From contig JAQGIW010000245.1 in the NCBI GenBank assembly GCA_028290905.1, positions 1 through 64,000 of the forward strand: DNA of 64,000 nucleotides. The letters run 5' to 3'. The position numbers and the translations under genes are program-made. Under the pieces are notes generated by a model that saw only the letters and a list, made by a program, of their open reading frames with translations, was not told where the DNA came from and did not search any database. Of this stretch, positions 1 through 64,000 are shown piece after piece. Origin of the DNA: Caulobacteraceae bacterium (GTDB lineage: Bacteria > Pseudomonadota > Alphaproteobacteria > Caulobacterales > Caulobacteraceae). Every line of letters starts with the position of its first letter. The stretch's first letter is position 1.

Positions 1-337
<337 letters not shown>

Positions 338-408
338 CTCATTAAAACTCATGCGCGCCAAGTCATGACGGCAGCAGTTGATGTCTTCTTCACATCCTCT
401 TTGTTGAT

Positions 409-523
409 CTGGTGGCTTTGCCGGAGGGTCCCCACCCGATCCCATTCCGAACTCGGTCGTTAAGCCCCCCTGGGCCGATGGTACTTCGTCTTAAGGCGCG
501 GGAGAGTAGGTCGCTGCCAGGTC
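409..523 (+). rRNA. 5S ribosomal RNA
   Basis: ctggtggctttgccggagggtccccacccgatcccattccgaactcggtcgttaag...gagagtaggtcgctgccag, typical alphaproteobacterial 5S located after 23S. Confidence 0.95.
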
Positions 524-586
524 TACCAAGAGGATGTTTTCAGGCCAGTCCGACCCTTCATCACGTAACTCTATCAACCACTTCAT

Positions 587-663
<77 letters not shown>

Positions 664-665
664 AC

Positions 666-700
666 AAACCCGCTAAGTCAACGACTTAGCGGGTTTTATT
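666..700 (+). terminator. Rho-independent terminator after the rRNA/tRNA operon
   Basis: aacccgctaagtc-aac-gacttagcgggtt followed by tttatt. Confidence 0.85.
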
Positions 701-815
701 CTTGTAGTTATGAGAGCCTGAACGATTGATTCTGAAAGTCAGCCGGCGCGGCTGGCGCACCTGGAGACCGCTGCCTCTGCGGAGGGAGCTTTCGGGGCCA
801 GCTCGGGCTAGATTG

Positions 816-2738
816 TCAATTCCAGGCCGCGAGCCGTTCGCCGGCGCGCCCGAGTTCCCCGGCGTGTTGAAGGAAGGCGGCGAACACCCACACGAGCCAC
901 AGGGGCTTGGAATTATCCGCCAGACCCGCAGCGTGCGTCTCTGCCATGCGCCGCACCTCGTCAAGCTCGAGGACTCCGCACTCTCGCAGGCTGGCGCTTT
1001 GCGGCAGAGCCAGCATACGATCGCGCAGAGGGCCGCGCAGCCACTCCGAAATGGGCGGCGCGAAGCCGGTCTTCGGACGGTAGAGGACCTCCCGCGGGAG
1101 ATAGGCCTCGAGCCCCTGTTTCAAGATCGCCTTGCCGCCTCGCAGGCGGCTCCGCTTGAGGTCGGGCCGAAGGTTGAACCCGGCGACGAAGAAGCCCTGG
1201 TCCAGCATTGGCGAGCGTAGCTCCAGGCTGTGAACCATGCTCGCGCGGTCGGTCTTCACCAGGATGTCCCCGGGCAGGTAGGTGACCGCGTCGGCGTACT
1301 GAGCCCGTTGCAGAGGGTCGAGCGGCGCCTCCACGCTATAGGCGCTGCGCACCACCTCGTCGGCGTCATACCCTCCGAGGCGGCGGCGAAAATCCTCCGT
1401 GAGAAGGCGCTCGCGGATCTCGCGCGGGAGAGCCTGCACCATCCGGACGTAGGCGGAGGCGGGATCGAGCGAGAGCTCCTTCAGGGTCGTGCGGCCCCGC
1501 AAGGGGCGCGGTAGCCAAGCGCCCCTGGGATAGATCTTCGCCAGCGGACCCAGCACCCCGGCGCGTACGGGCCCCGGCACGTAGCGCCGCAGCCGCGCCT
1601 GCGCCATGTGGAAGCCGTAGCGCCTGTACCCGCCCACGGCCTCGTCGCCGCCATCGCCGGAGAGCGCCACGGTCACGCCTCGGCGGGCGTGGGCGCAGAC
1701 CGCCAACGTCGGCACCGCTGAGACGTCGCCGAACGGTTCGTCGAAGATTTGGGGCAGGCGGTCCACCAACTCGAAGTCGGCCGGCGAGACCTCGCGTGTC
1801 TCGTGGCGGGCGCCGTAGCGGGCGGCCACGGCCAGGGCGTAAGGCGTCTCATCGCGCGCAGGATCAGCAAAGCCGATCGAGAAGCTCCTCACTGGAGCCT
1901 CCGCGGCTTCGGCCATCAGGGCGGTAACTGCGCTGGAGTCGACCCCTCCCGAGAGCAGCGCCCCGACCGGAACATCGGAGACCAGCCGGCGGCGGACGGC
2001 CAACCTGAGGTTGTCGATGAGCGCTTCAGGCGAGATCACTGAAGGTGAGGCAAGATGATCGAGGAGCGACCAGTACGCGCGGATCCGCGGCGCGCCGCAC
2101 CGCCCAACGACCAGGAGGTGAGCCGGGGGCAGCTTGCGGATTGCGCGATAGATCGTCCTGGGGTCGGGTATATAGCCGTAGGCGAAGAAGTCCTCGACGG
2201 CGAAAAGATCGAGATCGCGTGAGATCTCCGAAAGCTGCGTAAGCCCCTTGATCTCGGAGGCGAAGGCGAGCACCCCCGTAGGCTCGATCGCATAGTGCAG
2301 GGGCTTCTTGCCGAAGCGGTCCCTGGCCAGCACCAGCTGTTGGGCGGTCGCGTCCCACAAGGCGAGCGCGAACATCCCCTCCAGTCTTGCGAACAAGGCC
2401 TCTCCCCAGGCGCGCCAGCCGTGCAGCAGGACCTCGGTGTCGCTTCGCGTCCGGAACTGGGCGCCCGAAGTCTCGAGCTCGTCCCTGAGCTCGCGGAAGT
2501 TGTAGATCTCACCGTTGAACGTCACGGTGACGGCCCCGTCGGGGCTTCGCATGGGCTGAGCGCCACCGGCCAGGTCGATGATGGCCAGGCGCCGGTGGCC
2601 GAGCGCCACCCCCGGCTCGAGGTGTTCCCCTGCGCCGTCCGGCCCGCGGTGGGCCATGGCCAAGGTCATAGCGCGCAGCCGCGCAGGGTCGAAGCGTCTC
2701 GACCCTTTGGTATCGAAGAGGCCGGCGATCGCGCACAT
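816..2738 (-). CDS. Asparagine synthase (glutamine-hydrolyzing)-like, XrtA/PEP-CTERM-associated amidotransferase type
   Basis: MCAIAGLFD N-terminus (class II glutamine amidotransferase), LSGGVDSSAV PP-loop; neighbours belong to the XrtA-associated set. Confidence 0.9.
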   Translation of the reverse strand: MCAIAGLFDTKGSRRFDPARLRAMTLAMAHRGPDGAGEHLEPGVALGHRRLAIIDLAGGAQPMRSPDGAVTVTFNGEIYNFRELRDELETSGAQFRTRSDTEVLLHGWRAWGEALFARLEGMFALALWDATAQQLVLARDRFGKKPLHYAIEPTGVLAFASEIKGLTQLSEISRDLDLFAVEDFFAYGYIPDPRTIYRAIRKLPPAHLLVVGRCGAPRIRAYWSLLDHLASPSVISPEALIDNLRLAVRRRLVSDVPVGALLSGGVDSSAVTALMAEAAEAPVRSFSIGFADPARDETPYALAVAARYGARHETREVSPADFELVDRLPQIFDEPFGDVSAVPTLAVCAHARRGVTVALSGDGGDEAVGGYRRYGFHMAQARLRRYVPGPVRAGVLGPLAKIYPRGAWLPRPLRGRTTLKELSLDPASAYVRMVQALPREIRERLLTEDFRRRLGGYDADEVVRSAYSVEAPLDPLQRAQYADAVTYLPGDILVKTDRASMVHSLELRSPMLDQGFFVAGFNLRPDLKRSRLRGGKAILKQGLEAYLPREVLYRPKTGFAPPISEWLRGPLRDRMLALPQSASLRECGVLELDEVRRMAETHAAGLADNSKPLWLVWVFAAFLQHAGELGRAGERLAAWN

Positions 2739-2808
2739 GTTCGCTCCGGTGGTCCGTGATGAGGGCCGCCCGGAGCCTGCGCGGCCGCGTACCGCTAGGC
2801 CCTGTCAA

Positions 2809-4314
2809 ATGGAATGGAGCCCGTGCGTGGCGAAGATCCTGTTCCTGGCTCACCGGTTTCCGTTCCCGCCTGACAAGGGGGACAAGATCCGGGCCTTCCA
2901 CATGATCCGGCGCCTGGCCGCTCGCCACGAGGTCTGGCTGGGTGCGCCCATCGACGACAGCGCCGACCTGTCGCGGCTCGATCCAGCGACGCTGGGGTGC
3001 GCGGAGGCGGTCTGTCCCCGGCTGGGGCCAGGGCGCAGAGCGTTCAACATGGCGATCGCCCTGCTCGCGGGCGACCCGATCAGCGTCGCGCGCTTCCGCC
3101 ATCCGGACCTGGACCGGTGGATCGAACGGATCCTGCACGAGGTCCGTCCGGACCTGGTCGTGCTCTATTCTTCCGCGCTCGGCGAACGCCTCCTCGATCG
3201 CCTGCCCGACGGCCTGCCGCTGCTTGTCGACTTCGTCGACGCCGACGTGGCCAAATGGGCGACCTATGCGGCGGCCGCGCCCTGGCCTCTCTCGTGGCTG
3301 TTCCGCCGCGAAGCGCGAAAGCTACTGGCCTTCGAATCCTCGTTACTCGCCAGGGCCGATGCGGCCCTGCTGGTGACCGACGCTGAGCGGCAGGTCATGG
3401 CCGGCATGCAGCCGCGGTGGGCCGCCAAGCTCGAGATCATGGGCAATGGCGTTGATCTGGAGGCATTCCCCGCCGCCCCTCCCGCGCACGGTCGGCTCAT
3501 CGTCATGTGCGGGCGCATGGACTATCGCGCCAATGTGGAAGGCGCGCGCTGGTTCGCGGAGGAGGTGCTTCCGCTCATCCGGAAGCGCGCGCCGGCCGCG
3601 GTCTTCCGGATCGTGGGGGCCGCCCCCACAGCCGCCGTTCGCGCCCTTGCGCGGCTGCCGGGCGTCGAGGTGACGGGCGCCGTGCCGAAGGTCTGGCCGT
3701 ACCTTGCGGAGGCCAGGGTGGTCGTGGCCCCACTGCGTTTCGCGCGGGGAATACAGAACAAGGTGCTGGAGGGGCTGGCGGCCGCCCGGCCGGTGGTGGC
3801 CACCTCAGCAGCGCTAGAGGGCCTGGAGGTGGCGCCCGGGCGCGAGGTCCTGGCTGCGGACGAGCCTGCAGCCTTCGCCGAGGCGGTGCTCCAGGTGCTG
3901 GAGGGAGACGCCCCTCGGGACCTGGGTGGCCGCGGGCGTGAGTTCGTCGAAAGCCGGCACCGGTGGGACCTTCAGTTGCGCAAGCTCGACGGCCTGGTGG
4001 AGCGGCTGACCGCGTCGACGTCAGGCGAGACTGCGGCTGAACAAGGGCGAGATGGCGTTGGCGACTGGCAGGGGCAGGCGGCGCCACGCCTCGATCATAG
4101 TCCGGTACTTGGGATTGGTCGGGTTGACGTTGGGCAAGCCGCGGGACCGGATCAGGCGGTAGTGGTGGGCGACCGCACGCGGCTCGAAGCCCCAGTTACG
4201 CTTGAAGCTGAAGGGGCCGGTGCCGCGCTTGCTGCGCCCGAAATCGAACACGGCGCACCCGTGGCCGGCGGCCCGGCGCATCAGCTTCCAATACATCAGG
4301 TCATTGGATCCTAG
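2809..4314 (+). CDS. Glycosyltransferase group 1, PEP-CTERM/XrtA-associated type (TIGR03087-like); GTG start at 2827 also possible
   Basis: AKILFLAHRFPFPPDKGDKIRAFHMIRRLA N-terminus; GT4-like C-terminal half. Frame stays open ~290 nt past the expected C-terminus. Confidence 0.85.
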   Translation: MEWSPCVAKILFLAHRFPFPPDKGDKIRAFHMIRRLAARHEVWLGAPIDDSADLSRLDPATLGCAEAVCPRLGPGRRAFNMAIALLAGDPISVARFRHPDLDRWIERILHEVRPDLVVLYSSALGERLLDRLPDGLPLLVDFVDADVAKWATYAAAAPWPLSWLFRREARKLLAFESSLLARADAALLVTDAERQVMAGMQPRWAAKLEIMGNGVDLEAFPAAPPAHGRLIVMCGRMDYRANVEGARWFAEEVLPLIRKRAPAAVFRIVGAAPTAAVRALARLPGVEVTGAVPKVWPYLAEARVVVAPLRFARGIQNKVLEGLAAARPVVATSAALEGLEVAPGREVLAADEPAAFAEAVLQVLEGDAPRDLGGRGREFVESRHRWDLQLRKLDGLVERLTASTSGETAAEQGRDGVGDWQGQAAPRLDHSPVLGIGRVDVGQAAGPDQAVVVGDRTRLEAPVTLEAEGAGAALAAPEIEHGAPVAGGPAHQLPIHQVIGS

Positions 4315-5046
4315 CGTGCGGGCTTCGGGCATGCTGCCGGTGTAGTAGGGTAGGACGCGGCCGCGGAAATAATAGCTGAGGACGCTCGACACGGGGCGGC
4401 CCTCCTGGCGAACAGTAAGGATTTCGCAGCGATCGCCGAACGCCTCCTTCAGGGCCTGGAAGAAACGTCGCGGAAGCGCGGGCGTGCCGTGGTCGCGCAT
4501 CGTCCGCGAATAGACGGCGAAGAAGTCCCCCACGCCGTCGTCGATGGTGGTGGTGAGATCGCGCTCCAGCGCCTTGCGCACGATGGCGCGCTGCTTGCGC
4601 GGGATCTGCTTGAGGTTCTCCTCCTCGGAGCCTGGGATCGGCGCCTCGAAGGTCGCATACAAATCGTCGCGCGCGACCCACCCGTCTCCGAGTTCGGCTT
4701 GCACGCCGCAGCGGACGTCCCTGAGCTCGATGTAATCCACACCGACCTCACATCCCAGACGCTCGGCCTCCTGGAGGATACTTCTGAGCCCCGCACCGCT
4801 CGTGGCGAGAGGACCCCCGCCCACGCAGAAGGCGGTGGAGATGAGCGCGTGGCCGAACAACCGGCTTCTGACTTCGATCAAGGGCAGCACCGCGGCGAAC
4901 GCACCGCCCTCCCTACGCGCCAGGTAGTGTGGGCGGTGGCCGAACACGCCCCGAGCGATGTCGCGCCAGGGCAGGAGGTGGAAGAAGGTGGCGTCGGGGT
5001 GCTCCTCGATGAAGGCGTCCCACTCCGAATCGACGAAAGCGGTCAT
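4021..5046 (-). CDS. FemAB-like protein, PEP-CTERM/XrtA-associated (GNAT fold)
   Basis: DSEWDAFIEEHPDATFFHLLPWRDIARGVFGHRPHYLAR and FDFGRSKRGTGPFSFKRNWGFEP motifs. Confidence 0.85.
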   Translation of the reverse strand: MTAFVDSEWDAFIEEHPDATFFHLLPWRDIARGVFGHRPHYLARREGGAFAAVLPLIEVRSRLFGHALISTAFCVGGGPLATSGAGLRSILQEAERLGCEVGVDYIELRDVRCGVQAELGDGWVARDDLYATFEAPIPGSEEENLKQIPRKQRAIVRKALERDLTTTIDDGVGDFFAVYSRTMRDHGTPALPRRFFQALKEAFGDRCEILTVRQEGRPVSSVLSYYFRGRVLPYYTGSMPEARTLGSNDLMYWKLMRRAAGHGCAVFDFGRSKRGTGPFSFKRNWGFEPRAVAHHYRLIRSRGLPNVNPTNPKYRTMIEAWRRLPLPVANAISPLFSRSLA

Positions 5047-6020
5047 GCGGAAGGCTCCAGGCCCCGCTGCGAGGGCGAGGCCCAAGCGGCCGGGGCGACG
5101 GGCGCTGTGGCAATGCCAATTTCGTCGGCGAAGACGCGGTCCATGCGGTCCCAGCGAAGGTCGCGCAGGAGGCGCTGGAGTCGGCCCTCTGTCCTGCTCA
5201 GGTTGAGATAGTGGCGCATCCTGGACTTGAGCGGCGCGCCGCGGGCGCGGGGCTGGCCCGGGTCAATCTCCCAGGGATGGAGATAGAAGATCCCCCGGCG
5301 TCCGGCGTCGGCATTGACGGCCGTCAGGAGCGCACGGCTCAGGGGATAGGGCAGCAGGCGGAAATAGCCTCCGCCCCCGCATGGCCAGGAGCGGCCGGCC
5401 AGGCGGAGGGCGGAGATCGGCGCCTCCACCAGCTTGGCGACGCCGGCGGGGCGGTAGGGGCTGAGCGGCGCCTCAGGCGCGCCGTAGAGATCGCGGCGGA
5501 CGGGATAGATGCTGGAGCTGTAGGCGTAGCCCTCTTCCTCGAGGATGCGCCAAGCCCAAGGCGTGTGCGCGCCGACGCTGAAGGTGGGCGCGCGGTAGCC
5601 GCGCACGGCGGCTCCCGCGGCATACTCCAGGACCGCCCGTGCGCGTCGAACGTCGCTGCGGAATTCCTCGGGGCTTTGGCCGTCCACCCGCTGGTGGGCA
5701 AAACCGTGGCTCGCCACCTCGTGCCCCTCCGCGGCGATGCGGCCGATGAGCTGCGGAAAACGCTTCGCCACCCAGCCGAGCGCGAAAAAGGTCGCCTTCA
5801 CCTCCGCGTGCGAAAAGATCTCGAGGAGGCGTTCGGTGTTCCGCTCAACGCGGGGTTCGCAGGCCTCCCATGTGGAGACGGGGAACACGCCGGCGAGCGC
5901 CTGGACCTGGAAATAGTCCTCAACGTCCACCGTGAGCGCGTTCACCAGCGTGCCGTGCACGGTCGGGGCGTCCGCTGGCGAGTTTCCTTTTGGCGGCGGG
6001 AGGGACACGGCGCGGAACAT
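5043..6020 (-). CDS. Polysaccharide deacetylase with DUF3473-type C-terminus, XrtA-associated
   Basis: NALTVDVEDYFQVQAL, ATFFALGWVAKRFPQLI, HEVASHGFAHQ, GYRAPTFSV, FYLHPWEIDPGQPR motifs. Confidence 0.9.
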   Translation of the reverse strand: MFRAVSLPPPKGNSPADAPTVHGTLVNALTVDVEDYFQVQALAGVFPVSTWEACEPRVERNTERLLEIFSHAEVKATFFALGWVAKRFPQLIGRIAAEGHEVASHGFAHQRVDGQSPEEFRSDVRRARAVLEYAAGAAVRGYRAPTFSVGAHTPWAWRILEEEGYAYSSSIYPVRRDLYGAPEAPLSPYRPAGVAKLVEAPISALRLAGRSWPCGGGGYFRLLPYPLSRALLTAVNADAGRRGIFYLHPWEIDPGQPRARGAPLKSRMRHYLNLSRTEGRLQRLLRDLRWDRMDRVFADEIGIATAPVAPAAWASPSQRGLEPSA

Positions 6021-7487
6021 CTAAAAGGCCCTCCGGAGCGTTTGGAAAAGCGCATTCTCCGTCACTCGTTTGCCCCCCTGCACCAGCTGACGGTTCTGCG
6101 TGCGCGAGAGGTTCAAGGTGACGTCGGTGCGGGAATTCAGCCGGTACGCAAGCTGGACGGACCCACCCACCTCCTGGCTCGGGCCGTAGGTCGGGCTCTC
6201 GGCCGTGTGGGCGTATTCGGCGCGCAGCACGAGGGTAAGGTCGGGGCGCACCCGGCGAGTGAAGACCGCGTCCACGAGCAAGGTCCGGTCATGCCCCGGC
6301 ATGGTGAGGAATTCGCGGTCGGTCCAATCGGCCGTTACGCCAAGCGTGTTCACCTCATCGTGGTAGACGCCCCGAAACGTCGCGGATCGGCAGAGGGAGG
6401 TCGCGTTGGTGACGTCGGCCGGCACGCCAAAGGACGCCCGGATGAGCGGAGGGGGGAGGTTCTGGGCGGCCTCGGCGAAGTCGAAAAACGAGCGGGCGAC
6501 CCCGACCTGGTCCGGCTGAACCTGCTCGACATAGCTGGCCGTCGCGAGCAGATGCGGCGTAAGCTCCATCGTGGCGTTCGCCGCCCAGGCCGGCCTGTGG
6601 TAGCGACTGCCGGCCTCCACGGTGATGGTCGAACTGCCGTTCGGCTGATATTCGAAGCCGGCGCTCGCCAGCGGCGCCGAGATGTGCAGCAGTTGGCCCT
6701 GCGTGATGTCGTCGTAACCCACGCGACCGATCAGCCGGAGCACACCCACCCGGAAGAAGGCGGACAGTATATCGCTCACAGAGGTGAAGTCCTGCGCGTC
6801 GTGCAGATATTCCCCCGAGCCCTCTAGCTGCAGACGCCGGGTGGCGTCGCTAGCGACCGCCCCGGTGAGCTGGACGATGGAGTCGGTGCGCGGCAGAGGC
6901 AACGGACCGCTCGAGGCGTTGGAATAAAGGACCTGCGCGAAGCGCGCTGCGGCTCTCACGTCCAGTCCGTCTGGGGTGTGCCCGGTGAGCTCAGGTCCCA
7001 CGTCGTAGGTGGTCAGCTGCACGAGGTTGGGAGCGCCGTGGCGGTCCGTGGCCGACCGACCGAAGGTGGAGATCGCCCCGTCGCTAGTCGAGGCATCCGC
7101 CTTCAGCGTCAAGAGATTGGGGAGCAGGACGTAGGAGGCGGCGCCGTTCGCGGCCGCGTACCAACCGCTGCGGGCGCTCTGGCGTGCGTAGGCGTCATAG
7201 CCCACCTTGGCGTCCAGGTGGCCCTCGGCGCGCCCGGTGTCGAGTGTCGCCTCGAGGGACAGGACGGCCCGCGTGATCAGGTCCGAGACCTTGTCATGGG
7301 CCGTCAAGGCCACATTGTCGGTGTAGGTCTCCTGCAGTTCGAGGCTCGGCTGCAGGACGAGCGCCTGTTGTGGCGCAGCCCCGCGCTCCTGATCGGCGGC
7401 GCGCGTGAGGTCGCCGATCAGACTCGAGCTCAGGGCGACTAACCCCGCCGTCCAGCGCGCCGCTCGGCTTCTGCGCGTCCGGTACAC
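6021..7487 (-). CDS. Outer-membrane beta-barrel protein, XrtA EPS-associated (TIGR03016-like)
   Basis: Beta-strand-rich pattern ending in ...LFQTLRRAF; position in EPS operon. Confidence 0.7.
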   Translation of the reverse strand: MYRTRRSRAARWTAGLVALSSSLIGDLTRAADQERGAAPQQALVLQPSLELQETYTDNVALTAHDKVSDLITRAVLSLEATLDTGRAEGHLDAKVGYDAYARQSARSGWYAAANGAASYVLLPNLLTLKADASTSDGAISTFGRSATDRHGAPNLVQLTTYDVGPELTGHTPDGLDVRAAARFAQVLYSNASSGPLPLPRTDSIVQLTGAVASDATRRLQLEGSGEYLHDAQDFTSVSDILSAFFRVGVLRLIGRVGYDDITQGQLLHISAPLASAGFEYQPNGSSTITVEAGSRYHRPAWAANATMELTPHLLATASYVEQVQPDQVGVARSFFDFAEAAQNLPPPLIRASFGVPADVTNATSLCRSATFRGVYHDEVNTLGVTADWTDREFLTMPGHDRTLLVDAVFTRRVRPDLTLVLRAEYAHTAESPTYGPSQEVGGSVQLAYRLNSRTDVTLNLSRTQNRQLVQGGKRVTENALFQTLRRAF

Positions 7488-7507
7488 GGTGGCCCCCCGT
7501 TCCCGGA

Positions 7508-8320
7508 TCAGCGCCGTGCGGCATAGCGCACCGGGGACTGCCCCCGGTCGGCTTTGTTCAGCACCAGCGCGATCCGGGTCTCGTCCAGGGGACCGGCCCC
7601 TCGGTGCAGGATGCCCATCCCCTCGTCCACTTCTTGGCGTCGGGTCTCGCCTTTGGCGGTGACGAAGAGGATCTGTCCAGCGTGGCCGGCGAGCGCCACT
7701 GTCTCGCTGCAGGATAGGACCGAGCTGGAGTCCATGATGGCTATGCGCTGCTCATCGCTCAACCGGAGTTCATGCAGGAAGTGGCCCATCCTCGGGCTGC
7801 TCAGCAGCTCGGGGGCGGTGACGCGCGGCTGGCCGGCGGGAACCGCGTAGATTCCGGGCGTGGAGGTCCGATAGAGGACATCGGCCAAGTCCAAGCCTTC
7901 GTCGTCGAGATAGTCGAGGAGGCCAAGCTCCCGGCTCAGCTTCATCCGGTGCGTCAGCTCGCTCGTCCGCAGGTCGGCGTCGATCAGCACCGCGCGGCAG
8001 TCACGCTCGAGCATGAAGCTCATGGCCAAGCCTAGCGTGACGGTGGTCTTGCCTTCCCCTGGACTGGCGCTGGTGACCAGGATCACCCGCCGGTCCAGGC
8101 CGCGCCCCCCCGCTCTGATGCGGGCGATCAGGTGCCGCTTGAGCACCCGAAACTCCTGACGCGTGCGGGCTTCGTCATGCCGAGGCGCGTCCACGGCTCC
8201 AATCCGCTCGAGTTCGCCCTCGCGCGTGCAAAATCGCTGGACTTGGACCTCCTCCGTATCGACAACCTCGTTTCGATCGTTCGGCGCCACGGCTGCCAGG
8301 AACTGGCTGAAGCCGCTCAT
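7508..8320 (-). CDS. CpsD/CapB-type tyrosine-protein kinase (XrtA-associated)
   Basis: [20 protein letters not shown] Walker [17 protein letters not shown] Walker A'; adjacent to chain-length determinant. Confidence 0.88.
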
Positions 8321-9684
8321 GATGCTTTTCCCACTGGAACGTTGACGTGAAGCCGGCGCTGGCGCCGCGGGGGCGGGTGGGCGGAGTCGAAGGCCCCCGA
8401 GAACGGCGGACGCGTGCGCCAGGCGCGCTCTAAGGAGACCGTGCCGATCACCGGCAGCTGGAAGACCTCCTCGATCTCCCGCGGCGAGACCATAATCCCA
8501 CGCATGAGGGCGCGCAGGTAGCCGGCCCCGAGGCCGCCGCCGAGCGCGGCCAGGATGCCCACCCCAAGGTAGAGCTTGCGGTTCGGTCCGACAGGGACGG
8601 TCGGCCTCGCCGGCTCGCGCGTGACCAGGAACTTCCCCGCGCGGTCAGCGCCTGACACCGCCTGGGACATCTGCGCCGCGGCCCGTTTGGCGACGAGCTG
8701 CTGATGACTTGCGCGCAGCAGCTCGTCCTTGCGCTGCAGCTCGGCGAGCTCCGCGGCGGCTTCGGGCGGCGGGGCGGGGTGTCGTCGCACCTTCAGGCGC
8801 CGAAGGGGCGCCGGTGGGGGCTTCGCCAGCGGGCCGGCGACGATCTCGGCCACCTCCGTCTTGCTCTGGGCGCGGGCCTCCTCCAGCTGGCGTCGAGCGG
8901 CGACCACGTCGGGGTGCTGCTCGGTGTCGACGGCCAGCAGGGAGGCGAGCCTCGTGTCCAGCTGGCTCACTCGCTCCGCGGCTTCGGAGCGTGCTGGAGG
9001 CGACGGCGGCGGTAGCTGGATCACTTCGGCTGGGGCGCGCTCCTGCGGCTGCGCGGGGGCGATCGCGGCGTCTGCGCCCGCGTCAGGGGCGATCACGCCC
9101 CAACGGCCCCGTATCGTGGCGATCTTCGCCTGCGACTGCGAGATCAGGTCGCCGTAGAAGGAGATCTGCTGGTCCAAGAAGGCGCCGGCGAGCCGCAGGT
9201 CCTGCTGCGACCGCTCGTAGGACCCGCTCATGAACTGGTTCAGTATCAGCTGGACCACAGCCTGAGCGCGGTGCGAATCGGTGTCGGTGTAGCGGATCTC
9301 GACGAAACCGTCGCCGCCATCCACGAGGTGGACGCCTTTCTTGAGCCCGATGGTCGCTGAGGCAAGTTCAAGCTTCGTGAAGCGACGCCGGGGCTCCAGC
9401 GCACGGGCGACCGCCTCCAAGTTGTCGTCGTTGAGAAGAGTCTTTTGGACCACGTAGGTGTTACTCGACCGAAGATCGGCCAGCGACACGCTTTCAGCCG
9501 CAGCCGACAGTGGCGTTTGGCGGCTGACGTAGAGCTGGCCCCACGCCTCGTAGATGTTAGGCGCGATGAAGGTGAAAGCGACCGCTGCGGCGGTCAGCGT
9601 CGCCGTCACGGCTGCAACCAGCCACCGGTAGCACCAGATGCGGCGGACTTCGTCGGTCAGGCGGTCAAGAATCTGGCCGATCAT
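8317..9684 (-). CDS. Polysaccharide chain-length determinant (Wzz/GumC-like, XrtA-associated)
   Basis: N-terminal [23 protein letters not shown], coiled-coil middle, C-terminal TM ([23 protein letters not shown]). Confidence 0.88.
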
Positions 9685-9717
9685 GGTGTCACTCCGCCGG
9701 TGTCGCGGCCGGCCTGT

Positions 9718-10458
9718 TCAGAACAGGCGTTCAGGAATGCGGATGATATCGCCGGGCCTCAGCTCAACGTTCGCGCGAAGGTCTCCCGATCGGACCAGAT
9801 CCTTCAGTCGCAGGGGGTATGAGTGGTAACCGTCCGCCTGGCGGCGCAGGAGCGTCGCCCCGTTTCCGCTGGCGAAGGTGTTCAGCCCGCCGACTTCGAT
9901 CACCACGTCGAGCGCTGTCAGGCCCGCCCGGTAAGGCACCGTCTTCGGCGTCACCGCCGCACCGATCACGCTCACGCCCGTCGCATTGCCAGCTGAGGCG
10001 ATGCTCTTCACTATTACAGTGACCCTCGGATCCTGGATGTAGGCAGACAGGGCCTGACCAAGGTTTCGGGCCAGCTCCGTCGGCGTCTTGCCCTGCGCCT
10101 GGACGTCAGGCACGAGCGGGATGGTGATGCGTCCATCCGGGCGCACGGGCGCCTCGACCGACATTTCCGGGTTCCTCCAGACGAAGACCTGCAACATGTC
10201 GCCGGGGCCGACCAGATATTCCGCGCTTTCCCCGCCCGCGGAGGGGGGCGGCGCGGACGCCGAGGCTCCGAGCGCCGGACCCACCGGGCCGAACAATGCG
10301 AGAGCCGCGACGGCCCCGGCATGGAAGTTGCGTGTGCGGCGCACCCCGCCCCAGTTTGCCGGAAGGTTTGTTGGCACGCTCAAGCCAGCCCCTTTGAATA
10401 GGTGTCCGATCGGTGACCGCCACACCTTCGATGAACCAAGGGGCGGGTTCCTCAGCAA
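9718..10458 (-). CDS. Polysaccharide biosynthesis/export protein (Wza/GumB-like, SLBB)
   Basis: SAEYLVGPGDMLQVFVWRNPEMSVEAPVRPDGRITIPLVPDVQAQGKTPTELA; start uncertain. Confidence 0.9.
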   Translation of the reverse strand: MLRNPPLGSSKVWRSPIGHLFKGAGLSVPTNLPANWGGVRRTRNFHAGAVAALALFGPVGPALGASASAPPPSAGGESAEYLVGPGDMLQVFVWRNPEMSVEAPVRPDGRITIPLVPDVQAQGKTPTELARNLGQALSAYIQDPRVTVIVKSIASAGNATGVSVIGAAVTPKTVPYRAGLTALDVVIEVGGLNTFASGNGATLLRRQADGYHSYPLRLKDLVRSGDLRANVELRPGDIIRIPERLF

Positions 10459-10719
10459 ACCCTCGCGACCGCGCCCTCACTATGTCGAATGATGGATCAG
10501 ACGTCCGGCGCATGCCCTAAATGGCGGCTCAATTCGCCCAGCCATGAAGGCCAGTTCATGCTCCCCTATGCCCGTCTCAAACCGCGGGCGCAGCGTAGGC
10601 AGAGTTGCGAAGTGGTCGCCGCGACTGCGGCGCGCCCGCCAGCCGCCGGACACACCGGCGCGGCTCTGAAGACGGTGCAGTCTCCCCGCGAGTGCTCCAG
10701 CGCCCGAAGGCCGTCATGA

Positions 10720-11481
10720 TCATGCCGGCTCACGGGCGCGCACCGCTTCGGCTGGAAGCGGCGAAGCAGCGGGCTTGACGCCCTCCACGATCAGGAAATC
10801 CGAGCGTTCGACCCGCTCGATGCCGGGGATGTGGCTCTCGTGAAAGCCCATTCGCCTCACCTCGGCGAAGCCCGCGTCGCGAAAAAGCTGCAAAAGCTGC
10901 ACCTCGTCGAACTGCCATTTGTGTGTATGGCCGAGCGAGCCCAGCCAGATGCGCCGCGTGGCGATGTCATTGAAGTACAGCTGGACGTGATCGCGCAGAC
11001 GGTTCGCGGCGCGCGCGCTTGCGGGTTTGGCCATCTCCTCGTCGTAGATATCAAGATATCGCCGCCAGAAGACCGCTCCGTCCGGCACGCAGATCCGCAG
11101 CACGCCGCCGGGTGCGAGCACCCGGCGGCATTCGTGTGTAAGGCGCACAGCATCGGGAAGTTCGAAATGCTCCCAGAGCTCGCCGGAGTAGATGCAGGAG
11201 ACCGAGTCGTTTGCAAAGGGGAGCGGCTTCAGCAGATCATGGACCCTCACCATGGGGCTGAACTCCGTGGGCGAGAGCAGACCCGCGCGCACCAGCAGGT
11301 GATCGAGCCAGCCGAACCGGGTCGCCAGCCACGCCCGCCGGCTGCCGTCGATATTCACCCATCCGCTCGGCTGAACCGGGCCGCAGCCGAGGTTCAGCTT
11401 CCGCCCGGAGGGCGGGGGGGCGAGTTCAGGACTGTCGAGGCGGCGCCGCTGCTCCGCGAATGCGATCGTGACAGGGGTCAT
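10720..11481 (-). CDS. SAM-dependent methyltransferase
   Basis: KLNLGCGPVQPSGWVNIDGS and CRRVLAPGGVLRICVPD motifs. Confidence 0.85.
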   Translation of the reverse strand: MTPVTIAFAEQRRRLDSPELAPPPSGRKLNLGCGPVQPSGWVNIDGSRRAWLATRFGWLDHLLVRAGLLSPTEFSPMVRVHDLLKPLPFANDSVSCIYSGELWEHFELPDAVRLTHECRRVLAPGGVLRICVPDGAVFWRRYLDIYDEEMAKPASARAANRLRDHVQLYFNDIATRRIWLGSLGHTHKWQFDEVQLLQLFRDAGFAEVRRMGFHESHIPGIERVERSDFLIVEGVKPAASPLPAEAVRAREPA

Positions 11482-12206
11482 GGAGTTGCCTTTCTGAAGC
11501 CGGGCGCCTCTGGATCGTCCAATACGGTTCCCCCAGGTCCAGGCTCGAGCTTCCTGCCTCCGGCGCCGCCGCCTCCTTGCCGTGCCGCTGATGCCGACTT
11601 CCTGCTTCGTGGTTCAATGAAGCGCTTCGCCAATGGAACCGCCTCCCCCCCGGGGATGCTCCTGGGGACGGGGGTGGCTGGAGCGACGCCTCCGGCGCGT
11701 AGCGCAGGCCCGGCAGCCGAAAGGTGGGGACGGGGTAAGGGACTGGCGTCCTCGCCTTGAGGCTGCGGTGTCTCCCGCCGCTCCACGTTCAGGATGCAGG
11801 AGCCGGATCGGCTCGCCGCAACCAAAAGATCGGCGGCGTGAGAGAGCCGTACGCCATGCAAGGGGCTTAGCCATTCTCGCTGTCGCAGCAGAGCTCGACG
11901 CGCATCCCTACCGTAGAGTTGGCCAGCGTGGCCTTCGCCTTCAGCTGCAGGGCGAGCGTCGCGAGGATGAAGGTCTGGCGCTCGATCGTCGCCATGGGGA
12001 CCAGCCGCCGGCGGGCGCCCTCTAGCTCGTTGCGGGTCTCGTCCGGAGTGACGCTTTTGGCCTTCATGCCGAGAATGGCGGAGATCATCGCGAGGTCGTT
12101 CGCCGTGCGGTGCTGAGCTTCGTGCAGCAGGGCTTCGGCCTCCTGCAGCTGCGCTTCGCGCGTCGCCTCCCGTGCGGTGACCTCGGTCAGGTCCTCGATC
12201 GCGACC

Positions 12207-12291
12207 AACCCTTGAATCCTAGTGTGCTGGATTTGAAGTTCGCACCCAGCCCGACCCCACGCACCGGCGAACTTCAAATCCAGCACACTAG
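12207..12291. repeat. Composite palindromic repeat: linker (aacccttgaatc) plus A-type palindrome
   Basis: ctagtgtgctggatttgaagttcgc...gcgaacttcaaatccagcacactag; also at 19741-19815. Confidence 0.9.
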
Positions 12292-12339
12292 AGCAGGATG
12301 GCATTAGTCGGAACCGACTAATGGCTGAATCCTGCTCTA
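12289..12339. repeat. Palindromic intergenic element
   Basis: tagagcaggatggcattagtcgg-aac-cgactaatggctgaatcctgctcta. Confidence 0.88.
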
Positions 12340-12350
12340 CACCCTTGATT

Positions 12351-12404
12351 CTAGAGCAAATTATCCACGTTCACATGATTCCATGTGAACGCGGTTTGCT
12401 CTAG
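12351..12404. repeat. Palindromic intergenic element
   Basis: ctagagcaaattatccacgttcacatg-att-ccatgtgaacgcggtttgctctag. Confidence 0.88.
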
Positions 12405-12721
12405 CGGGCTGTCGCCGCTGGCCTGAGGATGGGTGAGCATGATTCCGACCCCTCGGGACAAGTGTCCACAGCGGCGATCGGGTCGCCGCGGCGGACGTGC
12501 TCGATGAGCGCCTGGACGCGCGCCACGCCCCAGGCGCCGCCGGTGATCTCCTCGAGGGGGCGCCCTGCAGGATTATCGGCGTCGACGAAGGCGCGCAGAT
12601 AACCCTGGCTGGCCGCCACAACCCGCAAGTCGCCGTCGAGAAGAAGGAGGGGGGCGGCTGCGGCATGCACGACGGGCGAACTCCATCTGACCGGGGCGGG
12701 ATCGCGGACCCACGGAAGCGC

Positions 12722-13366
12722 TCACGGCTGAAGGAAGTCCGCGATGGCGGCAAAGAGCTCTCCGCGGGTGGTTACGCCAAGCTTGCGGTAGGCGTGCTTC
12801 ACGTGGGTGCGCAACGTCTCGAGCGATATCCGGAGAGCCTCAGCTATGGCGGCAGTCTCGGTCCCGCTCGTCATCATCTCGATGACCCGGATCTCCGCGC
12901 GCGTGAGCTGTCCCACCTCGGCAAGAACCGCCAGATTCGGCCGCTCGCCCTTCGCCCTCAGGACCATGGCCAGGACGAGGCCGCCTGGACCTGGAAGTGC
13001 GCATGCCCACACCATCCAGGGCTGGCGCCGGAACTCAGGCTTGCCTGTTGCACAGCGGAGCTGGCCCGTCAGGGGGCCGACTTCGGCCAGCAGCCGCGGA
13101 TCGAGCCGCCGCTCTTCGCCCGGGTCATCCGCGCCGTCAGGGGAGAATGGAAACCTCCCGCGCGGCAGAGCCGCGGCGACGGAGCTCGTCCAGATCACCT
13201 GTCCATGCGCCGTGGAGAGAAGCCGTGGCCTTGGGTCAGCGTCGAGCCAGGCCAGAAGCCGGCGCGGCGCCTCTTCGGTCCAGACAGGGCATAGGCTTTC
13301 CGGCCAACGATCTCTCTGGGCGGGAGCGGCGATCCGGTTCGCGCCCGTCGCGAACGGCGCGCTCAC
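12722..13366 (-). CDS. LuxR-family (GerE-type HTH) transcriptional regulator
   Basis: LTRAEIRVIEMMTSGTETAAIAEALRISLETLRTHVKHAYRKLGVTTRGELFA; start uncertain (ORF open to 13537). Confidence 0.8.
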   Translation of the reverse strand: MSAPFATGANRIAAPAQRDRWPESLCPVWTEEAPRRLLAWLDADPRPRLLSTAHGQVIWTSSVAAALPRGRFPFSPDGADDPGEERRLDPRLLAEVGPLTGQLRCATGKPEFRRQPWMVWACALPGPGGLVLAMVLRAKGERPNLAVLAEVGQLTRAEIRVIEMMTSGTETAAIAEALRISLETLRTHVKHAYRKLGVTTRGELFAAIADFLQP

Positions 13367-13558
13367 GACGCAACAACCTTGGTGCGGCGGCCTGGCAGGG
13401 CCGCCGCTTGCCTTGGGTCCGCGGTCACACCGGGCCTGAGTCTCAGGTTTATTTGAAATCGCACCATGGTCACGGCGACCTCCTTCGGTCGCGAATGACA
13501 GGCCCGATATGTGCAGACCGACGCTGTCAATTGACACAGCCGATGTCGCTCCTTTGCG

Positions 13559-13642
13559 CTAGGTGGCGATTCAGAAATTCGCCGCTGTTTGTGGAAGCCC
13601 CTGAGCGAGTTTCTGAATCTCCAGCCACACTAGAAACCCTTG
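13559..13642. repeat. Composite palindromic repeat: B-type palindrome plus partial linker
   Basis: ctaggtggcgattcagaaattcgccgctgtttgtggaagcccctgagcgagtttctgaatctccagccacactag + aaacccttg; also at 19831-19905. Confidence 0.88.
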
Positions 13643-13839
13643 TTGGTCGTCGCCACGCACAGGGCGGTCTACGTCCGCCTGTCGCGCGAAGGTCGTGTCT
13701 CGGCGCGTGGTGTAGCTGGTGATCGCCTTGGGCTTGAGGCGAAGCGCACGCAGCGAGCGGAGCCGAGAGCCTCAAGGTGGTGGCCGGCCGCGGTGGTCAT
13801 CGACGGGTCTTCGGTAGGGTCCGGTTGCTGAACTCAACC

Positions 13840-14095
13840 ATGACCGAGGAACCCAAGATGACCGACGACGAGATGATGGCCTTCCGCAGACAGCGGAACT
13901 GGGAGACCCGCGCCAGGACCGTGGAACTGCGAATCCCCAAACTGCGCGAGGGCTCGTACTTCCTGGTCTTCCTGGAGCCCCGACGGCTGGCGGAGAAGGC
14001 GCCGACGGGGTGCTCCAGGAAAGCCTGCATCCAGGGCGTCTCGACCCGCCCACGCGAGGTCCTCGGTCTCGCGGTCGGCCCCTCGGAGGCCGAGC
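13840..14095 (+). mobile_element. IS256-family transposase remnant (degenerate)
   Basis: [33 protein letters not shown]...CIQGVSTR matches memory of IS256/Mutator-type [50 protein letters not shown]; rest missing or frameshifted. Confidence 0.75.
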
Positions 14096-14543
14096 CGTTC
14101 TGGACCGTAAAATGTGAACGATTGTTGCACTCACCTGTTCTGGGGAGTGACAGGCGAGATTTTGTTCGAAACATGGAGCATAATGGCGGTACGGCAGCCT
14201 GTGGAAGATCGGCCACCGTGGATGGACGATGCAATGAACACTCGGCCGAGCAAAGGCTCTGGGCGTCAGCTTCGTCGAAGCTCCGACACATTGCCTGGAG
14301 CGCGGGCTTTCTCGGAGGGGTTCGAATGTTACAATCTTACAGAAATCTCTTGACAAACGATTAGGGAGGGTAGTAGTCAACGGAAGTTCGTAGAGCCGGC
14401 CTCCAGGGCTCGTTACTGTAAGCCGATGGCTTTCAGTACCGATCAGTTAAGTCAAATTCGTGTCTGGTGGGTCTCTCCCTTACAAAGGTAGGGGGAAGGT
14501 CAGGCGATTGCGGCCTGAATACCAGGGAAAGGGCGGGGATCTG

Positions 14544-15356
14544 ATGAAAGTTCAAGATTTCTCTGCCACCCGCCTCGCGCGGGCGGCATCGACGCTGAGT
14601 TTTCTTGCCGGCCAGACCTCCGAAGTCGACCGGCTGCGCGCCTTCTGGCGCCGCGTGGAGCGCTTCGGTCCAGGCTCTCAGCTGCGCCTCTCCAGCACAC
14701 GCGGAGGCCGTCGGCGCGTGGTGGTGGTGGTCTCCGGCTGGGCGTGCGAGCTGCGCATCTTGCCTGACGGTCGCCGGCAGATCTTCGGCTTCATGCTGCC
14801 AGGCGAGGCGATCGACGAGCGTTGCACCACAAGCATCGGATCCCGCGGTGTGATCGCCCTGTCTCGCCTCGAGGTGATCGACCCGGACGCGATCCTGGTC
14901 GGAGAGCCGGCCTTTCGGCAACAGTTCTCCGAGGCCGTGGCCGAAGCGGCCCTGGAACGCGAGGATCGGCTTTACGATCATATCCTGCGCATGGGCCGTC
15001 TCTCGGCGCGTGAGCGCGTGGTGCACCTGCTCCTCGATCTACGCGAACGGATGGACCGGGTGGGGCTCGTAACGGGGAATAGCTTCCGCGTCCCCCTGAC
15101 CCACGAGGTGTTTGCCGACGCGCTTGGCTTGAGCGTGGTGCACATCAACCGTACGATGAAGCAACTGCGCCTGGAGGGATCGGTATTCTTCAAATCAGGC
15201 TCGGTGACCTTGCTGGACCCCGAGCGCCTGGCGATCATGTCCCAGTACCACTCGCCGGGGACCTTCACGGATGAACTTGCGCCCAAGCCTGCGCCAATGG
15301 GCGAGCCGCCGGCCGATCGGGCGGCGGCGTGCGCAGGCCGCCGCGCCATGGCCTGA
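14544..15356 (+). CDS. Crp/Fnr-family transcriptional regulator
   Basis: VVVVVSGWACELRILPDGRRQIFGFMLPGEAID (cNMP-like) and VPLTHEVFADALGLSVVHINRTMKQLRLEGSV HTH. Confidence 0.87.
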   Translation: MKVQDFSATRLARAASTLSFLAGQTSEVDRLRAFWRRVERFGPGSQLRLSSTRGGRRRVVVVVSGWACELRILPDGRRQIFGFMLPGEAIDERCTTSIGSRGVIALSRLEVIDPDAILVGEPAFRQQFSEAVAEAALEREDRLYDHILRMGRLSARERVVHLLLDLRERMDRVGLVTGNSFRVPLTHEVFADALGLSVVHINRTMKQLRLEGSVFFKSGSVTLLDPERLAIMSQYHSPGTFTDELAPKPAPMGEPPADRAAACAGRRAMA

Positions 15357-16044
15357 CAGCCAAGACTCCGAAAGAGAATGTGACGGTCGTCTGGCCGACA
15401 ATCCTTGTCCTGCACACCCGCCTCAGGCGGCTTGCTGCGGGAAAGGCCGATGTCGCGGCGCAGCGATGATGCCGACCCGTCACGGGGAAGCGAGATGATG
15501 CTCGGTGAACTGAGGGCCTGGTCGGCCCTCGCCGAGGCTGATCCCGCGGGAGGACGGGTCCATCTCCGGCCGGCGCGGCCCCTGAACCGAGGTCAGAGCA
15601 CCTCGACGCGGTCCCTGACGAACAGGCTCAGGAGGAGACGTATGAACATGAATATTCCGCCGGGCGTCCCGAAGCGGGGCCCTCGGTTACTCTCGCTGTG
15701 GTACCGAACAATGATTGGCTACCGATTGGGAGATAAGACATGCCCCAATTACGCACAGAATCCATTAGAAGCGGCGGAATCCACGGTCAACCGACCGCAT
15801 TATTTGGCATTGCACGCCATCTTTCGACCGGAAAAGTCTGCGCCCGCTCCCCATGGTGGACGAGACACGATTCCGCGCGCCGCTCACCCAGGCGCACCAC
15901 CCGACCTGCTCGCCATGAGTGAGGGCCATCTCAACTGAATGCCGTCCGGCCTGAGGCCACGGCGCAATCTCTCGCTTCGCGCGGCCAAGGTCAGGCTCCC
16001 CGCGCCCCCGATCGCACGATCCAGGCCCGGCGAGAGGGTCAGGC

Positions 16045-16575
16045 TCAGGCGAGCAGTCTCGGGGATCCGCGATAGAGCTCGTCATCCCCTATGACCAGCG
16101 CCAACAACCCCTTCGAAGGATCGGCCATTCCATGCGCCTGATTGGCGATCTCGAGCAGATCGGCGGCGTCGAGCACGCCGAAGCAGCCGCTCGCTCGCCC
16201 GGTCAGGCCGAGGATGAGGTCGACGTGGCTCGGCAGGACGATGTTCGCGCCGGGAGCCGCGCGCAGCAAGCAGACGGCCTCGCCAAGGCCGCTGACGCCG
16301 CGCAGGGAACAGACTGAAACGTTACGCGAAACGTTGCGCCAGCGGGTGCGCGGAATATTTCGGAGCAGGGGCGGCAGCCGCGCCTTCAGCGGCTTGCGCC
16401 CCTCGGCGTCAGGCCGCCACAGCGTCTCGGGAGGTGCGGGCGGCTCTCGGACTAGCAGAGCGCAGGGCTCGCATGCCGTCGCATGCGCAGCGACGGCCAG
16501 CGCCGTTCCCGGTGAAACATCGCCGATCCTGTACTCCGCGCGAAGGCGTGCGCTCGGGTGATGCGACAGACACAT
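16045..16575 (-). CDS. ChrR-like zinc-binding anti-sigma factor / degenerate cupin
   Basis: HHPSARLRAEYRIGDVSPGTALAVAAHATACEPC resembles the H-x25-H-x3-C zinc site of the ChrR N-terminal domain. Confidence 0.6.
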   Translation of the reverse strand: MCLSHHPSARLRAEYRIGDVSPGTALAVAAHATACEPCALLVREPPAPPETLWRPDAEGRKPLKARLPPLLRNIPRTRWRNVSRNVSVCSLRGVSGLGEAVCLLRAAPGANIVLPSHVDLILGLTGRASGCFGVLDAADLLEIANQAHGMADPSKGLLALVIGDDELYRGSPRLLA

Positions 16576-16700
16576 CGGCTACCCTTGTTCGAATGACGCC
16601 CACCGCTCCTGAAGGTCAGAGCGATAGGATAACGAGCCTGCCGTCGAGCCGACAGCACCTTCCAAGCTCAACCTTGCGGTATCTTCTGACGAGTCACGCG

Positions 16701-17741
16701 TCAAACATAATCACCTGCAATTTGTAAGGAATTGATGGGTGTTCTGATTGGCGTGATCCTTGGGACGACGCCGGCCCGCGCCTCCCAGTCGAGTGCGTGG
16801 CGAACAATCTCGTCCAGGTTGTCGTAACGCGGACGCCATCCGAGCTCACTGCGTAGCCGGCTGGAGTCGGCCACCACGGCGGCCGGATCCCCTGGGCGCC
16901 TAGCCTGGATGCGGATGGGCAGGCGTCGCCCCGTTGCTCGCTCCACGGCCTCGACCACCTGGCGCACCGAGAAGCCGCGGCCGTAGCCACAATTCAACGT
17001 CGTGGACGCCTCGCCAGACCTGAGGGCGTCGAGTGCGAGCCCATGAGCCTCCACGAGGTCGGCGACGTGGATGTAGTCCCGCACCCCGGTCCCATCCGGC
17101 GTCGGGAAGTCGCAGCCATAGATGTCCAGGTGCGCCGCCAAGCCGAGCGCGACCTGACAGGCGCGCTTGATGAGGTGCGTGGCGCGCGGTGTCGACTGAC
17201 CGGTGCGGCCGCCGGGGTCCGCGCCCGCTACGTTGAAGTAGCGCAGCACCGTGAAGCGCATGTCGCTCGCCGGGGCTACGTCCTGCAGCATCCACTCCGT
17301 CATGAGCTTTGATCGGCCGTAGGGATTGATCGGCGCAGGGCTGTTGGACTCGTCGATGCAACGCCCCTCGCAGGCCCCATAGACAGCAGCGGTGGAGGAA
17401 AAGATGAAGTGTTTCACTCCGCCTGCGACACAGGCGTCCAAGAGTTCGAGCGATCCGGCCGTATTGTTCCGATAATAGGCGAGAGGGTCGTTCACCGAGT
17501 CCGGCACCACTGCGGAGCCGGCGAAGTGGACGACAGCATCCACATCGCGGTGTGCGAGAATCCACTGGACGAGGTTCCTGTTGTTGACATGACCGTGGAA
17601 GAAGTGCGCCTCGTGCGGGACGAGATCCCGAATCCCTGTTGACAAATTATCAAGAACACAAACCTGCTCGCCACGATCTAGAAGACCGTAAACCATGTGA
17701 CTGCCAATATAACCGGCCCCGCCGGTCACGAGAACGGACAT
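16701..17741 (-). CDS. galE: UDP-glucose 4-epimerase
   Basis: MSVLVTGGAGYIGSHMVYGLLDRGEQVCVLDNLSTG, FSSTAAVYGA, NPYGRSKLMTEWML. Confidence 0.93.
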   Translation of the reverse strand: MSVLVTGGAGYIGSHMVYGLLDRGEQVCVLDNLSTGIRDLVPHEAHFFHGHVNNRNLVQWILAHRDVDAVVHFAGSAVVPDSVNDPLAYYRNNTAGSLELLDACVAGGVKHFIFSSTAAVYGACEGRCIDESNSPAPINPYGRSKLMTEWMLQDVAPASDMRFTVLRYFNVAGADPGGRTGQSTPRATHLIKRACQVALGLAAHLDIYGCDFPTPDGTGVRDYIHVADLVEAHGLALDALRSGEASTTLNCGYGRGFSVRQVVEAVERATGRRLPIRIQARRPGDPAAVVADSSRLRSELGWRPRYDNLDEIVRHALDWEARAGVVPRITPIRTPINSLQIAGDYV

Positions 17742-17806
17742 CTCTGACCTTCCTTTGTGCGATCCGACGCCGCCCGAACGTATAGGGCGACAGCCTTAGT
17801 CGAAGA

Positions 17807-19192
17807 TTAGGAAGACTGGTCGGCCTCAACTCTCTCAAACGACAGGTCGGGCGCCCGGTGCGCGGCTGCTGCGGAGGCTGCGCCGGCGCCCGCCGGGCTG
17901 GGCGCCGAAGACCATGGGCGAGGGCGATAGAGCGAGGCCGCCGAAGCGTCGCGGCGCTCCAGGACCACGGAAAGCAGGCAGCTCGAGAGCGCCAGGATTA
18001 CGAGGAAACCGTCATAATAGGCCATCGAGAGGGCGGAGCCGCCCACCAGTATCGCCACGAGGGCCGTCTGCAGGGCCCGCGCCAGTTTCCTCGCCCAATC
18101 GAGCTCCGGTTGGGATCTCGCGAACCAGAGGACCGCCATCGTGTTCAGCGCCGCGGAGCCCAGGACCGCCAGGTAGAGCGCGAGCCCCACGAACCCGGTA
18201 TCCCCCAGAACCTCGAAATAGATGCTGTGGGCAGCCTTGCCGTAGTCGAGGCTGCCCGGCGATTTGAAGAGCTTTACGATCTTGTCGCGTTCGACGGCGG
18301 CGAAGCCTCCGCCGACCAAGGGCCGGGCAATGGCGATGTTGACGCTGGTCCGCCACGCTGCGACGCGCCCTTGAAAGGATGCGTCCTCGTTGTAGCTGCT
18401 GATCGTCGACATGCGCTCGAGCCAGCTCGCGGGCGCGAGCGCAGGGAGACCGGCGGCGAGGAGCGCTCCGACCGCCAGCAGGACCATGCCCGTGCGCGAG
18501 CGCAGAGCGTGGAAGCCGGCCATCGCGATCAGCGCCACGAGAGCGCCTCGGGAGTAGGTTCCAAGGGTAGCGACGATGGCCAGAACGATCGTCGCCAGCG
18601 CCCCCATCCGCGCCAGCGTCTGTCGGCTGACCGCCCTCAGATATCCGACGAGGGGCAGAAGGACGACAAAGACAAGTCCAAGGTTGTTGTTGTCGGCGAT
18701 CATGGAGTCGGCTGGCCCGAGCACTTTGTGCTGGCCTGCGGTGAAGGCGACGAAAGCCGCGCCTTTGATGGCGTAGAAGCCGATCGACGCCACCACCATC
18801 CAAAGAACCGCCTGGATCCGGGCTGGGGAGCGCGCAAGCGTCGCCACCGCAAGCACGAGGACCATGGTCTTCATAGTCCTGTCCCAGAGTGGAAGCGCAA
18901 ACGACCTGTCGAGAGCCAGATAGGTGCAGACGCAAGACCAAAGCGCAAATAGCACCAGAAAGACTGCGAAGCCGTCCACCGGCAGGGCCTTCCGCTCCCG
19001 GGAGAGCACCCACACAAGAATGGTCAGTATTGCGACACAGAGGTTGAGCCCGAAGTTCGCGAGCAGACCGTAGACCTCCCGCTGCGGGTTCATGAGGCTG
19101 ATCCAGACCCAGGCGAGAACGCCGATGAAGGCGTTGCGCAGAAGCAGCGGGAGCAGGACAAGCAAGCCTGCGAACAGAACGAGGTCGCGCAC
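17807..19192 (-). CDS. O-antigen-ligase-like membrane protein (putative O-glycosylation ligase, exosortase-A-associated, TIGR03097-like)
   Basis: Polytopic; AWVWISLMNPQREVYG start, NNNLGLVFVVLLPL, GTYSRGALVAL, AHSIYFEVLGDTGFVGLALYL. Confidence 0.87.
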   Translation of the reverse strand: MRDLVLFAGLLVLLPLLLRNAFIGVLAWVWISLMNPQREVYGLLANFGLNLCVAILTILVWVLSRERKALPVDGFAVFLVLFALWSCVCTYLALDRSFALPLWDRTMKTMVLVLAVATLARSPARIQAVLWMVVASIGFYAIKGAAFVAFTAGQHKVLGPADSMIADNNNLGLVFVVLLPLVGYLRAVSRQTLARMGALATIVLAIVATLGTYSRGALVALIAMAGFHALRSRTGMVLLAVGALLAAGLPALAPASWLERMSTISSYNEDASFQGRVAAWRTSVNIAIARPLVGGGFAAVERDKIVKLFKSPGSLDYGKAAHSIYFEVLGDTGFVGLALYLAVLGSAALNTMAVLWFARSQPELDWARKLARALQTALVAILVGGSALSMAYYDGFLVILALSSCLLSVVLERRDASAASLYRPRPWSSAPSPAGAGAASAAAAHRAPDLSFERVEADQSS

Positions 19193-19456
19193 CCGGACGC
19201 CTCCTGCACTCTCGTCGGCTGACGAGAATGCTGTGCGTCCCCCCTCCCATCTGCCGCAAATGATAGGCGGCCGTTGCGTCCGGGAGGGCGATGGATCGGG
19301 GCCGCGCGAAAGGGCTGAAGGGCCTCATGCGGCCGCGGCGCCGTCTCCCGCCCGGACGCTGGCGGAGCAAGCCTGTCTGCGACCCTGTCATTTGCGTAGG
19401 CGTCGACCGCCCTCCGAGCTAAGCCCTCGCCAGGGAGTTCCCCAAAGGAGGCGGGA

Positions 19457-19681
19457 ATGTCGGGCTTGCTGTTCCTGCTCAACGTCGCGGCCACGGTGCT
19501 GATCGCCCTTTGGCTATGGGGCATCGAGCGCTCCGGTGAGGGATGGCGGGTGCGGATCTTCGATATGCATGGCCAGGCCGCGGCGGAGACGCCGCCCCCG
19601 GACGCGCGACCGCCCACCAGCTTCAGGAGGGCTCCGGCGACTCCGACGTCGACTCGGCCGAGGTGGCGTCGCAGCGTCTAA
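19457..19681 (+). CDS. Small single-TM protein
   Basis: aaaggaggcggga Shine-Dalgarno directly upstream of ATG; MSGLLFLLNVAATVLIALWLWGIERSGEGWRVRIFDMHGQ. Confidence 0.5.
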   Translation: MSGLLFLLNVAATVLIALWLWGIERSGEGWRVRIFDMHGQAAAETPPPDARPPTSFRRAPATPTSTRPRWRRSV

Positions 19682-19740
19682 AGCGCCTTCCGGCGAAGTG
19701 GGAACTGGTTCGCCGCGAGAAAGCGCGCCAGATCAAAAAG

Positions 19741-19905
19741 CTAGTGTGCTGGATTTGAGTTCGCCGGTGCGTGGGGTCGGGCTGGGTGCGGACTTCAAAT
19801 CCAAAAAGCACGCTAGGATTCAAGGGTTTCTGGTGTGGCTGGAGATTCAGAAATTCGCTCAGGGGCTTCCACAAACAGCGCCGAATTTCTGAATCGCCAC
19901 ACTAG
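19741..19905. repeat. Full composite palindromic repeat (A-type + linker + B-type)
   Basis: ctagtgtgctggatttga...cacgctag-gattcaagggtttctg-gtgtggctggagattcagaaattcg...cgaatttctgaatcgccacactag. Confidence 0.9.
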
Positions 19906-21120
19906 ACGCCGGTCCGATTCAATCGGAGAGGGACCCGCTCGAGCCGCCTTCGCTTGCCGGGCCAGGGCCGCGATCCTTCGTGCGGCGCCGGTCCAGGTGA
20001 AGGGGGTTTCCTCGAGGCGCTTGCGCGCGGCGGCGCCGAGCCGCCGGCGAAGTTCGGCATCTGCGGCGAGCCTGTTCAGCGCCTCCGCCAGGCGGGTGGC
20101 GTCACCGGGGGGAAACAGCAGGGCGTCCGCGCCGTCGGCGAGCACCTCCCTGATGTTCGGCTGGTCGGGCGCGACGATGGGCAGGGAGAACGCCATGTAC
20201 TCGAACAGCTTCAGCGGAGAGGCGTAGGGCGTCGCCGCGGTCTGCAGCGCCACGTCGAAGGCCGACACATAGGCGCTGACCTCCTCGTGGGGGACGCGGC
20301 CGACGAGATGCAGGCGCCCGGCGACGCCAACCGCCTCAGCGCGGCGGGCGAGCGTCTTGCAGCCCGGGCCGTCGCCCACCACCACGAGGTGGGCCGTCCG
20401 CGGCAGCTGCGGGAGGGCTTCCACGGCCATCGCCACGTCGTGCCAGGGCCGCACGAATCCTACAAAGCCAAGCACCAGGTCCTGAGGATCGAGACCGAGG
20501 CGCGTGCGCACCTGGAGCGCGGCGGCGGGGGAGGGACGGCGTGTGGGGTCCGCCCCGTTTGGCGCGACCTCGGTGGGTTTGGCGCCGCGCGTCCGTCGCA
20601 CCTCCTCGGCCAGTGCCCTCGTCACCGGGAGGGCGACATCGGCCCCGCGCCAGAGCGCTGCCTCGCACAGGCGTCCGAGCTCTTTCAGGTTTAGGCGCCC
20701 GGTGGCGCCGCGCTCCTTCACGAGCGGGGCGTTGATCTCCAGCAGCATCGGGAGATTCGCTCGGCGCGCCGCCAGGAGTCCTGCCAACAGGAAAAGGTTG
20801 TAGCGCTCGTAGATGACATCGGGCTCGAATGCGCGGACCGCCAGCCGCAGCCGCAGATAGGCCGGAAGATTGTATACGAGCTCGACGAGCTCATAGAGCG
20901 CCCCGGGCAGGGCGGCGCGGGCGAGCTCTGCCAGGTGCTCGAATCCGCTTCCCTGTCCCGCCTTGCGGGCCGCGCCGTCCCCGTCGGGGCCCACGACCCA
21001 CACCTCGTGGCCCTCGGCGCGAAGGGCTTGAACCACCTCGTTGATGTGGACCCGCATGCCGTCGGAGGCCGCCACCCGGTGATGGTAGAGGATGCGCAAT
21101 GGACAATCTCGCGGGGTCAT
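19813..21120 (-). CDS. Glycosyltransferase family 4 (group 1); last ~30 codons come from a palindromic repeat
   Basis: RILYHHRVAASDGMRVHINEVVQALRAEGHEVWVVGP; SPLKLFEYMAFSLPIVAPDQPNIREVL. Confidence 0.87.
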   Translation of the reverse strand: MTPRDCPLRILYHHRVAASDGMRVHINEVVQALRAEGHEVWVVGPDGDGAARKAGQGSGFEHLAELARAALPGALYELVELVYNLPAYLRLRLAVRAFEPDVIYERYNLFLLAGLLAARRANLPMLLEINAPLVKERGATGRLNLKELGRLCEAALWRGADVALPVTRALAEEVRRTRGAKPTEVAPNGADPTRRPSPAAALQVRTRLGLDPQDLVLGFVGFVRPWHDVAMAVEALPQLPRTAHLVVVGDGPGCKTLARRAEAVGVAGRLHLVGRVPHEEVSAYVSAFDVALQTAATPYASPLKLFEYMAFSLPIVAPDQPNIREVLADGADALLFPPGDATRLAEALNRLAADAELRRRLGAAARKRLEETPFTWTGAARRIAALARQAKAARAGPSPIESDRRLVWRFRNSALFVEAPERISESPATPETLES

Positions 21121-21148
21121 GAGCGGAGTCCGGGGTTGGGTCTGGCGG

Positions 21149-21283
21149 TCAGGCGACCGCCTGGGCGAACTCGGCCTCCAACGCAGCGACCTCAGGGCCC
21201 TGGCTGAGCCACCCAGGGCGGATGACCCGGGCGGTGGCCTCGGCTTCGGCCTCGCCGACTTTCGGCAGGGCGATTGGAATCAT
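21149..21283 (-). pseudogene. Truncated DegT/DnrJ/EryC1 aminotransferase (N-terminal 44 codons only)
   Basis: [44 protein letters not shown] aligns with the start of the intact paralogue at 29986 (MIPITKPLLDDSEADAAAAVVRSGWLSQGAQVAAFEAEFGARVG). Confidence 0.85.
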
Positions 21284-22290
21284 GCCGCGCGTTCCGGAAC
21301 GGACGCCGGGGCCGAGCGACGTTCCGATCGCCACCAAGCCACCAGTTCCGCGAGGCCGCGATCGAGCGGCACGGTAGGCGCATATCCGATGAGCTCGCGC
21401 GCGAGCCTCAGGTCGGCCAGCCGCTTGGGGACTGGATTGACGACCCTTGGGGGCTCGTGGATCGGGACGAGTTCATCGCGGCCCATCGCCTCGGCCAGTC
21501 GCTGGGCCAGCTCCGCAAGGCTCGTCTCGGTTCCGCTGCCCACATTAAGCGCTACGTCGGTGGCCGGCGAGACGGCTGCGAGCAGGTTCGCACGCGCAAT
21601 GTCATCGACGTGCACCATGTCCATGGTCTCCGAGCCGTCTCCGAAGACCACCGGAGCAAGCCCCGCCTCCGCCCGCTCCATCCAGCGGATCAGCACCTCG
21701 GTGTAGCGGCCGTGGATGTCCATCCGCGGGCCGTAAGCGTTGAAGTAGCGCAGGGCCACGTAATTGAGGCCGTACATCTCCTTGAACGCGCGCAGCAGTC
21801 CCTCCCCGAAGGCCTTGGCGGCGCCATACAGGGTGCGGTTGGCGTACGGCGGGTGCGTCTCGTCCGTGGGGAAGGAGGACGCCATCCCGTAGACCGAAGC
21901 GGACGAGGCCATGACCACCTTGCGTACGCCGGCCGCGACACAGAGTTCGAGGAGATCGTAGGTCGCGTCGACCATCACCTGCATGGCGCGCCGGGGTTCG
22001 GCGGCGCACTGCGTGATGCGTAGCGCCGCCAGATGGAAGACCAGGTCGGCGCCCTCCAACTGCGTCCGCACGAGCTCGCTGTTGCAGATATCTCCGCGGA
22101 TCAGGCGAACGCGTCCGGTTGCAAGAGCGGAGGAGAGGTTCTCGGGGCGACCCCGGACCATGTCGTCGATCACCACGATCTCTTCGGCGCCGTGCGCGAT
22201 CAGGCCATCGACGGTGCGGCTGCCGATGAACCCGGCGCCGCCGGTCACCAGAATCTTGGCGCCCGCGATGGCGGTTAGCGATGGAGTCAC
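21280..22290 (-). CDS. NAD-dependent epimerase/dehydratase (UDP-glucose 4-epimerase-like)
   Basis: [61 protein letters not shown]. Confidence 0.9.
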
Positions 22291-22979
22291 GTGGCGGCTC
22301 CCTCATTGGCCGCGGTCTGGACCCGCTTGGAGATGACCCGCGCAGGCGCCCCGGCGGCCTTGGCGTAGGCCGGCACGTCGCGCGTCACGACAGCGCCGGC
22401 GCCCACGATCGCTCCTTTCCCGACGGTGACCCCGGGCAGGATCACGGCGTTCACGCCGATGTCGGCCTCGGCCTCTATGGTGGTCGGGGAGATCAGGAGG
22501 TCGGTGGCGACGATCGGGACGCTGATCGGCAGCCCCGTATGCATCGAGCCGAGGAGACGCGCCCCTGGCCCCCAGCCCACGTGGTCGCCCAGGACGGTGT
22601 CTCGGACGTCGAGGAAGGACTGGGCGCCTATCCAGACCTTGTTCCCGATGATGCAGCGTCCGTCGTGGCGCCCCTGGATCACGGCCTGTTCGCCGATTGT
22701 GACCCCGTCGCCGATCTCGAAAGTCTCGACGTGCCGCAGCCCGACGCCTGGTGCGACCCGCAGGCCCTCACCGCACCGACGCGCCAGAGCGCGGACGCAG
22801 GTCCGTCGCATCAGACCGTCGATGTAGTCCTCGCCGTAGTTGAAGCGCCGGAACAGCGACATGACCTCGGCCGGCGTGCAGCGCCGCGCGAGGTCCCTCG
22901 CGAACTCCGCCTCGAAGGCCGGATCCGGCTCGACGGCCAGGCGACCGTGGGCGGCCTTCACGAGGCGCGGGCGCCGCAT
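22287..22979 (-). CDS. Hexapeptide-repeat acyltransferase
   Basis: Left-handed beta-helix pattern [15 protein letters not shown]...[33 protein letters not shown]. Confidence 0.87.
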
Positions 22980-24103
22980 CACGCCGCCTCCCCGGCAATA
23001 ATCAGCGGCCCTTGGATCGCCTCCACGAGGCGCTCGCACACCGCGTCGACCTCATCGTCCCCGATCCCCGGGAATATCGGCAGCGACAGGGTCTCGTCGC
23101 AGAAGGCCTCCGCGATCGGGAAGTCGCCCCGCCGGTAGCCTAGGTCCGCGAACGCCGGCTGCAGATGGACGGGGATGGGGTAGTGCACGTTGGTGGCGAT
23201 CTCTGGCGCCAGCCGCCCGCGCACCGCATCCCGGTCGGCCACCCGCACGCCGTAGACGTGGTATACGTGGCGCTCGTCCTCGGCGGGCGCCGGGTGAGCC
23301 ACCCCAAGGCCGGCGAGGAGCCGGTCGTAACGGGCTGCAGCCGCCCGGCGAGCATGGTTCCAGCGCTCAAGGTGCGGCAATTTCACCGACAGGAACGCCG
23401 CCTGCAGCTCATCCATCCGATAGTTGAACCCCTTCTCGGCGTGCAGGTATTTGCGCGACTGTCCCCAGTCCCGCAGACGCCGAAGACGTTCGGCGAAGTC
23501 GCTGCGCTTGGTGACCACCGCGCCCCCTTCGCCACACGCGCCGAGGTTCTTGCCGGGATAGAAGCTGAAGCAGCCGAGGTCGCCGTGCGTCCCGGCCCGC
23601 AGGCCGTCTGCGCGTGCGCCCAGCGCCTGAGCCGCGTCCTCGATCACCACCAGGTTATGAGCCTCTGCGATGTCCATGATGGCGTTCATGTCCGCCATCC
23701 GGCCGTGCAGGTGCACCGGAAGGATCGCGCGGGTCCGTGGCGTGATCGCTGCCTCGATGCGGGCGGGATCAAGGGTCCAGGCGACAGGATCGATATCAAC
23801 AAGGCGCGGGACCGCGCCCACGTACTGGACCGCCGCGATGGTGGCCACGAATGTGGCCGGACTGGTGATCACCTCGTCTCCCGGCGCGACCCCCGCCGCC
23901 AGCAGAGCTAGGTGGAGCGCCGAGGTGCCTGTGTTCACCGCCACGGCGTACGGGCTCCCGCAGAACTTCGCGAGCGAAGCTTCGAAGGCTTCCGTTTCCG
24001 GACCGAGGGTGAACTGCGCTCGGGCGATGACGCGCTGGGCGGCCCGCATCAGCTGCGGCTCCAGCTCCGCCTGCTGCGACTTCAGGTCGAGGAAGGGGAT
24101 CAT
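22979..24103 (-). CDS. DegT/DnrJ/EryC1/StrS aminotransferase (WlbC/WbpE-like)
   Basis: [74 protein letters not shown]. Confidence 0.92.
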
Positions 24104-25134
24104 GAAGCTCTCCGGACCGGGGCGAGCGCGATCGGGTGGCCGCGGAGCGCAATGGATCGGCTCGCCGCCTCCAGCATCTCGACGACCTGAAGGCCGAGAC
24201 GGCCGTCGGTGATCGGCGTAGCCCCGGTGGCGATGCAATCTGAGAAATGCTGGATTTCCGCCAGGAGCGGCTCGGCCGTACTGATCCGGGGCGCCCACAT
24301 GTCGCCGATCCGGTAGCTGACGAGGAGGTCGTAGAGCTCCTCGGGCCCGCCCGCGATGTTCACGCCTCGGTCGTAGACCTTGATCTTCTCGCTTGGCTCG
24401 AGATCGTCCCAGACGATCATTTGTCGGCTGCCGCCGACCAGCACCCTGCGCACCTTCACGGGCGCGAGCCAGTTGACGTTGAGGTGCGCCACCGCCCCGT
24501 TCGCAAGGTAGAGCGTCACTTGCCCCATGCTCTCGGGCGCGCCGGCGATATGGCGCGTCGCGTTGGCCGAAATCATGGTGGAAGGGCTGTCCAGCACGTG
24601 CTGGACGATGGAGAGGTCGTGGACCGCCAGGTCCCAGAGGACGTTTACGTCCGACTGGAACAGTCCAAGGTTCACGCGCGTGGAGTCGTAATAGAAGACC
24701 TCGCCCAACTTGTCTCCGGCGATGAGCTCCCGCATCTTCTGCACCGCGCCCGAGTAGATGAAGGTGTGGTCCACGAGCAGGGTCAGCCCGCGGCGATCTG
24801 CGGCCTCGATGAGCCGGCGCGCCTGAGCCGAGGTCTCGGTCATCGGCTTCTCGACCAGCACGTGTCGACCCGACTCCAGTGCCGCCAGGCTGATTTCGAA
24901 ATGGGTCCGCACGGGCGTAGCGACGGCGACGGCGTTCACGTCGGAGCGGACGAGGGCTTCGCGCCAGTCCGACAGCAGGGGAGTCGAGCCGAAGCGGCTC
25001 CGCGCCCGCTCGAGGGCCGCGGCCGAGGGATCGACGATGGCCGCCAGGCGACAACCAGACGTTTCGGCGATGCAGCGAGCGAGGTTGGGACCCCAATAAC
25101 CGTACCCGATGACGGCGATGCCGATCATCTTCAC
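24100..25134 (-). CDS. Gfo/Idh/MocA-family oxidoreductase (WlbA/WbpB-like)
   Basis: IGIAVIGYGYWGPNLARCIAE; HVLVEKPMTETSAQARRLIEAA; ATG overlaps the next stop codon. Confidence 0.9.
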   Translation of the reverse strand: MKMIGIAVIGYGYWGPNLARCIAETSGCRLAAIVDPSAAALERARSRFGSTPLLSDWREALVRSDVNAVAVATPVRTHFEISLAALESGRHVLVEKPMTETSAQARRLIEAADRRGLTLLVDHTFIYSGAVQKMRELIAGDKLGEVFYYDSTRVNLGLFQSDVNVLWDLAVHDLSIVQHVLDSPSTMISANATRHIAGAPESMGQVTLYLANGAVAHLNVNWLAPVKVRRVLVGGSRQMIVWDDLEPSEKIKVYDRGVNIAGGPEELYDLLVSYRIGDMWAPRISTAEPLLAEIQHFSDCIATGATPITDGRLGLQVVEMLEAASRSIALRGHPIALAPVRRAS

Positions 25135-25149
25135 ACTCCTGGCATTTGT

Positions 25150-25647
25150 TCAGCTGGTTTCCACGTGGGCGAGCTGGCTGCGCGCGTCGCCGCGAAACCG
25201 CGCGGGAACGCCGGCGACGATCGCGCGGGGCGCGACGTTCGAGGTCACCACGGCGCCGGCGCCCACGAGGGCGCCCGGCCCGATGGTGAGCCCCGCCAGG
25301 ATCGTGGCGTTGGATCCGATGGAGGCGCCGCGCATGACCCGGGTGGGTGTGAGCGTCCAGTCGCCGGGGCCCTGGACCTGCCCGCGTTCGTTCGCGGCGC
25401 GCGGGTAAAGATCGTTGGTGAACATCACCCCGTGGCCGATGAATACCTCGTCCTCGATCTCGACGCCTTCGCAGACGAAGCTGTGCGAGGAGATCTTGCA
25501 GCGCCGACCGATGACGGCGTTCGCCTGCACCTCCACGAAAGCCCCGATACGCGTGCCGTCGCCGATCTGGCAGCCGTAAAGATTGACCAGTTCAGGGTGA
25601 AGGATGGTCACGTCGCGTCCGAGCCGGACGTTCGAGGCGACTGGCAT
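25150..25647 (-). CDS. Hexapeptide N-acetyltransferase (WlbB/WbpD-like)
   Basis: VTILHPELVNLYGCQIGDGTRIGAFVEVQANAVIGRRCKISSHSFVCEGVEIEDEVFIGHGVMFTNDLYPRA. Confidence 0.88.
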   Translation of the reverse strand: MPVASNVRLGRDVTILHPELVNLYGCQIGDGTRIGAFVEVQANAVIGRRCKISSHSFVCEGVEIEDEVFIGHGVMFTNDLYPRAANERGQVQGPGDWTLTPTRVMRGASIGSNATILAGLTIGPGALVGAGAVVTSNVAPRAIVAGVPARFRGDARSQLAHVETS

Positions 25648-25891
25648 CGTGATTCCCCGTGCAACCTTGGGCGCTCGGCCGCCCGTTCGACCAAAGGTCC
25701 GCCGCCTGGCCAGCGCCAACCATGTCGTTTGATGCACTTGGTGTTCGCCCGCCGGGCGGCCGCTCGGGCCAAGCGGGCCTTTGGCGGCGTCGAATGATAG
25801 GGCGGGTGCGAGGCGGTCCTGCTTCTGTGGCGTTTCGTGGAACTACACGCGGAGCGAGGCGGATCTCGAAGTGTTCGCAGCAGATGATGCG

Positions 25892-25930
25892 GCGCACAGG
25901 TCGCCGTCGCTCTCGCGGCGACCTGTGCGC
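25892..25930. repeat. Perfect 15-bp-stem hairpin
   Basis: gcgcacaggtcgccg-tcgctctcg-cggcgacctgtgcgc. Confidence 0.9.
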
Positions 25931-25959
25931 GAGTCCGAAGGCGCTCCAGGCGCCATCGA

Positions 25960-26027
25960 AGGGTCGGCCGCGCCCCGGGTTTCCGTGATCGTGCCGGCGT
26001 ACGGACTGGCGCAGGCGCCCCGCGGCG
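25960..26027 (+). pseudogene. Glycosyltransferase family 2 N-terminal fragment
   Basis: APRVSVIVPAYGLAQAPRGG in frame 2, then similarity stops abruptly. Confidence 0.5.
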
Positions 26028-26150
26028 GACCTCGCAATCAATCAGGCGCTGGGGGTGTCATCTTGTTCCACCGGCGACGTCGATCAGAACGGCGTATGCA
26101 ACGTGATCGACGTCCAGCGGGTGATCAACGTCGCTCTTGGGCTGGGTTGC
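26028..26150 (+). pseudogene. Dockerin-type-I-like C-terminal fragment
   Basis: DLAINQALGVSSCSTGDVDQNGVCNVIDVQRVINVALGLGC: end of one repeat plus a complete second EF-hand-like repeat. Confidence 0.65.
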
Positions 26151-26173
26151 AGAATCGGTCTTCCCATCGGGGG

Positions 26174-27274
26174 TCACGATGGAAATCGCGCCACTCTGCT
26201 TCTGAGGTCAACCCCTGCTTTGCCGCACGACAGGAGAAGCCATTTTGTCCAGACTTTTGGCATCCAGAAGTATTCGCGCAAGCCCTTCAGGTAAAACTGC
26301 CGGGCTTTTGCGAACTCATTCCGGCCGTAGTACCGGTCGGCGATCCCGCTGTACACACGGGCACGGACCCAGGATCTCTCCTTCGGATTCGGAGTATGTT
26401 CGTTAAGGGACTTTTCAAACTGCTCCGGCGCCAGCAGCGAGTATGAGTCGGCAGCCTTATATTGTTTTCCCGTCAGGGCATGTGCGTATTCGTTGGCGAT
26501 AGCCCGCAAACACTCTTTCGTGAGTTCGGCTGAGCCGCTCTCTTCCACCATCTTCTTCAGGATCCAGGGAATCCGGATGTCGTCGGAATAGCAGGCGTCC
26601 AGGTTCCCCTGCATGAGTTTATTCGTCATGCTGGAATCGTGACGCCGGTAGCACACCAGCGACTCCGCCAGGTACGCCACATCAAAACGGAGCGCAAATG
26701 CGCACCATAGGTACCAATCGCCTCCCCAGGGCAAATCCAACGGGAACAAGCCCACTTTGTCGTAGCATTCCCTGCGGACTATCCCGGAAGCAGCAACAAT
26801 CGTGTTGGCATGGACCAGCTTAGCTAGCAATCGTCGCCCAGGCATGATCCAGTCTCGATCGCCGTGGACCGAGTAACCCAAGACCTCCGTCTCCTGCCCC
26901 TCGTACAGACCGACGGCGGAACAAAACGCATACCCTACTTTTGGGTTCTTGTCCAGAATTTGCACATATCGTTCCAGCGCGTAAGGCCTGCGCAAACAGT
27001 CATCGGCGGAAATTAACCAGATGTACTTCCCGCGTGCCAAACTAATACCCTTATTATAGTTGCGCAAATGCTTCAAGTTGACTTCATTTCGAATGTACTG
27101 AACTCTCGTATCCCGGAACGATGCTGCGACTTCCGATGTATTATCGGGAGAACAGTCGTCCAAGATCAGAATTTCGAAATCCGTGTACGTTTGGTTCAGA
27201 ATTGATTCGATGCATTCTTTCAACAAATGCGCGAGTCGATAGCAGGGAACAACAAAACTGACTTTCGGATTCAT
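26174..27274 (-). CDS. Glycosyltransferase family 2
   Basis: KVSFVVPCYRLAHLLKECIESILNQTYTDFEILILDDCSPDNTSEVA; lower GC than neighbours; ORF open upstream to 27427. Confidence 0.88.
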   Translation of the reverse strand: MNPKVSFVVPCYRLAHLLKECIESILNQTYTDFEILILDDCSPDNTSEVAASFRDTRVQYIRNEVNLKHLRNYNKGISLARGKYIWLISADDCLRRPYALERYVQILDKNPKVGYAFCSAVGLYEGQETEVLGYSVHGDRDWIMPGRRLLAKLVHANTIVAASGIVRRECYDKVGLFPLDLPWGGDWYLWCAFALRFDVAYLAESLVCYRRHDSSMTNKLMQGNLDACYSDDIRIPWILKKMVEESGSAELTKECLRAIANEYAHALTGKQYKAADSYSLLAPEQFEKSLNEHTPNPKERSWVRARVYSGIADRYYGRNEFAKARQFYLKGLREYFWMPKVWTKWLLLSCGKAGVDLRSRVARFPS

Positions 27275-27454
27275 AGCTATGCCGGCATCTTCTCGCACGA
27301 TTTGTGGGCCACGCCGCGTTGGCGGACGCTCATATCCAGGCTTGGATTCGGGCTCAATAATGTTTTCGTCACTGTCCGACCCGCCTTTCAGACGGGACCC
27401 GAGGATTTCGTTCGATTGTAAAGGCATGTAACTCTGGTCTTCTCCTGGGCCGGA

Positions 27455-28330
27455 TCAGTTGGCCCTCAGTCGTTGAAACTGTTGGATGACGGGATGGAAC
27501 AGTCTGCGCGGACTCGGATCGTACGCCAAGCTTTCCTTCACGCACAGAAAAGCTTTTCGAAAGTTTCTTGTCATGTAAAAATGATTCCTGGCCAAGCCCC
27601 ACATGGTCTCGGCGTAGACTTTGGCGCCCTCCAGATTCCCCGCGTCGGCCAGGCGCTTGTGATGCTTGCGGAGAAGTTGCTCGGTATAGGAAAGCATTGT
27701 TGCCTGATTACCGGTAGTGATGCTACCTTCCCTCCAGCTATATAGGTACAGGGGCTTGGGTACGTAGGTGAAAGATCTGCCACTTTCAATCATCCGGATA
27801 TTGAGATCCCAGTCCTCCCGGTTCTTCATGGACTCGTCGTATAGCCCGACCGCAAGGATGTCCTCACGCCGGAAAAACATTCCCCGGCGGATGAAGTCGT
27901 CCTTGAGAATGCCGTAGAACAGATCTCCGTCCGGCATCTCCGTCCGGTGAATTTCCCGTGAGTTCCCGTTGATTTTGAGAATGTCGGTCACACACCAGCT
28001 CTCACCTGAAGCATCGAGCGTGTCCGACATCATGGACAAGGCGTCTGGGGTGAGCATGTCATCGGCGTCCAGGAAGGCCACATACTTAGCCGTGGAAGCT
28101 CGCGCACCAGTGTTCCTGGCGCCGGGTAGACCGCGGTTTTCCTGGTAGATATATCGGACACGGTTTTCCTGCGAATACCGCCCTAGAACCTCGCGTGTGG
28201 AATCTGTGGAGCCGTCGTCCACCACGATGATGTCGAAATCCTGCATGATTTGTGTGAGGATCGAATCGATCGCGGAACAGATGTACGCCGTGCAGTTAAA
28301 CGACGGAATTACTACACTGATGATCGGCAT
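27455..28330 (-). CDS. Glycosyltransferase family 2
   Basis: ISVVIPSFNCTAYICSAIDSILTQIMQDFDIIVVDDGSTDSTREVL. Confidence 0.9.
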   Translation of the reverse strand: MPIISVVIPSFNCTAYICSAIDSILTQIMQDFDIIVVDDGSTDSTREVLGRYSQENRVRYIYQENRGLPGARNTGARASTAKYVAFLDADDMLTPDALSMMSDTLDASGESWCVTDILKINGNSREIHRTEMPDGDLFYGILKDDFIRRGMFFRREDILAVGLYDESMKNREDWDLNIRMIESGRSFTYVPKPLYLYSWREGSITTGNQATMLSYTEQLLRKHHKRLADAGNLEGAKVYAETMWGLARNHFYMTRNFRKAFLCVKESLAYDPSPRRLFHPVIQQFQRLRAN

Positions 28331-28361
28331 TCGTTATTCCCTACTTGCAATAGTAAGAATG

Positions 28362-29642
28362 CTACGCTCCGCACACCTGCAAGAACTGCTCGGCCTTGCC
28401 GCACCAGTCGGCGGCTGCGGCCCGGGCGAGCCCGCCCTGCCGGAGCCGGGCCCGCAGAGCTCCATCTTCGCGTAGCCGAAGCATGGCGGCCGTGACCGCT
28501 TCGACCGAATGCCCATCGACGATGAGCCCGTTGACGCCGTGCTCGACGGCCTCGACGCTGCCGCCGTCGCGGCCAGCGATGACCGGAACCCCGCAGGCGT
28601 TGGCTTCCAGGAAGACCAGCCCGAACCCCTCGGTGTCGCCATTGGCCAGGGCGCGGTTGGGCATTACGAAGACGTCGCCGAGTGCGTAGTGCGCCGGCAG
28701 CTCCGCATCGGCGACCTCGCCGGCGAATGTGATCCGCTCGGCCAGGCCAACTTCACTGACGAGCGCCTTCAGCTCTGGCTCGAAAGGTCCCTTCCCAACG
28801 ATCAGCAGCCGCGAATCGGGGTGTTTGGCGACCACCTGCTCGAAGGCGCGGATCGTATGGTCCACCCCCTTCTTTTGGATGAGCCGGCAGACGCAGACGA
28901 AGACGAAACAGCCCTTGAGCCCATAGCGCCGCATAAGGTCAGTGCGTCGCGGCTGCGGCCGAAAACGTTGCTGGTCGACGCCATTCAGGATCAGCGTCAA
29001 CTTGCCCGCAGCCTGCGGATCGACGAGGCCTTTCGCGACCTCGACGGAGAAGCGGCTCACCGCCACGACCTCGTTCGCCTGCCGGAGCGCGCGCTGCGCG
29101 CGCCGATGACCCGCGTCCCAAACGTGCTCGGTGGTCATCTCCTCGCCGTGCACATAGGCGACGGTGCGGACCCCTGGCGCCCACCGCAGGAGATAGAGGA
29201 GCCAACCGCCGGCCAGCAATTCACCGACGCAGACCGTCCGGACCCCGTCACCGACGACGAAGCGCAACACGGTTGCAAAGGTCACGATCCGCTGCGCCAC
29301 GTCGGCTGCGAGCCACGCCAGACGTCGCCAGCCGTGCAGCGCAGCCCCGTAGCGCAGCTGGCTGCGCAGCAGGCGGCGGCGCAGGATTCGATAGGGGGCC
29401 GCGCGATCGTAATCGCGCCATCCGGGAAGTTCGCGCCCGTCGACATAGCTGTGGCTGGCCGTCAGCACGATGATCCGGCCCTTCCCCCGCCGCGCGAGGT
29501 TTTCATAAACCACCGACGCGCCGCCGAGGATCGGCGGGAAGTTGCTGGCCACAAGCAGGACGCACGCGGGTCGCGGCGGCGCCTGCAAGGGTCCGGCGCG
29601 TGGCGGGACGATCTGCTCGGTAGTGGGACTTAGGCGGGCCAT
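28362..29642 (-). CDS. Glycosyltransferase family 4 (group 1)
   Basis: ACVLLVASNFPPILGGASVVYENLA; GFGLVFLEANACGVPVIAGRDGGSVEAV. Confidence 0.9.
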   Translation of the reverse strand: MARLSPTTEQIVPPRAGPLQAPPRPACVLLVASNFPPILGGASVVYENLARRGKGRIIVLTASHSYVDGRELPGWRDYDRAAPYRILRRRLLRSQLRYGAALHGWRRLAWLAADVAQRIVTFATVLRFVVGDGVRTVCVGELLAGGWLLYLLRWAPGVRTVAYVHGEEMTTEHVWDAGHRRAQRALRQANEVVAVSRFSVEVAKGLVDPQAAGKLTLILNGVDQQRFRPQPRRTDLMRRYGLKGCFVFVCVCRLIQKKGVDHTIRAFEQVVAKHPDSRLLIVGKGPFEPELKALVSEVGLAERITFAGEVADAELPAHYALGDVFVMPNRALANGDTEGFGLVFLEANACGVPVIAGRDGGSVEAVEHGVNGLIVDGHSVEAVTAAMLRLREDGALRARLRQGGLARAAAADWCGKAEQFLQVCGA

Positions 29643-29985
29643 GGCTGCTCAGCCAACCCACGCCAGCGCAGCCGGCCATATCATTTGCTGGTCGCCATGA
29701 CCGTTGCGGTGGCGCGTCCGCATCCGCCAGCTCGGCTCTGCCGCGGCATTCCAGCTGAACGCGCATCAAAAGACGTAGTCGCCCAACTCGCCCCCGGCAC
29801 AGGAATACATCGAGCTTGTCGATGCTGAGCCGATGGGGAGGCTCGTATTCAATGCCCATTTTTGAGGACGCAAGTCTGCGCTGCGCGTCTTGCTGCATGG
29901 GCAGCGAGACACAGGCCGCCGCAGCTCTTCGCCGCGCGGCGGGCCGAGGGCGGACAGGACCAGACCGGAGCAAAGGGCAGGCAGC

Positions 29986-31158
29986 ATGATCCCGATCACC
30001 AAGCCGCTGCTCGACGACAGCGAGGCCGACGCGGCGGCCGCCGTGGTGCGCTCCGGCTGGCTGAGCCAGGGCGCGCAGGTCGCCGCCTTCGAGGCCGAGT
30101 TCGGCGCGCGGGTGGGCGCGCCCTATGCCTGCGCCGTCTCCAATTGCACGACGGCGCTGCACGTGGCGCTGATGGTGGCAGGCGTCGGCCCAGGCGACGA
30201 GGTCGTGACGGTCAGCCACAGCTTCATCGCGACGGCCAACGTGGTGCGTCAGTGCGGGGCCGCGCCGATCTTCGTCGATATCGACCCGCTCACCTATAAC
30301 CTCGATCCCGACCGGCTCGAGGCTGCGATCACGCCCAGGACCCGGGCGGTGCTCTGCGTCCACCAGCTCGGGATGCCTTGCGACCTCGCCAGGATCCTGC
30401 CGATCGCAGGCGCCCAGGGGCTGGCGGTCATCGAAGACGCCGCGTGCGCGATCGGGTCGGAGATCCGGCTGGACGGCCAGTGGTCGCCGATCGGGACGCC
30501 GCATGCCGACGTGGCCTGCTTCTCGTTTCATCCGCGCAAGGTGATCACCACCGGCGAGGGCGGCATGCTGACGACCCGCCACGCGGAATGGGACCACCAG
30601 TTCCGCCTGCTACGCCAGCACGGCATGAGCGTTTCGGACGCGGTGCGGCACCGCTCCGATCAGGTCGTGTTCGAAGACTACCTGATCAGCGGGTTCAACT
30701 ACCGCATGACCGATATCCAGGCCGCTATCGGCCGGCGACAGTTGCAGCGCCTGACCGGGATCATCGCCCGCCGGCGCGAGCTGGCCGGGCGATACCGCGA
30801 GCTGCTCGCCGACATCCCGACCGTGCGCCCCCCGTTTGAGCCGGACTGGGCGCGCTCGAACTGGCAGAGCTATGGGGTCGGGCTGCCGGACGGTGCGGAC
30901 CAGGGCCGGGTGATGCAGTCAATGTTGAAGATGGGCGTCGCCACCCGGCGCGGCGTGATGTGCGCCCATCTCGAGCCCGCCTACGCGGCCGCGACTGCGC
31001 CGCCGCTGCCCGCCTCTGAGGCCGCCCACAGCCGCACCATCCTGCTGCCGCTCTATCCGCAGATGACCCACGCCGAACAGGTGACTGTGGTTGGGGCGCT
31101 ACGCATGGCGCTCAACGCCGAGCCCGCGCTTGGCGACGCCTTCTGCGCGGTAGCCTAG
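29986..31158 (+). CDS. DegT/DnrJ/EryC1/StrS aminotransferase
   Basis: MIPITKPLLDDSEADAAAAVVRSGWLSQGAQVAAFEAEF; SNCTTALHVALMVAGVGPGDEVVTVSHSF; FSFHPRKVITTGEGGMLTT. Confidence 0.93.
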   Translation: MIPITKPLLDDSEADAAAAVVRSGWLSQGAQVAAFEAEFGARVGAPYACAVSNCTTALHVALMVAGVGPGDEVVTVSHSFIATANVVRQCGAAPIFVDIDPLTYNLDPDRLEAAITPRTRAVLCVHQLGMPCDLARILPIAGAQGLAVIEDAACAIGSEIRLDGQWSPIGTPHADVACFSFHPRKVITTGEGGMLTTRHAEWDHQFRLLRQHGMSVSDAVRHRSDQVVFEDYLISGFNYRMTDIQAAIGRRQLQRLTGIIARRRELAGRYRELLADIPTVRPPFEPDWARSNWQSYGVGLPDGADQGRVMQSMLKMGVATRRGVMCAHLEPAYAAATAPPLPASEAAHSRTILLPLYPQMTHAEQVTVVGALRMALNAEPALGDAFCAVA

Positions 31159-31159
31159 G

Positions 31160-32008
31160 ATGACTGCATCATCGACCCCTCTGCCGGCGCGCCGCGTGAC
31201 CGAGGTCCGGCCCGGCGGGCGCTGGGGCGACCTGGACCTCGCCGAGCTCTGGCGCTTCCGGGAGCTGCTCTACTGCCTGGTGCAGCGGGAGCTGAAGATC
31301 CGCTACAAGCAGGCGGCGATCGGCGTTGGCTGGGCCGTCCTCCAGCCGGTGCTGGCGGTGCTGATCTTCGCCGTCATCTTCGGCCACTTCGCCAAGATGC
31401 CGACGGGCGGAACGCCCTACGTCATCTTCGCCTTCACCGCGGTCCTGCCCTGGACCTACTTCTCCGAAGCTTTCCGCCGAAGCGCCGGCGGGCTGGTCAG
31501 CGACGCCGACCTGGTTCGCAAGATCTATTTCCCGCGGCTGATCGTGCCGCTGGCCCAGGTGACCGCGCCGCTCGCGGACTTCGCAGCCGGCTTCGTCGTG
31601 CTGCTGGTGCTGTTCGCCGCCTTCCACGTCGCCCCCACCCCGGCCATCGTGCTCCTGCCGCTCTTCCTGCTGGTGGCGCTGGCGCTGGCGCTGGCCATCG
31701 CGCTCTGGCTGGGCCCGATCAGCGTTCGCTTCCGCGACACGATCCACGCCTTGCCCTTCCTGCTCCAGATCTGGATGTACGCCTCGCCCGTGGCGTATCC
31801 GGCGTCGATCGTGCCGGAGCGCTGGCGCCTGCTCTACAGCCTCAACCCCATGGTCGGCGTCATCGAGGGCTTCCGTTGGGCCCTGCTCGGCTCCAGCCAG
31901 CCCGACTTCAGGGCCATGGCGGTCAGCGGGGCCTTCATCATCGTCGCGCTCGCCGGCGGGGTCGTCTACTTCCGGAAGATGGAGCGCTCCTTTGCCGACG
32001 TCATCTGA
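31160..32008 (+). CDS. ABC-2 type polysaccharide export permease (Wzm/TagG-like)
   Basis: RELLYCLVQRELKIRYKQAAIGVGWAVLQPVLAVLIFAVIFGHFAKMPT. Confidence 0.92.
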   Translation: MTASSTPLPARRVTEVRPGGRWGDLDLAELWRFRELLYCLVQRELKIRYKQAAIGVGWAVLQPVLAVLIFAVIFGHFAKMPTGGTPYVIFAFTAVLPWTYFSEAFRRSAGGLVSDADLVRKIYFPRLIVPLAQVTAPLADFAAGFVVLLVLFAAFHVAPTPAIVLLPLFLLVALALALAIALWLGPISVRFRDTIHALPFLLQIWMYASPVAYPASIVPERWRLLYSLNPMVGVIEGFRWALLGSSQPDFRAMAVSGAFIIVALAGGVVYFRKMERSFADVI

Positions 32009-33302
32009 CGCCCTGGGCGATGTCGCCATCGCCGCCACGGGTCTTGGCAAGCAGTACCGGCTCGGCGGCGGCCCGCGGCACAACACCCTCCGGGACGCGG
32101 TGACCGCCTCATTCAGCTCCCTCGGCAAGCCGCGCTCCACGCGTCAGGTCGCCGAACAGTTCTGGGCTCTGCGCGACGTCTCGTTCCAGATCCGGCAGGG
32201 AGAGAACGTCGGGATCCTGGGGTTGAACGGCGCCGGCAAAAGCACTCTGCTCAAGGTGCTCTCGCGGGTGACCACACCCACCACCGGAAGGGCGTGCATG
32301 ACCGGCCGCCTGGGCTCCCTCCTCGAGGTGGGCACAGGGTTCCACTTCGAGCTGACGGGACGCGAGAACGTCTACCTCTACGGCGCCATCCTGGGCATGA
32401 CGAGGGCCGAGATCGCCCGCAACTTTGAAGCCATTGTGGAGTTCGCGGGGGTCAGCGAATTCATCGACACCCCGGTCAAACGCTATTCCAGCGGCATGTA
32501 CGTGCGCCTCGCCTTCTCGGTCGCGGCGCACCTCGAGCCCGACATCCTGCTGCTCGACGAGGTGCTGTCGGTGGGTGACCTTGCGTTCCAGCGCAAATGC
32601 ATCGACTTCGCGAAGGGCCTGCAGAAGCGAAATGCGACGATCCTGTTCGTCTCGCACAACATGTTCAACATCAAGACCATGTGCGAGCGGGTGATCTACC
32701 TGCGCAACGGTCGGGTCGAATTCGATGGACCGACCGCACGAGGCATCGAGCTCTACGAGGCCGATTCCCAATTGAGCGAGGTCACCTGGGCGAACGGCGC
32801 GGGGTTGTCCGAAGCCGGTCGGCCCGTCACCATCACGAACGTCGCCCTGATGGACGAGGCAGGTGCGCCGCGCGGGGTGTTCGATCGGGGCGAAAGGCTG
32901 CGGTTACGGATCGGCTACAAGATCCATTGCCCCATTGAATCGCCGAATTTCATTGTCGCGATAATACGCTCCGACGGCGTTCCCTGCTGCAACTTCAACA
33001 CCGCCCTCGACGGAATGGCGGTCGAGGCGACAAGCGAGGCCGGCGTTCTGCAGCTCACCACGCCTCCGCTCAAGCTTGTGTCGGAGCTCTACAGGATCGA
33101 GATCCTGGTCCGGGAGAACGGCTTCGACAGGCTGCTGTGCGCCCAGGGGGGCGGCTCGTTCCATATCCGCGACGCATTGCTCGACACGCACTTCGGGGTG
33201 TTCCACGAGCCCGGCCACTGGACGCAGGAGACAGCTGAAGCCGGGGTCCCCAAACCACCTGACCTCGGGGCGCTGGCTGAAGAGCGCCGGGTCCGTGCCT
33301 GA
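31992..33302 (+). CDS. Polysaccharide ABC exporter ATPase (Wzt/TagH-like, C-terminal Wzt_C-type extension)
   Basis: QGENVGILGLNGAGKSTLLKVLSRVTTPTTG; YSSGMYVRLAFSVAAHLEPDILLLDEVLSVGD. Confidence 0.93.
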   Translation: MPTSSDALGDVAIAATGLGKQYRLGGGPRHNTLRDAVTASFSSLGKPRSTRQVAEQFWALRDVSFQIRQGENVGILGLNGAGKSTLLKVLSRVTTPTTGRACMTGRLGSLLEVGTGFHFELTGRENVYLYGAILGMTRAEIARNFEAIVEFAGVSEFIDTPVKRYSSGMYVRLAFSVAAHLEPDILLLDEVLSVGDLAFQRKCIDFAKGLQKRNATILFVSHNMFNIKTMCERVIYLRNGRVEFDGPTARGIELYEADSQLSEVTWANGAGLSEAGRPVTITNVALMDEAGAPRGVFDRGERLRLRIGYKIHCPIESPNFIVAIIRSDGVPCCNFNTALDGMAVEATSEAGVLQLTTPPLKLVSELYRIEILVRENGFDRLLCAQGGGSFHIRDALLDTHFGVFHEPGHWTQETAEAGVPKPPDLGALAEERRVRA

Positions 33303-33463
33303 TGCCGGTGCTTGTCGCCCCGGGGCTGCGAGAACGCGGGTCTTCCGAATGGCCGTCAAAGAGGTCGCTTGTCGAGCGCTCCGCCTGCCGGCCAGGTCGA
33401 GGTCGGAATAGCCCTGCCGCAGCCGCGGCGCTCGCGAAATCGGAGGTGAAGCCATGAACATCT

Positions 33464-34648
33464 TCACCGCCCCCCCGCGGCAAGCTGCTCGAGGAGGCGA
33501 CGGTGAGCGCGGATCATGGAGTCCGCACCGTAGACCTCCGTCGCGCGCGCCCGGTTGGCTGCGCCGACGGTGCGCCGAAGCTGAGGATCCTCCACCAATC
33601 GGGCGATGGCCGCCGTAAGTGCGAGGGTCGAATGGCCGACCACGAACGGGCGGTTCTCAGGCGAAAGCATGCTCCGCACATCGCCCACGTCGAACGACGC
33701 CACCGGCAGAGCCGCGTCCATGGCCTCGAGCACCACCAGCGGCATCTGCTCCGTGTCGCTCGACACGGCCAGCAGATCGCACTGCATCACGATATCTCGC
33801 GCGTCCCGACGCGCCCCGAGCAGGCGGACGCTGTCGCCAAGTTCAAGTGCGCGCGCCGCCGCGACCACCCGTGCGCGTTCCGGGCCATCGCCGATGATCA
33901 GCAGCGTCGCGCGGTCGCGCAGGGGAGCGAAGGCGTGCAATAGCCCGACAGGGTTCTTCTCTGGTCGGAGCGCGCCGCTCCAGGCGACTCTCACGCGGTG
34001 CGCAGGCAGGTCGAGGCCAAGAGTCTCCAGCGGTGTGGACGGACGTTGTCGGGAGGGTACGCCGTTCGGCACGTGGTGCAGCCTCCTAGGGCTGACGCCC
34101 CAACTCTCGAGGGCGAGGTTGCGCAGGGTCTCGGACGGCGCCAGCACGTGGCACCGTCGCAGCGCCAATCGCCGTCCCCATACTCGTCTCCGGAGCTGCC
34201 TTGTGGCTTCCTCCGGGCCGAAGCCGTCTTCAAGATGGAGGTGCGGGCGGCCGACGAAGGTGTTGGCGAAAGCAAACTCCATGGCGCCCCAATTATAGGT
34301 GAGCAGCACGTCCGGCCGGAGCTCGGCGAGCATGCGTCCGTAGGCGAGGAGCCGGCCCGGAAGACGCCCACATGAACGCGCGCTGAGATATGTGACCGCT
34401 GCGTCTTGAGGTACGATCTCGCTCGCCTCGTAGTCGCCGCGGAGAGCCAGGATACTGTGCGAGACGTCCGAGCCGAACCCAGCGGCGAGGCTGGCGAAAC
34501 GCACCTGGGCGCCGCCGATATTGAAATTCGGGAAGACGTGAAGCAGCCGCAGCCGCCGCCCCGAGGGCGGCGCGCCTGTTCGCTGTAGCGCAGCTGCGGA
34601 CCGTTCGCCGTGCGGCTCCCTCGAAAGGCCGGCGATGCCCTGGGCCAT
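33464..34648 (-). CDS. Glycosyltransferase family 4 (group 1)
   Basis: LLHVFPNFNIGGAQVRFASLAAGFG; VLEAMDAALPVASFDVGDVRSML. Confidence 0.87.
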   Translation of the reverse strand: MAQGIAGLSREPHGERSAAALQRTGAPPSGRRLRLLHVFPNFNIGGAQVRFASLAAGFGSDVSHSILALRGDYEASEIVPQDAAVTYLSARSCGRLPGRLLAYGRMLAELRPDVLLTYNWGAMEFAFANTFVGRPHLHLEDGFGPEEATRQLRRRVWGRRLALRRCHVLAPSETLRNLALESWGVSPRRLHHVPNGVPSRQRPSTPLETLGLDLPAHRVRVAWSGALRPEKNPVGLLHAFAPLRDRATLLIIGDGPERARVVAAARALELGDSVRLLGARRDARDIVMQCDLLAVSSDTEQMPLVVLEAMDAALPVASFDVGDVRSMLSPENRPFVVGHSTLALTAAIARLVEDPQLRRTVGAANRARATEVYGADSMIRAHRRLLEQLAAGGR

Positions 34649-34654
34649 CTCTCT

Positions 34655-36058
34655 TCACCGCCCGCCATGGGCGAACAGTACGACCCGAACCGTCTGCAGC
34701 AGGATGAGCAGATCCAGTACGAGGTCGCTTCGCTTCAGATAGTAGAGGTCGTAGGCAAGCTTGCGGCGCGCGTCCTCCACCGTGGCCCCGTAAGGATAGT
34801 TCACCTGCGCCCACCCGGTGATTCCCGGCGGCACTCTGTGCCTCAGGTCGTAGTAGGGAATCTGCTTCCTGAGCTGCTCAACGAAGAACGGTCGTTCGGG
34901 GCGCGGCCCGATGAAGCTCATCTCTCCGGCCAGGACATTGATCACCTGGGGTATCTCGTCGATCCGCACCTTGCGGATGAATCGCCCTACCCGTGTGACC
35001 CGGTCGTCACGGCTGCCGGCCCAACGCGGCGCTCCGTCGCTCTCGGCGTCGACGCGCATGCTGCGGAACTTCCAGGCCTTGAAGATCGCGCCGTTCAGTC
35101 CCACGCGCTCCTGGCGGTAGAAGACCGGTCCGGGGCCGTCCAGGTTAATGGCCAGGGCCACGAGCAGGCAAAGCGGCGCGGCGATGAGCAGGAAGGTCAG
35201 ACTGATGACCACGTCGATGACACGCTTCGCTCGCCGACGGGCTGGGCGGAGGATGAGCCCTTCGGAGAGCGCCAGCCAGGCGCCGGCGCCGCGGGCGACC
35301 TCCACCACGCCAGCCTCCCGCTCCCAGAAGTCAAGGGCGCCGATTACCCGAATGCCCCGCAGCTTGCATTCCAGCAGCTCGTCCACCGGCAGTGCGCCAC
35401 GGTCCTCGCAGGCGACCACGATTTCGTCGCTCTTCAGGTTTTCGGCCAGCTCGGAAAGGCTCAGCGCGCGGGCGGACGGGTCCGTCAGGAGGACATTGCC
35501 CATCCGGGTGGGCTGGAGGTCCGGGCCCCAGCTTTCAAGGGTCGTGAGATGCTCGAAACGGTCGCGCCCGGGGCCACGAAGGAAATCTCTCACCTTCTCC
35601 GAGTCGGCTGCGTCGCCGAGGATGAGAACCCGTCGCTTATGCGAGGGTCGGCCGAGCCACCAGCCAAGTGTGAGGCGCAGGCCAACCTGGACCGACATGA
35701 CAAGGGCCGCGGTCGCCCCGAGCAGCAGCGGGGAAGGTCCGAGCCGTCCCACCGCGGCGAAACCGCCTAGGGCCACGAACAGCAGCGCCGCGGCCGCAAT
35801 GAACTCCCAGCTCACGAGGAACCGCTTCAGGTAGGTCCCCACGTCGCGCGCTGCATCGCCGTTATAGACGCCAAGGGAGATGGTGAGCAGGAGCAGCCCA
35901 AGCGCGATGGCTACCGCCTGGTAGGGTTCGAGAGCTACCCCGCGCGCGCCGAAAGCATGAGGGAAGCTGATCCAGGCCAGCGGAAGAAAGAACAGCAGCG
36001 CGTCTAGTCCAGCATAGGCTACGGCGTGCCGCTCTACATGATGACCGAAGAGTTTCAA
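34655..36058 (-). CDS. Undecaprenyl-phosphate sugar phosphotransferase (EpsB/WcaJ-like, XrtA-associated type)
   Basis: RRAKRVIDVVISLTFLLIAAPLCLLVALAINLDGPGPVFYRQERVG...FKAWKFRSM...EIPQVINVLAGEMSFIGPRPERP. Confidence 0.92.
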   Translation of the reverse strand: MKLFGHHVERHAVAYAGLDALLFFLPLAWISFPHAFGARGVALEPYQAVAIALGLLLLTISLGVYNGDAARDVGTYLKRFLVSWEFIAAAALLFVALGGFAAVGRLGPSPLLLGATAALVMSVQVGLRLTLGWWLGRPSHKRRVLILGDAADSEKVRDFLRGPGRDRFEHLTTLESWGPDLQPTRMGNVLLTDPSARALSLSELAENLKSDEIVVACEDRGALPVDELLECKLRGIRVIGALDFWEREAGVVEVARGAGAWLALSEGLILRPARRRAKRVIDVVISLTFLLIAAPLCLLVALAINLDGPGPVFYRQERVGLNGAIFKAWKFRSMRVDAESDGAPRWAGSRDDRVTRVGRFIRKVRIDEIPQVINVLAGEMSFIGPRPERPFFVEQLRKQIPYYDLRHRVPPGITGWAQVNYPYGATVEDARRKLAYDLYYLKRSDLVLDLLILLQTVRVVLFAHGGR

Positions 36059-36335
36059 CGTGCATCCCCATTTCTGGGTATCTACTGAGGCCGTCCGGAC
36101 GCAAAGGCTCGGTGTCCTGATCTTTCAAGTCATGGTGAAGTGCGGCGACCTGCCCCTATCCAATGATCGCCGCGCGTGTGTTTTTTTGCTCGGCTTGAGG
36201 TCCAAGTGCCGCGCGCGCCTCGCGAGGGAGGGCTGCTGGCCACCTCGGCGGCAGGGCGGGTAGGGCGATTATCTTTCGATCACGCCTGTCGAGCCAGCTC
36301 CATGCGACTGTTGCGACCCGAAGCGGAGGCGGTCG

Positions 36336-37643
36336 ATGACGCGCGTGCTGGTATTCTCTACCCTGTTCCCCAATGCGGCCCAGCCAAACCACGGCGTCTT
36401 TGTCGAAAACCGGCTGCGCGAAACCGTTGCGCTCGGGGGGCTATCCGCCACTGTGCTTGCGCCCGTACCCCTCTTCCCCATTACCCATCGCGCCTTCGGA
36501 CGCTACGCCGCCATCGCCCGGGCGCCGCGATGGGAGGTCCGCCACGGGATCGAGGTGCTGCACCCGCGTTATCCGGTGCTGCCCAAGGTGGGCTCGTGGC
36601 TGGCGCCCACGGCGCTCTTCCGCACGGGGCTGAACGCCGTTCGCGATCTCGAGTCGCAGGGGCGGAGCTTCGATGTCATCGACGCCCACTACTTCTATCC
36701 GGACGGCGTCGCCGCGGCCCGGTTGGGCCGAGCCCTCCGGATCCCGGTGGTGGTCACCGCCCGAGGGAGCGATCTCACCCTAATTCCCTCGAGCGCCGGC
36801 CCCCGGCGGGTGATCCGTTGGGCCGCCCGGGAGGCCAGCGTCGGCGTCGCCGTTTGCGAGGACCTCAGGCGCCGCCTCGTGGAGCTCGGCGCGCCGGCCG
36901 AGCGCACCCTGGTGCTGCGCAATGGTGTGGACCTCGAGGTCTTCCGTCCGGGCGACCGTCAGGCCGCGCGGGCGACCCTGGGGTGCGATGCCTTCACCCT
37001 CGTGTCCGTCGGCAGCCTGATCGAGCGGAAGGGGCATGACCTCGTCATCGAAGCCCTTTGCAAACAGGCCGGCTGGCGGCTGCTGATCGCCGGATCCGGA
37101 CCCCTCAGAGGCGAACTCGAAGCCTTGGCGCGCCGCCTGAAAGTGGCCGATCGCGTCCGCTTCCTCGGCGAAGTTCCGCATGGGAGTCTCCCGGCGCTCT
37201 ACACCGCGGCGGACGTCATGGTCCTGGCCTCCTCGCGCGAGGGCTGGGCGAACGTGCTTCTGGAGGCCATGGCTTGCGGCGCGCCGGTGGCGGCGACAGA
37301 CGTGAATGGGACGCGCGAGGTCGTCGCCGCCCCGGTTGCCGGGCGGTTGATCGCGGAGCGGTCCGCCGCGGCGGTCGCCGAGGCAGTGCGCTCCATCGAG
37401 GCCTTCCCACCGGGCAGGAGCGAGACCAGACGCTACGCCGAACAGTTCGGCTGGGCTGAGATCGCCCAGGCCAACCGGGCCCTGCTCACCGCCGCAGGCG
37501 CCGCCGGCTACGATGGGCGTCACGATCCGAAGATCGTCACCGCCGCCCAGGTCCTGAGCCGGGCGAGGGGCGAAGCTATTGACGACCATCGGATCCGGCC
37601 GGGCGTTGCGGCTGATCGGCTACGCGTGCCACTCCAGCGGTGA
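36336..37643 (+). CDS. Glycosyltransferase family 4 (group 1)
   Basis: MTRVLVFSTLFPNAAQPNHGVFVENRLRETV; LIERKGHDLVIEAL; NVLLEAMACGAPVAATDVNGTREVV. Confidence 0.9.
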   Translation: MTRVLVFSTLFPNAAQPNHGVFVENRLRETVALGGLSATVLAPVPLFPITHRAFGRYAAIARAPRWEVRHGIEVLHPRYPVLPKVGSWLAPTALFRTGLNAVRDLESQGRSFDVIDAHYFYPDGVAAARLGRALRIPVVVTARGSDLTLIPSSAGPRRVIRWAAREASVGVAVCEDLRRRLVELGAPAERTLVLRNGVDLEVFRPGDRQAARATLGCDAFTLVSVGSLIERKGHDLVIEALCKQAGWRLLIAGSGPLRGELEALARRLKVADRVRFLGEVPHGSLPALYTAADVMVLASSREGWANVLLEAMACGAPVAATDVNGTREVVAAPVAGRLIAERSAAAVAEAVRSIEAFPPGRSETRRYAEQFGWAEIAQANRALLTAAGAAGYDGRHDPKIVTAAQVLSRARGEAIDDHRIRPGVAADRLRVPLQR

Positions 37644-38999
37644 TCGCCGGTCGATGGGCGGTCGCCTGTCGAGAATGCGGCAGGGGAGGCCGCACTTGCT
37701 GGCGCTGAGGCCGAAGACCTGCACCGCCTCCGCCTGGACCGGGATGAAGTGGGCGCCCTTGCCCGAGGCCGCAGGGCCGGCGCCGCTCTGGTTGACAAAC
37801 CCCGCCATCCCCCAAGAGCGATGACGCCGCAGCGCCGCCGGAGCCACCAGCGTCAGGTTCCGGACCTTTACTGCGGAGGGGTTGTGAAAGTCCTGACTCT
37901 CCCCGGAATAGTGGATGATCCAGCTGGCGTCGGAGTCCGGCGACTTCTCGCAGACCAGGCCGTCGATCGTCAGCACGCCCGCATTCGGGACATCTAGACA
38001 TGCGCTTTCGGTTCCGGCCGCGCCCAGCAATCGGCTGTTGCGGATGGTTGTGGCTGCGGCCCGGGTCTTCAGGAGGTGGCCGATGGTGCAGTCGGTTGAG
38101 AGCACATCATCGACAACGAGTTCGTCCACCTCACCAACATAGACGTTGTGACAGCGTCCGGCGCCGTTGCCGTTGTGATGGAAATGGCAGCGCCGTAGCA
38201 GGATCTTCTGGCCGGCGCCGCCGCCGAGGATCCCGTCGTCGCAGCCGCTCAGCTCGCAGTTCTCGATGACAATCCTGTTGCTGAGCGGCCGGTTGAAGAA
38301 GCTCTGGCCGAGGCGGATCGCCGCGTAGTTGCCGTAGCCGTCCTGGCGGCGGAAGCCCTGGAACCTCAGCCGGCGGAAGGTGGCGTCGAAGTCGCCGGTC
38401 GCGAACAGGCCCGTCTGATAGTAGAGAACGCCGTCCCCGCACCCGTCGGTGCACAGCAACGGCGGCGGCTTGCCCGGCTCGCCCTCAATGATCACCGGCC
38501 CCAGCAGATTGCCTTCATAGGGTGGCCATCCCACGAGTGACTTCCATCGCCGCGAATGGGAGCCGCTATCGTTCATGTAGTAACCGGGCGGTCCGGGGCT
38601 AATGATCACCCGGAAGCCCATCCGCGAGATCTGATCCGCGCCGCGGTAGCTGTTGTTCCAGCGAGCTTCCGAATTCATGAAGCAGCCCGCGAGGGTAAGC
38701 GAGGCGAACCGCTTTCCCGGTCCCACCTCCAGGACCTCGTAGGTGTTGTCTCTGGGACGCGGCTGCGCCTTGCCGGAGCCGCTCGGATCCTTGCGCTCCG
38801 ACGGCTTGGCGAGGGCGGCGACGCCCGCCGGAAGGACGGCTGTTGATAAAATGGCAGCCACCACCGAGCGCCGGGAGCACGACGCCCGAACCCGGTCGGC
38901 TTTCCGGTCATGGGCCTTCCGTCCGCTCCCCACCTGAACGCTCCCTCTGCCGGCTTTTGCGGCGAGTTCAGACAGGCGACTGCCGCTCGGAAATACCAA
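37620..38999 (-). CDS. Secreted right-handed parallel beta-helix protein (possible polysaccharide-processing enzyme)
   Basis: Signal-peptide-like N-region (CSRRSVVAAILSTAVLPAGVAAL) and beta-helix turns (NRIVIENCELSGCDDGILGGGAGQKILLRRCHFHHNGNG). Confidence 0.7.
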   Translation of the reverse strand: MVFPSGSRLSELAAKAGRGSVQVGSGRKAHDRKADRVRASCSRRSVVAAILSTAVLPAGVAALAKPSERKDPSGSGKAQPRPRDNTYEVLEVGPGKRFASLTLAGCFMNSEARWNNSYRGADQISRMGFRVIISPGPPGYYMNDSGSHSRRWKSLVGWPPYEGNLLGPVIIEGEPGKPPPLLCTDGCGDGVLYYQTGLFATGDFDATFRRLRFQGFRRQDGYGNYAAIRLGQSFFNRPLSNRIVIENCELSGCDDGILGGGAGQKILLRRCHFHHNGNGAGRCHNVYVGEVDELVVDDVLSTDCTIGHLLKTRAAATTIRNSRLLGAAGTESACLDVPNAGVLTIDGLVCEKSPDSDASWIIHYSGESQDFHNPSAVKVRNLTLVAPAALRRHRSWGMAGFVNQSGAGPAASGKGAHFIPVQAEAVQVFGLSASKCGLPCRILDRRPPIDRRSPLEWHA

Positions 39000-39152
39000 A
39001 AGAGGTGATTGCTGCCGCCTACCTCGGCGGGCGGGTGGAAATGGACGTTCCTGCCTCCAGCCCCACCTCGTCTCCCGACCAACCCTCCGCCGCTTCGGGG
39101 CCGAGGCCCATCGGGCCTGGGCCGACGCCGCCGCGGCCTGACATCGGGTGGA

Positions 39153-39195
39153 GGAGGGAGCTTTCGGGGCCAGCTCGGGTTAAGTTGTCAATTCC
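39153..39195. repeat. ~43-nt sequence also present at 781-823
   Basis: ggagggagctttcggggccagctcggg(t/c)ta..ttgtcaattcc shared with the region downstream of tRNA-fMet. Confidence 0.85.
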
Positions 39196-39294
39196 CCATT
39201 TCTTCCTCGCGGGCGGGTGTGTCCCGTTCGGAAAAGCGATTAGGGTAGCCGTAGAGGACTTTCTGTCGGATCTGGGCTAAGCGCATAACTCCTT

Positions 39295-39437
39295 GCGGCC
39301 GTGGGGGAATTGGTAGAGGCAACGGACCTGAAGACCCTCGCTGTGAAGGTCAAGGCGACCCTATTCCAGCACTCAAGCAGCCAGCTTGATCGGGAGCCGC
39401 GGCTTATGCCAACGTTGGCTGCGTGTCCCCGCACCCA
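39295..39437 (+). other. tRNA-like element (Leu-type 5' half with abnormal continuation; possible pseudo-tRNA)
   Basis: gtgggggaattggtagaggcaacggacctgaagaccctcg resembles the 5' half of tRNA-Leu; ends ...gtccccgcaccca and is followed by a terminator, but no cloverleaf fits. Confidence 0.45.
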
Positions 39438-39445
39438 ACCTTACG

Positions 39446-39475
39446 AAAGCCCCGCCTTCTGGCGGGGCGTTTTCG
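39446..39475 (+). terminator. Rho-independent terminator
   Basis: aaagccccgcc-ttct-ggcggggcgtttt. Confidence 0.85.
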
Positions 39476-39595
39476 TTGAGGGTTACGCCGGATGAAATCC
39501 TTCTTTGATTCTATGCGTAGAGTTTGAATCGGATGTTTCCAGGAAGCCATATCCAGCTCTAGTCGCAGCGGATTACATTGCCGAAGGAGGCTGCG

Positions 39596-40600
39596 TTGCT
39601 GGACCGCATCGGGCGCGTGCTCGATCCTTACATTCTCCTGATGTTTGCCACCGTGGCCCTCGCGGCGCTGTTTCCGGCCGAGGGTCAGGGGGCGGTCGTC
39701 GCGGGCGTCGCCGCGGACGCCGGGATTGTCTTCCTGTTCTTCCTCTACGGAGCCCGCCTGTCGCCGCGCGCCGCCTGGGATGGTCTGCGGCAATGGCGGC
39801 TGCATCTGGCGGTGCTGCTCAGCACCTTTGCCCTGTTTCCGGCGTTGGGCCTTGGCCTCAAGGCGGCGGCGTCGGCAAGCCTGCCGCCCGCGCTCATCAC
39901 CGGGGTGCTCTTCCTTTGTGTCCTGCCTTCCACCGTACAGTCGTCGATCGCGTTCACATCGATCGCGCGGGGCAACGTCCCGGCCGCGCTGTGCGCCGCC
40001 ACCGTGTCGAACATGCTGGGGATCGTCCTCACCCCTGTGCTGGCCGCCTGGCTCCTGCACACTCATGGGGTCCAGCTGTCCTTCGGGGTGTTCCGCGACA
40101 TCGTCCTGCAGCTCCTGGCGCCCTTCCTGGCGGGGCAGCTACTGCGGCCCTGGATCGGCGCGGGGGTGCTGGAACACAAGCGGGTGCTCGGCTTCGCGGA
40201 CCGGGGATCGATCCTCCTCATCATCTATGTGGCCTTCTCCAAGGGGATGGCCGAGCACATCTGGCGCCAGATCGGTCCGCGGGACCTGGCCGTCCTCTGT
40301 CTGTGGCTGGCGGCGCTCCTCGGCGTCGCCCTTTCCCTCACCTGGCTGATCGGACGCCGCATCCTGCGGTTCAGCGTCGAGGACGAAATCGTCCTTCAGT
40401 TCTGCGGGTCCAAGAAGTCGCTGGCGAGCGGCCTGCCGATGGCCAGCGTCCTTTTCGCGGGACCGCAGCTGGGCCTGATCGTGCTGCCGCTGATGCTCTT
40501 CCATCAGCTTCAGCTGATCGTCTGCGCGGTGTTGGCGCGGCGATACGCGGCCCGCCCCGAGGCCGCGGTCATGGGAACAGCTCCGGCGCCGGCGGTCTGA
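39596..40600 (+). CDS. Bile acid:sodium symporter family (SBF-like) transporter
   Basis: Polytopic; LLDRIGRVLDPYILLMFATVALAALFP; TTG start preceded by aaggagg. Confidence 0.85.
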   Translation: MLDRIGRVLDPYILLMFATVALAALFPAEGQGAVVAGVAADAGIVFLFFLYGARLSPRAAWDGLRQWRLHLAVLLSTFALFPALGLGLKAAASASLPPALITGVLFLCVLPSTVQSSIAFTSIARGNVPAALCAATVSNMLGIVLTPVLAAWLLHTHGVQLSFGVFRDIVLQLLAPFLAGQLLRPWIGAGVLEHKRVLGFADRGSILLIIYVAFSKGMAEHIWRQIGPRDLAVLCLWLAALLGVALSLTWLIGRRILRFSVEDEIVLQFCGSKKSLASGLPMASVLFAGPQLGLIVLPLMLFHQLQLIVCAVLARRYAARPEAAVMGTAPAPAV

Positions 40601-40611
40601 GCCGTCCGCCT

Positions 40612-41652
40612 TCAGGCGGCCGGGCCGTTGTCCAGGGGCAGGCCCGCCTCTCGCCAGGCCTTCATGCCTCCGTCGAGGGCGGCGGCGCGGCGGAAGCCGA
40701 GGGTGCGGAGGGTCTGGGCCGCCAGGGTCGAGATATAGCCGAACTCGCAACAGGTCAGGATCCGCGCCGTCGGGTCCGGCAGCTCGCTGTTCACCCGTAA
40801 CTCGAGCTGGCCGCGGGGCAGGTGGCGGGCGCCCGGCACATGGCCGGCGAGATAGGCGTCCCTCTCGCGCACATCGAGCAGGATCAGCCCCAGGTCGCCC
40901 GACGCCACCCGGTCGGCCAGCTCGGTCATGGCCATGAACGGCGTCGCCGCCGTCGCCTCGGCGAGCAGCTGCGCCACCGTCTTGCCCCCGCTCATGTTCG
41001 TGCGCAGGGCCTCGGTCAGGTGGGTGGGCGCGCTCAGGTTGAGATGGTTCATCATCTCGATGAATGCCGCCCGGTCGCGGTTCTGCAGGCGCGGGTTGGC
41101 AGCGATCTCATGGCCGATGGTCGAGCCGCTGCGTCCCTTGTAGTCGTGGGCCGGATAGACGGCGAGAGCCGGATCCAGCCGCAGCAGGTGGTTGAACAGG
41201 CTGTCGTAGAGCGCGTCCGGATCGCCGGTGGGCAGGTCCGTGCGCCCCGTCCCCTCGATCAGCAGCGTGTCGCCCGTGAACACCCGGTCGGCGGTCACCA
41301 GGCACAGCGAGTCGCGCGTGTGGCCCGGCGTATGCATGGCCTTTAGCTTCAGGCCGCCTACCAGCAGCATGTCGCCGTGGTCCAGGCGCATGTCGACGTA
41401 AGGCGCGGGGCTCAGGCGATGGGCGGCCACCGGCGCGCCGGTCGCGGAGGCGATCTCGCGCGCGGCCGAGAAATGATCGGCGTGGGTGTGGGTGTCGATC
41501 ACATAGCGGATGCGCAGCCCTTCCCGCGCCGTCAGGCCCAGGTAGCGGTCGATCTGGCCCAGCTCCGGGTCGATCAGCACGGCCGCCCGGGTGTCCGGGC
41601 AGCCGATCAGGTACGACTGGCAACCTCCGGTGGCGACCTGTTCGAAAATCAT
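40612..41652 (-). CDS. MBL-fold hydrolase with C-terminal rhodanese domain
   Basis: VIDTHTHADHFSAAREIA, HTPGHTRDSLCLV; GLILLDVRERDAYLAGHVPGARHLPRGQLE, ILTCCEFGYISTLAAQTL. Confidence 0.92.
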   Translation of the reverse strand: MIFEQVATGGCQSYLIGCPDTRAAVLIDPELGQIDRYLGLTAREGLRIRYVIDTHTHADHFSAAREIASATGAPVAAHRLSPAPYVDMRLDHGDMLLVGGLKLKAMHTPGHTRDSLCLVTADRVFTGDTLLIEGTGRTDLPTGDPDALYDSLFNHLLRLDPALAVYPAHDYKGRSGSTIGHEIAANPRLQNRDRAAFIEMMNHLNLSAPTHLTEALRTNMSGGKTVAQLLAEATAATPFMAMTELADRVASGDLGLILLDVRERDAYLAGHVPGARHLPRGQLELRVNSELPDPTARILTCCEFGYISTLAAQTLRTLGFRRAAALDGGMKAWREAGLPLDNGPAA

Positions 41653-41682
41653 CGCCGCCGGCTCCCTCTTTTTCCCGCCTCG

Positions 41683-42339
41683 TCAGCTCGGCTGCTTGGT
41701 GGTGCGCAGATAGGGCTTGTGGGTCTGGAAGCCCGGAAACAAGGTCGCCGCCTCGTCGTTGCTCACCGCCGTCGTGATGATCACGTCCTCGCCCCGTTTC
41801 CAGTCGGCCGGCGTCGCCACCTTGTGCTTGGCGGTCAGCTGCATGGAATCGATCACTCGCAGGATCTCGTCGAAGTTGCGTCCGGTGGTCATCGGATAGA
41901 CCAGGATCAGCTTCACCTTCAGGTCCGGCCCGATGATGAAGACGTTGCGTACGGTGGCGTTGTCCGCCGCCGTGCGGCCCTCGGAAGTCCCGGTCTCGTC
42001 GGCCGGCAGCATCCCATAGAGCTTGGAGACCTTCAGGTCGGTGTCGGCGATCATCGGGAAGTTGGGCGCCATCCCCTGGGTCTCGGCGATGTCCTTCGAC
42101 CAGCCGGCGTGGTTGTCGACGGGGTCGATCGACAGGCCGATCACCTTGACGCCGCGCTTGTCGAATTCCGGCTTCAGCTTGGCCACCGCGCCGAGCTCGG
42201 TGGTGCAGACGGGGGTGTAGTCCTTGGGGTGCGAGAACAGCACCACCCAGTGGCCCTTGGCCCAATCGTCGAAATGGATCGGACCCTCGGTGGTGTCGGC
42301 GGTGAAGTCCGGGGCGATCTGGTTCAGCTGCAGCGTCAT
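41683..42339 (-). CDS. Peroxiredoxin (1-Cys/Prx6-like)
   Basis: WVVLFSHPKDYTPVCTTELGAVAKLKPEFDKRGVKVIGLSIDPVDNHAGW. Confidence 0.94.
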   Translation of the reverse strand: MTLQLNQIAPDFTADTTEGPIHFDDWAKGHWVVLFSHPKDYTPVCTTELGAVAKLKPEFDKRGVKVIGLSIDPVDNHAGWSKDIAETQGMAPNFPMIADTDLKVSKLYGMLPADETGTSEGRTAADNATVRNVFIIGPDLKVKLILVYPMTTGRNFDEILRVIDSMQLTAKHKVATPADWKRGEDVIITTAVSNDEAATLFPGFQTHKPYLRTTKQPS

Positions 42340-42389
42340 GGGTCCGTCTCCTCTCGCGCGCACGGCGCCGACGGACAGCCTTAGCCCCC

Positions 42390-42453
42390 CGGAGCGCGGG
42401 CCTCCAGCCCGCTCTTGCTCACCCGAGGTTGCGGGCTGAAAGCCCGCGCTCCG
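42390..42453. repeat. GC-rich inverted repeat
   Basis: cggagcgcgggcctccagcccgc ... gcgggctgaaagcccgcgctccg (21/23 arm match). Confidence 0.88.
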
Positions 42454-42458
42454 CGCTC

Positions 42459-43868
42459 TCACTGCACGGCGGCCAGGACATCCCGGGCGAAGACGCGGCC
42501 GTCGAATTGCGTTCCGCCCATAGAGTCGAAGCCGCGCCGAACGATGATCATGTGGCGCGCCGGGACGATCACCACCCACTGCCCGCGATTGCCGAGCATG
42601 GCGTAGGTGCCCTCCGGCAGGCCCTGGCGCGCGCCCGCGACCCAGAAGAGAGCGCCATAGCCGAGCCGATCGGCGGCGACGGGCTCCGGTTGGACACCGG
42701 CGGGGGTCGCCACGAACCGCGCCCAGCCCTCCGGCAGCAGCCGCTCCCCGTTCCACACCCCGTCGTCTTGATACAGCAGGGCGAGCCGCGCCAGGTCGCG
42801 CGCCGTGCTCCACACCTGGCTAGACAGTACATAGTTGCCCTGCCAGTCGGTCTCCAGGGTCGTGTGGGCCATGCCGATCCGCCACAGCAGCTCCTGGTAA
42901 GGGAAGGCGAGGTAGCGCCGGTCGTCGCCGATCTCGGCCCGCAGCGCCCGCGCCGCCAGCAGCACGTCGTCGTTGGCGTAGCGGAAGCGGGTCCCCGGCG
43001 CCGCCTCCAGCGGCATCGCGGTGGCGACCTGGGTCACCGTCCCGCCGCCGACATAGATCTCGTCGGTGCGGTTGCCGGGGCCGCCGGTGAACAGGCCGCT
43101 GTTCATGTGCATCAGCTGGGCCAGGGTGATGGCGGCGCGTGGATCGCCGGAGCGGCTCCATTCGGGGATCTTCGCCGGCGCGTCGATGTTCAGCACGCCC
43201 AGGGCCACAGCTCGGCCGAGCACGCTGGCGGTGAGGCTCTTGGCCGCCGACCAGGTCCGCTGGGGCCGGTGCAGGTCGTAGCCCTCTCGGTAGCGCTCGG
43301 CGACGATCCGACCGTCCATCAACACCAGGACAGCGGTGGTCCTGTCTCCCGCACCGTAGCCGCCTGCCGTAAACGCCTTGGCCACCACGCCGTCCAGCCG
43401 CCGGGCCTGGTCGGCTGGGAGGCTCGCCGCGGCGTCGCGGTCGCCGTCCGGCCACCGCCGCGCATCCGGGTCGCCGGCGGGCGGCCGGGCCTCCAGGCGC
43501 GGCAGCCGGGCGGTCGCTTCCGGTCCCGCCCCGATCGGCAGCTGCGCACAGCCGAGCCCGGGACGCCAGGCGGCGATCCGCGGCGGCAGGTGCTCGTCGA
43601 AGGCCACGCTGACGGTCTTCGCCGCCCGGTCGATTCGCGCGGGCAGGGTGCGCACCGCCTCCTGGTATTCGGGATAGGTCCCCTCCAGGTCGTCCGCCGC
43701 AACCGCCGCCTCGGTCTCGCCCGCGTCGAACACCCCGCTGCACAGGAACGCCGCCTTGTACCCCGCTGCGAGGGCGAGGCTGTGCGCTGACGGCGCGGCG
43801 AGGGCGGCAAGAGGCGCGGCCAGGGCTAGAAGGCCGCCCACGGCGAGCCAGCGGTAAGGAGCGGCCAT
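42459..43868 (-). CDS. Serine hydrolase (beta-lactamase/class C family)
   Basis: TWSAAKSLTASVLGRAVALG (SxxK), FRYANDDVLLAARAL (YxN). Confidence 0.88.
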   Translation of the reverse strand: MAAPYRWLAVGGLLALAAPLAALAAPSAHSLALAAGYKAAFLCSGVFDAGETEAAVAADDLEGTYPEYQEAVRTLPARIDRAAKTVSVAFDEHLPPRIAAWRPGLGCAQLPIGAGPEATARLPRLEARPPAGDPDARRWPDGDRDAAASLPADQARRLDGVVAKAFTAGGYGAGDRTTAVLVLMDGRIVAERYREGYDLHRPQRTWSAAKSLTASVLGRAVALGVLNIDAPAKIPEWSRSGDPRAAITLAQLMHMNSGLFTGGPGNRTDEIYVGGGTVTQVATAMPLEAAPGTRFRYANDDVLLAARALRAEIGDDRRYLAFPYQELLWRIGMAHTTLETDWQGNYVLSSQVWSTARDLARLALLYQDDGVWNGERLLPEGWARFVATPAGVQPEPVAADRLGYGALFWVAGARQGLPEGTYAMLGNRGQWVVIVPARHMIIVRRGFDSMGGTQFDGRVFARDVLAAVQ

Positions 43869-43911
43869 CTAGGAAGTCCCCTGGAGAGGTGTGCGAATCG
43901 TCGACTAGTCT

Positions 43912-43996
43912 TTTCACCACGAAGGCGCGAAGGGCGCGAAGCGCCAGGACGATCGCTTTCGCTCTCCTTCGTGTCCTTCGCGTCTTCGTGGTTCAA
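43912..43996. repeat. Intergenic inverted repeat
   Basis: ttcaccacgaaggcgcgaagggcgcgaag ... cttcgtgtccttcgcgtcttcgtggttcaa. Confidence 0.85.
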
Positions 43997-44882
43997 TCTC
44001 TTTTCGCTTTCGGCGGCGCAAGCGCCCGCAGTTCTTGACGCGGCAACCGAGGATGGCGAAGTCGCGGGCTTGGCCATCATCCACATCGACGATCCCCTCG
44101 ACCCCCGCGTCGCCCCCTTCCGCGACGTGCGTGAGCGCGACCTCGCCGGGCGCACGGGTGGCTTCATCGCCGAGGGCGAAGTGGTGCTGAACGTCCTGGC
44201 CCGCAGCCGGCGCCACCACGCCCGCAGCCTGCTGATCGCGGAGAAGCGGCTCGAAAAGCTCGCGCCCCTGATCGCCGCCTTCGGCGAGGACGTCGCCGTC
44301 TACGCCGCCGGCCAGGCGGTGATGGACGCCGTCGCGGGCTTCCATATCCATCGCGGCATCCTGGCCCACGGCGAGCGGTCCGCCCCGGTGCCGGCCAGCG
44401 AGCTGCTGGCGTCGGGCGGGCCGGAAGCCCTGGTGGTGGTTCTGTTCGGGATCGCCAACCACGACAACATCGGCGGCGTCTTCCGCAACGCCGCCGCCTT
44501 CGGCGCCGCCGGCGTCCTGCTCGACTCCACCTGCTGCGATCCGCTGTACCGCAAGGCGATCCGGGTCTCGGTGGGCGCGGCGCTCAGCCTGCCGTTCGCC
44601 TGGCTGGGTGCAGGGGAGGACGCCATCGTCCTGTTGCGCAGCCAGGGCTACGCGCCGCTGGCCCTGAGCCCATCCGGCCGCACACCGCTGAAGTCCCTGG
44701 CCCGCCCGCGAAAGCCGGCCGTCCTGCTGGGCGCCGAGGGGCCGGGCCTGCCCGCCGACATCCTCGCCCGCGCCGAGACCATCGCCATCCCCATGGCCGG
44801 CGCCTTCGATTCCCTCAACGTCGCCACCACCAGCGGCATCGTCCTCCACCACCTGGCTCCCACCACTCCTGAAGAAGATTGA
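43971..44882 (+). CDS. TrmH/SpoU-family RNA 2'-O-methyltransferase
   Basis: FGIANHDNIGGVFRNAAAFGAAGVLLD; VLLGAEGPGLPADIL; IPMAGAFDSLNVATTSGIVLHHL. Real start likely downstream of the repeat, e.g. TTG at 44070. Confidence 0.9.
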   Translation: MSFASSWFNLFSLSAAQAPAVLDAATEDGEVAGLAIIHIDDPLDPRVAPFRDVRERDLAGRTGGFIAEGEVVLNVLARSRRHHARSLLIAEKRLEKLAPLIAAFGEDVAVYAAGQAVMDAVAGFHIHRGILAHGERSAPVPASELLASGGPEALVVVLFGIANHDNIGGVFRNAAAFGAAGVLLDSTCCDPLYRKAIRVSVGAALSLPFAWLGAGEDAIVLLRSQGYAPLALSPSGRTPLKSLARPRKPAVLLGAEGPGLPADILARAETIAIPMAGAFDSLNVATTSGIVLHHLAPTTPEED

Positions 44883-45038
44883 CCACAGAGACACAGAGGC
44901 CACAGAGAGGTCCGTGCGGCTGACAGGCGCTGCCCGACGGCCAACGTGGTCGTTTCTGCCGCGCGCGAAGCGCGCCGTGTCAGCGGTCCAACCGCTGGCG
45001 CAGAACGAGCGCCTCTGTGCCCTCTGTGTCTCCGTGGT
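44882..45038. repeat. Intergenic inverted repeat
   Basis: accacagagacacagaggccacagag ... ctctgtgccctctgtgtctccgtggt (24/26 arm match). Confidence 0.88.
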
Positions 45039-45095
45039 GAATCTTTCTATCTGCGTCCATCTACGTCGTCTGCGGATGAGAAACCGGGAGGGAAC

Positions 45096-46592
45096 ATGAG
45101 CCGCCGCTACATCGCCGCCATAGACCAGGGGACCACCTCCTCGCGCTGCATGGTCTTCGATACGGCCGGCGCCATCGTCTCCCAGGCCCAGATGGAGCAC
45201 CGCCAGATCTACCTTCGCCCCGGCTGGGTCGAGCACGACGCCCTGGAGATCTGGAGGAATGTCGAGACCGTGGTCGGGGCGGCGCTCGGCCGGCTGGGGA
45301 TTGGCCCGGCCGACTTGGCGGCGGTGGGGATCACCAACCAGCGCGAGACCACCGTCCTATGGGACAGGGCCAGCGGCCGGCCGATCGCCGGAGCCATCGT
45401 CTGGCAGGACACCCGCACCGCGGCCCTGGCGGAAGAGCTCGGGCGGGAGGGCGGCCAGGACCGCTTCCGCCCCCTCTGCGGCCTGCCCCTGGCCACCTAT
45501 TTCTCCGGACCGAAGATCCGCTGGCTGCTCGACCATGTGGACGGCGCCCGCGCGGCGGCGGCCCGCGGCGAGGTGCTGTTCGGCACCGTCGAGACCTGGC
45601 TGATCTGGAATCTCACCGGCCGCCACGTCACCGACGTCACCAACGCCAGCCGCACCATGCTGATGAACCTGGAGACCCTGGACTGGGACGACACCCTGCT
45701 CGAAGCCATCGGTGTTCCCCGCGCCATGCTGCCGGAGATCCGCTCCTCGGCCGAGGTCTACGGCGAGGCGCGCGGCGTCCTGGCCGGCGTCCCGGTGGCC
45801 TCGGCCCTTGGCGACCAGCAGGCGGCCCTGTTCGGCCAGACCTGCTTTCGGCCCGGCGAAGGCAAGTGCACCTACGGCACCGGCAACTTCCTGCTGGTCA
45901 ACACCGGCGAGCGGGCGGTCGCCTCGCGCCACGGCCTGCTGACCACCGTCGGCTACCGGGTGGGGGAGGGGCGGGCCGTCTACGCCCTGGAAGGCTCGAT
46001 CGCCGTTACCGGGGCCCTGGTGCAGTGGCTGCGCGACAACCTGGGCTTCTTCTCCTCCGCAGCCGAGATCGAGGCCCTGGCCGGCAGCGTCGCCGACAAC
46101 GGCGGCTGCTCGCTGGTGCCGGCCTTCTCCGGCCTCTTCGCCCCCCACTGGCGCCCCGACGCCCGCGGCGTGATCGCCGGCCTCACCGCCTATGTCACCC
46201 GCGGCCACATCGCCCGCGCGGCCTTGGAGGCGGTGGCCTGGCAGACCCGCGAGGTCGTCGACGCCATGGCCGCTGATTCCGGCCGGCCCCTCGACATCCT
46301 CAAGGTCGACGGCGGCATGACCGCCAACAGCCTGCTGATGCAGTTCCAGGCCGACGTCCTCGGCGTCCCCGTCGTCCGGCCGGGCATCCCCGAGACCACC
46401 TGCCTGGGCGCCGCCTACGCCGCCGGCCTCGCAGTCGGCTTCTGGCCCGACCTGGAGACCTTGCGCGCGCAATGGCGAAAGGACGCCGAATGGACCCCAA
46501 ACATGGACACCGCCCGCCGCGACCAGGGCTACGCCCAATGGAAGAAGGCCGTTCAGCGCACCCTGGGCTGGGAGGAGGGAGCGGGCGCCTGA
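45096..46592 (+). CDS. glpK: Glycerol kinase
   Basis: [62 protein letters not shown]. Confidence 0.96.
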
Positions 46593-47553
46593 CCTCCGGA
46601 GAGAGCCGTCTCCACGCGCCCTTTGTCATACAGCGATCGCGGCTCGGCGTTCAGCAGCGCCGCCCGCCAGGCGGGCGCGCGCCTCAGCCAGGCGGCCAGG
46701 CGTCTGTCGGCCCCGGGATCGGTGCGACGGACCGCGTCGGCGATATAGGCGAGCTCGAAGCTTGCGTGGGTGAGTCGCTGGCGCTCGGCGGTCAGGGCGC
46801 GACCGTCGAAGTGTTCGGCGAGGTCGCCGAGCTGGGCGCGGGCGGCTTGGATCATCGCCAGCGCCACAGGCCCGTCCCGGTGCGCCAGGGCGGCGCGGGC
46901 GGCGGCGGCGCGCAGGACGTCGGCGATCGCGGCTGCCGCCGTCACCCTCTCAAAGCCGCCGCCAGCCCCTCCGTCAGCGCAGGCGGCGGGATTGAGCGCC
47001 CGGACATAGGCGGCGAGGCCCTCCAGCACCCCCGGCGGCGGCTCGGCGCCCTCGAACTCCTCGACCACCAGTCCGTGGATGAAGGTCCCGAGGGCCGGGG
47101 AGGCGGGAGACTGGTCGACCTTCAGCCGGACCTTGGGGCCGCCGAGGTCGGGGATCGGCCGCGGATCGTCGACATGATCGCCCCGGTGGGTGCTGAACAC
47201 GAAGGAGGTGACGTCTGCTGTGCCCGGGGCGCCGGACAGGCCAGGGAAAGCGAAGTCGGGGTTGGTGCGGCCATTGCGGTGACAGCTCTCGCAGGCGATC
47301 CCGGCCCGGGCCGCCTGGCCGCCCAGCAGCAGGGGATCGCGGAACGCCGCCCGGCCGACCTCCACCCGGTACGCCGCCTCGGGGTCGGCCGGAACGGCGA
47401 GGCATTCGACTGGCCGGCGGGTCAGGATGCGCACCACCTCGGCGCCCGGCGCCGTCCAGCGCAGGACCCTCAGGGGAACAGTGACGGTATCGGCCCGGGC
47501 GGCCGCCAGGGTCCAGGCGACGGCGCCGGCGACCAGGAGGCGGGGAGCGATCA
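46590..47553 (-). CDS. Secreted mono-heme cytochrome-c-like protein (single CxxCH)
   Basis: Signal-like LLVAGAVAWTLAAARA; GIACESCHRNGRTNPDFAFPG; boundaries approximate (ORF 46553-48058 in this frame). Confidence 0.6.
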
Positions 47554-48531
47554 GGACGCCGGATCGCCGCCGTGGTCGATCCACCGCCGCAGGTCCTCCG
47601 CGTCGGCGCAGCCGAAGGCGCACTGCCGCTCCAGCTTGGCCAGCATCGTCCGGGCCCCGGCCACGTCGCCCTCGATCACCTTCAGTTCGCCGTAGTACTC
47701 CGTGGCGCCGCGATGCCACGGAGCGATGGCCAGGGCGGCGCGATAGTATTGCTCGGCCTTGTCGAGGCGGCCGAGCTTGCGCCAGACGTAGCCCCGGTAG
47801 GTGAGGATGTCGGGGTGGGGTCCGAACGCCGCCGAGGCGCGATCGAGGGCGACCAGGGCGTCGCCGTAGCGGTGCTCGTTGATCAGGCTGACGGCCTCGA
47901 CATAGGCGCCGTCGCCCGCCGCCGCCGACAGCAGCGAACCGCTCGGCGCGATCGAGGCGGCCGGCCCTGTCGCGGCGGAGTTCGGCGGTTTGAGGGCGGC
48001 CTCGACCTGCGAGATCGCGGACTTCAGGTCGGCGGCCTCGGGGCAGGTGTCGTTGCACTGGGCGGCGCGGCTCTTGAGCATGTCCAGTTGGGCGGACGCC
48101 TTGTCGCCCTGCTTCATCTGGGCCAGGGCCAGGGCGTAGTCGCGGCGGGTGTCGACGGCCTTGGGATCGATCTTCAGCGCTCGTTCGAGGGCCTTGGCGG
48201 CGCCCTTGGCGTCGTTGTTACCGCCGCGCGCCAGGCCCAGCATGCGCCAGCCATTGACTTCGCCGGGCGCGGCCTGGGTGACATGGTCGAACGAGCGGGC
48301 CGCGTCCTTGAACTTGCCGGCCTGGTAGGCGGCCATCCCGTCCCGGTATTCCTGGGCAGGATCGTACTGCGGGGTGGACATGCTGGGCGACATCGGGGCG
48401 CTCATCCCCCCGCCCATGCCGCCGCCGCCGCCGCTGGCGACAGCGGCGCCGAGTGGCGTCGACGCGGCGATGAGGCCCCAGACAACAGCGTTCGGCAGAC
48501 GAAAGGTATGTGAAAGACGTAAGACGGCCAT
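47551..48531 (-). CDS. Tetratricopeptide-repeat protein with signal peptide
   Basis: AYQAGKFKDAARSFDHVTQAAPGEVNGWRMLGLARGGNNDAKGAAKALERALKIDP; RLDKAEQYYRAALAIAPWH. Confidence 0.88.
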   Translation of the reverse strand: MAVLRLSHTFRLPNAVVWGLIAASTPLGAAVASGGGGGMGGGMSAPMSPSMSTPQYDPAQEYRDGMAAYQAGKFKDAARSFDHVTQAAPGEVNGWRMLGLARGGNNDAKGAAKALERALKIDPKAVDTRRDYALALAQMKQGDKASAQLDMLKSRAAQCNDTCPEAADLKSAISQVEAALKPPNSAATGPAASIAPSGSLLSAAAGDGAYVEAVSLINEHRYGDALVALDRASAAFGPHPDILTYRGYVWRKLGRLDKAEQYYRAALAIAPWHRGATEYYGELKVIEGDVAGARTMLAKLERQCAFGCADAEDLRRWIDHGGDPAS

Positions 48532-48637
48532 GGCGATCCTCCCCGGGGGCGGTCCGGCCCCGATCATATTCCCTCACGCTGAATATGTCTGCTCGGCGCC
48601 GCCTGGTTCAAACCCCCGGAGCGCCGGGTTCTCCTTT

Positions 48638-49786
48638 CTACGGCTTCTGCAGGACGTGGACGTAGCAGACGGCCCCCACACCGACCATGTGGGCGAGGCC
48701 GGACCGGGCGCCGGGGTGCTGGCGCGGCCCCGCCTCGCCGCGCAGTTGCCGGGTGATCTCGCCGATCTGGCCGACCCCGGTCGGGCCGATGGGATGGCCC
48801 ATGGAGATCAGGCCCCCCGAAGGGCTCACGGCGCACCGCCCGCCGATGTCGAACGCGCCCTCCTTGAGCATCGGCACGGCCTGGCCGTCGGGGCAGAGGC
48901 CCATGGCCTCCACATACTCCACCTCCTCGACGGTGAAGGCGTCGTGCAGCTCCACCACGTCCAGTTCGCCCGGTGCGAGTTGTGCCTGCGCGAGGGCGAT
49001 CTGGGTGGTCTCTTGCGTGAGCATGGCGTCGTAACGGGTGGCGTCATCGTAGAGATGCTGGCTGCGGCCCGCCGAGGACGCCACGCGGACGGCGCGGTCC
49101 AGGCCGACGCCCCGCCGGCGCAGGCCCTCCTCCGAGGCTATGATCACCGCCGCCGCGCCCTCGCCGACCGGGGTGCATTGCAGCGAGGTGAAGCCCCCGG
49201 CGATCTTCTTGCCCCCCAGGATCTCGTCGAGCGTGCGTTCCTTCTGGTGCTGGGCGAACGGGTTCTTCGATCCGTTGCGGTGGTTCTTCACCGCCACCAG
49301 GGCGATGTCCTCGACGGATGCCCCCGTCCGGGCGGCGTAGGCGTCGGCCAGCAGGGCGAAGTGCGTGAAGGGCGCGATGGCGTCGTCCGCCAGGGAGCCG
49401 ATCCGCGCCAGGGATTCGGCCCGGCCGACGGGCATCGGCTTGTCGACCCCGACCACCAGGGCGATGTCGGCGAGCCCTGCCGCGACCTCCATGCAGGCGT
49501 GCCGGAACGCCGCCGAACCGGACGCCGAAGCGTTCTCCACGTGCACGATCGGAAGTCCGTGGTCCCCCAGGTGGCGCAGCATGGCCCGGCCCGGCGCCAT
49601 GGGCAGCAGCGCCTTGGCGACATAGGCCGAGTCCACCGCCGGCCAAGCCACGCCGGCGTCGTCCAGGGCGGCGCGGACGGCGGCGAGGCCCAGGGTGACG
49701 TAGGGTGTATCGGAGAGGAACTGATAGCGGTGGAAGCCGATGCCAGCGACATAGACCGGCCGCAGGTCCTTCAAGGTCGTCGCCAT
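48638..49786 (-). CDS. Thiolase / acetyl-CoA acetyltransferase family (SCP2-thiolase-like)
   Basis: VENASASGSAAFRHACMEVAAGLADIALVVGVDKP; VVELHDAFTVEEVEYVEAMGLC; SPSGGLISMGHPIGPTGVGQIGEI. Confidence 0.92.
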   Translation of the reverse strand: MATTLKDLRPVYVAGIGFHRYQFLSDTPYVTLGLAAVRAALDDAGVAWPAVDSAYVAKALLPMAPGRAMLRHLGDHGLPIVHVENASASGSAAFRHACMEVAAGLADIALVVGVDKPMPVGRAESLARIGSLADDAIAPFTHFALLADAYAARTGASVEDIALVAVKNHRNGSKNPFAQHQKERTLDEILGGKKIAGGFTSLQCTPVGEGAAAVIIASEEGLRRRGVGLDRAVRVASSAGRSQHLYDDATRYDAMLTQETTQIALAQAQLAPGELDVVELHDAFTVEEVEYVEAMGLCPDGQAVPMLKEGAFDIGGRCAVSPSGGLISMGHPIGPTGVGQIGEITRQLRGEAGPRQHPGARSGLAHMVGVGAVCYVHVLQKP

Positions 49787-49791
49787 TTCGA

Positions 49792-50202
49792 TCAGGCCTC
49801 CGCCATGAACCGCAGATCCAGTCGCGCGGAGCCCTGGGGGTCCGTCACCGGCGCCAGCACCGCGACCATCGCCGCGCCGGGGTGCAGGCGGGTCTCGCCT
49901 CCCTCGATCAGCGTACGGATGATCGGTCCATCCTCGAGCCTGATCGACCCCACCGTGAACGGCGCCTCGCGGCCCTTGCCGGCATGCAGGTGCACGCGCG
50001 CGGAGGCCAGCAATCGCCCGGCGCCCGTGAGCGCCCGCGGCTGCAGGTCGGTCCCGCCGCACCGCTCGCAGCCGTAGCTCTGCAGGGGAAAGAACACGTG
50101 GCCACAGGCGCAGGCGCCGCCGAGCAGGGCTGGCGGCTCCGGCCGGGCGGCGCTGCCGGCGCGCCGATAGAGCGTCGGTTTCAGCAGGTCCGGATCGCTC
50201 AT
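49792..50202 (-). CDS. Zn-ribbon OB-fold protein (DUF35-type), thiolase partner
   Basis: GACACGHVFFPLQSYGCERCGGTDL zinc ribbon; adjacent to thiolase. Confidence 0.88.
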   Translation of the reverse strand: MSDPDLLKPTLYRRAGSAARPEPPALLGGACACGHVFFPLQSYGCERCGGTDLQPRALTGAGRLLASARVHLHAGKGREAPFTVGSIRLEDGPIIRTLIEGGETRLHPGAAMVAVLAPVTDPQGSARLDLRFMAEA

Positions 50203-50268
50203 TCTCGTCGCCTCGCCCTTTTTGCCGCGTCGATCCCGACATTGGCTGTTGACGGCGAACCCAACATG

Positions 50269-50294
50269 TAATTTGTTTGTGAGCAAGCAAATTA
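50269..50294. promoter_or_regulatory. Operator-like inverted repeat in divergent promoter (candidate TetR operator)
   Basis: TAATTTGTTTG-TGAG-CAAGCAAATTA, 10/11 arm match. Confidence 0.75.
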
Positions 50295-50930
50295 TTGAGG
50301 CCCGGGGTGAGAACGCTGACCGAGAGGACCGAACGACGTTCCCAGGCCGAAAGGCGGGACGAAGCCGAACAGCGTTTGCTGGCGGCGGCCGTGCGGCTGG
50401 TGGCCGAGCGGGGACTGGAGCGCACCACCTTGAGCGAGGTGGGCGAGGCCGCCGGCTACAGCCGTGGCCTGCCGGCCCACTATTTCGGCGGCAAGAGCGG
50501 GCTGATCGTCACACTGGCGGCGCATCTTATCGGCCGCTTCGGCCGGGCTCTGGAGCGCGCCGAACGTCACGGTCCAGGGCTGAAACGTTTGCTCGGCGCC
50601 GCGGCCTTCTATTTCGATAGCGCCGCCAAGGATCAGACGCGGACCCGGGCCCTGTTCGTGCTGCTGGGCGAGGGATTGAACAACGCCCTCGTCACCGACC
50701 GGCTCGCCGAGCTCAACGCCCGCAGCGCGAAGACCTTCGAGACCAATCTGCGGGCCGCCATCGCCGACGGCGAGGTGAGGGCGGATATCGACGCCGAGTC
50801 ACAGGCGATCCTGATCCTGGCCGCCCTGCGTGGCGCGGTCGGCCAATGGCTGCTCGCGCCCAAGACGATCGACCTCTCTGCCCTGCGCGATGAGTTCGTC
50901 GCCTCCCTAAGCCGGAGCCTGGCGCCATGA
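50295..50930 (+). CDS. TetR-family transcriptional regulator
   Basis: RLLAAAVRLVAERGLERTTLSEVGEAAGYSRGLPAHYFGGKSGLI HTH; start TTG 50295 or GTG 50307. Confidence 0.92.
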   Translation: MRPGVRTLTERTERRSQAERRDEAEQRLLAAAVRLVAERGLERTTLSEVGEAAGYSRGLPAHYFGGKSGLIVTLAAHLIGRFGRALERAERHGPGLKRLLGAAAFYFDSAAKDQTRTRALFVLLGEGLNNALVTDRLAELNARSAKTFETNLRAAIADGEVRADIDAESQAILILAALRGAVGQWLLAPKTIDLSALRDEFVASLSRSLAP

Positions 50931-52483
50931 GCGCGCCGCACCCAGGCAGCCTGGAATACTGGGCGGACCAGCAGCCGGACGCGCCCGCCTTGATCGAGGG
51001 CGAGCGGGTGGTGACGTGGCGCGCCTGGAACGAGGAGGCTGATCGCCTGGCTCACGGCCTGCGACGTCTGGGGCTGCAAGCCGGCGACATCCTGGTCACG
51101 CGCCTGCAGATCCGGCCGGAGTGGCCCATCGTCAGCGCCGCGGCCGGCAAGCTGGGCTGCCGGATCCTCGGGCTCAACTGGCGACTGACCCCATCCGAGA
51201 CGCGCTACGTCCTCGCCAACAGCGGGGCCCAGGCGATTATCTGCGACGACGCCGACCCGGCCGCCCTGGCCCCGGCGTTCGAGGGCCTGGATCTGAAGTT
51301 CGCCGTCTCCATTGACACCGCAGCCAACGGCTTTGAGCCCTATGCGGACCTGGTGAGGGCGCCGCCGGCGCCGCTCTACGCCGCCGGCAACCCCCCGCTC
51401 ATCCTGTACACCTCGGGCACCACTGGCCTGCCCAAGGGCGTGGTCATGGGCGCGCGGCCCGATCGCCACGATCCCGAGGTCGCCCGGCAGATCCGCGAAT
51501 ACCAGCAGAGTGTCGCCGGCAGCCGCCCGCAGGTGAGCGGCGACGTCCAGCTGATCACCCTGCCGATGCATCATGGCGCGGGCCCGGGTGCGGTGTGGGG
51601 ATCGCTGGCACGCGGCAACACGATGGTGCTGCTGCGGCGCTTCGATCCGGAGGACGCCCTGCGCCTGATCGAGAAGCACAGGGTCACCGCCTGGACCGGC
51701 GTTCCCACCATGTACAAGCGCCTTGCCGGCCTGCCGCCGGAGATCCTCGCCCGCTACGACGTCTCCTCGATCCGTATCCTGGGCGTGGGGGCGGCGCCGG
51801 TGCCCTATTCGCTCAAGCAGTGGATCATCGGCCATTTCGGCCCGCGCCTTTCCGAGGGCTACGGGGCTACCGAAGTCGGCATGATCACCGCCCTCTTGCC
51901 GGAGATGCAGACCCTCAAGCCCGGGTCCAGCGGCCTGCCCCACACCCATGTGACGATCTCCATCCGCGATGAAGACGGCGCGGAACTGGGGCGGAACGAG
52001 GAAGGGGAGATCTGGGTCAGGACGCCGATGGTGATCCGCGGCTACCTGAACGCCAAGCCCCTGGAGCGCGACACCCTGGACGAGGCGGGGTTCTTCCGCA
52101 CCGGCGACGTGGGCCGCCTGGACGAGGACGGCTATCTGTTCATCACCGACCGCGCCAAGGACATGATCGTCTCGGGCGGCGTGAATATCTATCCGGCCGA
52201 GATCGAGGCGGCGATCATCCGCCACCCGGCGGTGCAGGACGTCGCCGTCATCGGCATTCCCGATGACGACTTCGGCGAACAGGTGAAGGCGTTCTGCGAG
52301 CTCAAGCCCGGCCGCGCCGCCGCCCCGGAAGAGATCCTCGCCCACTGTGCCGACACCCTGGCCGGGTACAAACGGCCGAAGACCCTCGAGATCGTGGCGG
52401 AACTGCCACGCAACACCATGGGCAAGCTGCTCAAGCGCGAGCTGCGTGACCCCTACTGGAAAGGACGGGAGAGAAACGTATGA
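50927..52483 (+). CDS. AMP-dependent acyl-CoA synthetase/ligase
   Basis: LILYTSGTTGLPKGVVMG; GYGATEVGMITAL; RTGDVGRLDEDGYLFITDRAKDMIVSGGVNIYPAEIE. Confidence 0.95.
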   Translation: MSAPHPGSLEYWADQQPDAPALIEGERVVTWRAWNEEADRLAHGLRRLGLQAGDILVTRLQIRPEWPIVSAAAGKLGCRILGLNWRLTPSETRYVLANSGAQAIICDDADPAALAPAFEGLDLKFAVSIDTAANGFEPYADLVRAPPAPLYAAGNPPLILYTSGTTGLPKGVVMGARPDRHDPEVARQIREYQQSVAGSRPQVSGDVQLITLPMHHGAGPGAVWGSLARGNTMVLLRRFDPEDALRLIEKHRVTAWTGVPTMYKRLAGLPPEILARYDVSSIRILGVGAAPVPYSLKQWIIGHFGPRLSEGYGATEVGMITALLPEMQTLKPGSSGLPHTHVTISIRDEDGAELGRNEEGEIWVRTPMVIRGYLNAKPLERDTLDEAGFFRTGDVGRLDEDGYLFITDRAKDMIVSGGVNIYPAEIEAAIIRHPAVQDVAVIGIPDDDFGEQVKAFCELKPGRAAAPEEILAHCADTLAGYKRPKTLEIVAELPRNTMGKLLKRELRDPYWKGRERNV

Positions 52484-53274
52484 CCGACATCCTCGATCTG
52501 GCCGGGCGCGTGGCCCTGGTGACCGGCTCGGGCCAGGGGGTGGGGCGCCAGATCGCCCTGCACCTGGCCGCGCACAACGCCGGCGGCGTGGTGTGCAACG
52601 ACTATGTGCTCGAACGAGCCGAGGCGGTGGCGGAGGAGATCCGCGCCGCCGGAGGGAAAGCGCTCGCCCTGCAGGGCGATGTCTCCGACCACGAAGGCGT
52701 CAAGGCCATGGTCGCCCGGGCGACAGCAGAGTTTGGGCCGATCGGGGTGCTGGTCAACAACGCCGGCAACGCCGGCGCCAATCCTTCGCCGGAACTGCGC
52801 AAGCCGTTCTGGGAAACTGGGCCCGAAGTCTGGAACAGCTTCATTGGCGTCAATCTCTATGGCGTCATGAACTGCACCGCCGCCGTCATCCCCGGGATGA
52901 TCGCCCGCGAGGCGCCCGGCCGGATCGTGACGATCATCTCGGACGCCGGCCGGTGGGGCGACGCCAGCATGGAGCCTTACGCCGCGGCCAAGGCCGGCGC
53001 GGCGGGCTTCATGCGCTCGGTCGCCAGGACGCTCGGTCGACATCAGATCACCGCCAACTCCGTCGCCATCGCTCTGACGGCGACGCCGGCGGTGGAGCGC
53101 ACCCTTAAGGGCGACCCCGAGCGACTGAAGCGCCAGATGGAAAAGTACATCATACGCCGCCCGGGCCGGCCGGACGACGTGGCCAACATGGTGCTGTTCC
53201 TGGCCTCGGACGCCAGCCCCTGGATCACCGGGCAGGTCTATCCGGTCAACGGCGGCTTCACGCTCGCTCTTTAG
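52480..53274 (+). CDS. Short-chain dehydrogenase/reductase
   Basis: GRVALVTGSGQGVGRQIALHLA; VLVNNAGNAG; YAAAKAGAAGFMRSVA. Confidence 0.94.
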   Translation: MTDILDLAGRVALVTGSGQGVGRQIALHLAAHNAGGVVCNDYVLERAEAVAEEIRAAGGKALALQGDVSDHEGVKAMVARATAEFGPIGVLVNNAGNAGANPSPELRKPFWETGPEVWNSFIGVNLYGVMNCTAAVIPGMIAREAPGRIVTIISDAGRWGDASMEPYAAAKAGAAGFMRSVARTLGRHQITANSVAIALTATPAVERTLKGDPERLKRQMEKYIIRRPGRPDDVANMVLFLASDASPWITGQVYPVNGGFTLAL

Positions 53275-53297
53275 AGGTTTCACCAAGGAAGCTTTCC

Positions 53298-54065
53298 ATG
53301 AGCGAAGAACCGCGGATCCTCACCGAGCGCTTCGGCCATGTGCTGGTGATCACCATGAACCGGCCGCAGGCCCGCAACGCCTTCGACGCTGCGAGCGCGC
53401 AGGCCATGGAGGCCGCCGTCGACACCTTCGACGCCGAGGACGACCTCTTCGTCGGCGTGATCACAGGGGCCGGCGGCAACTTCTCCGCCGGGGCCGACCT
53501 CAAGGCGGCCGCCCGCGGCGAGCGCGCGGCGACCAGGCGCGGGGGCTTCGGCATGTTCGCCAGGCCGCCGCCCAAGCCGGTGATCGCCGCGGTGGAGGGC
53601 TACGCCGTCGGCGGCGGCTTCGAGCTGTGCCTGGCCTGCGACCTGATCGTGGCCGCCCGCACCGCCCGCTTCGGCCTGCCCGAGGTGCGCCACAACGTGG
53701 TGGCGATCGGCGGCGGCCTCTTTCGGCTCCCCAGGCGCATGCCCTACCACCTGGCCATGGAGTTGGCCCTCACCGGCGAGTTCCGCGACGCCGAGTTCTT
53801 CCATCGCCATGGGGTCGTGAACCGGGTGGTCGAGGAAGGCGCGGCCCTGGCCGAGGCGAAAGCCTGGGCCCAGGCCCTGCTGGTCAACGGCCCCACCGCC
53901 CTGGCCGCCTCCAAGCAGATTATGTGGCATTCGGCCGACTGGACCGATGAGGAGGCGTGGCGCGAGCAGATGACCTACGCCAATCGCGCCCTGCAATCGG
54001 AGGATCGCAAGGAGGGCCTCGCCGCCTTCGCCGAGAAGCGAAAGCCGGTGTGGTCGGGCCGATGA
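53298..54065 (+). CDS. Enoyl-CoA hydratase/isomerase (crotonase) family
   Basis: VLVITMNRPQARNAFDAASAQAME; GAGGNFSAGADLKA; AAVEGYAVGGGFELCLACDLIVAA. Confidence 0.94.
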   Translation: MSEEPRILTERFGHVLVITMNRPQARNAFDAASAQAMEAAVDTFDAEDDLFVGVITGAGGNFSAGADLKAAARGERAATRRGGFGMFARPPPKPVIAAVEGYAVGGGFELCLACDLIVAARTARFGLPEVRHNVVAIGGGLFRLPRRMPYHLAMELALTGEFRDAEFFHRHGVVNRVVEEGAALAEAKAWAQALLVNGPTALAASKQIMWHSADWTDEEAWREQMTYANRALQSEDRKEGLAAFAEKRKPVWSGR

Positions 54066-55012
54066 CCTCCTGGGGCGGGCGCCTTCCATCGGGGTTGAGC
54101 GCCCGCCTCGCCCTGCCGCTGATCGCCGCACCGATGCTGCGCGTCTCCGGCCCGGACCTGGTCGTCGCGGCGTGCGGGGCTGGCGTGGTCGGCGCATTTC
54201 CCACCAAGAACGCGCGCACCACTGCGGAGCTGGACGCCTGGCTCACCGACATTCGCGCGCGCTTGGCGGACCGGGATGGCTCCGCCGCGCCATTCTGCCC
54301 AAACCTGATCATGCGCGACGGGCGGCTGAACGAGGATCTCGCCTGCGTCGCCCGCCACGGCGCCGAGCTGGTGATCACCAGCGTAGGCTCGCCGGCGCCC
54401 GCGGTGGCGGCCCTGCATGACGCCGGCTGCCTGGTCCTTGCCGATGTGGCGAGCCTTCGCCACGCCGCCCGCGCCATCGAGGCGGGCGCGGATGGGTTGA
54501 TCCTGCTTACCGCTGGGGCCGGGGGCCAGACCGGCTGGCTGAATCCCTTCGCCTTCGTCCGCGCCGTGCGGGCGATGTTCGACGGTTTGGTGGTGCTGGC
54601 CGGCGGCGTTTCCGACGGCCAGGCCCTGGCGGCCGCCTGCGTGCTCGGCTGCGACCTCGCCTACATGGGCACCCGGTTCATCGCCGCTTCCGAGAGCATG
54701 GCCTCGGACGCCTATCGCCGGATGCTCGTCGAGGCGTCCATGGACGACGTCCTGCAGACCTCCAGCTTCACCGGGTTGCCCGCCAACATGCTGGCTCCCT
54801 CGATCCGAGCGGCCGGCCTGGACCCCGAGCGGCTCGACGAGAGCATGAGCGAAGCCCGCGCCCGGGAACAATATGGCCCCGGCGCCGCCGAGGGTCCCCG
54901 GCGCTGGACCGACATCTGGAGCGCCGGCCATTCCGTCTCCGGCGTCACCGGCCTGCAGTCGGCCGGCGATGTCATCGACCAGACCCGCGCCGAGTTCGAG
55001 GCGGCAATCTGA
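54062..55012 (+). CDS. Nitronate monooxygenase (2-nitropropane dioxygenase-like)
   Basis: LPLIAAPMLRVSGPDLVVAACGAGVVGAFP; GADGLILLTAGAGGQTG; LAGGVSDGQALAAACVLGCDLAYMGTRFIA; ATGA overlap with upstream stop. Confidence 0.92.
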   Translation: MTSWGGRLPSGLSARLALPLIAAPMLRVSGPDLVVAACGAGVVGAFPTKNARTTAELDAWLTDIRARLADRDGSAAPFCPNLIMRDGRLNEDLACVARHGAELVITSVGSPAPAVAALHDAGCLVLADVASLRHAARAIEAGADGLILLTAGAGGQTGWLNPFAFVRAVRAMFDGLVVLAGGVSDGQALAAACVLGCDLAYMGTRFIAASESMASDAYRRMLVEASMDDVLQTSSFTGLPANMLAPSIRAAGLDPERLDESMSEARAREQYGPGAAEGPRRWTDIWSAGHSVSGVTGLQSAGDVIDQTRAEFEAAI

Positions 55013-55026
55013 GTTTCGCCTATCCC

Positions 55027-55329
55027 CTATGGCGTGTCTGGAGCATCCTTCACGGCCACATAGCGGCGGGCGCCGGTGGCGGGGTCGCTGTGGACTTCGA
55101 CCAGCTTGCCGCTCTCGGGATCGATGAAGCGCTCGCCGGTGGCCTTGAACGCGCCCCCGGGGGCTTGGCCGCTCAGGCGGCGATAGCGGTGATTCTCGAA
55201 CACGAGGCCGGCCAGCACAAGCGCCAGACCGATCGTCGGGCCGATCGCGGGCGCTCCAACCATCGCCACCCCGATGCACGAGCCGACGAACAGCAGCGAG
55301 ACGATGGCGATGAGAAAGGCCCGCAGCAT
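55027..55329 (-). CDS. Small membrane protein of unknown function
   Basis: MLRAFLIAIVSLLFVGSCIGVAMVGAPAIGPTIGLALVLAGLVFENHRYRRL two TM segments. Confidence 0.65.
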   Translation of the reverse strand: MLRAFLIAIVSLLFVGSCIGVAMVGAPAIGPTIGLALVLAGLVFENHRYRRLSGQAPGGAFKATGERFIDPESGKLVEVHSDPATGARRYVAVKDAPDTP

Positions 55330-55339
55330 CGGCGCCGCC

Positions 55340-55660
55340 TCAGGGGGTATCGAGGACGACGGCGGTGCCATAGGCCACCACCTCGCTCATCATCTGGCCG
55401 ATCTCCGATCCGTCGAACCTCATCATCACGATGGCGTTGGCGCCCATGACGGTGGCGTTGGCGACCATGCGGTCGATGGCGTGACGGCGCGATTCCTCGA
55501 CCATCGAGGTGTATTCCACGATCTCGCCGCCGAACACGGTCCGAAGCCCGGCCATGATGTTGCCGCCCAGGCCCCGGCTGCGTACGACGACCCCGAAAAC
55601 CTGTCCCTTGACCTCCAGCACCCGCCGACCCGGCACGTTTTCTGTCGTGGTGACCAGCAT
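55340..55660 (-). CDS. YbjQ-family (UPF0145) protein
   Basis: MLVTTTENVPGRRVLEVKGQVFGVVVRSRGLGGNIMAGLRTVFGGEIVEYTSMVEESRRHAIDRM. Confidence 0.92.
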   Translation of the reverse strand: MLVTTTENVPGRRVLEVKGQVFGVVVRSRGLGGNIMAGLRTVFGGEIVEYTSMVEESRRHAIDRMVANATVMGANAIVMMRFDGSEIGQMMSEVVAYGTAVVLDTP

Positions 55661-55762
55661 GGCCTGTCTTTCCCCATGTCCGCCCTCGTTGGGGCGATTG
55701 AGACTCGCCCATACGCCGTTGGCGGGTTCCGCCCAAGGCCATTCTCCGCCGGCCACGCTCGG

Positions 55763-55861
55763 GGGCTCGACGATCGCGTCGCCCTGGTCACCGGCGCCGC
55801 CGGCGGCATCGGGCTCTCCATCGTCGAGGCCCTGGCCGACGGCGGCTATACCTGCTTGTGA
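55763..55861 (+). pseudogene. Short-chain dehydrogenase N-terminal fragment
   Basis: GLDDRVALVTGAAGGIGLSIVEALADGGYTCL* contains the TGxxGGIG cofactor motif, then ends. Confidence 0.7.
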
Positions 55862-55883
55862 GACCGCCGCTCGGGGCGTGGAC

Positions 55884-56621
55884 TCAATCCTGGGCGGTGG
55901 GCCGGACGACGATGTCGCCTACGTCGACGTCGTCCGGCTGCTCGATGGCGAAGGCGATGGCCCGGGCGATCGCGTCGGGAGGAATGGCGATCTCGGTCAT
56001 TCGCCGGACAATCGCGGTCCTCACCTCCGGGTCGGGCATGGAGCGCGCCAGATCGGTCCGGACAAACCCGGGCGACACACCGGTGACGCGGAGGGTCTTG
56101 CCGGCCTCCTGGCGCAGGGCCTCGGTCAGGGTGCGGACCGCGTTCTTCGTGGCCGCGTAGACGCCCTGCGAGGGAACGATCTTCAACCCGGCGGTGGAGA
56201 TGACGTTGACGATGTGTCCCGAGCCCTGCTCCCGGAAGACGGGCAGGGCGGCGGCGATCCCGTAGAGCACCCCCCTGAGGTTGACGTCGATCATGGCGTC
56301 CCAGTCCTCGACCCGCAGCGCGTCGAAGCGCGAGGCGGGAGCGATCCCGGCGTTGTTGACCAGGACGTCGAGCCTTCCGAACGTCCCGCGGGCGAGCGCC
56401 ACCAGCGCCGTGAGGTCGTCCCGCCGCGTGACGTCCGTCCGCGCGAATGCGGCCTCGCCGCCTGCCGCCGCGATACTCCGGGCCAGGGCCTCGAGCTGAT
56501 CGGTACGGCGGGCGCCGAGCACGACCCGGGCGCCGCGCCCGGCGAGCAGGCGCGCGGTCGCCTCCCCGATCCCGCTGCTGGCGCCGGTGATCGCGACGAC
56601 CTTGCCCTCGATGCCGGTCAT
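55884..56621 (-). CDS. Short-chain dehydrogenase/reductase
   Basis: GKVVAITGASSGIGEATARLLAGRGARVVLGARR; VLVNNAGIAP; YAATKNAVRTLTEALRQE. Confidence 0.94.
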   Translation of the reverse strand: MTGIEGKVVAITGASSGIGEATARLLAGRGARVVLGARRTDQLEALARSIAAAGGEAAFARTDVTRRDDLTALVALARGTFGRLDVLVNNAGIAPASRFDALRVEDWDAMIDVNLRGVLYGIAAALPVFREQGSGHIVNVISTAGLKIVPSQGVYAATKNAVRTLTEALRQEAGKTLRVTGVSPGFVRTDLARSMPDPEVRTAIVRRMTEIAIPPDAIARAIAFAIEQPDDVDVGDIVVRPTAQD

Positions 56622-56691
56622 GACCTCTCCGTTGCGCTGGGATACGGCCAGGGTGGCGATGCGCCGGGGGAAGCGCCAGCCGGCCTAGTTA

Positions 56692-56792
56692 GCGCGTTCC
56701 GAAAAGTGAGAACCGGTTTTCGGGACAAAACGCGCGTCGAAACGAAGAACTAGACCGGCGATCTGATTCGGTCAGATCGCAACACGGTCTAG
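56692..56792. repeat. Alphaproteobacterial-type palindromic repeat pair
   Basis: gcgcgttccgaaaagtgagaaccggttttcgggacaaaacgcgc..., then ctagaccggcgatctgattcggtcagatcgcaacacggtctag. Confidence 0.85.
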
Positions 56793-57256
56793 GCGCGGTC
56801 GATCCGGGCGGCGTAGCAGCCTCGCCTGGCGTAGTGGGCGTGGAGATAGTCTGCCTGCGGGACGCCGAGGAGCCGCGCGATGACGGCCTCGAGGTCCCGG
56901 CCGTCCACGAGATCGGCGTCGACCATCCGGCCCGACGCGTCGAACGCGCGCAGCGAGATCGGCCGCAGGCGCAGGGCGTCCGGAATCTCGTCGATCCGGT
57001 CGTAGCGATCCCTGGCGCCTTCGCGCACGAAGATCGCGTGACTGGCCCGGTAGGGCGTGTCGGCCGGCTGGTGCGTGAAGTTCACCAGGAGAAGCGTCTC
57101 TCCCGGTTGCGCGTCGCGAACCTCGATCCGGTCGGGATATCCGGGCGTCTGGTCCGCGACGCAGCGTTCCGCGCCAAGCCGGGCGAGCTCTTCGTCCGGC
57201 AGCCCGAACAGGTGACGGAACGGCTCCGGCGACAGGCCGGTAATGCGAAAGCTCAT
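56789..57256 (-). CDS. DUF1203 domain protein
   Basis: MSFRITGLSPEPFRHLFGLPDEELARLGA...DADLVDGRDLEAVIARLL..ADYLHAHYARRGCYAARIDR. Confidence 0.87.
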   Translation of the reverse strand: MSFRITGLSPEPFRHLFGLPDEELARLGAERCVADQTPGYPDRIEVRDAQPGETLLLVNFTHQPADTPYRASHAIFVREGARDRYDRIDEIPDALRLRPISLRAFDASGRMVDADLVDGRDLEAVIARLLGVPQADYLHAHYARRGCYAARIDRA

Positions 57257-57363
57257 GAGGATCCTCTCCGCTGGGGTGAGGCCGCATGAGGGCCGACCCG
57301 GATCGTCGCCGCGATCCGAATGTTGCGGTCGATGTCGTGGAAGGGCGCGGAGTCTGCCCGCGC

Positions 57364-57990
57364 CTACACCTTGCCGGCCACGAGCAGGCGGCCGGGGCCG
57401 AGGCGCTCCAGCACCGCCGGCAGGTCGGAGTCGCTGACCGCGAAGCAGCCTTCGCTGCGACCGAGCATGCCGTGCGTCCGCACCATATCCGGCCCGACAT
57501 ACCAGGCGGCGTGGACGACGATGCCGCGCGGCTCGGCGTTGTTGTTGCTGGGATCGAGGCCAAGCAGGCGCATCGAGCGGCCATGCGCGCCCACGTAGTA
57601 GCCGCCGGTGACGTAGGCGCCTTCGGAAGTGGCCTCAGAGCCGGGCGCGTTGGAGAATCGGCTGAGCCAACCCGTATGCTCCGGATCCGATCCGCGGCCG
57701 TGGGCGACAAGCAGGCTTTGCACGGCGCCGTTGGTCAGGTCGACGAGGTGCAGGCGCGGCGCGCGCGAGGGCTGGGAGAAATCGGCGACGCCCACAAGGT
57801 CGCGGCGGGCGACACGCGAGCCGGCGCGTTCCAGCCCGGCCCGGGCCGCGGCCACGATCGCCGAATTGGCGATCGTGGCTCCCACGATCGTCGCCTTGGC
57901 GAGGGACGCGTGGGTGAGGGCGGCCAGGCCAAGGGAAGCGACGGACGCCTGGAGGAAGTGACGTCGGGGGAGAGAGCTGTTTTCGGACAT
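57364..57990 (-). CDS. Murein L,D-transpeptidase catalytic domain family protein (YkuD_2-like), Tat-like signal
   Basis: LPRRHFLQASVASLGLAALTHAS; GLDPSNNNAEPRGIVVHAAWYVGPDMVRTHGMLGRSEGCFAVSDSDL. Confidence 0.88.
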   Translation of the reverse strand: MSENSSLPRRHFLQASVASLGLAALTHASLAKATIVGATIANSAIVAAARAGLERAGSRVARRDLVGVADFSQPSRAPRLHLVDLTNGAVQSLLVAHGRGSDPEHTGWLSRFSNAPGSEATSEGAYVTGGYYVGAHGRSMRLLGLDPSNNNAEPRGIVVHAAWYVGPDMVRTHGMLGRSEGCFAVSDSDLPAVLERLGPGRLLVAGKV

Positions 57991-58113
57991 GCCTGCGGTC
58001 GGTTAGGGCCGCCGGCCGAGGCGCGGCGCCGGTCTGAGGGCGGGGTCAGAGGGCCCGGATACCAGAATCGGGTTAACCAGGGGTTGTGATATCTCGTCGC
58101 AGGCGCGCAGCCA

Positions 58114-59568
58114 ATGGGGCTCCGCGCGCGTTGCCCCAGAGTGTCACCTCTGTCAGCTCCCCGACTTTTGAATCGTCGCCACTCGTTCGGCCTCGCCGCG
58201 TGGGCGATCCTCGGCGCCAGTTGCGATGCCCGCTCCTCGGACCCGCCGGCCGCGCCCATGCCAGGGGCCGTCCCCGCGCCACCCGCCACGCCGCCCGACT
58301 TCGCGGGCCTCTCAGACCCCGACGCCCTGCGCTTCTACCAGCAGAGGAACTGGCGTCCGGCCTGGACCCAGACCCAGGCGCCGGCTCTGACGCGGGGCCT
58401 TGCCGAGGCGCGTCGCCACGGACTCGACCGCGTCGAGTTCGCCCCCAAGACGGCGCCCGGCGCCCCTCCCATCCAGCAGGACGTCGGCCTGACGCTCACG
58501 GCCCTCGGCTACGCCCGGGCCCTGTCGTCCGGGTTCGTCGATCCCAAGACCATCGAGAAGGTATTCACTCTCAAGCGCAACGAGGTCGACCTCGCCGCCG
58601 GCCTCGAGCAGGCGCTGGCGGGCGGCAAGCTCGAGGACTGGCTGGCCTCGCTGCCGCCCGTCGACGCCGAGTACAAGGCGCTCTCGGCCGCCTATCTGGA
58701 CGCCGTCGGTCCGGCGGGCCCGGCGTCCGCGCCGACCCCGACCGCCCCGGCCGACACCACCAGTTCCAAAACCGCCCCGGCTAAAACCGCTTCGGCCAAA
58801 GCCGCCACGGCCGCCGCTTCCGCCACGCCGGCCGACCGCGCCCGCCAGCTGGCGGCCAACCTCGAGCGGCGGCGCTGGCTGGCGCGCACCCCGCCGGCCA
58901 CCCGCATCGACGTGAACACGGGCGGCGCCTTCCTGACCTATGTGCGGCCGGACACCGCGCCCTTCGCCGCCCACGTGGTGGTCGGCCGCGACGACCACGA
59001 GACCCCCAGCATCCAGGCCTCCTTCCACAAGGTGGTCGCCAATCCCAAGTGGCGGGTGCCGATGGACATCGCGAAGAAGGAGATCCTGCCCAAGGGCGCC
59101 GCCTACATGCGCCGCGAGCACCTGCGCGTCGTGGGCGGCAAGGTCGAGCAGGATCCCGGGCCGCACAATTCCCTCGGCCTGGTGAAGTTCGACGTCGAGG
59201 ACCCTTTCGAGATCTACCTGCACGACACCCCGGCCAAGTCGCTCTTCGCCCTGCCGGAGCGACACAAGAGCCACGGTTGCGTGCGCGTGCAGAACGCCGT
59301 CGACTTCGCCCGCCTCCTCGCAGGCGAGGGCGGCAAGGCCGACGACTTCGACAAGGCGCTGGCGTCGGGCCAGACCAGCGAGGTCGACATCGGCAGGTCG
59401 ATCCCGGTGCGCATGCTCTACCACACCGCCTACGCCGACGACGCCGGCCAGGTCACCGTCCTCCCCGACGTCTACGGCTGGAACGACAAGCTGGCGGTCG
59501 CCCTCGGCCTGGGCCAGGGCCCCGCGGGCGGCTCCTCCCTCGAACCGGACACCGATGTCGGCCCCTGA
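58114..59568 (+). CDS. L,D-transpeptidase, YcbB-like (YkuD catalytic domain)
   Basis: DPDALRFYQQRNWRPAW; HNSLGLVKFDVEDPFEIYLHDTPAKSLFALPERHKSHGCVRVQNAVDFARLL; start uncertain. Confidence 0.9.
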   Translation: MGLRARCPRVSPLSAPRLLNRRHSFGLAAWAILGASCDARSSDPPAAPMPGAVPAPPATPPDFAGLSDPDALRFYQQRNWRPAWTQTQAPALTRGLAEARRHGLDRVEFAPKTAPGAPPIQQDVGLTLTALGYARALSSGFVDPKTIEKVFTLKRNEVDLAAGLEQALAGGKLEDWLASLPPVDAEYKALSAAYLDAVGPAGPASAPTPTAPADTTSSKTAPAKTASAKAATAAASATPADRARQLAANLERRRWLARTPPATRIDVNTGGAFLTYVRPDTAPFAAHVVVGRDDHETPSIQASFHKVVANPKWRVPMDIAKKEILPKGAAYMRREHLRVVGGKVEQDPGPHNSLGLVKFDVEDPFEIYLHDTPAKSLFALPERHKSHGCVRVQNAVDFARLLAGEGGKADDFDKALASGQTSEVDIGRSIPVRMLYHTAYADDAGQVTVLPDVYGWNDKLAVALGLGQGPAGGSSLEPDTDVGP

Positions 59569-59792
59569 GGGGCACACGCTACCGCTTGATGAAATCCACG
59601 AACGCCCGCAGCGGGGCGGGGCGGGGCGGTGGCGGCGGCCGGGGCAGTAGAAGAACGCAAGAAAAGCGGGGAGGTCGTTCAGGTCCGTCGGCATTGTTCA
59701 CCGTCCTGCACAGCCCGTGCAGATTGCCGGGGATTATCGCGCAGCGCCACCGCGCCCATATCCCCCTCCAACGCAGCCCTGGAGATCCCGCC

Positions 59793-60684
59793 ATGACCGA
59801 CATCACCGCCGCCGGCGCCTTCCGCCTGGGCGACCGCACCGTCAATCGCATGGGCTACGGCGCCATGCAGCTCGCCGGCCCCGGCGTCTTCGGGCCCCCG
59901 AAGGATCGCGAGCACGCCCTCGCCGTGCTGCGCGAGGCCTTGGCCGCCGGCGTCAACCACATCGACACCAGCGACTTCTACGGTCCCCATGTCACCAACC
60001 AGCTGATCCGCGAGGCCCTTCATCCCCTATCCGGACGACCTGGTGATCGTCACCAAGGTGGGTGCGGTGCGGGGCGCCGACGCCTCCTGGAACCCGGCCC
60101 AGAGCCCGGCCGAACTGACGCAGGCGGTCCACGACAACCTCCGCAACCTCGGCCTCGATGCGCTTGAGGTCGTCAACCTGCGCGTCATGGGCGACGTCCA
60201 TGCGCCCAGCGAGGGCTCGATTGCGCAGCAGTTCGCCGCCCTCGCCGAGCTCCGCCGGCAGGGGCTGATCCGTCATCTGGGCTTGAGCAACGTAACGGCG
60301 GCGCAGGTCGGCGAAGCGCAAGCAATTGCCCCGGTGGTCTGCGTGCAGAACCACTACAATCTCGCCCACCGCGCCGATGACGCCCTGATCGACGACTCGG
60401 CCGGGAAGGGGATCGCCTATGTGCCGTTCTTCCCGCTCGGCGGCTTCACGCCCCTGCAATCCGGGGCCCTGTCCAACGTCGCCGCGCGTCTGGGCGCCAC
60501 GCCCATGCAGGTCGCGCTCGCCTGGCTGCTGCGTCGCGCGCCCAACATCCTGCTGATCCCGGGCACCTCGTCGCTCGCCCACCTGCGCGAGAACCTGGCG
60601 GCCGCCGAACTGAAGCTTCCCGGCGACGCCCTCGCCGAACTCGACGCGATCGGGACCGGCGCGCCGAGCGAGCGCGTCGCCTAG
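59793..60684 (+). pseudogene. Aldo/keto reductase with apparent +1 frameshift
   Basis: MTDITAAGAFRLGDRTVNRMGYGAMQLAGPGVFGPPKDREHALAVL...HVTNQLIREALHP (frame 1), then PYPDDLVIVTKVGAVRGADASW... in another frame; switch at cccc 60024-60027. Confidence 0.85.
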
Positions 60685-60819
60685 GCGGCGACCTCCTCAG
60701 CCGGCCGTTTGGCGCGGGTCGCCGCGACGGCGCGGCCGCGCTCCAGCTAGGCGATGGGGATCTCCTGGCATTGCAGGGCCGGCGGCGAAGCGGAATAAGA
60801 TTTGGTTCGAGGGACGGTC

Positions 60820-61044
60820 ATGGCCGAAGGTCTGCTCGAGGGATTTCTCGGTGGCGAGGACGAGGGTCCGGAGGGCGAGGCGGGTGGTGAGCCCCGCGTC
60901 GCCGGGGAGGCGTTCGCCGCCGCTGTGGCCGCCGATCAGGCGGGGCGCGACCCCGGCGTCGCGCGCGCCACCGCACTTCGCCGACCCCCCGGTTGGTCGG
61001 TCTTGCGTCAGGCCCGCGACGCGGCCGCCGCCCACGCGAGCTGA
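60820..61044 (+). pseudogene. Truncated N-terminal fragment of a hypothetical protein (MAEGLLEGFLGGEDE...)
   Basis: Resembles a recalled family start (MAEGLL.G.LG.E.EKPE...AEAFAAAVAA....DP.VAR); similarity stops after DPGVAR. Confidence 0.4.
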
Positions 61045-61063
61045 ATCGCCGGCGGTCGTGCCT

Positions 61064-61849
61064 TCAGCCCTCGGCCAGCTCGATCCAGGTCGGGGCGTGG
61101 TCGCTCGCCTTCTCCCAGCCGCGGACATCGCGGTCGACGCCCGCCGCCACGAGGCGTCCCGCCACTCGCGGGCTCAGCAGCAGGTGGTCGATGCGCAGGC
61201 CGGCGTCGCGGGCGAAGGCGTTCCGGAAATAGTCCCAGAAGGTGTAGATCCGCTCGCGGGGATGCAGCGTCCTGACGGCGTCGGTCCACCCCTGCGCGAC
61301 GAGGGCGTGGAAGGCGGCGCGCACCTCGGGCCGGAAGAGCGCGTCGTCGAGCCAGCGCTCGGGCTTGTAGACGTCCAGGTCGGTGGGCATCACATTGTAG
61401 TCGCCGGCGAGGATCACGGGAGCGTCGTGCGCCAGCAGGCTCTGGGCGTGGAGGGTCAGCCGCTCCAACCAGCGCAGCTTGTAGTCGAACTTGGGTCCGG
61501 GGGCGGGATTGCCGTTAGGCAGGTACAGGCAGCCGACGATCACGCCGCGGATGGCCACCTCGATGTAGCGACTGTGGACGTCATCGGGATCACCCGGCAG
61601 GCCCCGCTGCGTCTCGATCGGATCATACGCCCGGGCCAGGATGGCGACCCCGTTCCAGCTCTTCTGTCCGTGCCAGATCGCCCCATAGCCGGCGTCGTGG
61701 ATCGCGCCGGCGGGGAACCGGTCTTGAGGCGCTTTGAGTTCCTGCAGGCACACGACGTCCGGCGAGGCTTCTTCCAGCCAGCGGAGCAGGACCGGAAGCC
61801 GGCCGTTGATCCCGTTCACATTGAAGGTGGCGATCTTCATCGGCGACAT
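61064..61849 (-). CDS. xthA: Exodeoxyribonuclease III
   Basis: MKIATFNVNGINGRLPVLLRWLEEASPDVVCLQELKAPQDRFP; PVILAGDYNVMPTDLDVYKP; GLRIDHLLLSP. Confidence 0.95.
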   Translation of the reverse strand: MSPMKIATFNVNGINGRLPVLLRWLEEASPDVVCLQELKAPQDRFPAGAIHDAGYGAIWHGQKSWNGVAILARAYDPIETQRGLPGDPDDVHSRYIEVAIRGVIVGCLYLPNGNPAPGPKFDYKLRWLERLTLHAQSLLAHDAPVILAGDYNVMPTDLDVYKPERWLDDALFRPEVRAAFHALVAQGWTDAVRTLHPRERIYTFWDYFRNAFARDAGLRIDHLLLSPRVAGRLVAAGVDRDVRGWEKASDHAPTWIELAEG

Positions 61850-61989
61850 TCCACATCCGGTTTCCCGCGGGTCCAGAAGATAACGCGGGACCCGCCAGGA
61901 ACAGCCGTTCCGATGGCCTTGAAAGGGATGGCCTTGAAAGGATGGCGGCCGGAGCGGCCTCGGCGGCGCTAGGGCCGCCCTTCAGACCG

Positions 61990-62730
61990 TCAGTTCATCT
62001 CGCGCAACCGGTCGAACTCGTCTTCGATGATCCGGTAGCAGTCGCAGGACGCCTCCTCCAGGCCGTGCCGGTCCAGGATCGTGAGCCGTCCGCGGGAATA
62101 GCGGATCAGTCCGGTGTTCTGTAGGGCGGAGGCGGCGGCGGAGACGCTGGGGCGCGTGACGCCCAGCATCATCGCCAGGTAGTTCTGGGTCAGTTCGAAA
62201 GTGTCGCCGTCGACCCTGTCGTGGGCCGTGAGCAGCCAGCGTGCGCACCGCCTGTCGATGGCGTGCAACTGGTTGCACGCGGCGTTCTGGCTGATCTGGG
62301 TGAACACCGCCAGGGCGTACCGGAGCATCAAACGCTTGAGCTCCGGGATCGTCTCCACGGCCCGTCGGAACGTTCCGGCCTTGATTCTGGAGGCGCGGCC
62401 GGCGATCTGGACGACCGCGCTGTTGGACATCGTCTCGCCGCCGAGGACGACCGGGAGACCTGTCGCGCCCTCCCGGCCGACGGTGGCGACTTCCACGGCC
62501 TGGCCTTCGGCGTCCATGGCGATGATCGACACCACGCCGGTGTGAGGAAACAGCACCTGGGAAGCCGGTTCCCGGGCTTCCGACACCACCGCGTCCTTCA
62601 TCAGGTCGACAAGGGAAAGGTCGGGAATCAGTTGATCGAGGACCCCACTGCTGAGGGAGGCCAGCAATTGGTTGGACCGATGCCCTTGGGCGGCCGGGCG
62701 CCCCAGGACAGCCGCTGACATGTGAGTCAT
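61990..62730 (-). CDS. Crp/Fnr-family transcriptional regulator
   Basis: LFPHTGVVSIIAMDAEGQAVEVATVGREGATGLPVVLGG; LTQNYLAMMLGVTRPSVSAAASALQNTGLIRYSRGRLTI. Confidence 0.92.
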   Translation of the reverse strand: MTHMSAAVLGRPAAQGHRSNQLLASLSSGVLDQLIPDLSLVDLMKDAVVSEAREPASQVLFPHTGVVSIIAMDAEGQAVEVATVGREGATGLPVVLGGETMSNSAVVQIAGRASRIKAGTFRRAVETIPELKRLMLRYALAVFTQISQNAACNQLHAIDRRCARWLLTAHDRVDGDTFELTQNYLAMMLGVTRPSVSAAASALQNTGLIRYSRGRLTILDRHGLEEASCDCYRIIEDEFDRLREMN

Positions 62731-62892
62731 CGCCGTTCCTCTTCGGGCGCCACTATTGGCAAGCGAGCGCCAACACCGGGCGAATACATGGCCCCGCTGA
62801 TGCTCTATTCCTCCAGGGGAGAATCGTCTGTTAGGTGTGCGACATAGGAATACCAAATTGTCGCATTTCAAATCTGCAACTAAGCGCAAAAT

Positions 62893-63642
62893 TCAGGCCT
62901 CGCCAGGCCTCGCATAAGGCGGATCGCGCGCCAGGGGGCTCTGCGGCTCCAACTGGCGGCGGAGGCGCTGCACGGCGGCGCGGCACTCACAGGCGCCGCG
63001 TTCCAGGGCGTCGCGGTCGAGGATTTCGATCGATCCCCGGGTGTACCGGATCCATCCGCGGTCCTGGACGGCGTTGGCGATAAGCGAGACCGACGGCCGG
63101 CTGACTCCAAGCATAACGGCCAGGAACTCCTGCGTGAGCGGAAGGAAGGTCGGTCCGCCGGCCAGGTCCTGGCACTCCAGAAGCCAGCGGTTGAAGCGCG
63201 GTTCGATGCTGTGGAGTCCATGGCAGGCGATGGCCTGCCGGCTCTCGGCCTGCAACAGCTCGGTCCGAATATGGACGGCCCGCCGAAGCGCGGCGCTGGA
63301 ATCGAACGCGTCGCGAAAGTGGCGCGCGTCGACCCGGAACGCCTCCCCGGGCACCTGCACGATCACGCGGGAGAACATCACGCCGCTGCCCAGCGCCTCG
63401 ATGAACCCCACGGCGCCCTCGCGGCCGACGATGGAGGTTTCGATGGCGTCGCCGGACAACATCACCGTGATGATCGACAGCAATCCGGTGTCGGGGAAGT
63501 AGACCCATTGGGCGGGCGCCTCCATTTCGTAGAGCACGTCGCCGAGCCGTAGCTTGACCCGTTCCAGGTGAGGCTCGAGTCTCGCCATGTCCGCCGCCGA
63601 CAGCGACCGCAGAAGACCGTTCTGGGAACCTGTGCCAGGCAT
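62893..63642 (-). CDS. Crp/Fnr-family transcriptional regulator
   Basis: YFPDTGLLSIITVMLSGDAIETSIVGREGAVGFIEALG; LTQEFLAVMLGVSRPSVSLIANAVQDRGWIRYTRGSIEI. Confidence 0.92.
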   Translation of the reverse strand: MPGTGSQNGLLRSLSAADMARLEPHLERVKLRLGDVLYEMEAPAQWVYFPDTGLLSIITVMLSGDAIETSIVGREGAVGFIEALGSGVMFSRVIVQVPGEAFRVDARHFRDAFDSSAALRRAVHIRTELLQAESRQAIACHGLHSIEPRFNRWLLECQDLAGGPTFLPLTQEFLAVMLGVSRPSVSLIANAVQDRGWIRYTRGSIEILDRDALERGACECRAAVQRLRRQLEPQSPLARDPPYARPGEA

Positions 63643-63756
63643 CCGTTACACTCCGGCCCGTTACGAAGCAGGGGGAACCGGTTCTTGTAAAGAACGCGCG
63701 TCACGACGGAAAACGAGGGCGGCACGCTCGATGGCGTCCATGGAATATCACGGGCC

Positions 63757-64000
63757 ATGAAGACCCTCCTCATTGTTTTCGATTCGGTCACCGGCGGGAC
63801 GCGCCAGGTCGCCGAGGCGGCCGCACTGGGGGCGGCGGGCGAGCCGGGCGTGGAACGGCGGCTGCTGCATGCCGACGAAGCGGGGGCGGAGGATGTCCTG
63901 GCCGCCGATGGCTATCTCTTCGCGACTCCCGAGATGCTGGCCGCCCTCTCGGGCCGCATGAAGCATTTCTTCGATCGCACCTACTATGCCGCCCTGGACC
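63757..64000 (+). CDS. Flavodoxin / NADPH-dependent FMN reductase-like protein (truncated by window end)
   Basis: MKTLLIVFDSVTGGTRQVAEAAALGA...DGYLFATPEMLAALSGRMKHFFDRTYYAALD. Confidence 0.82.
   Translation, partial: MKTLLIVFDSVTGGTRQVAEAAALGAAGEPGVERRLLHADEAGAEDVLAADGYLFATPEMLAALSGRMKHFFDRTYYAALD

Follow-up and report, generated by a model that had tools for sequence, protein, structure and literature searches.

Our analysis of a 64,000-nucleotide stretch of a Caulobacteraceae genome (assembly GCA_028290905.1, contig JAQGIW010000245.1, positions 1 to 64,000; hereafter the window) leads us to regard the site at 25960 to 26150 as very probably a recombination scar, left when an Acidobacteriota glycosyltransferase cassette was horizontally imported into a hypervariable exopolysaccharide/O-antigen-type cluster and truncated a resident GT2 glycosyltransferase gene. 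As we envisage the event, ~2.3 kb of Bryobacterales (Acidobacteriota)-type DNA would have been joined in just past codon ~48 of the resident gene, the remainder of which would have been lost. The imported piece would carry a pair of intact GT2 genes; its left end would be formed by the final ~43 codons of a neighboring gene for a secreted, dockerin-tailed protein.

Results

The resident GT2 gene survives on the plus strand as a 5′ remnant of ~48 codons (25871 to 26015, frame 2), which opens with a GTG at 25871 and reads VFAADDAAHRS...APRVSVIVPAYGLAQ. An acetyltransferase gene is divergent from it. At the equivalent locus of G011 (contig C347), a congeneric genome, this acetyltransferase gene and intergenic region are also present and precede an intact GT2 gene of 352 aa, to whose N terminus the remnant aligns in frame over 47 residues (49%, E 1.6e-5), with its GTG placed against the ATG of the G011 gene. 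The DNA between 21154 and 26011 matches G011 at 85%, and this homology breaks off sharply at 26011. With only its ~48 N-terminal codons and no Pfam match, the remnant falls short of a complete GT-A domain; as read from the sequence, it is a native gene that has been truncated. A search across the window for the 3′ part of the resident gene found none, and a simple insertion that split the gene in two was rejected on the grounds that no such part lies further along the window. According to the preliminary description of this site, the same arrangement in a close relative would have spoken against a transfer; G011 instead carries the intact GT2 gene and no dockerin-like piece.

Beyond its GT2 gene, G011 continues directly with the counterpart of window positions 33474 to 39012, such that the part of the window from 33474 onward is the part found directly behind the intact gene. 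The G011 counterpart of 29981 to 33224 lies on the other side, beyond the block matching 21154 to 26011, and is inverted. Since block order and orientation differ in this way, the cluster has been rearranged between the two genomes. In the window, the block from 28362 to 33224 (GT4, DegT, and Wzm/Wzt) now lies between the scar and this part at 33474 onward.

Within 25960 to 26150, the start of a GT2 is followed by a dockerin-like piece in another frame of the same (plus) strand, as had been described at the outset. The junction between them can be confined to an interval of ~19 bp without assignable homology (26012 to 26030), bounded by the end of the G011 homology and by the start of the dockerin-tail homology at 26028 to 26031. 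The dockerin frame is interrupted upstream by a stop codon at 25986 to 25988; that of the GT2 continues through unrelated sequence as far as 26446. Because the frames are unjoined in this manner, no GT2-dockerin fusion protein is encoded. The chimeric fusion originally proposed thus gives way to two dead fragments, dead because the dockerin-like piece stands in a different frame and lacks a start of its own.

No integrase, insertion sequence end, or flanking repeat was seen at the junction, and neither tandem repeats nor a tRNA that could serve as an integration site was present there (the window has a single tRNA, at 587). Among close inverted repeats, a 15-bp hairpin within the GT2 remnant (25892 to 25930) is the only one near the junction. 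The absence of a repeat, an integrase, and a tRNA fits non-homologous joining, without proving it. Of the earlier suggestion that this was an illegitimate junction arising from horizontal transfer, the transfer stands, and "illegitimate" is likely but unproven, given that no repeat or integrase marks the junction. As a separate observation, a fragment of a Mutator-family transposase (13738 to 14364, plus strand; Transposase_mut profile positions 65 to 118 of 379, E 1e-8) sits ~12 kb to the left of the scar.

The dockerin-like piece (26031 to 26159, plus strand, frame 0; LAINQALGVSSCSTGDVDQNGVCNVIDVQRVINVALGLGCRIG) is the 3′ remnant of a gene for a dockerin-tailed, apparently secreted protein and corresponds to the last ~43 residues of the tail. 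A profile built from 29 C-terminal tails, all of them read from other genomes, picked it out when all six reading frames of the window were searched (65.7 bits, E 1.5e-19; the next best match had an E value of 1). The match covers profile positions 27 to 69 of 70, up to CRIG, which bears out the original reading of the end of one dockerin-type repeat followed by a full second one. By this profile similarity, the scrap conforms to the family motif LxINQALG..C...D.(D/N).(D/N)G.CNV.DVQRVINAALG..C..G. It does not contain the two calcium-binding loop repeats that define PF00404, and its 40 residues match Pfam Dockerin_1 only weakly (17.2 bits, E 0.006, below the 22.9-bit gathering threshold) because no more than ~1.3 repeats remain (repeat 2 plus the end of repeat 1). 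Against this model, full-length tails from the family give 18.0 to 31.7 bits, and three of the six tested exceed 22.9. The lack of a dockerin HMM match, which the preliminary description had considered damaging to its case, was thus not encountered, given the homologous tail family and the subthreshold Pfam match.

A member of the family should also close a secreted protein, no more than a few residues past the last Cys, but both the carrier protein and the family stop are absent from the window, where the terminal P/Q and stop of the family are replaced by LPIGG.... Either the stop of the tail was lost or a second junction lies at ~26160. The scrap retains three of the four cysteines conserved in the family. 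These positions are occupied by C in 27, 21, 21, and 29 of the 29 tails; the family occurs in Bryobacterales and Elusimicrobia and is borne by varied proteins.

It could be argued that a dockerin-like product is still made here, either from an open reading frame at 26055 to 26291 (with a GTG start) or from a frameshifted GT2-dockerin fusion. The intact calcium-loop residues of repeat 2 (D.D.N...N..D) and the three surviving cysteines would suit such a product. However, it would have neither a signal peptide nor a carrier domain, its frame differs from that of the GT2 start and has a stop upstream, most of repeat 1 is gone, and its C terminus has been replaced by out-of-family sequence. We give this idea almost no credence and regard the two pieces as debris.

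The tail family was found in 34 of 200 sampled genomes of the order Bryobacterales and in 4 of 396 genomes drawn across the Acidobacteriota phylum but in none of 99 other sampled genomes of the family to which the window belongs. This distribution fits the proposal, made with the first description, that such tails are typical of Acidobacteriota and related groups. That the own-phylum and Acidobacteriota draws represent different phyla is indicated indirectly, because the listed genomes do not overlap. Contigs from 85,462 species genomes were scanned with one real sequence row and three composed rows that loosened the pattern, in a search confined to two short patterns; tblastn with the real row then verified the matches. 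Eight loci were confirmed: four in genomes labeled Bryobacteraceae, Bryobacterales, Terriglobia, or Acidobacteriota, one in a Deltaproteobacterium, and three from a single Elusimicrobia genome. A search for the tail in IMG/VR and in a plasmid collection yielded nothing.

The foreign DNA does not end with the 190 bp originally delimited; the island extends over ~2.3 kb (~26020 to 28350) and contains, besides the tail scrap, two intact GT2 genes on the minus strand. GT417 (26174 to 27427, 417 aa, GC 53%) and GT291 (27455 to 28330, 291 aa, GC 54%) are intact open reading frames that match Glycos_transf_2 well above its 23.3-bit cutoff (104.9 bits, E 5.7e-30, and 122.5 bits, E 2e-35, respectively). 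Between 26031 and 28330, GC is 0.53 to 0.58 and GC3 is 0.63 to 0.70, versus 0.65 to 0.72 and 0.75 to 0.90, respectively, in the flanking genes; Bryobacterales loci have a GC of 0.55 to 0.64. GC falls from ~0.68 at 26031 and recovers at ~28400. In 150-bp steps, it rises from 0.49 (28250 to 28399) to 0.73 (28400 to 28549), which places the right edge of the island at 28331 to 28361, between GT291 and a GT4-family glycosyltransferase gene (28362 to 29642, minus strand, GC 68.5%; Glycos_transf_1 E 1.7e-37). The latter gene is upstream of and collinear with GT291 and GT417, and its GC and GC3 are typical of the host.

Such a sharp difference in GC and affinity, in a metagenome-assembled genome of 317 contigs, is also what might be expected had the assembler merged reads of two organisms. 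We consider this highly improbable. The foreign piece lies inside genus-like DNA (G011 matches the left flank at 85% and the right flank at 72% from 29981 and 79% from 33474), so that an artifact would take two separate misassemblies at a distance of 2.3 kb. Moreover, the reported contamination is 0.44%, a search of the same assembly with the tail and the beta-helix protein gave no other match, and the remainder of the dockerin gene was not found there.

Both imported GT2s have their best matches in Bryobacterales, by a margin of >170 bits over their own phylum. For GT417, the best relatives are in genomes G593 (50%, E 4e-110, 369 bits) and G627 (43%, E 7e-94, 315 bits), compared with 36 to 40% over 215 to 219 residues and at most 136 bits among 399 own-phylum genomes. 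For GT291, they are in G599 (54%, E 8e-107, 357 bits) and G627 (46%, 266 bits), compared with 32 to 37% over 212 to 222 residues and at most 109 bits among the same 399. In trees, GT291 nests with its G599 and G627 relatives (supports 97/93 and 99/98, starred), and GT417 groups with those of G593 and G627 (81/93, not starred). In G627, the gene related to GT291 (G627:C50:30146-31009) has an internal TAA stop and looks like a pseudogene or a sequencing error. Among the plasmid matches listed for GT417 and GT291, only distant ones, below 40% identity, were seen, and a plasmid vector for the pair is accordingly not implied.

Linkage provides a further connection to Bryobacterales. Each of the two genomes with a long relative of GT417 also has a dockerin-tailed gene in the vicinity (13.2 kb away in G593 and 6.2 kb away in G627), a proximity with a chance of ~1e-5 under random placement, as calculated post hoc. 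TIG, beta-helix-like, and choice-of-anchor-Q features are seen in the tailed proteins, which terminate in ACRIGP* (G593) and VCRVGQ* (G627); "beta-helix" and "secreted" are our reading of their sequences. Just upstream of the GT417 relative, both genomes contain DNA resembling the Wzt region of the window (74% nucleotide identity in G593 and 68% in G627). A region of G627 (C50:10000-45000) contains homologs of a large part of the window cluster, including DegT (73% nucleotide), an epimerase (67% nucleotide), MocA, and the acetyltransferase (66% amino acid). Such clusters are therefore shared between the two phyla, and the G627 cluster suggests that sharing has occurred repeatedly. The window cluster itself (16701 to 39179) combines PEP-CTERM/XrtA-type EPS genes (a PEP_O_lig_1 ligase at 17807 to 19324 and an EpsB_2 glycosyltransferase at 34655 to 36124) with an ABC exporter pair (Wzm-like at 31154 to 32008; ABC_tran plus Wzt_C in 31563 to 33299).

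Discussion

Whether the island arrived all at once deserves comment. The scrap of dockerin tail may have been acquired separately from the two GT2 genes, whether in time or in source: the tail lacks its own stop, positions 26160 to 26174 fall outside the assigned pieces and leave room for a second junction, and the tail, GT417, and GT291 occur together in the order and orientation of the window in no genome seen. For this last reason, the island may have been pieced together from at least two imports. Nevertheless, all three pieces are low in GC and have Bryobacterales affinity, and where a long relative of GT417 occurs (two genomes), it lies within 6 to 13 kb of a tail gene. We judge separate events to be an unlikely but serious alternative and favor a single import. 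With respect to its source, the true donor was not found: the best protein identities, in Bryobacterales, are 50 to 54%, from GT2 searches that covered Acidobacteriota and the phylum of the window. The donor could be another group having these genes in common.

If the scar arose in this way, the dockerin and GT2 fragments would be dead by-products, and the functional product would likely be the imported GT2 pair, collinear behind GT4; the sugar repeat unit would probably be changed as a result. Presumably, GT417 and GT291 substitute for the lost GT2 activity. One speculative and rather improbable extension is that the Bryobacterales genes with cysteine-rich, dockerin-like tails are a regular, cotransferred part of surface polysaccharide clusters, the scrap being a cross-phylum fossil of such a unit. 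Were this true, the tailed beta-helix protein would be secreted and would work on, or be anchored to, the glycan made next door.

Horizontal shuffling of genes is a familiar process, and the scar adds an unambiguous though unremarkable example of it. Its value lies in documenting, to ~20 bp, an import of glycosyltransferase genes from one phylum into the exopolysaccharide cluster of another, with a taxon-informative scrap at the edge and an intact same-genus counterpart, which makes it useful as a clean worked example of cluster diversification.

Dockerins have been noted in Acidobacteria, where they were grouped with cohesin and S-layer modules as "other" CAZy-type features (PMC5900883); that paper contains nothing about the present tail. 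Complete tails of the Bryobacterales family resemble type I dockerins (PF00404) in having two C-terminal calcium-loop repeats, with Pfam scores of up to 31.7 bits, but differ from them in having four conserved cysteines; the scrap in the window, at ~1.3 repeats, differs further in falling below the Pfam cutoff. Its ending, GCRIG, matches the ACRIGP and VCRVGQ of the G593 and G627 TIG/beta-helix/choice-of-anchor Q proteins as far as the last residue, although the window keeps the tail alone.

Glycosyltransferase cassettes in O-antigen and exopolysaccharide clusters can be acquired horizontally. As in such cases, low-GC genes are inserted in the polysaccharide cluster of the window, resident genes are truncated at the edges, and blocks are rearranged between relatives. 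Unlike in those cases, the probable donor here is in another phylum, of the Bryobacterales type, and is recognizable by a scrap of dockerin tail.
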